A stretch of 34,242 nucleotides of DNA, from positions 1-34,242 of the forward strand of contig JAKAXT010000012.1 of NCBI GenBank assembly GCA_021816425.1. The letters run 5' to 3'. The notes under the pieces are model-generated. The model did not search any database. It was not told where the DNA came from and saw only the letters and a list, made by a program, of their open reading frames with translations. This DNA is from Pseudomonadota bacterium. Lineage in GTDB: Bacteria; Pseudomonadota; Gammaproteobacteria; Acidiferrobacterales; Acidiferrobacteraceae. Below, one piece after another: positions 1 through 34,242 of the stretch (within the stretch, counting starts at the first letter, position 1; each line of letters starts with the position of its first letter). Position numbers and translations under genes: made by a program.

Positions 1-2
1 AC

Positions 3-680
3 ACCGCGGTCTCGGCCTTTGGCGGCATCTTCAGTCTCGCCCTGCACGCCGGCAATTTCGCGGCCTTCATTCAGCTCCTGAACACCGAGGGGCGCGTGCA
101 GGTGCTGTCGAGTCCGCGCGTGTCCACGATGAACGAACAGAAGGCGGTCATCAAGGTCGGCGGCGACCAGTTCTTCGTGACCGGCGTCACCAACACCGAG
201 TCCCTGGTCGGCGTCTCCCCGATCAGCACGCCGGCGGTCGAGCTCTCGCCGTTCTTCTCGGGCATCGCGCTCGACGTGACGCCAGAGATCGACGGTCATG
301 GGTCGGTGGTTCTTTACATCCATCCCTCGGTGAGCGAGGTGACGCAGGTGAATCAGCAGTTCAGCGTCTCGGGCCAGGCCTTCAATCTGCCGCTCGCGTC
401 GAGTTCCGTCCAGGAGTCGGATTCGGTGGTGCGCGCCCAAAGCGGCCAGGTGATCGTCATCGGCGGCCTGATGAAAGAGGGGTCCACGAACAACAACGCC
501 GCGGTGCCGCTGCTTGGCAACATCCCGCTGATCGGGAATCTCTTCAAGGACAAGAAGGTGGTGAGAGTCAAGAAGGAGCTCGTGATCCTTCTGAAGCCGA
601 CGGTCGTGAACTTGGGCGAGCCGTGGCGACGGGAGCTGTCGCGCGCCCAGAGGCAGATTGCGCGCATAACGGGCCATTGA
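3..680 (+). CDS. mshL: MSHA pilus secretin MshL, C-terminal part
   Basis: This is the 3' portion of a secretin; the reading frame is already open at base 3, so the gene starts before the window. Secretins form the outer-membrane ring through which a type IV pilus passes. The visible part holds the conserved core: a VLSSPRVSTMN stretch near the start, then QKAVIKVG and FFVTG, which are characteristic of the MshL branch, followed by a Gly/Pro gate region and the terminal PLLGNIPLIGNLF motif near residues 165-180 of the visible part. The N-terminal N0/N1 and signal-peptide regions are missing because of the window edge. The stop codon abuts the start of mshM with no gap, indicating one operon. 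Assignment to the MSHA type rather than PilQ or GspD follows from the two downstream genes. Confidence 0.9.
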   Translation, partial: TAVSAFGGIFSLALHAGNFAAFIQLLNTEGRVQVLSSPRVSTMNEQKAVIKVGGDQFFVTGVTNTESLVGVSPISTPAVELSPFFSGIALDVTPEIDGHGSVVLYIHPSVSEVTQVNQQFSVSGQAFNLPLASSSVQESDSVVRAQSGQVIVIGGLMKEGSTNNNAAVPLLGNIPLIGNLFKDKKVVRVKKELVILLKPTVVNLGEPWRRELSRAQRQIARITGH

Positions 681-1541
681 ATGTACGAGCGCTACTTCGG
701 GCTACGGGAACTCCCTTTCGGGCTTACGCCGGATACCGGGTACTATTTTGCCCACGCGCGCCATCAGGAGGCCCTGAATATGCTGCTTGCCGCCGTGCGC
801 ATGGGCGAGGGGTTCCTGAAGGTCACAGGTGAGGTGGGTACGGGCAAGACGCTCCTGTGCCGCAAGTTTCTCGCGCTGCTTGCCGCCGACCCGGAGTGCG
901 CCACCGCCTACATCCCCAACCCCGCGCTTGGCCCCGTCGCCCTGCTGGAGGCGATCACGACCGAGCTGGCGCTCCCATCGGTCGCGGGCGCCGACCCTCA
1001 GGCCCTCATGCGCGGGCTCACCGCGCACCTGATAGAGACCTGCGCGCAAGGGCGCCGCGTGGTCTTGTGTCTGGATGAGGTCCAGGCGATGCCCTTGCAG
1101 ACGCTCGAGTTCCTGCGGCTCATAAGCAACCTCGAGACCGAGAAGCGCAAGCTTTTGCAGATCGTCTTGTTCGGTCAACCGGAGCTCGACGCGCGTCTCG
1201 AGGAGCGCTCGGTCCGCCAGTTGCGCCAACGCATCGCCTTCTCCTGCCGTCTTGCGCCCTTGTCGCTCGCGGACACCGACGACTATTTGCGGCACAGGCT
1301 GCATGTGGCGGGCTACGAGGGGCCGGCGCTCTTCGGGAAGGGCGCGCTGCGCGTCTTGTATCGGGCGTCAGGGGGCGTTCCCCGGCTTGCCAACATCCTC
1401 GCCCATAAATCGCTCATGGCCGCCTACGGCGAAGGCTCGCCCCAGGTCCGCGCCCGACACATGCGGCTTGCCTGCGCCGACACCGAGGCCGCCCGCCGTC
1501 ACGGAGGGCTTTTTGGTCTCATGCCCTGGGGGCGTCGATGA
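681..1541 (+). CDS. mshM: MSHA biogenesis ATPase MshM (ExeA/GspA-like AAA protein)
   Basis: The 286-residue protein belongs to the ExeA/GspA family of AAA ATPases, which help secretins assemble across the cell wall. It starts with the family's MYERYFGLRELPFGLTPD segment. A Walker A motif GEVGTGKT lies at residues 50-57, and a Walker B ending in LDE has D132 and E133. The family's C-terminal peptidoglycan-binding domain, present in ExeA, is absent, as expected for MshM. The ATG at 681 directly follows the mshL stop, and the 3' end overlaps mshN by four bases (ATGA), so translation is probably coupled. It acts in the cytoplasm at the inner membrane. Confidence is high from motif and neighbours. 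Confidence 0.9.
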   Translation: MYERYFGLRELPFGLTPDTGYYFAHARHQEALNMLLAAVRMGEGFLKVTGEVGTGKTLLCRKFLALLAADPECATAYIPNPALGPVALLEAITTELALPSVAGADPQALMRGLTAHLIETCAQGRRVVLCLDEVQAMPLQTLEFLRLISNLETEKRKLLQIVLFGQPELDARLEERSVRQLRQRIAFSCRLAPLSLADTDDYLRHRLHVAGYEGPALFGKGALRVLYRASGGVPRLANILAHKSLMAAYGEGSPQVRARHMRLACADTEAARRHGGLFGLMPWGRR

Positions 1542-2575
1542 GTCTCATCAATAAAGTCCTGCGCGATCTCGAGGCCCGTGAGCGGGACGAACGCGCCGCG
1601 TCATCGCGTCCGGTCCTCGCGGATCTGCGCGCAGCGGCGGAACCGCCCGCGCGCTTCGCGCTTGCGAAATGGCTGTTGCTTGCGGGCGTGATCGCCATGA
1701 TGGGCCTGGTCGTGGTGTGGTACATGGGTGGCGGGCATGGGGAAGCGGCGCCACCTGCGGTTGCCAAGCCCCCCGTCGCGCCCTCCGTGGCCGCGCGCCC
1801 ATCGCCTCATGCCGTCGCGCCGCCGCCTCGCGCGAAGACGCCCCGGCCGGCCGCGAGCGCGCGACCGCTCCCCAAGCCCGCCCACGCCGCCGTCTTCGTA
1901 TCCTCGGCGCGCCCCGCGGTCTTGCCGCATCGGGCCGCTCATCGAACGCGACGCGCGCCCGCGGCGATATCCCGGCAGCGTAAGCCCCTGACGCCGGCGG
2001 AGCAGGCGACGGCCGCGTATCGCCGCGCCGTGCAGGCCTTGCAGGCCGGGAACGCCGGTCAGGCCCGCGCGGCCTTGCATGCGGCCTTGCGCGCCCGGCC
2101 CGCGAGCCTGCGGTCCGCGCTTTTGCTTGCGACCCTCGACATCCAGGGCGCGCACCTGCATGCCGCCCGCGAACTCCTGCGCACGGCCTTGCGCGCCCAT
2201 CCCCGCGCCTTGCCGGTTTTCATGCTGCTCGCGCAAATCGACCTGCGGCGCGGAAGGCCCGGGGATGCCGCCCGGACTCTCGGTCGCGCCGAGGCCTATG
2301 GCGCGGCCCGTCGGTCTTACTGGGCCTTGCTGGCGGCGTCCCGCCTGCGCGCGGGGGATCAGGCCGGGGCCCTTTCCGCCTACCATAGCGGACTCGGGCG
2401 ATTCCCAGACGACGGTCCCCTGTGGGTAGGCGCGGGGCTCGCGGAATCGCGACTCGGGCATGCATCGCGCGCCCGCCAGGCCTGGCGGAGGGCCTTGCAT
2501 TGCCCCCTGACCCCGGTGCTCGCCCGCTTCGTGCAGGACGAGCTGCAAGGCGACGGCGCGTCTCAGAAGCGGTAG
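1538..2575 (+). CDS. mshN: MSHA biogenesis protein MshN (TPR, membrane-anchored)
   Basis: The 345-residue protein begins with MSLINKVLRDLEAR, the typical MshN N-terminus, followed by one transmembrane helix at about residues 44-64. Next is a long Pro/Ala/Arg-rich linker (about 70-150), then a C-terminal tetratricopeptide-type region (about 155-335) rich in Ala and Leu with repeated AxxxLxxAL units. In the MSHA system MshN is an inner-membrane protein whose periplasmic TPR part is thought to bridge to the secretin. The gene overlaps mshM by four bases. It is the last msh gene here: the usual next genes (mshE ATPase, mshG) do not follow, and its end overlaps a convergent gene by 13 bases. The repeat region is unusually Arg/Ala-rich, in line with the high GC. 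Confidence 0.85.
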   Translation: MSLINKVLRDLEARERDERAASSRPVLADLRAAAEPPARFALAKWLLLAGVIAMMGLVVVWYMGGGHGEAAPPAVAKPPVAPSVAARPSPHAVAPPPRAKTPRPAASARPLPKPAHAAVFVSSARPAVLPHRAAHRTRRAPAAISRQRKPLTPAEQATAAYRRAVQALQAGNAGQARAALHAALRARPASLRSALLLATLDIQGAHLHAARELLRTALRAHPRALPVFMLLAQIDLRRGRPGDAARTLGRAEAYGAARRSYWALLAASRLRAGDQAGALSAYHSGLGRFPDDGPLWVGAGLAESRLGHASRARQAWRRALHCPLTPVLARFVQDELQGDGASQKR

Positions 2576-3216
2576 CCCAGGCTCACGGAGATGACCGGAT
2601 AGGCCCTCAGGCGGTTCGCCTGCCGCTGTATCTGGGCGCGAACGGATGCGATCTCGGCGGCCAGCGCCGGATCGGACGCGGCGCCGGGGGCGTTTAACGT
2701 GGTCGTCGGCCGATCCCACATCACGCCCAGGTCCACGCCGTAGGCGAAGCCCGCTCCCGGTCGCGCCTCATTACCGAAGCCAAGCCCGAGATAGGGCGCG
2801 AAGCGCCGGTAGGTCACGGTGCCGGTAACCGGTCCGACCGCGGAAGCCGGGGCCGTATAGCCGTTTATGTCGTAGTAGCCGTTGACGGGAATCGCGGTCA
2901 GATCGACGCGATTGTCGTCGTAATAGACGCCGGCCGTCAGGCGGAACACCCCGCGGAAGGGGTAGACGTCGGCAAGCAGCGCCGCATTGCGGACGTGCCC
3001 GCGGGCGCGGTAGTCGAGGCCGCTTGTGGTCGCGCGGCGCGTGAGGGCGCCGCCATTGCCGAGCACGCGCGCATCGAGCAAATCCGGCACGAGGGGAAGC
3101 GAGAGCGTGACGCCAAGGCCCAGGGTCCCGACCCCCGCGCTTATTCCCACCCCGGCGAAGGCCGGCACCAAGGCCGCCCCCGCCACCAGTCCCCCGACGG
3201 CCAACGCCCTCATCAT
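2563..3216 (-). CDS. Outer-membrane beta-barrel protein, family of unknown role
   Basis: This is a 217-residue exported protein. The chosen start at 3216 gives a signal peptide (MMRALAVGGLVAGAALVPAFA) and has an AAAGGA-type ribosome site eight bases upstream; the open frame reaches back to 3339 but that extension is Arg-rich and unlikely. The mature part has ISAGVGTLGLG at its N-terminus, DVYPFRGVFRLTAGVYYDDN in the middle, and ends in SLGYRF, whose terminal Phe suits the outer-membrane assembly signal. This pattern matches a widespread family of small proteobacterial barrels with no known function. A short charged helix precedes the last strand (residues about 190-205). It faces mshN tail-to-tail with a 13-base overlap and is divergent from bioF; no functional link to either is evident. 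Confidence 0.75.
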   Translation of the reverse strand: MMRALAVGGLVAGAALVPAFAGVGISAGVGTLGLGVTLSLPLVPDLLDARVLGNGGALTRRATTSGLDYRARGHVRNAALLADVYPFRGVFRLTAGVYYDDNRVDLTAIPVNGYYDINGYTAPASAVGPVTGTVTYRRFAPYLGLGFGNEARPGAGFAYGVDLGVMWDRPTTTLNAPGAASDPALAAEIASVRAQIQRQANRLRAYPVISVSLGYRF

Positions 3217-3360
3217 CGCCACGGTCCTTTGAGCGCCCCATCGCGCGTGACGCACCATATCCCGGCGTCGCCGCGTCCCCAACGTCCTAAAGTCGCTCCC
3301 ACCTTTATCGGCCGCCCGCCGCCACGTATGCTTGCGCATCGAGAATCGAGGCTGGGGCCG

Positions 3361-4530
3361 ATGGCCGGGAATCCCTTTGCACGCCTACTGGAGCCGCTCT
3401 TCGCGCGCGCCCGCGCCCGGGATCTGTGGCGGCGCCGCGAGATCCGCGCGTCCCCCCAGGCTCCCGTGATCCAGGTCGGGCGCGAGACGCTGCTGTCGTT
3501 TGCGAGCAACGACTACCTGGGGCTTGCCAACGATCCGCGGGTCGTGGAGGCGCTGTGCGCGGGGGCTCGGCGTTACGGCGCCGGGGCCGGCGCCTCGCAC
3601 CTCCTGGGCGGCCATACGGGCGCGCACCATGAACTCGAAGGGGCCTTGGCCGCCTTCACGGGCGCACCGCGGGCGCTCCTCTTTTCCACGGGGTACATGG
3701 CCAATCTCGCGCTTCTCACCACGCTTTGCCCGCGCCACGGCCAGGTCTTCGAAGACCGGCGCAATCACGCCTCCCTGCTGGACGCAGTCGCCCTCGCGCA
3801 GGCGCGAAGGCATCGTTATCGGGATATCGCGGGGCTTCGTGCCGCGCTCGCGGCAAGCGGCCCCGGAGGCCTCGTCGTAAGCGACGGCGTTTTCAGCATG
3901 GATGGCGACATGGCCGATGTCCCCGCGCTGCTTGCGCTCGCCAAGACGAAAGGCGCGGGCCTCATACTGGACGACGCCCATGCCTTCGGGGTGATGGGTC
4001 CGGGGGGGCGCGGCACGCCGGCCGCCCACGGCCTCGATTACGACACGGCCTTGGTCCGCATGGGGACCCTCGGCAAGGCCTTCGGCGTCTTCGGCGCCTT
4101 CGTCGCCGCCGATGCCGACGTCATAGAGGCCTTGATACAGCGGGCGCGCCCCTATATCTACACCACCGCCCTGCCTCCGGCCGTGGCGGCGTCCGCGCAA
4201 GCGGCCCTCGATCTCGTGATCGCGGGGGACGACAGGCGCGCCACGCTTTTTGATAATATTCGAAGGTTTCGCGAGGGCGCCTCGGCTCTCGGGCTCCGAC
4301 TGCTCCCGTCCCCGACCCCGATCCAGGCGGTCGTCTTCGGGGACGCGTCGCGCGCGATCACGGCAAGCGGCCACCTCCGCAATCGCGGCTTGTACGTCCC
4401 GGCCATACGCCCGCCCACGGTCCCCCAAGGCAGCGCCCGCCTGCGCGTGGCGCTCTCGGCGGCGCATGGCGCCGATGACGTCGACCGACTGCTCGAGGCC
4501 CTCGCGACCTCGCCCGAGGCGTCCGCCTGA
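3361..4530 (+). CDS. bioF: 8-amino-7-oxononanoate synthase BioF
   Basis: The 389-residue pyridoxal-phosphate enzyme condenses L-alanine with pimeloyl-ACP (or -CoA) to give 8-amino-7-oxononanoate, the first step of biotin ring assembly. The family landmarks are in order: FASNDYLGL, GAGASHLLGGH, FSTGYMAN, DGVFSMDGD, DDAHAFG, and GTLGKAFG with the PLP-binding K239. The length matches the usual 380-390 residues. The ATG at 3361 was chosen because it has a GAGG nine bases upstream and gives the normal N-terminus; an earlier ATG at 3328 and a much longer upstream open frame have no family support. The stop overlaps the bioH start by one base (TGATG), so the two are coupled. Confidence 0.95.
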   Translation: MAGNPFARLLEPLFARARARDLWRRREIRASPQAPVIQVGRETLLSFASNDYLGLANDPRVVEALCAGARRYGAGAGASHLLGGHTGAHHELEGALAAFTGAPRALLFSTGYMANLALLTTLCPRHGQVFEDRRNHASLLDAVALAQARRHRYRDIAGLRAALAASGPGGLVVSDGVFSMDGDMADVPALLALAKTKGAGLILDDAHAFGVMGPGGRGTPAAHGLDYDTALVRMGTLGKAFGVFGAFVAADADVIEALIQRARPYIYTTALPPAVAASAQAALDLVIAGDDRRATLFDNIRRFREGASALGLRLLPSPTPIQAVVFGDASRAITASGHLRNRGLYVPAIRPPTVPQGSARLRVALSAAHGADDVDRLLEALATSPEASA

Positions 4531-5246
4531 TGCTGTTTCTTCTCCATGGCTGGGGCTTGAATCGGCGCGTGTTCGCGGGGTTGGAGAACGCCCTCGGCAT
4601 CCCCGCGCGATCCCTGGATCTGCCGGGCCATGGCGAGGCCCCTTACGAGCCGGGCGCGCTCGACCCCGAAAGGCTCGCCGCGCGCCTGGCCGCCGCCCAT
4701 CCGGGCGCCCACGCCTGGCTCGGCTGGTCGCTCGGCGGGCTTGTGGCGCTTACGCTCGCCGCCCGCCACCCGCAGTCCGTGAGCCGGCTCGTTCTCGTCG
4801 GCGCCACCCCCCGTTTCGGGTGCGCCCCGGACTGGCCGCATGGCACGGAGCCTCGCGTCCTTCAGGCCTTCGCCGACCAGCTGGCCATCGATCCCGCGGC
4901 CACCGTTCGCCGCTTCCTCACCTTGCAGGCCGGGGCCGGGGCGCGCGCGGAGGCGCGCGCCCTCATGGCCGATCTCCAAGCCGGCGGCATGCCGCAGCCC
5001 GCGGCGCTCGCCGAAGGGCTTGCGGTCCTCCAGGGAAGCGATCGACGGGCCCTCTTGCCATCGATCGGCGCGCCGGTCCTTTTCGTGCATGCGGCAAGCG
5101 ACACCATCGTCCCGATCGAGGCCGCCCGCGCCGCCTCGCGGCTCGTGCCCCACGGACGGTTGCACGAGGCAGGCCGCGGGCACGCCCCCTTTCTGAACGC
5201 CGAGACCTCTGTCGCCACCCTCATACGGGACTTCCTTCGTGACTGA
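4530..5246 (+). CDS. bioH: Pimeloyl-ACP methyl ester carboxylesterase BioH
   Basis: This 238-residue alpha/beta hydrolase removes the methyl group from pimeloyl-ACP methyl ester, ending the disguised fatty-acid cycle that makes pimelate for biotin. The oxyanion segment LLHGWGLN lies near the N-terminus, the nucleophile elbow GWSLGG places S67, the acid is D191 in ASDTIVP, and the base is H218 in GRGHAPF. It is somewhat shorter than E. coli BioH (256 residues), mostly at the N-terminus. The gene starts one base inside the bioF stop codon and overlaps bioC by eight bases. Position between bioF and bioC makes BioH much more likely than another hydrolase. Confidence 0.92.
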   Translation: MLFLLHGWGLNRRVFAGLENALGIPARSLDLPGHGEAPYEPGALDPERLAARLAAAHPGAHAWLGWSLGGLVALTLAARHPQSVSRLVLVGATPRFGCAPDWPHGTEPRVLQAFADQLAIDPAATVRRFLTLQAGAGARAEARALMADLQAGGMPQPAALAEGLAVLQGSDRRALLPSIGAPVLFVHAASDTIVPIEAARAASRLVPHGRLHEAGRGHAPFLNAETSVATLIRDFLRD

Positions 5247-6090
5247 TCTGAGCCAGGAGGCCATTCGCCACAACTTCGACCGCGCGGCGCGCAGCTACGA
5301 CGAGGGCGCGGTTTTGCAACGCCGGGTTGCAGACGAGCTCTTGAGCCGATTCCAGTGGCTGCGCCTGGACCCCGACGTCTTGCTCGACGTGGGGACCGGG
5401 ACCGGCTACGCGATCCCCCATCTCCGCCGCCGCTTTCGCAATGCCCGGATCCTCGCCTGTGACATCGCGCTTTCCATGGCGCGTGCCGCGCGGCGTCACC
5501 GGAGCCTCTGGCGCCCGACCCCGGTGTGGGTGGCCGATGCCCACGATTTGCCCCTGCGCCCCGGCGCTGTGGACTGCATTTATTCGAGCCTCGCCCTCCA
5601 ATGGATGGATGCGCCACGGGCGTTCGCCGAATTTCGCCGGGTCCTGCGGCCCGACGGTCTGTTCACGTTCGCCACCTTCGGGCCCGATACCTTGCGGGAA
5701 ATGCGCGCCGCGTGGGAACAGGTGGACGACCGCCCCCACATCCACACCTTCGTGGACATGCATGACCTGGGGGATGCCTTGATCGGCAGCGGGTTCGCCG
5801 ACCCCGTGCTCGATGTCGAGCGCTATACCCTCACGTACGACTCGGTCCGCGACGCCTTGCGCGACCTGAAGCGCATCGGCGCGCACAATGCCGCCACGGG
5901 GCGCTTCCCGGGCCTCACGGGCAAGACCCGCTACCGGCGCTTCGAGGAGGCCTACGAGCGGTTCCGCCACGAAGGGCGTTTGCCCGTGACCTACGAGGTC
6001 GTCTATGGGCAGGCCTGGGTACCGAAGAACGCCCCACCCCCTTTCGTGCCGCCCTCCACGCGGCCCGTGATCCCGATCCGGAGCGCCTAG
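5239..6090 (+). CDS. bioC: Malonyl-ACP O-methyltransferase BioC
   Basis: This 283-residue SAM-dependent methyltransferase caps malonyl-ACP as a methyl ester so that fatty-acid synthesis can elongate it to pimelate. The N-terminus has the BioC hallmark FDRAARSYDEGAVLQ. SAM motif I is D50-VGTGTG-Y57, motif II falls near ADAHDLPL, and SSLALQWMD and FRRVLRPDG follow. The C-terminal region carries LRDLKRIGAHN, also typical. The start used is GTG at 5239, overlapping bioH by eight bases. In many Gammaproteobacteria the order is bioB-F-H-C-D; here bioB does not precede bioF and bioD does not follow, so the remaining steps must be encoded elsewhere. The operon seems to end here; a perfect 7-base inverted repeat follows at 6114-6128 but lacks a T-run. 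Confidence 0.93.
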   Translation: MTDLSQEAIRHNFDRAARSYDEGAVLQRRVADELLSRFQWLRLDPDVLLDVGTGTGYAIPHLRRRFRNARILACDIALSMARAARRHRSLWRPTPVWVADAHDLPLRPGAVDCIYSSLALQWMDAPRAFAEFRRVLRPDGLFTFATFGPDTLREMRAAWEQVDDRPHIHTFVDMHDLGDALIGSGFADPVLDVERYTLTYDSVRDALRDLKRIGAHNAATGRFPGLTGKTRYRRFEEAYERFRHEGRLPVTYEVVYGQAWVPKNAPPPFVPPSTRPVIPIRSA

Positions 6091-6409
6091 CGCCCGCCGG
6101 GGCTCGAAGGCCTGCCCGGAATCCGGGCGGCTCCCCGCACAGCCCTTTCCCGAGGGCGGGGCGGTGGCCGGACGCGGGGCTCGGGCGGGCGTGGGGGCGT
6201 CGCTCATGACGCGGCGACGCCCGGGTGCGGCCTGAGGCCCGTACGGGGCCGGAGCCGAGCGCGTTCGACGCGCCGTTCGGGGGCGGGGTATGCGGAAGAC
6301 CCGGCACGTCGTCCGGGTTCGAAGGCCCCACGGCCCCCGATCACCCCGTTCGCGGCCCTTGCGGCGCGCGGGCTCGTGCGCCGCGCCGTCTCCGCGTGTC
6401 CCGCGATGC

Positions 6410-6428
6410 CGGGCCCCTTTGGGGCCCG
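6410..6428. repeat. Perfect 8-base inverted repeat with TTT loop
   Basis: Arms CGGGCCCC and GGGGCCCG surround a three-base loop, making the tightest hairpin of the repeat-rich stretch upstream of the secretion-like operon. No T-run follows on either strand, so it is not a standard intrinsic terminator. Confidence 0.6.
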
Positions 6429-6451
6429 CTCACCCGCTCCCTTTCCGATAC

Positions 6452-6486
6452 CGGCGCCCCTAAGACCGGGCTCCCAGGGGGCGCCG
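6452..6486. repeat. Perfect 9-base inverted repeat, 17-base loop
   Basis: The arms are CGGCGCCCC at 6452-6460 and its complement at 6478-6486. A second hairpin with 7-base arms (GCAGGCG and CGCCTGC) follows immediately at 6491-6510. The pair could fold as consecutive stems in a transcript. Confidence 0.6.
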
Positions 6487-6743
6487 TCCCGCAGGCGTCC
6501 GGGCGCCTGCACCGCGTTTTGGGATGCGCAAGCCGGTGGCGGACCAGGGATACGTGCCCCTTTTCGGGCCGTCCCCACGGACAGCAGGTCCGCATGGCGC
6601 GTCGTGAAGCGACGGTGCCGATAGAAATCCCAGAACGCCGACCAGTCCGACGCCGGACCCGCTCCTAGAACACCCCTCCATCTCCCGAATGGCGCGCCGC
6701 GCCCGTCCCACGTATCGTGCCCGTCCTCAATGGAGGCACGCCC

Positions 6744-7046
6744 ATGAAAATATGGATACCACTCATGCTCTGCGCGGAAAGCCCGGCGGCGATGGCCATC
6801 ATGCGTCTGCCGGGATACGCGCAGGGGTCCGATCTGCGCATAACGATAGAGGAGCGGGCGCACGCGATAACGGACGTCATTGCGCTCGTGGTAAGCATCC
6901 TGGCGATCATAGGGATTCTGATCGGCGCGGGCTATTTCGCGATAGGCCAGGGCGAGCGAGGCAAGAGCTATGTCGTGGGCAGCGTCCTGGGGCTCGTCCT
7001 TGCGGCGAGCGCCTATGGAATCGCGGCCCTGGTGGTCGGCGCGTGA
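6744..7046 (+). CDS. VirB2/TrbC-like pilin candidate of a type IV secretion-like cluster
   Basis: This small 100-residue protein has a hydrophobic N-terminus (residues 3-26) that could act as an export signal ending near GYAQG. Two transmembrane helices follow at about 45-67 and 77-98, separated by a short polar loop GQGERGKS. Size, two-helix topology and first position in the operon match VirB2/TrbC pilins, which form the conjugative pilus or channel lining. The start at 6744 is fixed by a GGAGG seven bases upstream; an earlier in-frame start at 6717 lacks one. The stop overlaps the next gene by one base. Sequence identity to known pilins is not obvious by eye, so the call rests mainly on topology and context. 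Confidence 0.6.
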   Translation: MKIWIPLMLCAESPAAMAIMRLPGYAQGSDLRITIEERAHAITDVIALVVSILAIIGILIGAGYFAIGQGERGKSYVVGSVLGLVLAASAYGIAALVVGA

Positions 7047-7312
7047 TGGCGTTCAACAAGCGTCTGGCACCCCCGAGAATCATGGGGTTGCCCCTTGGCG
7101 CGGCGATCGCGGGGCTTGTGACCCTTACGGGGGCGCTCGCCTCGGTGGTCTTGCCGAGTCCCGGAGGGCCGGTCGCGGTGATCGCGGCGATAGCCGCGCT
7201 CCCTTTCGGGATTGCGGCCGCGCTCGTCGGCGACGACGTCGCGTTCGCCCGTGTCTATTGGCTTTCGAGGCGTGAGCGGCGTATCGCCGCACGGGAGGGG
7301 CTATGGCCTTAG
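7046..7312 (+). CDS. VirB3/TraL-like small membrane protein
   Basis: The 88-residue protein has a short cytoplasmic N-terminus (KRLAPPRIMG), two transmembrane helices at about 15-35 and 42-61 with a tight LPSPGGP turn, and a basic cytoplasmic tail. VirB3 proteins are this size and topology and sit directly before VirB4, as here. In known systems VirB3 partners with VirB4 at the inner membrane. The ATG at 7046 overlaps the stop of the preceding gene (TGATG), and its 3' end overlaps the next gene by ten bases. The family call is by size, helices and position, not by a diagnostic motif. Confidence 0.6.
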   Translation: MAFNKRLAPPRIMGLPLGAAIAGLVTLTGALASVVLPSPGGPVAVIAAIAALPFGIAAALVGDDVAFARVYWLSRRERRIAAREGLWP

Positions 7313-9615
7313 GGGCGCGACGCTATTGCGATGTGTATACGTGGTCACACGGCCTGAGCGAGAGCGTGGTCGCTCATGGTGACGGCGCCGCGTCGCTCGC
7401 CATCCTCTGGAACGGCCTCGATGGGGAGTTCGAGGATCGCGCCGGGCGCAGTCGCGAGTGGGCCGCCATAGAGAGGGTCCTCGATCGCCTTCCGGAGCAG
7501 TACTGGCTCGAGTTTCACCTGTGGCGCGAGCGCCGCGCCGACGCGGCGAGGGATTATCTCGCGCATTATGAGCAGGCAACGCGCAAGAGCCCATTCGCCG
7601 CGACCATGCGCCAGGCGATCGCCGAGCATCTGGCCCCCCATTTCCTCGTGAACGTCGTGGCGCTCATCGTCGGGCGTCTGCCAAGAATGGAAGCCGGCGT
7701 GCGACGGGCCCTGAACGGGCAGGCGCGCCGCGCAAAGGAGCTGGAGGCCCTGGCAGCGGAGCTTGCATCGCTCTTGCCGGGCGGCCGGATCGCGACGGTC
7801 CACGAATACGCCGGCCTCGTGCAGAGAAGCTACGACAAGGGTCCCGCGCTCGCGGCCTTCGATCCATGGCTGTCGCTCGCCGAACAGCTGGTGGTCGTGC
7901 CCCCGAGGCCCCAGAGACGCGCCTTGGACGTGGATGGGCGGGTCGTCCGCATGCACTACCTGCATCTCTATCCCGAGGTCGACTCCGCGTGGATTCTCCC
8001 GAGCGTTTCGGGCTCGATCAGCCTGCACGTCTCCCAGGTCGTCATGCCGGCCACGACGGAGCGGGCGCTTCGGGCCTCGGAGCGCGCCGACAGGCTCGCG
8101 CAGGGGGGCCTTGCAAACAAGGGCCGGGAGCGGCAACTGGCGGCGCTGAAGGAGATGCAGCATTTCCGGCAGGAGGTGGCCGACCATGACTGGCGGGTGC
8201 ACCGCAACGCCTACATGGTGTGCGCGGAAATAGAAAACGTGCCAGCGGCGGCGCTCACGCAGCTCATCGAGGGTTTGCAGGGCCGGGGCGGGCGCGTGCG
8301 AGATGACGACTTCGTGCAGCTTCCCTTCTTCCGGGTATCCCAGCCCGGGCAGGGCTACCGCGCGCCGATCTGGCGGCCGGATCACGCCGCGTTGATAGCG
8401 GCCATGGCCCCGACGCAGGTGTTCCGTGCCGGTTCGCCGCACCCCGAGTCCCTGCGATTGGGGCTTGCCTCCCAGCCGCTCCACTTCGATTACAGCCATC
8501 AGGTCGTGGCGCACGGCTTTACGGTGGCCATGACCGGCGCCGGCAAGGGGGTCGACAAGGTGGCGACCATGATAGAGACCTATCCCTTCGGGGTGGACTG
8601 GTATGTCCTGGAGATCGGGTCGACTTACCGCTGGGCCGTGGAGGCGCTCGGGGGCCGCTATACGAGGATCGATCCGGGCACATGCGCGGTGAACCCCCTG
8701 CCGCGGCGGGCCCCGGGAGCCGCGGGCCTCGATCCGCTGCTCGCATCGGGCACGTTGAACATCCTGGCCTTCATCCTCACAGACGGGCGCACGCTTCTCG
8801 ATTTCCACGAGCAGGCCGCGGGCGCGGCGGCCCTTACGCGGCTCTACGGAACCGACGCGCCCACCGATCCAGGGCTCGCGGACTTCCTCGTCTCCCTTGA
8901 GGAACTGACGGACGTAAGCCCGGAACAGCGGCAGGCCGCGCACGTCATGGCGGCCAACCTGCACAGCTTTCTCGAGACGCCCGAGGGGCGGATATTCGCG
9001 GGCCCGGACAACGTTCATCTAAGCCCCGGCATCAGCGGAGTGGATCTCAGGGACGTGGACAGGGCGAGCCCGAAATTGCTCACCTTCTATCTCGTGTTCC
9101 TCTGCCTGCGCTTCCTGAATCTCGCCTTCGCCAACAGAAACCAGGCCCGTGTCCTGCTCGACGAGATCCACCGATTCGTGGCCCACGCCCCGGGGGTCTT
9201 GTCGCGTCTCGTGTCGGAGATCGCGCGCATGGGGCGCAAGGAGGCCGCGGCGGTCGATATCGTGACCCAAGGCCTCGCCGAAATCGATCTCATGGAAAAG
9301 GAGATCGTGAACTCGATGCCGCTGCGGTCCCTTCTCTACCGCAACGACGGCTGGGAGGAGATCGCCGCCCGCATCGGGATGCCGGAGAGGGCGCTCCAGC
9401 TGTGGAGGCGCCTGCCGTTCCCTTTGAATCTGCCCTGGCGCCCCGCGATTCGGTCCGTGGGCCCCGAGTACTACGGTTTGCGCCTGACCTTCCCGCGCAT
9501 GGTCCTGGCCCTTGCCGATACGACACCCGAGGGGCTTGCACGCAAGGAACGGCTGGGCGCGGAGTCTTCCGACCCGCTTGCGCGCCTTGCCCGATATCTG
9601 GAGGAGCGGCCATGA
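7303..9615 (+). CDS. VirB4/TraC-like secretion ATPase with degenerate P-loop
   Basis: The 770-residue protein has the VirB4 plan: an N-terminal half with the CagE/TrbE-like region (about 1-380), then a RecA-like ATPase. After the P-loop the order Y-V-L-E-I-G-S-T-Y-R, EALGGRY, RIDPG, NPLP matches VirB4/TraC proteins closely. A Walker B VLLDEIHRF places D620 and E621, followed by a RKEAAAVDIVTQGL segment. The P-loop itself reads A-M-T-G-A-G-K415-G: the lysine is kept but the usual final Ser/Thr is Gly416 and the first Gly is Ala409. VirB4 ATPases energise pilus and channel assembly at the inner membrane. The ATG at 7303 has a GGAGGGG unusually close (two bases). The gene overlaps its neighbours by ten and four bases. 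Confidence 0.85.
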   Translation: MALGARRYCDVYTWSHGLSESVVAHGDGAASLAILWNGLDGEFEDRAGRSREWAAIERVLDRLPEQYWLEFHLWRERRADAARDYLAHYEQATRKSPFAATMRQAIAEHLAPHFLVNVVALIVGRLPRMEAGVRRALNGQARRAKELEALAAELASLLPGGRIATVHEYAGLVQRSYDKGPALAAFDPWLSLAEQLVVVPPRPQRRALDVDGRVVRMHYLHLYPEVDSAWILPSVSGSISLHVSQVVMPATTERALRASERADRLAQGGLANKGRERQLAALKEMQHFRQEVADHDWRVHRNAYMVCAEIENVPAAALTQLIEGLQGRGGRVRDDDFVQLPFFRVSQPGQGYRAPIWRPDHAALIAAMAPTQVFRAGSPHPESLRLGLASQPLHFDYSHQVVAHGFTVAMTGAGKGVDKVATMIETYPFGVDWYVLEIGSTYRWAVEALGGRYTRIDPGTCAVNPLPRRAPGAAGLDPLLASGTLNILAFILTDGRTLLDFHEQAAGAAALTRLYGTDAPTDPGLADFLVSLEELTDVSPEQRQAAHVMAANLHSFLETPEGRIFAGPDNVHLSPGISGVDLRDVDRASPKLLTFYLVFLCLRFLNLAFANRNQARVLLDEIHRFVAHAPGVLSRLVSEIARMGRKEAAAVDIVTQGLAEIDLMEKEIVNSMPLRSLLYRNDGWEEIAARIGMPERALQLWRRLPFPLNLPWRPAIRSVGPEYYGLRLTFPRMVLALADTTPEGLARKERLGAESSDPLARLARYLEERP

Positions 9616-10238
9616 CGCGGCTTGGCGCAGCGGCGCTTTTGTGGCTGGGCGCGATCGCGCCGGCGTGGGCGTTCCTCGGCGTGGGCGACGTCACGTTCGA
9701 TCCGCCGGTGCATGCGGAGCTCGTCAGCCTCCTCGATCAGACGCTCGCGATCTATCGCACCGCCTTGCGGGAGGTCCGCAGGCTCCAGACGGTCGAGTCG
9801 ACGCTGCGCGAGGCCAATCGGGACGCGCGCGTCATCGCGAACGGGGATCTCGCGCGTTACGAGGAGCAAGGCCTGCCCGCGGGCCTGCCGCGGGGCCTGA
9901 AGTCGCTGCTCGCCCGCACCGGCGCGGCATCGGACAACGCCAGCGCGTATGGCGGCTATCTGCGCCAGCAGGCGCGGCGCTTCGGGCGGCTTGCGCGCCT
10001 GCGTTGGTTGAGGCGCGGCGTGAGGCGCGACGCGCGGCTCTCGGCCACGAGCCTCGGGGTCCGTACGAGCGGCGAGGTCACCGCCCGCTCGACCGCGACG
10101 CTCGCGGGCCTGGCCGCAAGGCGGGCCCGGTCCCGCGAACGGCGCGCCATACGCCACGCCGCCGAGCGGCGCAACGCCCGGCGCCTGCCGCGGGAGGCGG
10201 CGTCCTTGTATCGCGCCTTTGGGGGCGGCCATGAATAG
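9612..10238 (+). CDS. VirB5/TrbJ-like exported protein candidate
   Basis: This 208-residue protein has a clear signal peptide (residues 1-20, ending PAWA before FLG). The mature N-terminus is GVGDVTFDPPVHAELVS, then a helical segment LLDQTLAIYRTALREVRRLQ. TrbJ/VirB5 proteins likewise begin with a short D-P-containing segment and continue as long alpha-helices in the periplasm, where they act as minor pilus components. The C-terminal third is extremely Arg/Ala-rich. Position between VirB4 and the polytopic VirB6-like protein is where VirB5 is normally found. It overlaps the previous gene by four bases (ATGA) and the next by eight. The assignment is by context and general pattern. Confidence 0.55.
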   Translation: MTRLGAAALLWLGAIAPAWAFLGVGDVTFDPPVHAELVSLLDQTLAIYRTALREVRRLQTVESTLREANRDARVIANGDLARYEEQGLPAGLPRGLKSLLARTGAASDNASAYGGYLRQQARRFGRLARLRWLRRGVRRDARLSATSLGVRTSGEVTARSTATLAGLAARRARSRERRAIRHAAERRNARRLPREAASLYRAFGGGHE

Positions 10239-11319
10239 CGCCTCGCTCGTCGTTCATCTCCTGGGCCACTTGGCGCCCGGCGGTGTATATCGTGCCGCCG
10301 CGCCCGTGGCGGGCGTCCTGATGCGTACCGTGACGCCGTCACTGTTCGTGGTGGCCCTGTACACGCGGCTCCTCGAGGCGCAGATGGATTCCGTGTCGGG
10401 CTTCGGGCAGCTCGCCCACGTCATCCGCGACATCGTCGTCTGGGGCGTCGTCCTGGTGGCCTATTTCGCGCTCGGCGGCCTTCTGAATCACTACCTGAAC
10501 GCCTTGTACGTGGCCATGGGTCGCATAGGGTCGCTGCGCTCGGTGGCCACGCAGATGGCGGCCTTGCTCGACGTCGCGGCCAAAGGCCCGAGCGGTGTGT
10601 GGAGCACGATAAAGGAGATCAATGCCCTGCCGTTACGCTTCGCGACGGTGCTCATCTACTACGCCACCTTGATCATGACGACCTTCCTCCAGGCCCTGCT
10701 GCGCATTGCCCAGGCGATAGGCTATGAGTTCGCCTTCCTCTACGGGCTCATCGCCCTACCGCTCGCCCTTAGCAGGACGCTGTCGCTCGCGCGCGGTTTC
10801 GCGAAGCTTATGGGCTTCTTCATCCTTTGGCCCATCGTGCAGGCGCTGTTGCTGGCCGTGTTCTCGCCCCTCTTCACCCACGCGGTGGCCGATCTCCAAA
10901 AGCTTATCGGTCCCGCCGATTACATGACCGTGTACGCGCACATGCTGTTTACCATCCTGAACCTCATCCTGTGCGCCGTCCTGCTCGCCGCTCCCTACAT
11001 AACGGCAGGCCTCATAGAGAACGCGGGCGCCGCCCAGCCCCTGCTCGCCCCCGCCCTGGCCGGACTTTCGTCGGTCGGGACGACGTTCGCGGCGGGCGTC
11101 GGTCACGGGACCGCGCGGGCGGTCGACTACTACTTGTACGGCCCGGACGATGACGTCCTCTCCGTGCCCCCGAGGCCCATGCCCGAACTGCACGTGCCGC
11201 GCGACCCGGACTTCATCCCGAGTGGACAGGACGGCGGTGCGCCGCACACGAACTACCTGAAGCCTCAATACGACGGGCCCCCGAAAAAAGATCAATCCGA
11301 TGACTTCTCCAGACGCTAA
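10231..11319 (+). CDS. VirB6/TrbL-like polytopic membrane protein
   Basis: The 362-residue protein has about six hydrophobic helices in two groups: residues roughly 70-92 and 135-160 in the first half, then a cluster from about 165 to 275. A hydrophilic, Pro-rich C-terminal tail (about 300-362) follows. VirB6/TrbL/TraG-N family proteins have this topology and form the inner-membrane part of the channel. The ATG at 10231 was preferred over an upstream TTG at 10219 because it follows a GGGGGCGG stretch. It overlaps the previous gene by eight bases and the next by twenty. No diagnostic motif is visible, as is usual for this poorly conserved family; gene order carries most of the weight. Confidence 0.6.
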   Translation: MNSASLVVHLLGHLAPGGVYRAAAPVAGVLMRTVTPSLFVVALYTRLLEAQMDSVSGFGQLAHVIRDIVVWGVVLVAYFALGGLLNHYLNALYVAMGRIGSLRSVATQMAALLDVAAKGPSGVWSTIKEINALPLRFATVLIYYATLIMTTFLQALLRIAQAIGYEFAFLYGLIALPLALSRTLSLARGFAKLMGFFILWPIVQALLLAVFSPLFTHAVADLQKLIGPADYMTVYAHMLFTILNLILCAVLLAAPYITAGLIENAGAAQPLLAPALAGLSSVGTTFAAGVGHGTARAVDYYLYGPDDDVLSVPPRPMPELHVPRDPDFIPSGQDGGAPHTNYLKPQYDGPPKKDQSDDFSRR

Positions 11320-11926
11320 GGTGTGGGGCCGCCATGGGCCCCAAGGGCTTCTGATGCAGCGCCTGGCGCGCTACGCGCTGCTGGGTTGGGGGCTGTTCGC
11401 CTGCGCCGCCGCAGCCTTCGTGGTGCTTGCGATCGTGGCCGTGTGGCGCACGCCGCCCATCATCGCCGTCGACCGCTCCGGCACCGTTCTCGGGCGCATG
11501 CAATGGCTTGACGCCGCGCACAGGTCGCGGCGCGACGTGATCGCGGCCTCGATGCGTTTTCTGCGCGATTATCTGAGCGCCAACGCCCCGACCGTGGTCC
11601 CGGACTACATCGAGGCTCTGGACATGATGGCGCCCGCGCTCAGAAGCACGACCGTGGCGGCGCTTCGCAAGACCGCCTATCTCGCGCGCGTCCGCGCGGC
11701 GGGCATACGCTCCTGGGTGAGCTTCGCCGAGGGTCGCCGCCGGCCGCGCGTGGTCCGCAAGGGCGCGCGGGAATTCCTGGTGCGCCTGGAGGGAACCCTC
11801 CATGTCGTCGTGCGGACCGGGCGGCAGTACCGCGAGCGCTTCGCGTATTTGCTGACGGCGATCGCCGTGGCGCGTCGTCCGCACGACACAGCCGGCCTAC
11901 GCATCGAAGGAATCGACCCGCTATGA
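11300..11926 (+). CDS. VirB8/TrbF-like bitopic protein candidate
   Basis: This 208-residue protein has a short cytoplasmic N-terminus and one transmembrane helix at about 23-48, immediately followed by a periplasmic segment TPPIIAVDRSGTV. The rest is a mixed alpha/beta domain (about 60-208). Single N-terminal helix, periplasmic globular domain and position between VirB6 and VirB9 candidates fit VirB8/TrbF/TraE, a scaffold of the inner-membrane complex. TraE-like proteins also have a conserved region just after the helix. It overlaps the previous gene by twenty bases and the next by four. Identification is by topology and order. Confidence 0.55.
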   Translation: MTSPDAKVWGRHGPQGLLMQRLARYALLGWGLFACAAAAFVVLAIVAVWRTPPIIAVDRSGTVLGRMQWLDAAHRSRRDVIAASMRFLRDYLSANAPTVVPDYIEALDMMAPALRSTTVAALRKTAYLARVRAAGIRSWVSFAEGRRRPRVVRKGAREFLVRLEGTLHVVVRTGRQYRERFAYLLTAIAVARRPHDTAGLRIEGIDPL

Positions 11927-12678
11927 CCGCCCCCATGCCGACTTTGCTGCGGCCGCTTGCGCCCCACGCCCGCGTGGTGGTCTTGCGGCCCTACCGCGCA
12001 TTGTCCGCCGCCATCGTGCCCGACCTCGGGCTGCGGCTCGTCTTCCCAAGCGGCGCGCCGGCGGCCCGCTTCGCGCTCACCAACCCCCTGTTCTCCGCCG
12101 CGAGATTGGGCCGGCGCGCCATCCTGATCACCGTGGCGCGCGGCATGGCCCGGCGTTACTGCGGGAACGCGTACATGGATTGGGAAGGATATTTCGTCTC
12201 GCTGCTCGTTTGCACGAGCGCCCACGGACGGCATTACACGAGCGACATCCTCTTTCGGCGCCCGAGCGTCCCCAGGCCCCCGGTCGCGGTGCGTCCCAGA
12301 CCGCGTTCCCCGTGGGCCGCGGCGTGGGCCTACGCGGCCTTCGGGCCCGTTCCCCGGATCGCGATCCGCAAGCGCGTCGCCTTGAAGCGGGGCGCGAGGA
12401 CCGTGGTCCTCTCGGTGCGGCGCATGTTGCTCATGCCGCGTACCGCGGTCCTCGGCTTCGCGCTCGCCGGGGACGCGGGGCCCGGCCCCGTCGATGGCGC
12501 GATCCTCTACCGCGGCCGCGGCAAATGGCGGGAGGTGCCGACGATGCTGAGCTGCAGGGCAAGCGCCGCCGCCGGGGGCGTCGCCTGCGCGCTCTCCCTG
12601 GCGCCCCCCAAGGACCCCGTAAGGCGCTGGCATCTCGTCGTCATGACCGCGCTTGGGGCGGCGCGCCTGTCATGGTGA
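11923..12678 (+). CDS. VirB9/TraK-like protein candidate without evident signal peptide
   Basis: The 251-residue protein is beta-rich: ARVVVLRPYRALSAAIV near the N-terminus, LRLVFPS, AILITVARG and HYTSDILF in the first half, a Pro/Arg-rich linker around 108-125, and a second beta domain (about 130-251). VirB9/TraK proteins have two beta domains joined by a linker and work in the outer-membrane core complex beside VirB10. Unlike them, this product shows no hydrophobic signal peptide from the annotated ATG, which is fixed by the ATGA overlap with the previous gene. Either export is atypical or the family call is wrong. It overlaps the VirB10 candidate by seven bases. Confidence 0.45.
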   Translation: MTAPMPTLLRPLAPHARVVVLRPYRALSAAIVPDLGLRLVFPSGAPAARFALTNPLFSAARLGRRAILITVARGMARRYCGNAYMDWEGYFVSLLVCTSAHGRHYTSDILFRRPSVPRPPVAVRPRPRSPWAAAWAYAAFGPVPRIAIRKRVALKRGARTVVLSVRRMLLMPRTAVLGFALAGDAGPGPVDGAILYRGRGKWREVPTMLSCRASAAAGGVACALSLAPPKDPVRRWHLVVMTALGAARLSW

Positions 12679-13394
12679 CCGCGGCCGTGCGAGCCCCCAC
12701 CGTCATCGTGCACCGCCTCATAGACGAGCGGCCGGCGCCACCGTCCCTGTTCCATCGCCTTCTGGCGCTGGCCGGGGGTCCGGCGCGTCGCCCGCGGCGG
12801 CCGAACCCTCCGCCCCGGCCGCGCGCGGCCCTGCCGTTTGCCGTGGCCGCATCGCGCGCGCGGCCCGTGATATTGCCCAACCCGCCGCATGGCCTGGGCA
12901 TCCGGGCCGGCACGTGGGTCGCAGTCACGCTGCGCCGCGGCGTCACCGATGTCGATTCGACCCTGGTCGTTTTGCATGTGGGGGCGCCTGTGCGCGGCCT
13001 CTGGGGCGTCCTGCCGGCCGGCACGCGGCTTTTGGGGCGGGTGGAGGGTCAGGCCCTCGGGCGGATCCGCATCGCCGTAAGTCAGGCGGTCACGCCGCGC
13101 GGGCGGCGCCTGCCCTTCGACGCGGCGGTCTTTGGGGCCGACCGGGGGCCCGGGCTGCCCGCCTACGTCGTGGGCGGGCGGCGCAGGACGGTCCTGGCCG
13201 CGTTCGCCTCATCGGTGGTGGAGGGTGTCGATGCGCTCATGGGGTCGGCCGCGGCGCAGGGCTCGGCCGAGGCCGCGGCCCTGGGGCAGGTGGGTACGAA
13301 CACGTTGAACGCGGCGGCCGTTTGGCGCGCCCCGCGCCGGATTCTTTACGCCCCGGCGCAGCAAGGTTACGTCCAGACACAAAAGGGATCGTGA
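12672..13394 (+). CDS. VirB10/TrbI-like protein, C-terminal domain only
   Basis: The 240-residue protein shows a recognisable VirB10 C-terminal fold pattern: RAGTWVAVTLRRGVTD (78-93), LPAGTRLLGRVEG (114-126), RIRIAVSQAVTPRGRRLPF (131-149) and FGADRGPGLPAYV. These correspond to the TrbI/VirB10 segments around 'iPqGtrLiGey' and 'vsWnRlifPdG'. In known systems VirB10 spans from inner to outer membrane through an N-terminal helix and a Pro-rich stalk. Here the first 75 residues are basic and Pro-rich (40-52) but contain no transmembrane helix or signal peptide, so the anchor is missing. The ATG at 12672 overlaps the VirB9-like stop; a longer open frame upstream runs antiparallel in composition to the VirB9 gene and is rejected. 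Confidence 0.7.
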   Translation: MVTAAVRAPTVIVHRLIDERPAPPSLFHRLLALAGGPARRPRRPNPPPRPRAALPFAVAASRARPVILPNPPHGLGIRAGTWVAVTLRRGVTDVDSTLVVLHVGAPVRGLWGVLPAGTRLLGRVEGQALGRIRIAVSQAVTPRGRRLPFDAAVFGADRGPGLPAYVVGGRRRTVLAAFASSVVEGVDALMGSAAAQGSAEAAALGQVGTNTLNAAAVWRAPRRILYAPAQQGYVQTQKGS

Positions 13395-13396
13395 TC

Positions 13397-13951
13397 ATGA
13401 AAACATGGGTAAGGAGGGTGTGGCTTGCCGCGGCCCTGGGCCTTGCGCCCACCTGCGGCGCGTGGCGCCTGTCGGTGGGCGGCGGCCTTTTGGCGGGCAT
13501 CGTGCCGGCGCCATCGCCCGCGGCGACCGCCCTCGGGTGGCAGTTTGCGGGCCAGTGGACGCGCGAGGGCTATGTCGGGCAGCGGTGGCTGGTCGACCTG
13601 ACGGCGGGCCAATTCGCGACGCGGCCCGGGGCGGGCGGCCTGCTGGAGCGGGGGCGCGAGCTGGGCGGGCTCGTCTTGTGGGAGCGGAGGGTCCCGTTCA
13701 GCTACGCGTTTCGGCCTTGGGTGGGGGTGGGCGCCGGCGTCACGCACTACCGGTTCGATGACCGACTGCGCCTGAACGCCAATGGCTACGCGGTGGGCAC
13801 GAGCCCCGACGACTCGGAAAACGATGCGGATCTCGGTATCGGCGCGAACATCCCTTTGGGTCGGTCATGGTCCATCGGGATCACGGCGCAAACCGGCTTC
13901 CCATCGCACCTGTCGACGTTTGGCGTAACTGTTCTATGGAGGCTATTTTGA
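13397..13951 (+). CDS. Small outer-membrane beta-barrel protein in the secretion-like operon
   Basis: This 184-residue protein has a signal peptide (residues 1-22, ending CGA) and alternating hydrophobic beta strands such as LSVGGGLLAGI, FRPWVGVGAGVTHYRF and FGVTVLWRLF. The terminal Phe and preceding Trp/Leu fit the BAM assembly signal for outer-membrane barrels. An 8-strand barrel is likely from the length. The start at 13397 has AAGGG nine bases upstream; a GTG at 13391 is also possible. It begins two bases after the VirB10-like gene and its stop overlaps the lipoprotein gene, placing it in the same operon. Its function is unknown; an outer-membrane partner or anchor for the VirB9/B10-like proteins is an inference. 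Confidence 0.65.
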   Translation: MKTWVRRVWLAAALGLAPTCGAWRLSVGGGLLAGIVPAPSPAATALGWQFAGQWTREGYVGQRWLVDLTAGQFATRPGAGGLLERGRELGGLVLWERRVPFSYAFRPWVGVGAGVTHYRFDDRLRLNANGYAVGTSPDDSENDADLGIGANIPLGRSWSIGITAQTGFPSHLSTFGVTVLWRLF

Positions 13952-15366
13952 ACAAGAGACATCACGGTCTATGGATTTTCGTCGCGGGGCTTGCATTGAG
14001 CGGATGCCGACTGGGGAACCCGGCTTCGCCTCCCGCGCTCCCGCCCGGACAGATCGACGGGTACGTGGTGAGCGGGGGGCCCGTGGCCGGGGCGTCGGTC
14101 ACCGTCACCGGTGCGGGCGGCACCTTGGGCGCCACGCGCACGGACGACAGCGGACACTTCGCGCTCGATGTCCAGAGTCTGGACGCGACGCTCGAGGTCA
14201 CGGCGAGCGGCGGCTCCTATGTCGGCGCAGGCGGGACCAACGCCACGTCCGGCGTGTTGCGCGGGGTCTTCCCCTATCAAAACGGCGGCGCAGTCCAGGT
14301 GGCGGTGGACCCGTTGACCACGGCGATGGCCGCCTATGACGGTTATCTCCAGGGCCAGGGGGTCGACCTGAACGACGCCGCGGTGCGCGCACGCGCCGCC
14401 TTCGTCGATTGGCTCGGCTTCGATCCGACGACGACGCAGCCCGTGATGCCGGCGGACGCCGGGACCGGGACTGCGCTCACGAGCGGCCTGCGCCACGGGC
14501 TTGTGGTCGCCGCCTTGACGCGGTTTGCGCGCGAAAACGGGAGCCGTACCGGCACCATCGCGGGGCTCATGGCATCCGACCTCGCCTTCGACGGGATCCT
14601 AGACGGCGTGGGCGCAAGCGGGCCTCTGAAGCTCGGCGCCCTGCCCTTGTCGACGGCGGCGTATCGGCAGGGGATCGCCCAGGCCTTCCTGCAGGCGGCC
14701 GCGGCCGCGGCGCCCGCCTCGCCCGACGCCCTTCCGGGGCCGAATGCGGCGGCGCTCCTCGCCTACGCGCAGACGCTCGCCCAATCCCCCTCGCCCCTGT
14801 TCGGGACCGGGCCCGCGCCGGCGTTCCCGGGCGGCGGCCTTTCCTTGTCTCTGTCGCCATGGGCCGCGTGGACGCACGGGCCGATCACGATCGCGGGCAC
14901 GACGAGCGATCCCTATGGGCTTCCGGTGGCGGTGACGATCGCCATCGATCACACGCCCTACCAGACGGTTACGGCCGCGCCCGCTTTCGCGTTTCTGATC
15001 GACACGAGTGCGTTCGCCGACGGCACCCATGACCTGTCCGTGAGCGCCCACGATGCGGCCGGGGAGAGCGCCTCCTACGACGGGTCGCTCGGCGTCGACA
15101 ACACGCCGCCGCAGGCCTGCCTGTCCGTCTTCCAGCCGACCATGCAGGGCATCATGCTCGCGGGAAAGTGGCAGGACCTCTCGGGGGTGGTCGCGGCAAG
15201 CGCCGACGGGGTCGCGCTTTCCCTCTTCTCCGCGGGCACCTGGGAGGGCGTGGTGCCGACGCCGTTGCCGTCGCCCACGACGGTCACCTTCGTGGATGCC
15301 GCCGGCAACGAGCAGAATTATTCGTGGGTATTGGACGGCCAGACCAATCCCGCGCCCTGCTCGTGA
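13948..15366 (+). CDS. Lipoprotein with carboxypeptidase-regulatory-like and Ig-like domains
   Basis: The 472-residue product begins at TTG 13948, which has GGAGG five bases upstream and overlaps the previous stop by four bases (TTGA). A lipoprotein signal ends in LSGC with C20 as the lipidated residue; Arg at +2 suggests outer-membrane sorting. Next is a carboxypeptidase-regulatory-like beta-sandwich (about 25-80, GQIDGYVVSGGPVAGASVTV), a middle alpha-helical region (about 100-290), and one or two Ig-like beta-sandwiches (about 300-465) with a VDNTPP linker. Two cysteines near the C-terminus (in QACLSVF and at the end, PAPCS) may pair. Such domain sets are typical of surface-exposed adhesin or scaffold proteins. 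Being last in the secretion-like operon, it may replace the VirB7 lipoprotein or act as a surface substrate. Confidence 0.7.
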   Translation: MNKRHHGLWIFVAGLALSGCRLGNPASPPALPPGQIDGYVVSGGPVAGASVTVTGAGGTLGATRTDDSGHFALDVQSLDATLEVTASGGSYVGAGGTNATSGVLRGVFPYQNGGAVQVAVDPLTTAMAAYDGYLQGQGVDLNDAAVRARAAFVDWLGFDPTTTQPVMPADAGTGTALTSGLRHGLVVAALTRFARENGSRTGTIAGLMASDLAFDGILDGVGASGPLKLGALPLSTAAYRQGIAQAFLQAAAAAAPASPDALPGPNAAALLAYAQTLAQSPSPLFGTGPAPAFPGGGLSLSLSPWAAWTHGPITIAGTTSDPYGLPVAVTIAIDHTPYQTVTAAPAFAFLIDTSAFADGTHDLSVSAHDAAGESASYDGSLGVDNTPPQACLSVFQPTMQGIMLAGKWQDLSGVVAASADGVALSLFSAGTWEGVVPTPLPSPTTVTFVDAAGNEQNYSWVLDGQTNPAPCS

Positions 15367-15376
15367 CCGGGGCCGA

Positions 15377-15405
15377 TTGACGGGCACGGACGCCTCCGGT
15401 AGCGT
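15377..15405 (+). promoter_or_regulatory. Possible sigma-70 promoter for the ligase-transferase operon
   Basis: TTGACG at 15377-15382 is five of six to the -35 consensus and lies 17 bases before TAGCGT at 15400-15405, a poor -10. This is in the only sizeable gap between the lipoprotein gene and the next operon. The weak -10 keeps confidence low. Confidence 0.3.
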
Positions 15406-15414
15406 CAGTGCCAT

Positions 15415-15434
15415 GCCCGACAAGGACGTCGGGC
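15415..15434 (+). other. Hairpin between the lipoprotein and ligase genes
   Basis: GCCCGAC and GTCGGGC flank a six-base loop. If the promoter just upstream is real, the hairpin lies at the very 5' end of the transcript, 16 bases before the AAGGA ribosome site. No T-run follows, so termination of the upstream operon is possible but not typical. Confidence 0.4.
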
Positions 15435-15464
15435 CGTGGCCCTCAAGTCAAGGATGAATTCGAT

Positions 15465-16643
15465 ATGGAAACCCTCGCGATCCCGCTCCCCGCCAATCTC
15501 CCGCCGGATGTGTGCGCGGAGATATCGAAGCGTGCGTGCTATTGCGACACCGCTATCCTGAAGTCGCGCTACCGCCAGGACTCGAACTGTCTCGAGATCG
15601 ACCTGCAAGGCACGGGCGCCGGTGGTGATGTCGCCGCCAAGCTCGAACACCTGATCGGAAAGATGCAGGGCGAACGCCTGGCCGTGACGCCGCGCGTCCT
15701 GCGCGACCGCTCGCGCGACCCGGACGGTTTCGTGCCCACCGCCTACGAGCAACTCGCGGCGCGCGGCCACGTGTGGGCGGCCGGCCCGGGCGTGGTTGGC
15801 CGCGGCGGCGCGTTCATGCGGCTTTTGGGCCGGCTCGATGGCGCCATAGAACGGCTCGCGGTGCGCGAGTTCCAGGCCACCCCGCAGTCCTATAACTCGC
15901 TCGTCCCGAGCGACTGGTTGCGTCGCGCGGGCTACTTCGGTTCGTTTTCGCATTCCGTCACCTTCGCGGTCCATCTGAGGGAGGACTTCGAGGCGATCGA
16001 ACGCTTCGGCAGGCGCCATCGCCAGGGGGAGAACCCCACGTTCGAGGAGGCAGGCGAGCTCGCGCCCCCGGAACATTGCCTGTCGCCCGCCGTGTGCTAC
16101 CACACCTACGGCGCGCTCATGGGGCAGCATCTTTCCGCGGGGGCGGCGTCGGCCTTCACCGGCCACGGGCGATGCTTCCGGTACGAGTCGAAGAACCTCA
16201 AAGGCCTCGATCGGCTCTGGGAGTTTTCCATGCGCGAGATCGTGTGGCTCGGTGACAGCGAGGCGGTGCTCGGTGCGCGGGAGCGGGCCATCGACGCGGC
16301 ATGGAGGCTCGTCGAGCTCCTCGACCTGTCGGCGCGCCTCGAGACGGCCTGCGATCCGTTCTTCGCGAGCGATTTCCCGTCGCTGCGATTCTTCCAGCTC
16401 GCCAACGACTTGAAGTATGAGCTGAAGATCGACGTCGCGCCGGGCGAATCGATCGCCTGCGCGTCGTTCAATTATCACGAGCGGTTTTTCGGGACCCGAT
16501 TCGAGATCACCGCGGACCGCGGCGAGGCCGCCCATACCGGGTGCGCGGCCTTCGGCCTCGAGCGCCTGTTGTACGCGTGTTATTGCCAGCACGGTCTCGA
16601 GCGCGCCGAGGCGCTGGTCGAGAACGCGGCCGCCCGTCTTTAG
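15465..16643 (+). CDS. Amino acid:[carrier protein] ligase homologue (SerRS-like class II core)
   Basis: The 392-residue protein resembles the class II synthetase-like enzymes that activate an amino acid with ATP and load it on the phosphopantetheine arm of a carrier protein instead of a tRNA (described from Bradyrhizobium and Agrobacterium). Motif 2 is GRCFRYESKNLKGLDRLWEFSMREIV (split at 236-240 and 241-260) and motif 3 is GLERLLYAC. Candidate zinc ligands C211 (AVCYHTY), E258 (MREI) and C360 (HTGCAAFG) have nearly the same spacing as the known Cys-Glu-Cys set. About 100 extra N-terminal residues precede the core. There is no tRNA-binding coiled coil. ATG 15465 has AAGGA ten bases upstream. 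No carrier-protein gene is adjacent, which is unusual for this family. Confidence 0.85.
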   Translation: METLAIPLPANLPPDVCAEISKRACYCDTAILKSRYRQDSNCLEIDLQGTGAGGDVAAKLEHLIGKMQGERLAVTPRVLRDRSRDPDGFVPTAYEQLAARGHVWAAGPGVVGRGGAFMRLLGRLDGAIERLAVREFQATPQSYNSLVPSDWLRRAGYFGSFSHSVTFAVHLREDFEAIERFGRRHRQGENPTFEEAGELAPPEHCLSPAVCYHTYGALMGQHLSAGAASAFTGHGRCFRYESKNLKGLDRLWEFSMREIVWLGDSEAVLGARERAIDAAWRLVELLDLSARLETACDPFFASDFPSLRFFQLANDLKYELKIDVAPGESIACASFNYHERFFGTRFEITADRGEAAHTGCAAFGLERLLYACYCQHGLERAEALVENAAARL

Positions 16644-16722
16644 GCGGCCCCTTGGAGTCTTCGCGAGTTATCGTCTTTGACTGGAGGAGCGGGTCCGACG
16701 CAAGCCGGCCCGAGCGACGGTG

Positions 16723-17724
16723 ATGAATATTCAGCCCATGGAATTGTTTGACGAGGTTGTGAATCCCGACCTGGACGAAGTGAGCGCCCTCATGCGGGCG
16801 AACTGGACGCCGCCTTGCTGGCTCTACGAGCCGGACCTTTTGGCCATGCACATCATGAGGCCCACCGCGGACCCGTCGATGGCGGTGGGCCTGCGCGCGA
16901 AGAGCGGCGAACTGGCCTCCTATCTCGCGTTCGTGCCCCTGCGCCTGCGCATCCACGGCCGCATCTACAAGGCCGTGTTTGCGAGCTTTTTCACGGTTTC
17001 CGGCCACTACCGGCGTCATCGCCTGAGCGATCGCCAGCAGGGGCTCATGGTGGATCGCGCGCGCGATCGCGGTTATGAGGTGTACGCGGCGGTCACCGTC
17101 GCCGGGACGCCGGCCAACCAGACCGTGGCGCGGGCGTTCGGGGCGCGCGGCCTGCCGGTGCGCGCCGCGTACAATTTCCGTTACCTCGCGGGGGCCCGGG
17201 CGATCGTGGCGACCCGTCTGGGCGCCGGCGCCGCAGGAAATGTGCGGCCTTACGCGCCAAGCGACGAGGACGTCGCGTTCGCGCTGCTGTCGGAGGCCGC
17301 GGCCTGCGCGCCGCTTGCGCAGGTGGTGGAGCGCGAGGACGTCGACTTCTCTCTGCGCGGCCGGCCGCGGATCAAGACCTACGTCTACGAGAGCGAGGCC
17401 GGCGTCCAGGCCCTCATGAGCGTCTCCTTGCTGCCGGTGCTGTCGGGGCGGGTCGGTCTGAACGCTTATGTGGAGGCGCTCGCGCTCGGGCGCCTGGAGC
17501 CCGCGGCGCGCATGGCCTTCGTCGACGCGGTGCTGCGTTCGGTGCTCCTGGAAGGGGCCGAGGCGATCATGGTGCCGGACACGGGCCGCGCTGATCTCGC
17601 GGTGTTCAGGCGCCTGGGCTTTCGGGCCGCCCCACGGAAGCTTCGGCTTCTGCTCGCCCCCTTGCGCACGGACGTGACCGACCTTCCGGAGACGGTGGAT
17701 GGGTTCTGCCTCGACGTGTTCTGA
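16723..17724 (+). CDS. GNAT-superfamily-like N-acyltransferase
   Basis: The 333-residue protein has two GNAT-like halves. The first contains VGLRAKSGELASYLAFVPL, then ASFFTVSGHYRRHRLSDRQQ, where an acetyl-CoA pyrophosphate loop would normally be (Q/R-x-x-G-x-G/A is not strict here), and RARDRGYEVYAAVT. The second half ends with AFVDAVLRSVLLEGAEAIMVPDTGRADLAVFRRLGF, a typical GNAT beta-alpha C-terminal end. Proteins of this size and layout often transfer amino acids or long acyl groups from a carrier. It follows the carrier-protein ligase by 79 bases and precedes the hexapeptide transferase by two, so a shared pathway is likely. The start ATG 16723 is chosen over GTG 16720; neither has a strong ribosome site. 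The substrate is unknown. Confidence 0.65.
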   Translation: MNIQPMELFDEVVNPDLDEVSALMRANWTPPCWLYEPDLLAMHIMRPTADPSMAVGLRAKSGELASYLAFVPLRLRIHGRIYKAVFASFFTVSGHYRRHRLSDRQQGLMVDRARDRGYEVYAAVTVAGTPANQTVARAFGARGLPVRAAYNFRYLAGARAIVATRLGAGAAGNVRPYAPSDEDVAFALLSEAAACAPLAQVVEREDVDFSLRGRPRIKTYVYESEAGVQALMSVSLLPVLSGRVGLNAYVEALALGRLEPAARMAFVDAVLRSVLLEGAEAIMVPDTGRADLAVFRRLGFRAAPRKLRLLLAPLRTDVTDLPETVDGFCLDVF

Positions 17725-17726
17725 GC

Positions 17727-18299
17727 ATGGCGACGGGTTTTAGGGAGACCGTGCGGGTCCTGCTCGCGGGCCTCGGGACCGTGATCGCGCTGCCGGCTTT
17801 GGTCATCGCCGACTGGGGCCGCCTGGACGAGGGTTTCATCCTGGGCGGCCAGGCCCTCGCCCTGGTGCCGGGGGTCATAGGCGATGCCGCGCGCGCCGCC
17901 TTCTATGCGCGCACGCTCGCGCTCTTCGAACCGGGCGCGGCGGTACGCTTCGGGAGTTATTTTTCGAAACGCGGCGCGCGCGTCCATGCGGGCGCCGGGA
18001 TAGGGGCCTATTGCGTCATAGGCCTGGCCGACTTAGGGCCGCGCGTGCGGATCGCAAGCCGCGTGTCCATCACTTCGGGTCTTCATTATCACGGCAGCGC
18101 CGCCCGCGGCGTGGAGGATCGGGACGTGGTCGAGCGGGTGACCATAGGCGCCAACACCTGGATCGGGGAGGGGGCGGTCATCGGCGCCGACGTAGGCGCC
18201 AACTGCATCGTCGGCATGGGGTCGGTCGTCATTCAGCCGGTTCCGGACGGGTCCACGGTCATGGGCAATCCGGCCCGGCGCATCCCCACGGCCGCCTGA
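17727..18299 (+). CDS. Hexapeptide-repeat (left-handed beta-helix) acyltransferase
   Basis: The 190-residue protein has an N-terminal part with a hydrophobic helix (about 8-28). Hexapeptide repeats then run from about residue 70 to 180, with turns such as ARVHAGAGIGAYCVIGLADLG, VTIGANTWIGEGAVIGADVG and NCIVGMGSVVI. It ends VMGNPARRIP, the usual C-terminus of acetyl/acyltransferases of the WcaF/NodL/CysE type. The His in GLHYHGSA is a candidate catalytic base. These enzymes O- or N-acylate sugars or small molecules using acyl-CoA or acyl-ACP. Two bases separate it from the GNAT-like gene. The exact substrate cannot be read from the sequence. Confidence 0.75.
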   Translation: MATGFRETVRVLLAGLGTVIALPALVIADWGRLDEGFILGGQALALVPGVIGDAARAAFYARTLALFEPGAAVRFGSYFSKRGARVHAGAGIGAYCVIGLADLGPRVRIASRVSITSGLHYHGSAARGVEDRDVVERVTIGANTWIGEGAVIGADVGANCIVGMGSVVIQPVPDGSTVMGNPARRIPTAA

Positions 18300-18308
18300 G
18301 GGCGGCCG
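18289..18308. terminator. GC-rich hairpin between convergent genes
   Basis: CGGCCGCC and GGCGGCCG form an 8-base stem with a TGAG loop that includes the stop codon of the acyltransferase. It lies seven bases before the rpoH stop on the other strand. It may work as a bidirectional transcription stop, but no T-run follows on either side. Confidence 0.4.
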
Positions 18309-18314
18309 CAGCGA

Positions 18315-19184
18315 TCAGGCGGGCTCGGGCGAGAGCAGCACACCCTTCATGGTATCGAGGGCCTTTTTCTCGATCTGCCGGATGCGTTCGGCGGACACCC
18401 CGTATTCTTGCGCGAGCTCGTGCAAGGTCGGCTTCTCGGTGGCAAGCCAGCGCCTGCGGATGATGTCCTGGCTGCGCCCATCCAGGCACACGAGCGCGTT
18501 TTGCAGGCGATCGTGCTGCGAGGTCTCGGCATCGGCGGAAGTCAGGAGACTCTCCGGGTTATAGCGCATGTCCTGGAGAAAGCCGGCCGGCGACGAGCGG
18601 AAATCCTCGTCGTCGCTCTCGTCTTGCGCATCGAACGGCACATCCGTGCTCGCCATCCGCGACTCCATCTCCTTGACGGTGTCGGTCGGCACGTCGAGGT
18701 CCGCAGCCAGGTTCGAGATCTCGTTCTCGTTCATCCAGCCTATGCGGGCCCGCGATTGGCGGAGGTTGAAGAACAGCTTGCGCTGGGCCTTGGTCGTGGC
18801 GACCTTGACGATGCGCCAGTTGCGCAGGATGTAATCGTAGATCTCGGCACGTATCCAGTGGATGGCGAATGACACCAAGCGGACGCCGTGCGCCGGATCG
18901 AAGTGCTTCACGGCCTTCATGAGGCCGATGTTGCCCTCTTGGATGAGATCGGCCTGCGGCAGGCCATAGCCCGCGAAGGCCCGGGCGACGCGGATGACGT
19001 AACGGAGCTGGGACAGCACGAGCTGCCGGGCGGCCTCGAGACTATTGTGCTCCCGGTACTCGATCGCGAGCGCCCGTTCCTGATCGGCGTCCAGCAGGGG
19101 CGCGGCATTGGCGAGGCGCATGTAATGCGAGAGCCCGCCTTCCGCGCTTACGTTGACGGCGATTGGCAAGGTTTGTGTAGTCAT
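18315..19184 (-). CDS. rpoH: Heat-shock sigma factor RpoH (sigma-32)
   Basis: This 289-residue group-3 sigma factor directs RNA polymerase to heat-shock promoters. It has region 2 with DLIQEGNIGLMKAVKHFDP and FAIHWIRAEIYDYILRNW, the RpoH box QRKLFFNLR at residues 134-142, and region 4 with TLHELAQEYGVSAERIRQIEKKAL for -35 recognition. The length matches the family. It is last in a long minus-strand run after ftsX, with a 106-base gap that carries a CIRCE operator and a promoter-like sequence, so it probably has its own regulated transcript. The ATG at 19184 follows a GGGGG-TAGGAA stretch. The gene order ftsY-ftsE-ftsX-rpoH is conserved across Gammaproteobacteria. Confidence 0.97.
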   Translation of the reverse strand: MTTQTLPIAVNVSAEGGLSHYMRLANAAPLLDADQERALAIEYREHNSLEAARQLVLSQLRYVIRVARAFAGYGLPQADLIQEGNIGLMKAVKHFDPAHGVRLVSFAIHWIRAEIYDYILRNWRIVKVATTKAQRKLFFNLRQSRARIGWMNENEISNLAADLDVPTDTVKEMESRMASTDVPFDAQDESDDEDFRSSPAGFLQDMRYNPESLLTSADAETSQHDRLQNALVCLDGRSQDIIRRRWLATEKPTLHELAQEYGVSAERIRQIEKKALDTMKGVLLSPEPA

Positions 19185-19224
19185 TTCCTACCCCCTTTCG
19201 ACTGTCCATATCGACCTGGACGCA

Positions 19225-19254
19225 ATTTTAGCATTCTCGGCCTGAGAGTGCTAA
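19225..19254 (-). promoter_or_regulatory. Candidate rpoH promoter overlapped by CIRCE
   Basis: Reading toward rpoH, TTAGCA (19254-19249) could be a -35 and TAAAAT (19230-19225) a -10, with an 18-base spacer and a TGC just before the -10 (extended -10). Transcription would begin near 19218, giving a leader of about 34 bases. The CIRCE arms cover both elements, so a bound repressor would block polymerase. Confidence 0.5.
19228..19254. promoter_or_regulatory. CIRCE operator (HrcA binding site) upstream of rpoH
   Basis: The plus strand reads TTAGCATTC, nine bases, GAGTGCTAA. The CIRCE consensus is TTAGCACTC-N9-GAGTGCTAA, so 17 of 18 arm positions match and the spacer is exact. HrcA binds this element to repress heat-shock genes, classically groESL and dnaK. 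Here it sits 44 to 70 bases before the rpoH start codon. Confidence 0.88.
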
Positions 19255-19290
19255 TTCCCGTGAAAAGTTCCGGCGGCAGGCGGTCGCGTC

Positions 19291-20187
19291 TCAGGCCTCG
19301 CCCCGGCGCAGGGCCCGCGCGACCGCGATGCGCGCCCCGAGCCAGCCGAGCGAGGCGCCCAGCGCCAAGAGCGCCAGGGCCTGCTCGAGGCCCAGACCGG
19401 ACAGGCGGTAATGGGCCCCGTAGGCGCGATCCAGGGCCGCCACGGGCCCCTCCAGGGCCACGAGCCCGGCCTCGAGGACCATAAGCGCGCACAGTGCGCC
19501 CAAGCCCCCGGTCAGCGCGCCGATATACAGGAAGGGACGCCGGATAAAGGCATTGGTTCCCCCGACCAGACGAACGACCGCGATTTCGGTGGCACGGCTC
19601 GCCACGGTCGCGCGGGTGGTGTTGGCGAGAATAAGGACGAGGGCGAGGCCCAAGGTCGCCGCGAGGATCGCCACCAGACGCCGCCCGAGGGCGAGCGCGG
19701 CGTCGAGGCGCTCGACCCATACCAGGTTGGACTGGACGTGCGCCACATCGGGCAAAGTCTTGAGCTGCGCGGCGAGGCGCGCGACCGACCGGGGCCCGGG
19801 ACGCGCGGGCGCGACGATGGCCACGCCCGGCAAGGGGTTGCGTCGGCCGAAGAGGCCCATGGGCCCGAGCCCGGAGGCCCTCTTGAATTCGCGCAGGCCC
19901 TGGGCGGGCGAGATGTAGCGCACCGCGGCCACCCCGGGGACGCGGCGGATGGCGGCCACGGCCTCGTCGTCTGCGCCGCCCCTCTTCAGGTAGACCGAGA
20001 GCGAACCGCGCGGCTGCCACCCCTGGCTCAGTCTCTGCAGATTCACCAGCCCGACATAGAGACCGGTCGGCAAAGCGAGGGTCAGGCCGATCAGGATGAT
20101 GGTCATCAGGGTGGGCGCGGGGCTGCGCGCGAAGTCGCCGAGCGTCCTCATGAAGACCTGCGCATGACGGGTCATGTAGGCCTTCAT
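19291..20187 (-). CDS. ftsX: Cell-division ABC-like permease FtsX
   Basis: The 298-residue membrane protein pairs with FtsE to regulate peptidoglycan hydrolases at the septum. One transmembrane helix lies at about 24-48, then a periplasmic domain (about 50-165) with the typical SVYLKRGGADDEAVAAIR and YISPAQGLREF, and three more helices in the C-terminal half (about 170-195, 215-240, 265-290). ATEIAVVRLVGGTNAFIRRPF is the FtsX family signature loop. The ATG at 20187 overlaps the ftsE stop by four bases (ATGA), so the two subunits are co-translated. Length is close to the usual 300-350 residues. Confidence 0.95.
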   Translation of the reverse strand: MKAYMTRHAQVFMRTLGDFARSPAPTLMTIILIGLTLALPTGLYVGLVNLQRLSQGWQPRGSLSVYLKRGGADDEAVAAIRRVPGVAAVRYISPAQGLREFKRASGLGPMGLFGRRNPLPGVAIVAPARPGPRSVARLAAQLKTLPDVAHVQSNLVWVERLDAALALGRRLVAILAATLGLALVLILANTTRATVASRATEIAVVRLVGGTNAFIRRPFLYIGALTGGLGALCALMVLEAGLVALEGPVAALDRAYGAHYRLSGLGLEQALALLALGASLGWLGARIAVARALRRGEA

Positions 20188-20843
20188 GCCGCCCCCAGCA
20201 TATGCCCCGCGCCAAGGCGTATGACCCGTTTCTTCAGGCGCTCGATCTGGCGGAGGTCGTGGGTGGCGACCAGGACCGTGACGCCGTGGTCGTTGAATTC
20301 GCGAAAAAGGTCGATGATGTCGTCGGACAAGGCGGCGTCGAGGTTGCCGGTCGGTTCGTCGGCGATGAGCACCGGCGGGCGATGCACGAGCGCGCGGGCG
20401 ATGCCCACGCGTTGCTGTTCGCCGCCGGACAGGGCGAGCGGGAAACCGCGTTCCCGGCCCCTCAAGCCCACCTTGTCGAGGGCCGCGAGCACGCGCTTTC
20501 GGACCTCGTCCCCGGTCATGCCTGCCACCACGAGCGGCAAGGCCACGTTGTCGAACACCGTGCGTTCGTTCAAGAGGCGGTTGTCCTGGAACACCACGCC
20601 GATCTCGCGCCGGAAGTAGGGCAGTCGCCGGGCGGGCAGCCGCCCGAGGTCGTGGCCGTTGACCGTGATCTGGCCGCGCGTGGGGCGCTCGAGCAGGCAG
20701 ATCAGCTTCAGTACGGTGCTCTTGCCGGCCCCCGAGGGCCCGGTCAAAAAGGCCATCTCGCCCTTGTCGAGCGAAAACCCGACATCACTCAAGGCCTCCG
20801 TCCCCAGCGGGTAGCGCTTGAAGACGTGTCTAAGTTCGATCAC
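20184..20843 (-). CDS. ftsE: Cell-division ATP-binding protein FtsE
   Basis: This 219-residue ABC ATPase has Walker A GPSGAGKS at 35-42, Q-loop FQDNRLL near 86, signature LSGGEQ at 138-143 and Walker B VLIADEP at 158-164, followed by the FtsE-typical TGNLD. Together with FtsX it signals to septal amidase activators. The start is GTG at 20843, which lies 14 bases inside the end of ftsY, and the stop overlaps ftsX by four bases. Length and neighbours leave little doubt. Confidence 0.97.
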   Translation of the reverse strand: MIELRHVFKRYPLGTEALSDVGFSLDKGEMAFLTGPSGAGKSTVLKLICLLERPTRGQITVNGHDLGRLPARRLPYFRREIGVVFQDNRLLNERTVFDNVALPLVVAGMTGDEVRKRVLAALDKVGLRGRERGFPLALSGGEQQRVGIARALVHRPPVLIADEPTGNLDAALSDDIIDLFREFNDHGVTVLVATHDLRQIERLKKRVIRLGAGHMLGAA

Positions 20844-21804
20844 TGAGGAGTTCCGCCGGCAGGACCGCGTCGACGAAGGACCGGGCGTCGAAGGGGCGCA
20901 GGTCGTCCACGGACTCGCCGACCCCCACGAAATAGATCGGCAGCCCGAAGCGTTTGGCGAGCGCGAACACGACGCCCCCCTTGGCGGTCCCGTCGAGCTT
21001 GGTGATGCAAAGACCCGTGACGCCTACGGCCTTGTGGAACTGCTCGACCTGCGCCACGGCATTCTGGCCTATGCCCCCGTCCAGGGTCAGGATGACCTGG
21101 TGGGGGGCCTGGGCGTCGAGCCGCGCGAGCGTGCGCTTGATCTTAGCGAGTTCGTCCATGAGGCCGGCCTGGGTGTGCAGGCGGCCGGCGCTGTCGATGA
21201 GAAGCACGTCCACGCCCCGCGCCCGCGCCGCCTGCAGGGCGTCGTGGGCGACGGCCGCGGCATCGGCCCCGCGCGGCTGGCTGATCATGGCCACGTCCGA
21301 GCGCCTGGCCCATTCGCCGAGCTGCTCGATGGCGGCGGCGCGGAAGGTGTCGCCGGCCGCGAGCAGGACCGAGCGGCCCTCGCCCCGCAGCCGCGCGGCG
21401 AGCTTGCCGATGGTGGTGGTCTTGCCGGCGCCGTTTACCCCGATCATGAGGACGATCTCGGGTTTGTGGGCCACGGGCCAGGGCTTCTCGCAGGGTTGCA
21501 CGATCTCGTAGAGGATGGAGCGCAGGGCCCCGTAGACGGCCTGCGCATCGCCGAGTTCCTTGCGGGATATGCGGCGGGTGATGTCGGCCATGACCGCCGT
21601 GGCCGTGTCCACGCCGAGGTCGGCTGTGATGAGCGCCGTCTCCAGGTCCTCGAGCAGCGCCGCGTCCAGGGTCCGCTTGCGCTTCAGCAGGTCGCCGACA
21701 TTGTCGCTCAAGGCCCGGCTCGTGGCGGCGAGGCGTTCGCCGAGACGAGTGAGGACGCCCGGTTTCTCGCTCTTGTCGCCCGACGTCTTACGAAAGAGCG
21801 CCAT
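20830..21804 (-). CDS. ftsY: Signal recognition particle receptor FtsY
   Basis: This 324-residue SRP GTPase docks ribosome-nascent-chain complexes at the membrane for insertion of membrane proteins. The N domain covers about 15-105, G1 is GVNGAGKT at 122-129, then DTFRAAA at 152-158, DSAGRLHTQ (G3) and TKLDGTAKGG (G4 and nearby). The acidic A domain of E. coli FtsY is absent; the protein is close to the minimal NG form with a short basic lead of about 20 residues. It starts six bases after the ferredoxin stop and overlaps ftsE by 14 bases. Confidence 0.97.
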   Translation of the reverse strand: MALFRKTSGDKSEKPGVLTRLGERLAATSRALSDNVGDLLKRKRTLDAALLEDLETALITADLGVDTATAVMADITRRISRKELGDAQAVYGALRSILYEIVQPCEKPWPVAHKPEIVLMIGVNGAGKTTTIGKLAARLRGEGRSVLLAAGDTFRAAAIEQLGEWARRSDVAMISQPRGADAAAVAHDALQAARARGVDVLLIDSAGRLHTQAGLMDELAKIKRTLARLDAQAPHQVILTLDGGIGQNAVAQVEQFHKAVGVTGLCITKLDGTAKGGVVFALAKRFGLPIYFVGVGESVDDLRPFDARSFVDAVLPAELLSDRT

Positions 21805-21810
21805 GGGCGA

Positions 21811-22570
<760 letters not shown>

Positions 22571-22579
22571 GGGCGATCC

Positions 22580-23143
22580 TCAGGGCACGGGCGTGGCCAA
22601 GCCGAAGGCGACGTTGCCCGCCCGACCGTGCCTGTGCCATTGCCAGCCGGGCGGCAGCTCGAAATCGCCCTCCGCCGCGCTTTCGATGTAGACGAGCCCC
22701 GCTTGCGCGAGGATGCGCCGCGCGCGGATCGCGGTCAAGGTGTCGACGAGAAGTCCGGCCGCGAAGGGCGGATCGAGAAATATGACATCGAACGCCGCCG
22801 GGCCCTGGGTCCCCAGAAACTCGAGCGCCCCGGAGGCCACGATCCGCGCCTCGCAGCCGAGCGCCTCGCGGTTCTCGCGCAAAGCCGCGATCGTTGCGGG
22901 ATTCGTTTCCACGAAAGTCGCGTTCGCCGCGCCGCGCGACAAGGCCTCGAAGCCGAGCGCCCCGGATCCGGCGAACAGATCGAGGCACCGGGCCCCGGGG
23001 AGCCAGGGGTTCAGCCAATTGAAAAGCGTCTCGCGGGCGCGATCGGGCGTCGGTCGCAGGCCAGGCTCCTCGGGGAAGGCGAGCCGCCGTCCGCGAAAGC
23101 GTCCGCCGATGATCCGGACCGCGGGCCCTTTAGGCCGGGCCAT
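22580..23143 (-). CDS. rsmD: 16S rRNA (guanine966-N2)-methyltransferase RsmD
   Basis: The 187-residue enzyme methylates G966 of 16S rRNA in the assembled small subunit. It shows RIIGGRFRGRRL at the N-terminus, RPTPDRARETLFNWL, SAM motif I DLFAGSGALGFEALSRGA, and the catalytic FDVIFLDPPF. The start at 23143 has GAGGAA four bases upstream and lies inside the end of the chloride-channel gene (14-base overlap); seven upstream codons were rejected. Neighbouring coaD is the usual partner. Confidence 0.95.
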   Translation of the reverse strand: MARPKGPAVRIIGGRFRGRRLAFPEEPGLRPTPDRARETLFNWLNPWLPGARCLDLFAGSGALGFEALSRGAANATFVETNPATIAALRENREALGCEARIVASGALEFLGTQGPAAFDVIFLDPPFAAGLLVDTLTAIRARRILAQAGLVYIESAAEGDFELPPGWQWHRHGRAGNVAFGLATPVP

Positions 23144-24461
23144 GGTATTCCTCGGCCGCGGCATCCGCGGTCTGTGTGGGGGCGAGAAACCGCGCGGCCA
23201 GCCCCTGATAGATCGGCTCCCGACATATAAGCTGCGAGGTCAGCGTGGCGATGAAGGCGGCGGCCATGAGCGGAAACAGTATCCTGTTGTTGGCGGTCAT
23301 CTCCATGACGATGACGAACGCGGTGATAGGAGTCTGCACCGTTCCGCTCAGGTAACTCACCATGCCGAGAATGACCGCCGCCTGCAGGGGCGCCTGGGGG
23401 AAGAGTCGTCCGATGTCCGCCCCGAAGCCCGCGCCGGTCGCGAGCGCCGGAGCGAACAGGCCGCCCGGGATGCCGCTCAGGTAGGAGACGAGGCTCGCCA
23501 GCCATTTGGTGAGCGGAAAGGACCATGGAAGGCGCGCGTGCCCGAGCACGAGGGCCCGGGCCTGCGGGTAGCCCGTGCCGAAGGAACTGCCGCCGGAGAT
23601 GGCGCCGAGGACGGCGATCGCAAGGCCCGCGCCGAGCGCCACGCGGTAGGGGTGCTGTGCGAGCACGGCGCGCAGCCGCAGTCCGAGGTCGAGGACGAGG
23701 CGGCTGAAGAGGCCGCCCGCAACCCCTCCCGCCACCCCGCAGGCCGGGACGAGCAGCCAGGCCCGCGGCGCAAGCGCGACCTCGGTCACCCCGAAATAGG
23801 TGTAGTTGCCCTCGATGGCGACGGCGGTCAGGCCGGCTATCAGGATGGTGATGATGATGGTGGCGCTCGCATGGTCCTCGAAGCCGCGCGCGAGCTCCTC
23901 GATGGCGAACATGATACCCGCGACCGGCGTATTGAAGGCCGCCGCTATGCCGGCCGCGCCGCCTGCGAGCACGAGCGCGCGCTCGAGCTTGGGGCGCCTG
24001 ACGCCGGCCAGTCGCCCGGCGGCGGCGGTGAAGGAGGCGCCCACGTGTACGGTCGGTCCCTCGCGCCCGATCGAGGCCCCGGCAAAGAGTCCGATGGTTG
24101 TGAGCAGGATCTTGCCGAGCGCGATACGCACCGACAGGAGCCGCGCGGGTGTTTGCCCATCGCGTGCCGAGAGCGCGGCGATGACCTGGGGTATGCCGCT
24201 GCCTTGGGCGCCGGGAAAGAACCGGCGCGTGAGCCATATAGACAACACGAGGCCCGCGGGGCTTGCCAAAAACGGGGCCCAGGGCCAACGGTGGTCGAGA
24301 AAGAGGAAGTGCGCGTTCGCGTAATTGCCGAGTTCGGTCAGGGCCACGGCCGACAAGCCGACCAGCACGGCGCCGCCCCAGAAGACGAGTCGCAGCCGCC
24401 AATGCCGGCGTTGCAATAGGCCGCGAAACCGGCGGATCGTACGCCAGGGGGCTCGCCGCAC
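23130..24461 (-). CDS. ClC-family chloride/proton antiporter
   Basis: The 443-residue membrane protein has the ClC fold. Ion-binding signatures are GSGIPQ at 87-92, GREGP at 132-136 with the gating glutamate E134, and GIPGGLFAP near residue 330. E189 in FAIEEL corresponds to the internal proton glutamate of E. coli ClcA, so exchange of chloride for protons is more likely than simple channel activity. There are no C-terminal CBS domains. ClcA supports extreme acid resistance in enteric bacteria, which would suit an acidophile, but this is inference. The GTG start at 24461 follows an AAGG that overlaps the stop of the upstream GTPase gene. Confidence 0.93.
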   Translation of the reverse strand: MRRAPWRTIRRFRGLLQRRHWRLRLVFWGGAVLVGLSAVALTELGNYANAHFLFLDHRWPWAPFLASPAGLVLSIWLTRRFFPGAQGSGIPQVIAALSARDGQTPARLLSVRIALGKILLTTIGLFAGASIGREGPTVHVGASFTAAAGRLAGVRRPKLERALVLAGGAAGIAAAFNTPVAGIMFAIEELARGFEDHASATIIITILIAGLTAVAIEGNYTYFGVTEVALAPRAWLLVPACGVAGGVAGGLFSRLVLDLGLRLRAVLAQHPYRVALGAGLAIAVLGAISGGSSFGTGYPQARALVLGHARLPWSFPLTKWLASLVSYLSGIPGGLFAPALATGAGFGADIGRLFPQAPLQAAVILGMVSYLSGTVQTPITAFVIVMEMTANNRILFPLMAAAFIATLTSQLICREPIYQGLAARFLAPTQTADAAAEEYHGPA

Positions 24462-24471
24462 GGAGGCGGCC

Positions 24472-26400
24472 TTAAGGGGCTGCGTTCAGCTGCGCGCGGA
24501 TCTGGCGGAACGAGACGTGCGCCGCCCGGTGCTGATCGCCGATCTCCTCCAGCACCTGCTTTAGCTCCGCCATGCGCGCCTCCAGGGTGTCGCTCGCCTG
24601 GTGGATGCGCTTTATGCTCTCGAGCCTGCGCCGCAGTTGCGCCTGATGCTCGCGAACCTGGGATTCCATCGGCGCCATCATGTCGCGCAGCCAATCGTCC
24701 GCATCGCGGTTGGCGCTCACATAGATCGCGCGGATCTTGCTGACCGCCGATTCGAAGAAGCCGCGCACCACGGTCTTTTGCTCGGTCATGAGGAGCGACA
24801 GGCCGCGCATGAACTGCTCATGCTTTTCCTGCAGGCGCTTGATCTCGCGCGTGTAGCGCATCACCGAGAATGCCGCCGGCTTGATGTTGGCGAGCCCATG
24901 CTCTTCCTGGAATTTGCGGTAGACGCCGTCCATGAGGGTCTTGATCTGCTGGCTGTCGGCGGCGGCCTCGTCCATGCGCGAGCGCGCATAGCCGAAAAAC
25001 GTCTGCATGGCGGCCTTCAGCCCCGCGGTCGTAAGGCAGGTCTCCATGTTCTTCTTGGTCTCGGCGATCAGGGTGTCGAGCTGGCGCAGGCTGATCTTGG
25101 CGTACAAGGCCGCGCTCTGCTGCGCGAAGATCGTGCGGGTGGCGTGGAAGCGCTGCATGCTGCGGTCGAACTCGGTCTTGTCGGCCCGCACTTTGCTCAT
25201 CATGTGCTCGATGACGTCCATGTTCTTGCCGTTCAGGCCGCTAAGCTCCCCCCAGTGTTCGCGCAGGCCCTGGAGCCGCTGTCCGATCACGCGTTCCACG
25301 GAGGCCTCGACCTCGTCGAATTCGCGGGCCACGGTCCTGGCGACCAGGCCGCCCTTGCCCGGCAGGAGCTCTTCGGCGAGCGCCCGCTCGAGCGCGCCTA
25401 TGCCGCTGCGCTCCTCGAGGCCCCGATCGCCGCGGACCTTGCCATTCAACGCCTTTTGCGCGGAAACCGGGTAGACGCGCTCTTCGGGGACGTCCAGGTA
25501 GCGCGCGGTCTCGCTCACCTGGCGTACGATCTCGCGTTCCACATCGCCTTTCTTCTTCAGGTCGTCCCAGAGCCCGTCGACCTTGTTCAGGACCACGAGG
25601 CGGCCCTTATGGGTGCCGGCCACATGGTCGCGCCAGACCGAGATCTCCGATTGCGTCACGCCCGTGTCGGCGGCGAGCACGAACAGGATGGCGTGAGCGT
25701 TCGGCAGGGTGTTCAGCGTGAGTTCCGGCTCCGCGCCCAGGGCGTTCAGTCCGGGGGTGTCCAGGATCACGAGCCCGTTGGCGAGCAGGGGGTGCGGAAA
25801 ATTGATGAGCGCGTAGCGCCAGCGCGGGATCTCGACCTCCCCTTCCGCGTCCACCGCCGCCCCGGTCTTGGCGATGTCGTCGGTGACCGTGAGTCCGAGG
25901 GCGCGGGCCTCCTCCGCCGGTACGTGCTTGACTTCGGCGATATGGGCCAAGGCGGCGGCCATGGCCTCCGGGTTGTCCGCGTCCAGGGGCAGGGTCTGCC
26001 ACTCGTCGGCGAAGCCCTTGAACTCGGCGACCGTCACCCCGTTGCGGCGCGTCTCTATCGGCAAGAGCTTGATGCTCGCGGGCCTGTCGGCCTCGTAAAA
26101 GAGCTCGGTCGGGCACATGGTGGTGCGGCCCGCGCTGGAGGGCAGGATGCGCCGGCCCTGGCCCGCGAAAAAGATGGCGTTGATGAGCTCGGACTTGCCG
26201 CGCGAAAACTCGGCGACGAAGGCAAGATAGAGGCGGTCGTCGCGCAGCGCGGTCTGCATGCGGTCGAGGTGGGCATCGCTCTGCGGCTGGCTCAGGCCAT
26301 GCTCGGCAAGCCACGTTCGCAGATCGGACAGCGCCCCGGTCAAGTCCCGCCGCCATAGCCCGTAAGCCTCGAAACGCTGCTCGATCGCCGTCTGACTCAT
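24472..26400 (-). CDS. Bacterial dynamin-like GTPase
   Basis: The 642-residue protein has an N-terminal helix bundle (about 5-55), then a dynamin-family G domain. G1 reads AEFSRGKS at 63-70 (the first Gly of the usual GEFSRGKS is Ala), switch I region has a Thr-rich SAGRTTMCPTE, G3 is DTPGLN and G4 is NKVDG. A long helical stalk follows (about 345-642) with heptad-like stretches rich in Glu/Lys/Gln, and no obvious transmembrane paddle. Dynamin-like proteins remodel or guard membranes; some act in phage defence or membrane stress. ATG 26400 has GAGGGG eight bases upstream. It lies between mutM and the ClC gene, ten bases before the latter. Confidence 0.85.
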   Translation of the reverse strand: MSQTAIEQRFEAYGLWRRDLTGALSDLRTWLAEHGLSQPQSDAHLDRMQTALRDDRLYLAFVAEFSRGKSELINAIFFAGQGRRILPSSAGRTTMCPTELFYEADRPASIKLLPIETRRNGVTVAEFKGFADEWQTLPLDADNPEAMAAALAHIAEVKHVPAEEARALGLTVTDDIAKTGAAVDAEGEVEIPRWRYALINFPHPLLANGLVILDTPGLNALGAEPELTLNTLPNAHAILFVLAADTGVTQSEISVWRDHVAGTHKGRLVVLNKVDGLWDDLKKKGDVEREIVRQVSETARYLDVPEERVYPVSAQKALNGKVRGDRGLEERSGIGALERALAEELLPGKGGLVARTVAREFDEVEASVERVIGQRLQGLREHWGELSGLNGKNMDVIEHMMSKVRADKTEFDRSMQRFHATRTIFAQQSAALYAKISLRQLDTLIAETKKNMETCLTTAGLKAAMQTFFGYARSRMDEAAADSQQIKTLMDGVYRKFQEEHGLANIKPAAFSVMRYTREIKRLQEKHEQFMRGLSLLMTEQKTVVRGFFESAVSKIRAIYVSANRDADDWLRDMMAPMESQVREHQAQLRRRLESIKRIHQASDTLEARMAELKQVLEEIGDQHRAAHVSFRQIRAQLNAAP

Positions 26401-26456
26401 ACCTTATTCCCCTCCCTCACCTCGCCATCCCCCACCCAGTATAGGCCAAGCCGCCG

Positions 26457-27275
26457 TCAACGTTGGCATTTGGGACAATAATAGCTGCTGCGGCCGGCTC
26501 CTGAAAGCCGCGCGATGGGGGCCTTGCAGCGCGGGCAGGGCGCCCCTTCGCGGCCATAGACCTGGAGTTGTTGCTGAAAGTACCCCGGCCGCCCATCGCT
26601 CCCGGCGAAGTCTTTCAGGGTGGTGCCGCCCGCCGCGACCGCCCGCGACAGGACGGCTACGAGCGCCTGCGCCAGGGCCTCGTAGCGGCTCGCGCCGATA
26701 CGCCCGGCCGCCCGCCCCGGGTGGATGCCGGCCTCGAACAGCGCCTCGTTGGCGTAGATGTTGCCGATCCCCGCCACGATATGGCCGTTCAGGAGCAGGT
26801 CGCGGATCGCGATCGTGCGGCCGCGCGCCCGGGCGCGCAGATAGGCGCCGTCAAATCCCGCCTCCAGGGGTTCGGGGCCGAGCGGGGCTATGAGGGGGTG
26901 GTTGAGCGGGTCCTCGCTATAGAGGAGCGCCCCGAACCGGCGGGGATCGCGCATGCGCACCCGCAGGCCGGGCTCGCCCGCAAGCACGAGATCGAAAGGC
27001 TCGGTGGGCCCCGGCGCGATCTCGGGACCCACGACTCTGAGGCTGCCGGACATGCCGAGGTGCACGATGAGGGCGCCCGTTTCGAGCGAAATGATCAGGT
27101 ATTTGCCGCGCCGCGCGAGATCCGTGATCATGCGCCCGCGCAATCGCCCGCCGAGATCGGAGGCGATCGGCCAGCGCAGGCGCGGGTCCCGGACTATCAG
27201 GTCGGCGAGGGTGGCGCCGCGCATCCAGGGGATCAGTCCGCGACGGGTGGTCTCGACCTCAGGGAGTTCCGGCAT
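26457..27275 (-). CDS. mutM: Formamidopyrimidine-DNA glycosylase MutM (Fpg)
   Basis: This 272-residue repair enzyme removes 8-oxoguanine and ring-opened purines. After Met removal the N-terminal PELPEVE supplies the catalytic Pro and Glu; the helix-two-turn-helix region includes GIGNIYANEALFEAGIHP, and the C-terminal zinc finger is C-x2-C-x16-C-x2-C ending CPKCQR. The length is standard. The gene overlaps the end of the DUF4340 gene by 17 bases, so it is translated from the same mRNA as the ABC-like system upstream, an odd pairing; mutM more often neighbours coaD, which here lies four genes further downstream. Confidence 0.96.
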   Translation of the reverse strand: MPELPEVETTRRGLIPWMRGATLADLIVRDPRLRWPIASDLGGRLRGRMITDLARRGKYLIISLETGALIVHLGMSGSLRVVGPEIAPGPTEPFDLVLAGEPGLRVRMRDPRRFGALLYSEDPLNHPLIAPLGPEPLEAGFDGAYLRARARGRTIAIRDLLLNGHIVAGIGNIYANEALFEAGIHPGRAAGRIGASRYEALAQALVAVLSRAVAAGGTTLKDFAGSDGRPGYFQQQLQVYGREGAPCPRCKAPIARLSGAGRSSYYCPKCQR

Positions 27276-28140
27276 GGGTGGCCAGGGTGAGCAGATGCTG
27301 GCCGACCTGCTGCGGGAAGTGGTACTCGAGCCCCTGGTCGGGTCTCAGCAGCACGAGTTCCGGATGCGTGGCGAGGATGTCGATGACGAGCGCGTGAGGG
27401 GGCGCGGCCTTCTTCGGGCCCTGCCGGTCATAATGGATCACGATCCGCCCGATGGGCGGGGTCCCATGGTAGCGCGTGACCGCGAGCGCCCGGGCATAGC
27501 GCCAGGCGTCCACGAAGGCGTTGATGCGGTCGTTCGAGACGTGCGCGGGTGTCGGCGTGGCGTGCCAGATGCCGTGGTGGCGGGTGACCGCCAGGTGCGG
27601 CAGGGTGAAGGCCACCGGATGGATGCGGTCCCCGAGCAGTCTCGTGCTCAAAAAGCTGTCGGTCGTGAGCCGGCGCGGATGGATGCTCTCGGCCGGCACG
27701 AGCGCGATCGAGTGCCCGATGAGGACGTAGCGCAGGTCCCCGAAGGGGCGACGGCGCCCCACCAGGATGCGCTCGCGGTTCAGGCTCACGACCGCCCGGG
27801 GCGGCGCCAGGCCGAAGGCCGCGAGCGAGCCCTTGGGGATCGCGAAGTGATCATGGGGCTTGGCCGCAACGATGTCCGTCAAGGCCTCGACCCGGAAGCG
27901 GTCGGCGCGCGCCTTGAAGGGGCGCAAGAGCTGCCAGCGTGTGCCATCGCGCCGCAGCCGTATGACCGGCCGGCCCGGACGCGCGATCGTGATGTTGGTG
28001 ATGGTCGCGCCCCTTACGGGCGCAAGTCGCGCCGGTGCCGCGGCCGGTGCCCGCGCGGGCTTGTCCCACAAGAGCCACCCCAGGACCGCCGCCACGATCA
28101 GCAAAATCGCATTCGTGAGTCCGCGTCGCGTGAGCCTCAC
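27259..28140 (-). CDS. DUF4340-type membrane-anchored protein of a Gld-like ABC system
   Basis: The 293-residue protein has an N-terminal transmembrane helix (about 9-26, LTNAILLIVAAVLGWLLW), then a beta-rich extracytoplasmic part with ITIARPGRPVIRLRRDGTRWQLLRP and a FRVEALTDIVAA segment. DUF4340 proteins commonly follow GldG-like subunits in operons with an ABC-2 exporter. The start used is GTG 28140, with GGAGG eight bases upstream and a four-base GTGA overlap with the preceding gene; an earlier GTG at 28158 lacks support. Its biochemical role is unknown. It is translationally linked to mutM downstream. Confidence 0.8.
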   Translation of the reverse strand: MRLTRRGLTNAILLIVAAVLGWLLWDKPARAPAAAPARLAPVRGATITNITIARPGRPVIRLRRDGTRWQLLRPFKARADRFRVEALTDIVAAKPHDHFAIPKGSLAAFGLAPPRAVVSLNRERILVGRRRPFGDLRYVLIGHSIALVPAESIHPRRLTTDSFLSTRLLGDRIHPVAFTLPHLAVTRHHGIWHATPTPAHVSNDRINAFVDAWRYARALAVTRYHGTPPIGRIVIHYDRQGPKKAAPPHALVIDILATHPELVLLRPDQGLEYHFPQQVGQHLLTLATHAGTP

Positions 28141-29465
28141 AGCCTGCGCCTCCGCCACCAGACGCGCAGGGCGCCCGCGAGCAGCAGGACGGGCAGCCCC
28201 AGGAGGAAGCCATAGGCCATGACGTCCTCCTCCCCGCCTGTCAGAGTCAGCGTGAGATCCGGCGAGGCCCGGTTCGGGAGGTTGATGAAGGTGTCGTCAT
28301 GCGCAAGCCAGTTCGCCAGATTCATGGCGAGCGTGAGATTGCCGCCCTCGCCGACATAGCTGTTGGCGACGAAGTCGCTGTCGCCCACGACCACCACGCG
28401 CTGCTTGTGGCCCTGGTACGGGCGCTCCAGCGCCGCACCGATCGTGAGCACCGAGGGGTTCGTGCCCTTTGGTGGCGTCACAAGGCCCGCGAGCGGCTTC
28501 GTCTGCGTCCAGGCGTCGTTCCCCGTGGCAATGACGGGGAGGGGCTTCAGCCCATGGACCGGCGTCAGGGCCAGGGCCGCGGCCGTCGGAAAGACCGTCA
28601 CGAGATGCATGCCGCGCACGGGCCCGAGCGCCGGATAGTGGCTCACGGCGATGAAATCGGGGCTCGCGCCCGTAAGCAGGCTCGAGGCCGGGTCGACCGC
28701 AAACCCCTTGCGGAATCGCACGCCGAGCCGCGCAAGCAAGGGGCCCAGGCCTTCGGTATGCCCGGGCTCCAGCATGACGAGCAGATTGCCGCCCTTTTTT
28801 ACGAAGCCCTCGAGCGTGTGGACCTCGCCTGGCAGGAAGCGGACGCGAGGGTCGGCGATGACGAGCACGCCCGCGTTTTTCGGGAAGGGCTTGCCCGCGC
28901 CCGGGTCGAAGGAGCCCACCCGGAAGCCCCGTGCCCCCAGTTCGCGGACCCACGATGACAGACCAAGCCCCGAGCCGTCTTGCGTCCCGCGCTCCTGGTT
29001 GCCCGTAAGGAAGGTGAGGTCGCGGATGCCCGTGCGTTCGAGGCGCGCGAGCTGATTGGTGATGCCGGCCTCCGACGGGCTCGAGACCAGCGCGCGGCGC
29101 CCCTGGTAGCGGATCTCGAGTTCGCCGTTGAAGCCTATGTTCAGGCGCCGCACGAGCGCCGGATGTTCGTCCGGATTGACGAAGGAGAGGCGGATCGCCG
29201 GATCCACGCGCTGGTATTTGGCAATGAGCGCGCGCACCGACCGGCGCGCCGCGGCGCCGTGCGCGAACGCGACGACCTGCACGGGCCCGCGCAGGGACCG
29301 AACCACGTGGACGCTCGGCCGGCTCAAGCTGTTGCGCCCCGTGGCGGACCAGTCGGAGACCATGTGAAAGCGGGCGGTGGCGTACAAGCCGAGCCCCGCC
29401 ACCGTAAGCCATAGCACGATGAACAGGCCGCGCGCGCCGATCGTGGCCATCCGTTCGCGGTTCAT
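28137..29465 (-). CDS. gldG: GldG-like ABC transporter auxiliary protein
   Basis: The 442-residue protein has a transmembrane helix near each end (about 12-30 and 417-435) and a large extracytoplasmic region between. The N-terminal part contains FHMVSDWSATGRNSLSRPSVHVVRSL, then a GldG/ABC_transp_aux-type domain with LTFLTGNQERG, AGVLVIADPRVRFLPGE, LEGFVKKGGNLLVMLEPGH and VVVVGDSDFVANSY. GldG partners GldA and GldF in gliding Bacteroidetes; homologues are widespread in non-gliding bacteria, where the cargo is unknown. It overlaps gldF (ATGA) and the DUF4340 gene (GTGA). Confidence 0.88.
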   Translation of the reverse strand: MNRERMATIGARGLFIVLWLTVAGLGLYATARFHMVSDWSATGRNSLSRPSVHVVRSLRGPVQVVAFAHGAAARRSVRALIAKYQRVDPAIRLSFVNPDEHPALVRRLNIGFNGELEIRYQGRRALVSSPSEAGITNQLARLERTGIRDLTFLTGNQERGTQDGSGLGLSSWVRELGARGFRVGSFDPGAGKPFPKNAGVLVIADPRVRFLPGEVHTLEGFVKKGGNLLVMLEPGHTEGLGPLLARLGVRFRKGFAVDPASSLLTGASPDFIAVSHYPALGPVRGMHLVTVFPTAAALALTPVHGLKPLPVIATGNDAWTQTKPLAGLVTPPKGTNPSVLTIGAALERPYQGHKQRVVVVGDSDFVANSYVGEGGNLTLAMNLANWLAHDDTFINLPNRASPDLTLTLTGGEEDVMAYGFLLGLPVLLLAGALRVWWRRRRL

Positions 29466-30217
29466 CGCGTCGCCAGCCGGTCGGTCTCGAGCCTGCGGAC
29501 GCTAAAGAGCAGGCAGGTCGCCGTGAGGACCACGTAATAGGCGACGTTCGAGGTGTCGAAGAGCCCGCGCAGAAAGGGCTCGTAATGATTCACGATCGAC
29601 AGGTAGGCCACCACCGCGCCGCCTGCGCCGCGCGCGTGCCCGGCGTAGTCGACGATCCAGAGAAAGAACACGATCCCCAAAGTCCCCATGGCCGCCACCG
29701 CCGGGTAGCGCGTGAGGGTCGACATGAAAAGCCCGATCGCGGCGAGGCTCGAGGCCAGCAAGACGAGTCCCACGACACCGCAGGCGAAGGTGCCCCAGTC
29801 GAGGCGCCCCCCTATCAACAAGGACAACGGCATGGCGAGGCTCATGAGGATGATGAGGGCGTAGAAGCCCAGAATGCCGAGGTATTTGCCGAGCACGATC
29901 TCCGTGGGCGACACGGGCGAGGAGTAGAGCAGCGTCAAGGTCCTGTTATGGCGCTCGTCGGCGATAAGCCGCATGGTGGCAAGCGGCGTGATGAACAGCA
30001 GCAGGACGCCGGCGTTGCCGAGCAGGGGGGCCGCCACCAGGCTCGTGAGACCCGGCGCGTTCGGGAGGGTCGTAAGTCGCGCCTGGATCATGAGAAACAG
30101 GTTGACGTGGCCGAGGAAGAGGCGCGCGAGGATGATCTGCACGACGCCCAATATGACGAAGGCGAGCGGCGACAGAAACAGCGCCCGCCACTCACGCCAA
30201 GCGATCGCCCGGATCAC
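29462..30217 (-). CDS. gldF: GldF-like ABC-2 permease
   Basis: The 251-residue membrane protein has six predicted helices at about 15-35, 60-85, 110-135, 140-165, 170-195 and 222-245. The coupling-helix segment MRLIADERHNRTLTLLYSSPVS is typical of ABC-2 permeases of the GldF type. With GldA it forms the transporter core. The GTG start at 30217 overlaps the gldA stop, and its stop overlaps gldG by four bases, so the three are translated together. No substrate can be deduced. Confidence 0.9.
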   Translation of the reverse strand: MIRAIAWREWRALFLSPLAFVILGVVQIILARLFLGHVNLFLMIQARLTTLPNAPGLTSLVAAPLLGNAGVLLLFITPLATMRLIADERHNRTLTLLYSSPVSPTEIVLGKYLGILGFYALIILMSLAMPLSLLIGGRLDWGTFACGVVGLVLLASSLAAIGLFMSTLTRYPAVAAMGTLGIVFFLWIVDYAGHARGAGGAVVAYLSIVNHYEPFLRGLFDTSNVAYYVVLTATCLLFSVRRLETDRLATR

Positions 30218-31155
30218 GCGGCCTCCGGCGATTCGCCGGTCAATTCGGCGAAAATGGATTCGAGCGAGGAATGCTCGGGATTGATCTCCCGGAGCCCCCA
30301 GCCTCGTTCGAGCGCGAGCCGCACGATCTCGTCGGTGGGGTCGGCGCCGGGCTCGTGGAAGATGCGCAGTCGCCGTTCATCCTCGACCATCACCGACCGT
30401 ACGAGCGGCAGGGCCTCGATGGCGCCGACATCGGGGGCCTTGCGAAACGCCGCCATGAGCACCTGCGACTCCATGCGCGCCATGAGCGCGCCTATTTCCT
30501 CGTTCAGCACGAGCTTGCCCTTGTGGATGATCTGCACGCGGTCACAGCTTGCCTGTACCTCGGGAAGAATGTGTGTCGAGAGGATCACCGCGCGGTCCCG
30601 GCCCAGTTCGCGGATGAGCGCGCGGATCTCACGGATCTGGTTGGGATCGAGACCCACGGTCGGCTCGTCGAGGATGACCACGTCCGGTTCGTGAATGATC
30701 GCCTGCGCGAGCCCCACGCGTTGCTGGAAGCCCTTCGAGAGGTTGGCGGTGAGTCGTCGGCCCACATCGCCGAGCCCGCACCGCGCCTTGGCGCGTTCGC
30801 GCGAGGCGCGCCGATTCTTGCGCGGGATGCGCCGCAGCGCGGCCGCGTAGTCGAGGTATTCGTCGACCGTCAATTCCCGGTACAGGGGCGGGTACTCCGG
30901 GAGGTAGCCGAGATGCGCCTTGGCCTTCTCGGGGGCGGCATGCATGTCGAAGCCGCCGATCAGGACACGCCCCGAGGAGGGCGCGAGATTGCCGCTCAAC
31001 ATCTGCATCGTGGTGGTCTTGCCGGCGCCGTTGGGTCCGAGAAACCCCAATACTTCGCCGCGCCGTATCACGAAGCTCATGTCCGATACCGCCGCGTTCG
31101 GCCCGTAGAAACGGGTGACCGCGTCGGTCTCGACGAGGACCTCGGGATTGCTCAT
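30214..31155 (-). CDS. gldA: GldA-like ABC transporter ATPase
   Basis: This 313-residue ABC ATPase has Walker A GPNGAGKT at 40-47, signature LSKGFQQRV near 138 (Lys in place of the second residue Gly, as in GldA proteins), Walker B VVILDEPTVGLDP and switch His in LSTHIL. The C-terminal 90 residues form the extra domain common to ABC-2 exporter ATPases. It is first gene of the long minus-strand run. A near-consensus promoter lies 34 bases upstream of the start codon, and the ribosome site is weak (GGCGAG). Confidence 0.92.
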   Translation of the reverse strand: MSNPEVLVETDAVTRFYGPNAAVSDMSFVIRRGEVLGFLGPNGAGKTTTMQMLSGNLAPSSGRVLIGGFDMHAAPEKAKAHLGYLPEYPPLYRELTVDEYLDYAAALRRIPRKNRRASRERAKARCGLGDVGRRLTANLSKGFQQRVGLAQAIIHEPDVVILDEPTVGLDPNQIREIRALIRELGRDRAVILSTHILPEVQASCDRVQIIHKGKLVLNEEIGALMARMESQVLMAAFRKAPDVGAIEALPLVRSVMVEDERRLRIFHEPGADPTDEIVRLALERGWGLREINPEHSSLESIFAELTGESPEAA

Positions 31156-31188
31156 GATCTCGCCTGGGCCCCGCTCTTCATAGCCGGC

Positions 31189-31217
31189 ATTAAAGGCCGA
31201 GGGCGGCTTTTTGTCAA
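31189..31217 (-). promoter_or_regulatory. Sigma-70 promoter for the gldA-led gene run
   Basis: On the minus strand TTGACA (31217-31212) is a perfect -35 and TTTAAT (31194-31189) is five of six to the -10, with a 17-base spacer. Transcription would start near 31182 and the leader to the gldA ATG would be about 27 bases. This is the clearest housekeeping promoter in the window and may serve much of the 12.8-kb run downstream. Confidence 0.75.
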
Positions 31218-31376
31218 CGGAGGAAGTCCGGCGCTCGGCGGTGTTTTCGGACGGACCGCGCGGCGCGCGACACGACGGCCGATGCGCGTGGCGCGGCGTG
31301 CGCCACCCTTTCGCCCGCCCGCGCTTTTAGCGACAATAGCGCCGTTCAGTCTTCGTCAGCCAAGGGGTCGTCATCC

Positions 31377-32399
31377 GTGAAAGTCCGAATCGAGCCAAGC
31401 GGTCATGAGTTTGAGGCCGCTCCCGGAGAGACCTTGCTCGAGGCCGCGTTGCGCGAAGGCTTCCACTTGCCCTACAGCTGTCGCAACGGCGCGTGCGGGA
31501 CATGCAAGGGGCGCATCGTCTCGGGCGATGTGCGTCACGAGCCCTACGAGGCCAAGGCCCTGAGCGAGACCGAGAAGGCGGCGGGGCTTGCGCTCTTTTG
31601 CCGGGCGGTGCCCGAGGGTCCGGTGGTCGTTCTGGCGCGCGAGATCGGTGTTGCCAAGGACATCGTCATAAAGACCGTGCCATGCCGGGTCGCGCGCATG
31701 GAGAAGCTTGCCCCGGACGTGATGCGGCTTTTCCTGAAGCTCCCGCAAAACGAGCGCCTCCTGTATCTGGCCGGCCAATACATCGACATCCTTTTGAGGG
31801 ACGGGCGGCGCCGGGGGTTTTCCATCGCCAATGCGCCAAGCGCCGACGAGTTCCTTGAGCTTCATATCCGTCACGTCCCGGGCGGCGTGTTTTCGGGACA
31901 TGTCTTCAACGCCATGCAGGAACGCGCGCTTTTGCGCTTCGAGGGGCCGCTTGGCACGTTCTTCCTGCGCGACGACACCGACAAGCCCGTGATCCTCATG
32001 GCGGCGGGTACCGGCTTCGCGCCGATCAAGGCCATCGTCGAGCAGGCCTTGACCGCCGAGTCCGAGAGGCCGCTCCATCTTTATTGGGGCGGCCGCACGC
32101 GGGCCGATCTCTATCTCCATGATCTGGCGCTGGAGTGGGCGGCGCGCCATCCGCGTATCCGCTATACGCCCGTGCTCTCGAGGCCCGCCGCCGAGGATGC
32201 CTGGACGGGTCGCACGGGCCATGTGCAGGAGGCCATCGCGGCCGACTGGCCGGACCTGTCCGGTTTCGAGGTCTATGGAAGCGGGCCGCCGCGTATGATC
32301 GAGGCGGCCAAAGGGGTGCTGGCGCGGAAGGGTCTGCCCGAAGACGCCTTCTACTACGACGCCTTCGAGCCCGCCCAAGACCCCGTGGCCCCGCCATGA
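31377..32399 (+). CDS. 2Fe-2S flavoprotein reductase (CDP-6-deoxyglucoseen-reductase/oxygenase-reductase type)
   Basis: The 340-residue protein joins an N-terminal plant-type ferredoxin domain to a ferredoxin-NAD(P)H reductase module. Cluster ligands are C35, C40, C43 and C75. The FAD site is RRGFSIANAP (near 141-150), the nucleotide site GTGFAPIKA, and the C-terminal YGSGPPRMIEAA and YYDAF end is typical. Such proteins pass electrons from NAD(P)H to a partner oxygenase or dehydratase; genes annotated ascD/rfbI or ubiB-like reductases share this layout. No partner enzyme is adjacent. The start is GTG 31377, and the stop overlaps the following transporter gene by four bases (ATGA). Confidence 0.9.
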   Translation: MKVRIEPSGHEFEAAPGETLLEAALREGFHLPYSCRNGACGTCKGRIVSGDVRHEPYEAKALSETEKAAGLALFCRAVPEGPVVVLAREIGVAKDIVIKTVPCRVARMEKLAPDVMRLFLKLPQNERLLYLAGQYIDILLRDGRRRGFSIANAPSADEFLELHIRHVPGGVFSGHVFNAMQERALLRFEGPLGTFFLRDDTDKPVILMAAGTGFAPIKAIVEQALTAESERPLHLYWGGRTRADLYLHDLALEWAARHPRIRYTPVLSRPAAEDAWTGRTGHVQEAIAADWPDLSGFEVYGSGPPRMIEAAKGVLARKGLPEDAFYYDAFEPAQDPVAPP

Positions 32400-33352
32400 G
32401 CGGGGGCCACGCGCACCACGGACACGGGCATCACCACGAGGCCCACGATCACGCCGACGGACAGGAGGCCGCCGCGGGTCGCGGGCTTTGGATGTCGCTT
32501 GGACTTACCGCGGCGTTCGCGCTCGTCGAGGCCGGAACCGGGCTCTTCGCCCACTCGCTCGCGCTCCTGAGCGATGCCGGACACATGTTGTCGGACGCGC
32601 TCGCGCTCGCCTTGTCGCTGTTCGCGGTCTGGATGGGCCGCAGGCCGCCCTCGGCGCGCCACTCCTACGGCTTCGCGCGCACCGAGATCATCGTCGCCTT
32701 CATAAACGGCCTCGTGCTGCTTGGCGTGGTGACGGCGATCGTGATCGCCGCCGTGCGCCGCCTCCAGGAACCCGAGCCCGTGGCAGGCGGGGCCGTCATG
32801 GCGGTGGCGGCGCTCGGCATCCTCATGAACGGCGGCGTGGTGTACGCCTTGAGCCGCGAGCGCCACACGCTCAACACGCGCAGCGCCATCCTTCACGTCC
32901 TGGGCGACCTCTTGGGGTCGGCCGCGGCGCTCGTGGCGGGCGCCGTCGTGTATTTCACGGGCTGGTACCCGATCGACCCCATCCTGTCGCTCGTCATCTC
33001 CGGGCTCATCCTGTACTCGACGGTGCAACTTTTGCGCGAGACGCTGAACGTGCTCATGGAGGGGGTGCCGAGCCACGTCGATCTGCGCGCCGTCGGTCGC
33101 GCGCTCGCCGAGGTTCCGGGCACGATATCCGTGCACGATCTGCACATCTGGACCCTCTCTTCGGGGATGCTCGCGCTCTCCGCGCACGTGGTCGTGCATG
33201 ATCTCGACCGCTGGGGCGGACATCTCGCCGTCATGCAGGATCTTCTGCACGATCGTTTCGACATAGGCCATGTGACGCTGCAGCCCGAGACCCTGGACGC
33301 GGGGCTTGCCCGCGGGCGTCCCGTCATCCCCATCCACCCGCGGCCGTCATGA
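32396..33352 (+). CDS. CDF-family zinc/cadmium efflux transporter (ZitB/CzcD-like)
   Basis: The 318-residue membrane protein exports divalent metal in exchange for protons. A His-rich N-terminus (residues 5-19, ten histidines within 17 residues or so) precedes six transmembrane helices. The two halves of the transport site are H63-x3-D67 in helix II and H167-x3-D171 in helix V, the arrangement linked with Zn/Cd selectivity. The C-terminal cytoplasmic domain contains VHDLHIWTLSSG, typical of the CzcD/ZitB group. The start ATG overlaps the reductase stop by four bases. No metal-responsive operator was recognised in the upstream divergent region. Confidence 0.93.
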   Translation: MSGGHAHHGHGHHHEAHDHADGQEAAAGRGLWMSLGLTAAFALVEAGTGLFAHSLALLSDAGHMLSDALALALSLFAVWMGRRPPSARHSYGFARTEIIVAFINGLVLLGVVTAIVIAAVRRLQEPEPVAGGAVMAVAALGILMNGGVVYALSRERHTLNTRSAILHVLGDLLGSAAALVAGAVVYFTGWYPIDPILSLVISGLILYSTVQLLRETLNVLMEGVPSHVDLRAVGRALAEVPGTISVHDLHIWTLSSGMLALSAHVVVHDLDRWGGHLAVMQDLLHDRFDIGHVTLQPETLDAGLARGRPVIPIHPRPS

Positions 33353-33741
33353 GCGCCCCATGCGCACACGGAGGTCACGGGCCCGCGAGGGACCGGGTCT
33401 CGGCGCCCGTCCTTCGGTCCGTCCCCTGGGGCCCCCTGCGGGCCATCGCGTCCCGAAGTCGTGTGCCGCCTGGCGTAGCCGACGGTTTGGCCGGTCGCAT
33501 CGAGACCGTCCGCCTGCCGCCGCCGTCCCGCGCCGAAATATCCCGGGATCCCGTGGACGACAGTCTCGCGCATGCCGGTACGCGCCTGCCCCGCCGGTCC
33601 CCCACCCCCGCGTCGGTCACGGCTTTGTCGGCGGCCTCCGCTTATGCGATGGACGCGGATGCGAAGGCCGAAAGGGTGCGCACGGTCCGGACGGGGCCCC
33701 TCCGATGGCGGAACGTGAGGCTGTCTTGGCCCCCGGCCTGC
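33353..33741. other. GC-rich stretch with no supported gene
   Basis: An open frame at 33349-33759 (plus) starts at an ATGA overlap with the transporter stop, but its product is Arg/Pro/Ser-rich and has no domain, so it is not called. A 6-base inverted repeat (GACGGT at 33481-33486 and ACCGTC at 33505-33510) and a GGGGCCCC palindrome at 33428-33435 are present. Otherwise I see nothing defined. Confidence 0.4.
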
Positions 33742-34110
33742 TCAGGGCCTCACCCGTGACCCCGCCCAGCGCTTGAGCGTCTCCTTCGCCTGTACCAACT
33801 CCGGCCCGCATATCCCCTGGATGTTCAAGGCCTCCGCCAGACGTCGCTCGCTGTCTCGTAACGGGCGATAGGTCGCCAACATCCCGCGGGCCCCCAGGCC
33901 GCCCACCCGTTTGCTGATTTCGGAGAGCTTGAAGAGCGCCTCGTTGGCCTTGGCGGCCTCTGGCCCGTCCATGCGCGTGAGCGTGGTCACGCGGGTGACG
34001 ATCACGCGGCCTCGCCCGTTCTTGCCGCCTGACGTGGGCCGTCGAGGGGCAGCCGCGGCCGGGGTCGGATCGACCGTTCGTGCGGGAGGTGACTTCCGCG
34101 AACCCGGCAT
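33742..34110 (-). CDS. Hypothetical small protein, possibly frame-disrupted at its 5' end
   Basis: The 122-residue product is not recognised. Its first 30 residues are Pro/Ser/Arg-rich and look noncoding, while residues about 32-115 look protein-like: VIVTRVTTLTRMDGPEAAKANEALF, KLSEISKRVGGLGARGMLATY and LNIQGICGPELVQAKETLKRW form amphipathic helices. An overlapping frame read from GTG 34180 begins with a protein-like stretch (RDAWMGLYPGDLDDAGFAE) and then loses that character at about 34080. This suggests either a single gene broken by a frameshift near 34050-34080 or a shorter gene starting internally, for example at a GTG before VIVTRV. The start is therefore uncertain and there is no good ribosome site at 34110. 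Confidence 0.4.
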   Translation of the reverse strand: MPGSRKSPPARTVDPTPAAAAPRRPTSGGKNGRGRVIVTRVTTLTRMDGPEAAKANEALFKLSEISKRVGGLGARGMLATYRPLRDSERRLAEALNIQGICGPELVQAKETLKRWAGSRVRP

Positions 34111-34242
34111 CGTCCAGATCGCCCGGATACAACCCCATCCAGGCGTCGCGCGACAGGATCCCCGAAGCCTTTGCGCACACGCCGCGTTTTTTCGGGGGCT
34201 ATCCTACCGGCGCGGCTTTTTCCCAGGCGCGTCCGCGGGAGA

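Follow-up and report, generated by a model that had tools for sequence, protein, structure and literature searches.

The window analysed here, a stretch of 34,242 nucleotides that makes up the entire contig C119 of a 2.3-Mb assembly (89% complete), carries ten genes that together represent a highly diverged VirB-type type IV secretion system (T4SS), with equivalents of VirB2 to VirB6 and VirB8 to VirB10, and there is strong evidence that the block has been a fixed part of the chromosome from the time of the common ancestor of two sampled genera of the family, or earlier. A second locus in the same genome holds a VirD4-like ATPase (coupling protein, T4CP) side by side with a MobA/MobL relaxase. 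We propose, giving the idea about an even chance of being right, that the two loci form a domesticated conjugation-type machine which exports or transfers chromosomal DNA.

All ten genes lie on the forward strand between positions 6744 and 15366, in VirB order, each overlapping or abutting the next, just as a sequence-only reading of this DNA had described (Table 1). The start of the beta-barrel gene was refined to an ATG, and that of the lipoprotein gene is most likely a TTG which overlaps the barrel stop codon, since GGAGG is found five bases ahead of it and the product then begins with a lipobox signal peptide, as in relatives. We found no VirB7, VirB11 or VirB1 in the block. A promoter search over the block gave no sigma-70-type match, and the window as a whole had no match to Rfam. 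No relaxase, T4CP, VirB11, transglycosylase or integrase gene was identified in the block or in the scanned window flanks (up to position 18300). The earlier claim that VirB11, transglycosylase and integrase are lacking is thus upheld for these genes, while the parallel claim for relaxase and VirD4 is true of the block and the scanned window but fails for the genome, which has an unlinked relaxase and a VirD4-like ATPase elsewhere.

Table 1. Genes of the T4SS block (window coordinates) and of the second locus (coordinates on contig C86 of the window's own genome, G000)
Feature	Coordinates	Strand	Basis
VirB2-like pilin, 100 aa	6744..7046	+	TrbC/VirB2 Pfam, homologues
VirB3-like small membrane protein, 88 aa	7046..7312	+	place ahead of VirB4; weak matches
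VirB4/TraC-type ATPase, 770 aa, non-canonical P-loop GKG	7303..9615	+	TraC-F-type, VirB4_CagE
VirB5-like secreted protein, 208 aa	9612..10238	+	signal peptide-like N-terminus, profile-profile match
VirB6-like polytopic membrane protein, 362 aa	10231..11319	+	weak profile-profile match, position
VirB8-like bitopic protein, 208 aa	11300..11926	+	weak profile-profile match; L044 homologue
VirB9/TraK-like protein, 251 aa	11923..12678	+	predicted fold
VirB10/TrbI-like protein, 240 aa, shortened N-terminus	12672..13394	+	TrbI, CagY, VirB10 matches
Small outer-membrane beta-barrel protein, 184 aa	13397..13951	+	weak OMP_b-brl match, terminal aromatic residue
Lipoprotein, 472 aa, carboxypeptidase-regulatory-like and bacterial Ig-like domains	13948..15366	+	lipobox, Big_13
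VirD4-like ATPase and relaxase pair	G000:C86, about 8077-8886 and 8918-10534	- and +	

When single sequences were scanned for known families, B2 and B4 were recognised, B10 weakly, and no others; we therefore made use of homologue alignments, predicted folds and a profile-profile comparison in which all ten block families were set against R388, R46 and F proteins. By these means B2, B4, B5, B9 and B10 could be identified. The TraC-F-type family was matched by all 17 homologues of B4 (best 3e-23; window protein 5.6e-12) and VirB4_CagE by 10 of the 17, and TraC ranked first in the profile-profile comparison; B10 homologues matched TrbI in 10 of 18 cases (2.4e-9), with further matches to the VirB10 domain of CagY (4.8e-5) and, profile against profile, to VirB10 (P 81). 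The window's B2 matched the TrbC/VirB2 Pfam family at E 1.4e-5, just under the curated cut-off, 10 of 16 homologues matched TrbC, and the best profile-profile match of B5 was VirB5 of R388/R46 (P 80, E 1.4e-5). B9, without a sequence match, was recognised from its AlphaFold2 model (pLDDT 81), for which the best PDB entries were TrwF/VirB9, an F OMCC chain, an X. citri T4SS chain and a Dot/Icm chain (E 1.2e-8 to 6e-7; VIA Z 12.1-9.6 versus 7.0 for unrelated rows); sequence-profile searches of the PDB with B4, B8 and B9 returned nothing.

The calls for B3, B6 and B8 are weak ones, suggested by position and by low-scoring best matches. TraL and VirB3 were the two best profile-profile matches of B3, at a probability of ~1% and with VirB3 ranking second, and one B3 homologue weakly matched VirB3 (E 0.23). 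For B6 the best match was VirB6 (P 5), and for B8 it was VirB8 across 185 columns (P 5.6), a B8 homologue from locus L044 also matching the VirB8 Pfam family at E 0.015. Of the assignments that had been guessed from size and topology, B9 is now backed by its fold and B5 and B2 by profiles, while B3 and B8 are still weakly supported by sequence. Overall, the block comprises a VirB4-family ATPase, a VirB9/VirB10 outer-membrane core and a VirB2 pilin, and the TraC, VirB4_CagE, TrbI, CagY and VirB5/VirB10 matches, together with the VirB9 fold, agree with its earlier description as a divergent T4SS in VirB order. In this respect, it should be mentioned that the P-loop of B4 has Gly (once Asp) at the usual Ser/Thr position in 25 of 26 homologues, unlike the GKT of F, R388 and R46; as plasmid forms share the change, it is probably a working variant.

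The barrel and the multi-domain lipoprotein, proposed earlier as the ends of the block, are indeed integral to it, since both travel with the block in relatives: they come after B10 on a Tenderia plasmid and at almost every family locus, the barrel adjoins the lipoprotein in relatives too, the plasmid form included, and the lipoprotein is the final block gene throughout the family loci that were read to their end. Ig-like proteins that aid mating are known on IncHI plasmids (PMC6764697). The barrel matches OMP_b-brl at E 0.019, and the lipoprotein, with an invariant lipobox Cys, matches Big_13 at E 4.9e-6 and in its fold resembles Ig domains of the adhesin SiiE and others. Lipoproteins normally reach the outer membrane via Lol, which speaks against a two-step exporter in which a Sec-exported substrate, perhaps the Ig lipoprotein itself, would leave the periplasm via the VirB9/B10 channel, in the manner of pertussis toxin with Ptl or of the Ig-like RSP with the IncHI1 system. 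The conserved VirD4-like ATPase and relaxase would also be superfluous to such export, and we consider it improbable, even though the lipoprotein consistently ends the block, T4SSs without VirD4 are capable of this type of export (PMC12857230), and RSP, an Ig-like protein, is exported by a plasmid T4SS via a periplasmic intermediate (PMC6764697).

We sought the same ten-gene block in related genomes, using B4 relatives as its marker, and found it recurring gene for gene: it is present in 14 of 14 genomes of the genus and in 17 of the 18 family genomes sampled, G015 being the sole block-negative one. B4 relatives were also found in two sister-family genomes, with a patchy distribution in the remaining Gammaproteobacteria. 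Among 398 sampled Pseudomonadota genomes there was no member at E 1e-20 other than the window, indicating that systems of this type are rare, and we found no report of the block in the literature searched. In nearly every family locus the block is located downstream of bioC, at one chromosomal site between housekeeping genes, and no integrase, as would mark an integrative conjugative element, is present among the scanned flanking genes, in agreement with its earlier description as chromosomal and integrase-free. All ten genes are under purifying selection (dN/dS 0.03-0.24), the single-copy B2 pilin having the lowest values in the block (0.03-0.06), and the divergence of B4 follows that of the neighbouring bioC (r=0.96 over 16 loci). 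The bioC-adjacent site, the purifying selection and the tracking of bioC by B4 indicate that the block is a vertically inherited chromosomal trait, and its gene-for-gene recurrence under selection on every gene places it far from a chance arrangement.

A homologous block resides on the Candidatus Tenderia electrophaga plasmid CP013100.1, and the barrel and lipoprotein are present in the related blocks L029, L040 and L041 and absent in L042. In this plasmid-type group a coupling protein, c31, and ParB-type genes are found directly upstream of B2; c31 has a canonical P-loop and is TraG-D_C-like at E 0.012, and a TrwB_AAD_bind match (2e-8) comes from another frame in L028, located two genes upstream. 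Two sister-family genomes have a c31 relative that stands apart from the block, as part of a module with c29 and c32. The window's family yielded no full match to c31. The Tenderia plasmid is typed as MOBP by PLSDB, although none of its scanned proteins matched a relaxase family.

Searches with c31 and PF02534 missed or barely touched the VirD4-like gene of the genus, which was exposed by PF10412 through weak, genus-wide matches: each of the 14 genus genomes, and also G014, has a frame of ~550 residues that aligns with the same profile segment, and the notion that these genomes have no coupling protein was dropped. The suggested check for distant relaxase and VirD4 genes thus uncovered a conserved pair, unlinked to the T4SS. 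Nine such loci, from the window's own genome and eight relatives, were read, and each contains a VirD4-like ATPase (PF10412 E 2e-9 to 4e-12 in the loci scanned) and, at a small distance, a divergently oriented MobA/MobL relaxase (PF03389 E 4e-22 and 7e-32 in the loci scanned), flanked in conserved order by mpl (by inspection), a DsbA-like protein, a TPP enzyme, an AsmA-family protein and others. Block and pair lie on different contigs in the window's assembly; in G005, where both are on one contig, the block is at 0.35 Mb and the pair at 3.34 Mb, about 406 kb apart if the contig is circular. We did not detect the pair in the block-bearing G016 and G017, where the profile is near its limit, and in the block-negative G015, of which 1.14 of 2.6 Mb (44%) was read, neither the pair nor its flanks were present in that part.

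The relaxase retains its Tyr and the H..D..N.H.H motif at all nine loci. Its evolution is faster (dN/dS 0.32-0.44, with about 50% identity in comparisons in which B4 reaches 81%) than that of the T4CP, which has dN/dS of 0.15-0.19 and distances correlated with those of B4 (r=0.96). Among plasmid proteins the T4CP is closest to coupling proteins encoded on small plasmids that share the divergent layout (48.6% identity to Aquicella); its identity to the coupling protein that accompanies the related blocks is no more than about 26%, so that it may serve another machine. The intergenic DNA between relaxase and T4CP, when folded, gave no significant structure; a stretch in it, about TCTCCCGATAAA followed by GCCTAACA or near variants, recurs in most genomes and could be an oriT or only a promoter. 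No PF03135 VirB4, TrwC or PF03432 relaxase was found in the window's genome, and searches for VirB11 across the family gave only matches below the cut-off, mostly with scores typical of generic pilus and secretion ATPases.

Both loci are single, syntenic, old and selected, and one split machine would be the simplest joint reading. We infer the partnership from their co-conservation and from their complementarity, as the block is without T4CP and relaxase and the pair is without a T4SS; in addition, plasmid-type relatives carry a T4CP linked to the homologous block. In such a machine the relaxase would nick the chromosome, probably at a site close to the relaxase gene, and remain bound to the strand, the coupling ATPase would pass the relaxase-DNA complex to the VirB4-powered channel, and DNA would be exported into a contacting cell, in Hfr-like fashion, or into the medium, while the barrel and the Ig lipoprotein may shape the exit at the outer membrane and tether the cell to partners or surfaces. 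Since no integrase, partition or replication genes are attached, such a machine would have the chromosome itself as its cargo. The faster evolution of the relaxase, the failure to detect the pair in G016 and G017, the failure to demonstrate an oriT structure and a B4 without the P-loop Ser/Thr all count against this scheme. The system had earlier been taken for non-conjugative, and that view is weakened by the relaxase and VirD4-like ATPase standing together elsewhere in the genome and by the linked coupling protein of the plasmid-type blocks.

The absence of T4CP and relaxase from the block, its retention of VirB2 and VirB5 equivalents and the adhesin-like Ig domains of the lipoprotein would also suit a pilus or contact structure that adheres to minerals or cells and translocates nothing, the unlinked pair being unrelated to it; there is a precedent in Bartonella Trw, which mediates adhesion without TrwB (PMC2883598). 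We regard this as unlikely, although the foremost of the competing explanations, because the T4CP is conserved elsewhere in every genome of the genus, and the pilin, present in one copy, is more constrained than any other block gene, as opposed to the amplified and variable Trw pilins. Somewhat less probable than the two-step exporter is an arrangement in which the two loci have nothing to do with each other, the pair being an old mobilisation module that makes use of other conjugative elements and the block having a separate function. The small-plasmid layout of T4CP and divergent relaxase agrees with it, as does the occurrence of MOBF conjugative elements in many family genomes; yet no MOBF relaxase was found in the block-bearing G000, G002, G003, G004, G007, G008, G009 and G017, and one would not expect a mobile remnant to remain syntenic and under purifying selection throughout a genus.

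DNA uptake, raised as one possible function by the sequence-only reading, is disfavoured. A VirB set with neither VirB11 nor a linked VirD4 does recall Helicobacter ComB (PMC12857230), but ComEC, the inner-membrane channel on which ComB depends, was undetected in all 15 family and sister-family genomes searched, with 10 of 14 controls positive, and the block has VirB5, which ComB lacks; we therefore judge a ComB-like uptake machine very improbable. With uptake disfavoured in this way, conjugation would be left as a more important route of exchange. We entertain, more tentatively than the split machine itself, that chromosomal conjugation is a core, vertically inherited trait of the genus, every cell carrying a fixed two-locus machine with the chromosome as its cargo; if so, it would be a standing route for genetic exchange, not a parasite, in a genus without detectable ComEC.

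As a rule, conjugation genes are mobile and serve themselves. Should the proposal be correct, DNA transfer has here become a property of the bacterial lineage, with T4SS, relaxase and coupling protein spread over two housekeeping sites and maintained by selection throughout a genus. The carriers form a family of acid-loving iron and sulfur bacteria, apparently without the usual competence channel, for which the two loci may provide a permanent, domesticated route of DNA export or sharing, and their means of DNA exchange becomes directly testable. Systems of this type have probably been overlooked, because most of the subunits escape Pfam.

Comparison with known systems shows that the block shares the order B2-B3-B4-B5-B6-B8-B9-B10 with R388 Trw and IncN (MPF_T), matching R388 except for the missing B7 and B11, as well as the VirB9 fold of TrwF and the VirB5 and VirB10 profile matches. 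It differs from them in that B4 is nearer to F-type TraC, a barrel and a lipoprotein are added, the relaxase and T4CP are far off, and the block is chromosomal and vertically inherited. No block protein matched TraN, TraU, TraW or TraH of F in the profile-profile comparison. The T4SSs on the Tenderia plasmid and at L040, L041, L068 and L042 are homologous to the block gene for gene, but have a coupling protein and ParB-type genes directly upstream, and the Tenderia copy is on a plasmid. T4SSs without VirD4 include Ptl, Brucella VirB, ComB and Bartonella Trw (PMC12857230). The likeness to Bartonella Trw, Bordetella Ptl and Helicobacter ComB, a VirB set with no linked VirD4, holds only if the unlinked pair is ignored, as block-bearing genomes conserve a VirD4-like gene elsewhere and the block has the extra barrel and lipoprotein; its pilin, moreover, is neither amplified nor diversified as in Trw, and the ComEC associated with ComB was not detected. 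The small plasmids of Aquicella and Xanthomonas have T4CPs 40-49% identical to that of the pair and the same divergent relaxase layout, whereas the pair is chromosomally fixed and syntenic, with a short MobA/MobL-type relaxase. The gonococcal genetic island is one linked element of the F type. Its chromosomal T4SS secretes ssDNA (PMC4207684) and, as in the genomes described here, relaxase and coupling protein are on the chromosome; in contrast to the island, they are distributed here over two unlinked loci in housekeeping contexts.

The lipoprotein that closes the VirB-type block offers a lead as to its N-terminal fold. The top structural match of the N-terminal part of its predicted model is the non-heme domain of PgcA (9i0d), with a Z-score of 12.0 over 138 residues at 3.1 A, the part in question being residues 38-223 of the 476-residue version, which is partly modelled at low confidence. 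A sequence-based profile search of the lipoprotein did not recover the PgcA resemblance. The host lineage is one of iron oxidisers, in which the PgcA resemblance stands as a lead.

The P-loop of the VirB4/TraC-type ATPase (B4) reads GKG rather than GK[ST], and the same departure is seen in nearly all of its homologues, plasmid forms included; L042, a locus of the plasmid-type group, has GKD, and the related locus L044 has GKS. In L042, the expected place of the barrel and lipoprotein genes is occupied by an AbiEii-type toxin gene and an adjoining gene. Genome G078 carries two differing block copies of the plasmid-type group, L040 and L041, each with a coupling protein.

ComEC (PF03772), the inner-membrane channel needed by ComB-type DNA uptake, was found in none of 15 genomes tested from the window's family and its sister family (f1 and f5), one single-contig genome among them.

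Features discussed in the text
Sequence	Positions	Strand	Feature
Window	1-2575		secretin, AAA_22 ATPase, TPR protein
Window	7303-9615	+	B4 ATPase
Window	13948-15366	+	lipoprotein
Window	15408-18299	+ (as block)	class II tRNA-synthetase-like protein, unassigned protein, hexapeptide transferase
L042	15998-17613		AbiEii-type toxin gene and adjoining gene

The three genes downstream of the block are kept across much of the genus. Between the housekeeping gene bioC and the pilin gene B2, inspection revealed a GNAT-like acetyltransferase frame in five relatives (L024, L025, L030, L031 and L045); it was not found there in the window. The consecutive trio at the start of the window, also kept upstream in relatives, resembles the MshL/MshM/MshN portion of a type IV pilus operon.

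What the first reader, a model, noticed from the sequence alone, without database searches (positions are those of the whole stretch)
15465..18299. Carrier-protein ligase, GNAT-like and hexapeptide transferases form a cluster with no carrier protein
The first gene keeps the Cys-Glu-Cys zinc set (C211, E258, C360) and motif 2/3 of the amino acid:carrier-protein ligases. Described members sit beside their carrier protein. Here two acyltransferases follow instead, and the 79-base gap cannot hold a carrier. The set could load an amino acid on a distant or housekeeping ACP, then transfer it to a sugar, lipid or small molecule: a possible tRNA-independent aminoacylation pathway.
Basis: partly seen in the sequence, partly recalled or inferred. 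Interest (0 to 1): 0.7.

Follow-up and report, generated by a model that had tools for sequence, protein, structure and literature searches.

The report
Bacterial myristoyltransferase-like enzyme with amino-acid carrier
An acid-loving bacterium carries a small gene set that probably loads an amino acid onto a dedicated carrier protein and caps it using a relative of an enzyme long thought to be eukaryote-only; if true, this suggests a job for the poorly understood bacterial relatives of N-myristoyltransferase.

Summary
The three genes are real and the ligase call is right: gene 1 is an amino acid:[carrier protein] ligase relative with its zinc set (C211, E258, C360) invariant. Two parts of the reading change. 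(1) A carrier exists. In six Zixiibacteriota genomes the same trio follows a carrier gene directly (6 of 6). Its ortholog (46-54% identical, phosphopantetheine motif ESV rather than DSL) lies on another contig of the window's own genome and occurs in all 12 trio-bearing genomes of its genus. (2) The 'GNAT-like' gene 2 is an NMT-type double-GNAT protein. Its profile finds 41 N-myristoyltransferase sequences in the PDB (best E 4e-8); its model (pLDDT 91) matches NMTs at Z 31-32, and its C-terminus falls on NMT's catalytic C-terminal residue. All 19 homologs end at that position. NMT's oxyanion-hole Phe is kept, while residues that read peptide substrates are not. Ligase and gene 2 always co-occur (18 genomes, never apart). 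Best mechanism, inferred: the ligase loads a small amino acid on the carrier, the NMT-like enzyme N-acylates it, and the membrane-anchored hexapeptide transferase passes it on. Acceptor, amino acid and acyl group are unknown. New variant of known kinds; interesting.

The parts
15465..16643 (+). Amino acid:[carrier protein] ligase relative (class II, archaeal-SerRS-like core, residues ~108-379, plus an N-terminal region with an invariant C25-x-C27 pair)
   Evidence: NF005479 E 1.5e-42; PDB Bll0957 E 7e-30, profile 9e-37; Zn set invariant 18 of 18
16720..17724 (+). NMT-type double-GNAT acyltransferase (relative of eukaryotic glycylpeptide N-myristoyltransferase); GTG at 16720 or ATG at 16723
   Evidence: profile vs PDB: 41 of 47 hits are NMTs, best E 4.4e-8; AF2 pLDDT 91.1; Foldseek E 1.3e-23; VIA Z 31.0-32.1 in 50 of 50 rows shown; C-terminal position kept in 19 of 19
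17727..18299 (+). Left-handed beta-helix (hexapeptide) acyltransferase with an N-terminal hydrophobic segment, probably membrane-anchored; invariant H122
   Evidence: Pfam Hexapep E 2.1e-8; closest solved relatives are maltose/galactoside O-acetyltransferases; hydrophobic segment residues 9-27; H122 invariant in 10 of 10; trio copies form one group apart from paralogs, support 100/99

Best explanation
The trio plus an unlinked dedicated carrier (G000:C54:10626-10886, minus strand, outside the window) form one four-part pathway. Step 1 (inferred from family): the ligase adenylates a small amino acid (Gly, Ala or Ser) and thioesterifies it to the phosphopantetheine of the carrier (Ser of LGVESVN). 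Step 2 (inferred): the NMT-type enzyme takes an acyl thioester (acyl-CoA or acyl-ACP) and acylates the free alpha-amino group of the carrier-bound amino acid, as NMT acylates an N-terminal glycine, with its C-terminal carboxylate as base and the F90/91 backbone as oxyanion hole. Step 3 (inferred, weakest): the membrane-anchored hexapeptide acyltransferase moves the N-acyl-aminoacyl group from the carrier to a hydroxyl or amine on an envelope lipid or glycan, giving a lipoamino-acid conjugate. Shown by calls: gene identities, existence and conservation of the carrier, co-occurrence, NMT fold and C-terminus position. Not shown: any activity, the amino acid, the acyl group, the acceptor, the order of steps.
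For: Carrier directly upstream of the ligase in 6 of 6 Zixiibacteriota loci, ortholog in the own genome 46-54% identical to those six against 19-34% for its four other PP-binding proteins; carrier in 13 of 14 genus genomes, including all 12 with the ligase. Ligase and NMT-like gene occur in the same 12 of 18 family genomes and the same 6 of 132 Zixiibacteriota-phylum genomes, never apart. NMT fold, C-terminus on NMT's catalytic terminus in all 50 rows shown, 19 of 19 homologs ending there. F90 invariant and aligned with the oxyanion Phe of yeast NMT, Y36 invariant and aligned with a Tyr of NMT. AA:CP ligases load Gly or Ala (PMC5370406, passages) and NMT's acceptor is an N-terminal Gly (PMC7048800, passages). 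Hexapeptide relatives include LpxA-type acyl-ACP O-acyltransferases (weak, E 4e-6).
Against: No activity data. The carrier is not linked to the trio in the genus, and it persists at the same locus in three sister-genus genomes that have neither ligase nor NMT-like gene, so it may have another role. The counterparts of NMT's Thr282 and Asn246 are not kept (V/I/E and S/T), so acceptor chemistry may differ. The closest solved hexapeptide relatives are sugar O-acetyltransferases, not carrier-dependent enzymes. Full-length Streptomyces relatives of the ligase sit in what looks like an aminomalonyl-ACP cassette, which points to Ser rather than Gly.
Confidence: 0.42

Rival explanations
1. The NMT-type enzyme uses the aminoacyl-S-carrier as donor (in place of acyl-CoA) and transfers the amino acid to an amine of a protein, sugar or lipid; the hexapeptide enzyme adds an acetyl group elsewhere.
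For: GNAT-fold enzymes that use aminoacyl donors are known, such as Fem and MprF/VlmA (PMC2922099, passages). A note in proof of that paper predicts that classical AA:CP ligase operons attach an amino acid to an amino sugar of the cell surface. One AA:CP ligase relative lies in a glycosyltransferase cluster in Tsukamurella, and the Zixiibacteriota loci L030 and L084 lie among apparent polysaccharide genes (identified by eye).
Against: The NMT fold is built for long acyl-CoA donors and the place of its catalytic terminus is kept; no Fem/MprF match was seen for gene 2, which does not exclude one.
Confidence: 0.25
2. A specialised-metabolite pathway: aminoacyl-carrier feeds a small diffusible N-acyl amino acid (signal or siderophore-like), released by the hexapeptide enzyme or by hydrolysis.
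For: AA:CP ligase relatives in Streptomyces sit in PKS/NRPS-like clusters.
Against: No PKS/NRPS, transporter or regulator is seen to travel with the trio; its genomic place is fixed across the genus (9 of 9 loci), more like a core envelope function.
Confidence: 0.15
3. Gene 2 is a true protein N-acyltransferase (bacterial protein N-terminal glycine acylation) and its link to the ligase is about shared regulation, not a shared substrate.
For: NMT fold and C-terminus.
Against: The GxGDG loop of P. vivax NMT aligns with RxAPR, R302 and R306 being invariant; strict co-occurrence with the ligase in 18 genomes.
Confidence: 0.1

Closest known systems
Amino acid:[carrier protein] ligase Bll0957 (Bradyrhizobium; PDB 3mey, 4h2w)
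   Same: Class II SerRS-like core, Zn set Cys-Glu-Cys, motif 2/3 residues, carrier beside it in the Zixiibacteriota copies
   Different: About 54 more residues before the matched core, with a C25-x-C27 pair that never varies (18 of 18); partners are an NMT-type enzyme and a hexapeptide enzyme; carrier unlinked in this genus
Eukaryotic N-myristoyltransferase (human NMT1, yeast, P. vivax)
   Same: Double-GNAT fold, Z 31-32, oxyanion Phe, C-terminal residue in the catalytic place
   Different: 15-19% identity; T282/N246 counterparts and the GxGDG loop changed; sits in a bacterial carrier-protein gene set
Bacterial and archaeal NMT-type structures noted in the HisAT/NAT16 paper (PMC12219266, passages seen)
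   Same: C-terminus reaching the active site; found outside eukaryotes
   Different: The passages I read give those proteins no gene context or function; here there is both a partner set and a testable reaction. Whether gene 2 is among them I could not check
Aminomalonyl-ACP-like cassettes of Streptomyces plasmids (L086, L088)
   Same: Full-length ligase relative (33% identity over 97-98%) two genes after an ACP
   Different: Dehydrogenases and a PKS-type acyltransferase instead of NMT-type and hexapeptide enzymes; the zwittermicin-type reading is recalled
Glycine lipids and ornithine lipids (GlsB/OlsB N-acyltransferases; recalled)
   Same: Amino acid N-acylated with a fatty acyl thioester, then linked to a further group
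   Different: Those act on the free amino acid with no aminoacyl carrier (recalled)

Membership tests
Amino acid:[carrier protein] ligase | Homology of the catalytic core to Bll0957 | tested here: met
   E 7e-30 single, 9e-37 profile
Amino acid:[carrier protein] ligase | Zinc set Cys-Glu-Cys and class II motif residues | tested here: met
   C211, E258, C360, R239, E241, R367 invariant in 18 of 18
Amino acid:[carrier protein] ligase | NCBIfam NF005479 curated cut-off | tested here: not met
   145.7 bits against a cut-off of 357: a relative, not an equivalog by that model
Amino acid:[carrier protein] ligase | Carrier gene beside the ligase | tested here: not met
   Not in this window; ortholog on another contig. 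Met in 6 of 6 Zixiibacteriota loci
Amino acid:[carrier protein] ligase | Aminoacylation of holo-carrier, none of tRNA | not testable with these tools
   needs enzyme assays
N-myristoyltransferase (NMT) | Double-GNAT fold with NMT topology over the whole chain | tested here: met
   model pLDDT 91.1; 50 of 50 VIA rows shown are NMTs, Z 31.0-32.1, rmsd 2.2-2.8, 298-307 aligned
N-myristoyltransferase (NMT) | C-terminal residue in the active site as base | tested here: met
   model residue 334 is aligned to human 496, Aspergillus 492, Leishmania 421 and P. vivax 410; same end in 19 of 19 homologs. Position only; the role is not tested
N-myristoyltransferase (NMT) | Oxyanion Phe-Leu | tested here: met
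   F90 invariant, position 91 F or L, aligned with the NFL of yeast NMT
N-myristoyltransferase (NMT) | Acceptor-site Thr282, Asn246 and peptide-recognition Asp471 (human numbering) | tested here: not met
   counterparts V/I/E, S/T, and RxAPR for GxGDG in the HMMER alignment; placing of Asp471 in GDG is recalled
N-myristoyltransferase (NMT) | Pfam NMT gathering score | tested here: inconclusive
   window protein 20.0 bits against 25; in a genome search 2 of 96 genomes over the cut-off, both of this genus
N-myristoyltransferase (NMT) | Myristoyl transfer to N-terminal Gly | not testable with these tools
   needs enzyme assays
Hexapeptide acyltransferase | Hexapeptide repeat and a candidate catalytic His | tested here: met
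   PF00132 33.9 bits against 27; H122 invariant in 10 of 10; catalytic role recalled

The most novel reading that the evidence does not exclude
A bacterial NMT relative whose acceptor is the free amino group of an amino acid held as a thioester on a carrier protein: aminoacyl-carrier N-acylation. Eukaryotic NMT, which acylates glycine at protein N-termini, would then be a relative of (or descend from) enzymes that acylated glycyl or similar groups on phosphopantetheine carriers, with the peptide-reading acidic loop gained later.
Probability: 0.33. Interest if true: 0.88.

Novelty: new variant of a known kind. Interest (0 to 1): 0.7.

Why it matters
AA:CP ligases have been known since 2010 with little known about what the loaded amino acid is for, and NMT-type proteins in bacteria were reported in 2025 as a surprise; the passages read give them no function. 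This gene set joins the two: four conserved parts, one testable reaction. It would suggest where the chemistry of eukaryotic N-myristoylation comes from and would point to a new class of lipoamino-acid product in acidophiles.

Tried and rejected
Housekeeping AcpP as the partner: rejected, 19-28% identity to the partner carriers against 46-54% for the C54 carrier. The C52 carrier, which lies beside an AMP-ligase-like gene and a paralog of gene 3: rejected as partner, 19-28%. Gene 2 as a Fem/MprF-like aminoacyltransferase: no such match in the PDB profile search nor among the 50 VIA rows shown; that absence does not exclude it. Gene 3 as a recent copy of the local paralogs: rejected, trio copies form one group (100/99; the tool warned of long branches). 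Mobile or viral origin: no relative of the ligase in viral contigs, no gene 2 relative in plasmids. Widespread NMT-like proteins in the phylum of the window: only the own genome of 398 drawn. The ligase structure prediction gave pLDDT 57.6 and was not used. Weak Pfam NMT matches in G037 and G076 were looked at: the G076 locus shows a 293-aa GNAT-like ORF without a visible ligase; the G037 contig is 3.9 kb and my script printed no ORFs for it. Gene 2 search in three genomes with distant ligases (G045, G622, G623): 0 of 3.

Literature: searches (PMC open-licence papers only) listed no paper whose title or listed abstract start joins an aminoacyl carrier with an NMT-type enzyme; one search found 0 papers holding both terms 'aminoacyl carrier protein' and 'myristoyltransferase'. 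The original AA:CP ligase paper (PMC2930448) is not held, so its details are taken from passages of PMC5370406 or recalled. PMC4431377 was searched by passages only and gave nothing used.
Full report
The window is contig C119 of a 2.3 Mb, 160-contig genome. Its genus is probably Acidiferrobacter: one relative's record is titled Acidiferrobacteraceae; the genus name itself is recalled. The three genes stand at 15465-16643, 16720/16723-17724 and 17727-18299.

Gene 1 is an amino acid:[carrier protein] ligase relative: NF005479 E 1.5e-42, below its curated cut-off, and Bll0957 structures at E 7e-30, profile 9e-37. C211, E258 and C360 are invariant in the 18 ligases I aligned. The core match begins near residue 108; the N-terminal region is shared with four Streptomyces plasmid relatives that cover at least 80% of the query (of 93 plasmid records with a match).

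The trio is conserved. In 96 relatives, 12 genomes of the genus (of 14, own included) have a close ligase, 0 of 4 in other genera of the family, and one distant match of 30% elsewhere in the order. In the species collection 16 loci were confirmed: 9 of the genus, 5 of Zixiibacteriota (49-54% identical, almost full length) and 2 more distant ones. tblastn places all three genes in the same order in the 12 genus genomes and in 5 of 5 Zixiibacteriota loci; neither distant locus nor the order relative shows gene 2 or gene 3. A sixth Zixiibacteriota genome, G160, has the same order. One Zixiibacteriota genome (L031) has gene 2 twice, and its ligase frame has a TAA at codon 10. In the genus the locus lies between a conserved lipoprotein gene and rpoH-ftsX-ftsE in 9 of 9 loci tested.

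The missing carrier was found. In the Zixiibacteriota loci a carrier protein gene of about 77-82 aa ends within a few bases of the ligase start (6 of 6). Among the own genome's five PP-binding matches, one, at G000:C54:10626-10886 on the minus strand, is the ortholog: 46-54% identical to the six, against 19-34% for the other four. Its motif is LGVESVN; the Ser is invariant in the 12 aligned. By sequence it resembles ordinary acyl carrier proteins: the 60 PDB matches shown, of 108, are ACPs or ACP-like. It occurs in 13 of 14 genus genomes, all 12 with the ligase among them (G012, 77% complete, has the carrier without a ligase found; G013 has neither), and in three sister-genus genomes. In the complete genome G005 it lies about 435 kb from the trio. 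Its locus is syntenic in both genera, beside a response-regulator-like gene and a Kdo-hydroxylase-like gene, names given by eye.

Gene 2 is the surprise. A profile of 11 homologs finds 47 PDB sequences at E up to 1; 41 are N-myristoyltransferases, best 4.4e-8, and the other six are at 0.19 or worse. The match with P. vivax NMT runs collinearly from residue 32 to 311. Pfam agrees weakly: of 11 members, 4 match NMT, 3 NMT_C, 4 Acetyltransf_1 and 4 Acetyltransf_9 at E up to 0.1. The AlphaFold2 model has pLDDT 91.1 and pTM 0.88. The 50 best Foldseek chains shown are NMTs (best E 1.3e-23, TM 0.75-0.82 by query length), and so are all 50 VIA rows shown (Z 31.0-32.1). In every VIA row shown model residue 334, the last, is the end of the aligned range and meets residue 496, 492, 421, 410 or 409 of the chain. 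NMT uses its C-terminal carboxylate as base, a trait described as unique to NMT among GNATs (PMC4964394, passages; PMC7048800, passages). All 19 homologs from 18 genomes end at the same aligned position, 12 in Phe and 7 in Tyr. F90 is invariant and aligns with the oxyanion Phe; Y36 is invariant and aligns with the Tyr of yeast FNY; but the Thr and Asn of the acceptor site and the GxGDG loop are replaced, the last by RxAPR (RxxxR in the diverged second copy of L031), with R302 and R306 invariant. So the donor side and the base look kept, and the peptide-reading side does not.

NMT-type structures outside eukaryotes are not new: a 2025 paper reports them in archaea and bacteria from structure searches and warns against inferring activity (PMC12219266, passages; 'gene neighb', 'operon' and 'carrier protein' gave 0 occurrences in its main text). 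What is new here is the gene context. Ligase and gene 2 were each sought by profile in the same 18 family genomes and the same 132 genomes of the Zixiibacteriota phylum: both are in the same 12 and the same 6, never one without the other. Gene 2 was found in 1 of 398 genomes drawn from the phylum of the window (the own), and Pfam NMT rang in 0 of 14 control genomes.

Gene 3 is a hexapeptide-repeat protein with an N-terminal hydrophobic segment. Solved relatives are mainly sugar and antibiotic O-acetyltransferases, with LpxA-type acyl-ACP enzymes far down the list. Trio copies form one group apart from paralogs in the same genomes (100/99).

How it probably works. The ligase family loads Gly or Ala on carriers (PMC5370406, passages). 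The full-length Streptomyces relatives sit in cassettes that look like aminomalonyl-ACP makers (recalled comparison), so Ser is also possible. A carrier-bound amino acid offers exactly a free alpha-amino group, the nucleophile that NMT acylates. I therefore favour N-acylation on the carrier, followed by hand-over to a membrane or envelope acceptor by gene 3. Each of these steps is inference. A 2010 note in proof predicted that classical AA:CP ligase operons attach amino acids to cell-surface sugars (PMC2922099, section read); that is the main rival.

Against my reading: the carrier persists without ligase or gene 2 in G014, G016 and G017; the acceptor-site residues of NMT are not conserved; and nothing here shows an activity. 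The acidic carriers (computed pI 4.2-5.1 for the five computed) and the invariant arginines would fit carrier binding, but gene 2 itself is acidic in the two Zixiibacteriota copies computed (pI 4.9-5.0), so no weight is put on overall charge.

Noticed in passing
L071, L072, L073 (G014, G016, G017), carrier at 7991-8251, 8028-8288, 8212-8472: The carrier ortholog persists in synteny in a sister genus that has neither ligase nor NMT-like gene; its loader there is unknown.
   Followed up: partly
L035 (G000:C52) 5968-6570 and L004: Own genome has a second carrier beside an AMP-ligase-like gene, a NadE-like gene and a hexapeptide paralog (45% to gene 3), an apparently separate carrier-plus-hexapeptide set.
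   Followed up: partly
window 6689-15366: A block with a TraC-like ATPase (TIGR02746 E 6e-12, below cut-off) and conserved unnamed genes ends in a lipoprotein-like gene with a Big_13 domain just before the trio; same order in the genus.
   Followed up: partly
L031 12214-13227: Second, diverged copy of the NMT-like gene directly after the first in one Zixiibacteriota genome.
   Followed up: no
L031 10028-10030: TAA at codon 10 of the ligase frame in one Zixiibacteriota genome; a downstream start, a break or a sequence error.
   Followed up: no
window 15465-16643, residues 25-27: Invariant Cys-x-Cys (RACYCD) in the N-terminal region of the ligase, 18 of 18; role unknown.
   Followed up: no
L090 (Tsukamurella plasmid) 3975-6807: AA:CP ligase and ACP with a phosphopantetheinyl transferase inside an exopolysaccharide gene cluster.
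   Followed up: no
window 2995-6087: Aminotransferase, alpha/beta hydrolase and methyltransferase in a row, looking like bioF-bioH-bioC.
   Followed up: no

Follow-up and report, generated by a model that had tools for sequence, protein, structure and literature searches.

The 34,242-nucleotide stretch of DNA analysed here (hereafter the window) carries rpoH, the gene encoding the heat-shock sigma factor σ32, with ftsY, ftsE and ftsX lying upstream of it and reading in the same direction. Between ftsX and rpoH lies a CIRCE (HrcA operator), the bases of which are shared with two putative promoters. The features of interest are as follows:

18315–19184, minus strand: rpoH, heat-shock sigma factor σ32, 289 amino acids (TIGR02392, 368.8 bits, cut-off 323.1)
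19225–19233, minus strand: extended −10 element TGC-TAAAAT, composed of the right arm of the CIRCE and the AAT that follows it
19228–19254, minus strand: CIRCE, conserved in relatives; read along the rpoH strand it is TTAGCACTC-TCAGGCCGA-GAATGCTAA, with 17 consensus bases out of 18 in the arms
19243–19247, minus strand: candidate σE −10 element TCTCA, comprising the last bases of the left arm and spacer bases 1–3
19249–19254, minus strand: σ70-type −35 element TTAGCA, supplied by the left arm of the CIRCE; many relatives have TTGGCA here
19265–19271, minus strand: candidate RpoE (σE) −35 element GGAACTT, at a fixed phase to the CIRCE in 84 of 116 rpoH regions (see below)
19291–20187, minus strand: ftsX, the upstream neighbour
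20184–20843, minus strand: ftsE
20830–21804, minus strand: ftsY

On the plus strand, a 334-residue open frame (16720–17724) without an NCBIfam match is convergent to rpoH; it is adjoined by a frame at 17727–18299 that resembles hexapeptide-repeat acetyltransferases.

Read along the minus strand, the control region runs GGAACTT TTCACGGGAA TTAGCACTC TCAGGCCGA GAATGCTAA AATTGCG. Beyond the −10 element come a short leader, a strong ribosome site (AAAGGGGG) and then the rpoH ATG at 19184, with 43 bases separating the ATG from the operator. The initial annotation had placed a CIRCE over the rpoH promoter, with 17 of 18 arm bases matching and the exact spacer, and this was borne out: the pattern TTAGCACTC-N9-GAGTGCTAA matches the window once only, at 19228–19254, with one mismatch and the exact 9-base spacer, and it found no match in 100 dinucleotide shuffles. 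At the window's base composition, a CIRCE with one mismatch or fewer is expected about 0.0003 times per 2.3 Mb, and together with the shuffles this figure rules out a chance palindrome. The promoter-like element proposed at the same place was also recovered, as TTAGCA-18-TAAAAT at 19254–19225 on the minus strand with a TG ahead of the second hexamer.

The one departure from the consensus is a G-to-A change in the right arm (GAATGCTAA, window 19228–19236), common to every member of the window's family that was sampled (rpoH loci L005–L021). The left arm is consensus in the own-family loci that carry the change, and the groES and hrcA CIRCE sites of the same genome depart from the consensus in other ways. 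The altered arm could weaken HrcA binding in this family, and repression may be tuned down as a result, allowing basal synthesis of σ32.

The assembly from which the window derives (2.3 Mb in 160 contigs, ~89% complete) encodes an HrcA protein (PF01628, 219.5 bits, G000:C148), the presence of which the initial annotation had named as a check on its proposal. A genome-wide search for CIRCE allowing up to three mismatches returned three sites only (none in the backwards control), lying ahead of groES-groEL, hrcA-grpE-dnaK-dnaJ and rpoH. The same genome encodes an RpoE orthologue (TIGR02939, 316.7 bits, cut-off 236.15). Using a simple pattern, no clear σE promoter was recognised upstream of this genome's own rpoE gene, and the σE consensus used here therefore rests on the rpoH regions and on E. 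coli.

The closest named relatives are Acidiferrobacter and other Acidiferrobacterales genomes. Within the order and among close relatives (80 contigs plus loci from the closest genomes, two overlapping sets), a CIRCE with zero to two mismatches is found upstream of rpoH at every rpoH locus scanned. Gammaproteobacteria outside the order were sampled at one genome per family, with 11 more families added later. In the first set, the operator precedes rpoH in 30 of 33 genomes encoding HrcA versus 3 of 22 in which hrcA was not detected; in the enlarged set these figures become 33/36 and 3/30 (Fisher p ~6e-12, kinship ignored). Conservation in related species, the second check named at the outset, is thus seen both in the order and beyond it. 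The exceptions are three genomes that have hrcA but no site at rpoH, and three (62, 81 and 97% complete) that retain the site although hrcA was not detected in them. On a single-gene rpoH tree, the hrcA and site traits change 13 and 15 times, respectively; the kinship-corrected test, underpowered with three supported independent pairs, pointed the expected way in almost every draw, with a median p of 0.25. The association is strong in numbers, and common descent may contribute to it. Of 22 HrcA-encoding genomes sampled from the remaining classes of the phylum, one has a strong CIRCE at rpoH and one a weak CIRCE. The site is accordingly neither peculiar to this genome, being present across the order and in other families, nor universal in the phylum. 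A CIRCE before rpoH is the rule among the sampled gammaproteobacteria that encode HrcA.

A number of individual loci depart from this simple picture of one operator per gene. Tandem CIRCE sequences or an extra half-site are seen upstream of rpoH in some relatives (G066:C61:202567-202625; L101, at −63 and −95; L162). One genome (G088) carries two rpoH copies, L170 (G088:C325) and L144 (G088:C289), only one of which has a CIRCE. At L148, in a genome that encodes HrcA (G093), the right half (GAGTGCTAA) is perfect and the left arm has decayed, a pattern resembling an operator in the course of loss. Finally, the rpoH of L067 (VRUB01000005.1), titled Nitrospira sp., is 68% identical to that of the window and has the same CIRCE architecture; the title is probably wrong or the bin mixed.

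Repression by HrcA of the gene for the heat-shock sigma factor itself, the central claim of the initial annotation, is strongly supported by the presence of hrcA, the conservation of the site and the co-occurrence of the two across gammaproteobacterial families. The simple hierarchy in which that claim was framed is incomplete, however: because HrcA also has direct predicted sites at groESL and hrcA-grpE-dnaK-dnaJ, the predicted circuit is feed-forward rather than a bare hierarchy. Similarly, the contrast that was drawn with a usual layout, in which HrcA acts on chaperone genes and RpoH in parallel, holds for the other classes sampled but not for the gammaproteobacteria, where a CIRCE at rpoH as a rule accompanies hrcA.

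Might HrcA and RpoH nonetheless act independently here, with the rpoH CIRCE of minor importance and σ32 set mainly, as it is in E. coli, by translation and by the stability of the protein? The right arm is off consensus, and the RpoH protein contains the stretch QRKLFFNLR, which is characteristic of proteobacterial σ32; given this stretch, post-translational control is likely to coexist with control by HrcA. Yet the operator has been kept across families whose RpoH proteins are only 47–60% identical and is mostly missing where hrcA is missing. Nor does the short leader by itself point to translational control: folding of the leader plus start is ordinary (z ~0, for pairing within that segment), the leader has no Rfam match, and an RNA thermometer is not put forward for it. 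We consider independent action improbable; HrcA very probably controls RpoH rather than acting beside it, in this acid-mine-type bacterium and in nearly all of the sampled gammaproteobacteria with hrcA.

The relationship between the operator and the rpoH promoter was examined by comparing 116 distinct rpoH regions with 46 control operators (34 from groES and 12 from hrcA). The bases directly 3′ of the operator are A, A and T in 92, 100 and 108 of the 116 rpoH regions, respectively. The triplet [AT]AT follows the operator and completes a −10 element in 91/116 rpoH regions but at none of the 46 groES and hrcA operators, with the left arm supplying TTAGCA or TTGGCA as the −35 element 18 bases away. 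On these sequence criteria, the rpoH operator is the promoter itself, a point that the initial annotation overlooked.

That the arms coincide with promoter hexamers also raises the converse idea, that the palindrome is mainly a promoter (−35 plus extended −10) or the site of another factor, and resembles CIRCE for that reason. A promoter alone would not preserve CACTC/GAGTG or the exact 9-base spacer, however, and the site co-occurs with hrcA; furthermore, the palindrome is missing from E. coli rpoH, where the best candidate has eight mismatches. This explanation is highly improbable.

A second promoter appears to be interleaved with the first. The start of GAACTT lies 15 bases ahead of the operator in 68 regions and 16 bases ahead of it in 16, and the sequence begins almost nowhere else, even though the distance from operator to codon 1 varies from 16 to 106 across the rpoH regions. 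Both predicted σE halves (GAACTT and TC..A) are present in 75 of 116 rpoH regions. At the 46 control operators, GAACTT is never seen at the fixed phase and the T.A spacer bases occur at two hrcA sites only, ruling out these promoter elements as a general trait of CIRCE flanks. The window itself (GGAACTT-N17-TCTCA) matches the predicted σE promoter pattern of GGAACTT, N15–17 and TC..A upstream of rpoH, with a spacing of 17 where most relatives have 16.

The spacing of 17, and the fact that about a quarter of rpoH regions (32/116) are missing the σE −35 element, would suit a more modest reading, in which HrcA represses the σ70 promoter only and the σE −35 element and TC..A represent a remnant or a weakly active promoter, with envelope stress inactive here. 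This seems unlikely in view of the fixed phase of GAACTT in 84 regions, the conserved T.A spacer bases that are almost exclusive to rpoH, the presence of rpoE and the occurrence of the same promoter at E. coli rpoH. We favour gating of both promoters: since the operator shares bases with predicted σ70 and σE promoters alike, HrcA should gate both the housekeeping and the envelope-stress input to rpoH.

Taken together, these results make it probable that the CIRCE functions as an HrcA operator and at the same time forms the heart of the promoter region of rpoH, gating σ70 and σE transcription, with release by heat. For rpoH we infer HrcA binding, use of both promoters with 5′ ends to match, and a cycle of repression, heat release and GroEL feedback. 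In the absence of heat, HrcA bound at the CIRCE would cover the σ70 −35 and −10 elements and the σE −10 element, keeping rpoH expression from both promoters low. Upon heating or protein misfolding, HrcA would be inactivated through its own thermolability and/or the loss of GroEL, derepressing rpoH along with groESL and hrcA-grpE-dnaK-dnaJ, and σ32 would then drive the wider heat-shock regulon. Envelope stress would add to rpoH transcription via σE once HrcA had been released, and newly made GroEL would reactivate HrcA, completing the circuit. Other HrcA proteins are known to be released by heat and restored by GroEL.

E. coli is the model for σ32 control, and its HrcA-free wiring is taken as the gammaproteobacterial norm. 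The present data suggest that in the part of the class that encodes HrcA, a repressor stands above σ32, and that HrcA there controls the established link from σE to rpoH. A broader proposal is that a composite rpoH element, with HrcA gating σ70 and σE transcription, is class-wide among gammaproteobacteria with hrcA, and that loss of hrcA, as in the E. coli lineage, left a bare σE promoter; we regard the chances of this as evenly balanced. Upstream of rpoH in genomes without detected hrcA, the exact GAACTT-N15–17-TC..A pattern is present in only 5 of 27, and retention of the σE promoter after loss of hrcA is thus borne out in some genomes only. The proposal offers a concrete account of how the heat-shock response may be rewired upon hrcA loss, and one that is open to testing in cultured species.

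How does this arrangement compare with known systems? E. coli rpoH is preceded by GAACTT-N16-TCTGA, and its P3 promoter is σE-dependent. The window has the same σE-type GAACTT element upstream of rpoH; E. coli differs in having neither HrcA nor a CIRCE at this gene, and the rise in σ32 there rests on translation and stability. The classical HrcA/CIRCE system of groESL uses the same operator and is also found in this genome; at groES the CIRCE has the classical layout, with a separate TTGACA/TATGAT promoter immediately upstream of it, whereas at rpoH the arms are the predicted promoter. Binding of RpoE to the rpoH promoter has been documented in Vibrio alginolyticus (PMC4890791). In Agrobacterium tumefaciens, both regulators are present, as here, but they are laid out in parallel, HrcA and RpoH acting independently according to the title of Nakahigashi et al. 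(1999), as cited in PMC11764788; this is consistent with the one strong and one weak rpoH CIRCE among the 22 other-class genomes encoding HrcA.

The closest precedent is that of Geobacter sulfurreducens, for which a CIRCE at −51 from rpoH was predicted, along with others at groESL and hrcA-grpE-dnaK-dnaJ (Rodionov et al. 2004, PMC545781, Table 8). The three targets are the same as those found here; the G. sulfurreducens case differs in concerning one deltaproteobacterium, with consensus arms and as a prediction only, and neither promoter overlap nor a σE element is described in the passages of that paper that deal with CIRCE. In the open-access literature, we found no description of a CIRCE at a gammaproteobacterial rpoH or of an rpoH CIRCE overlapping σ70 and σE promoters; older subscription work likely to contain predictions for beta- and gammaproteobacteria (Permina and Gelfand 2003) may already mention the former. 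A CIRCE before rpoH had, then, already been predicted in 2004; what appears to be new here is the sharing of bases between the operator and the predicted σ70 and σE promoters, and the standing of this operator as a rule among the sampled gammaproteobacteria that encode HrcA.
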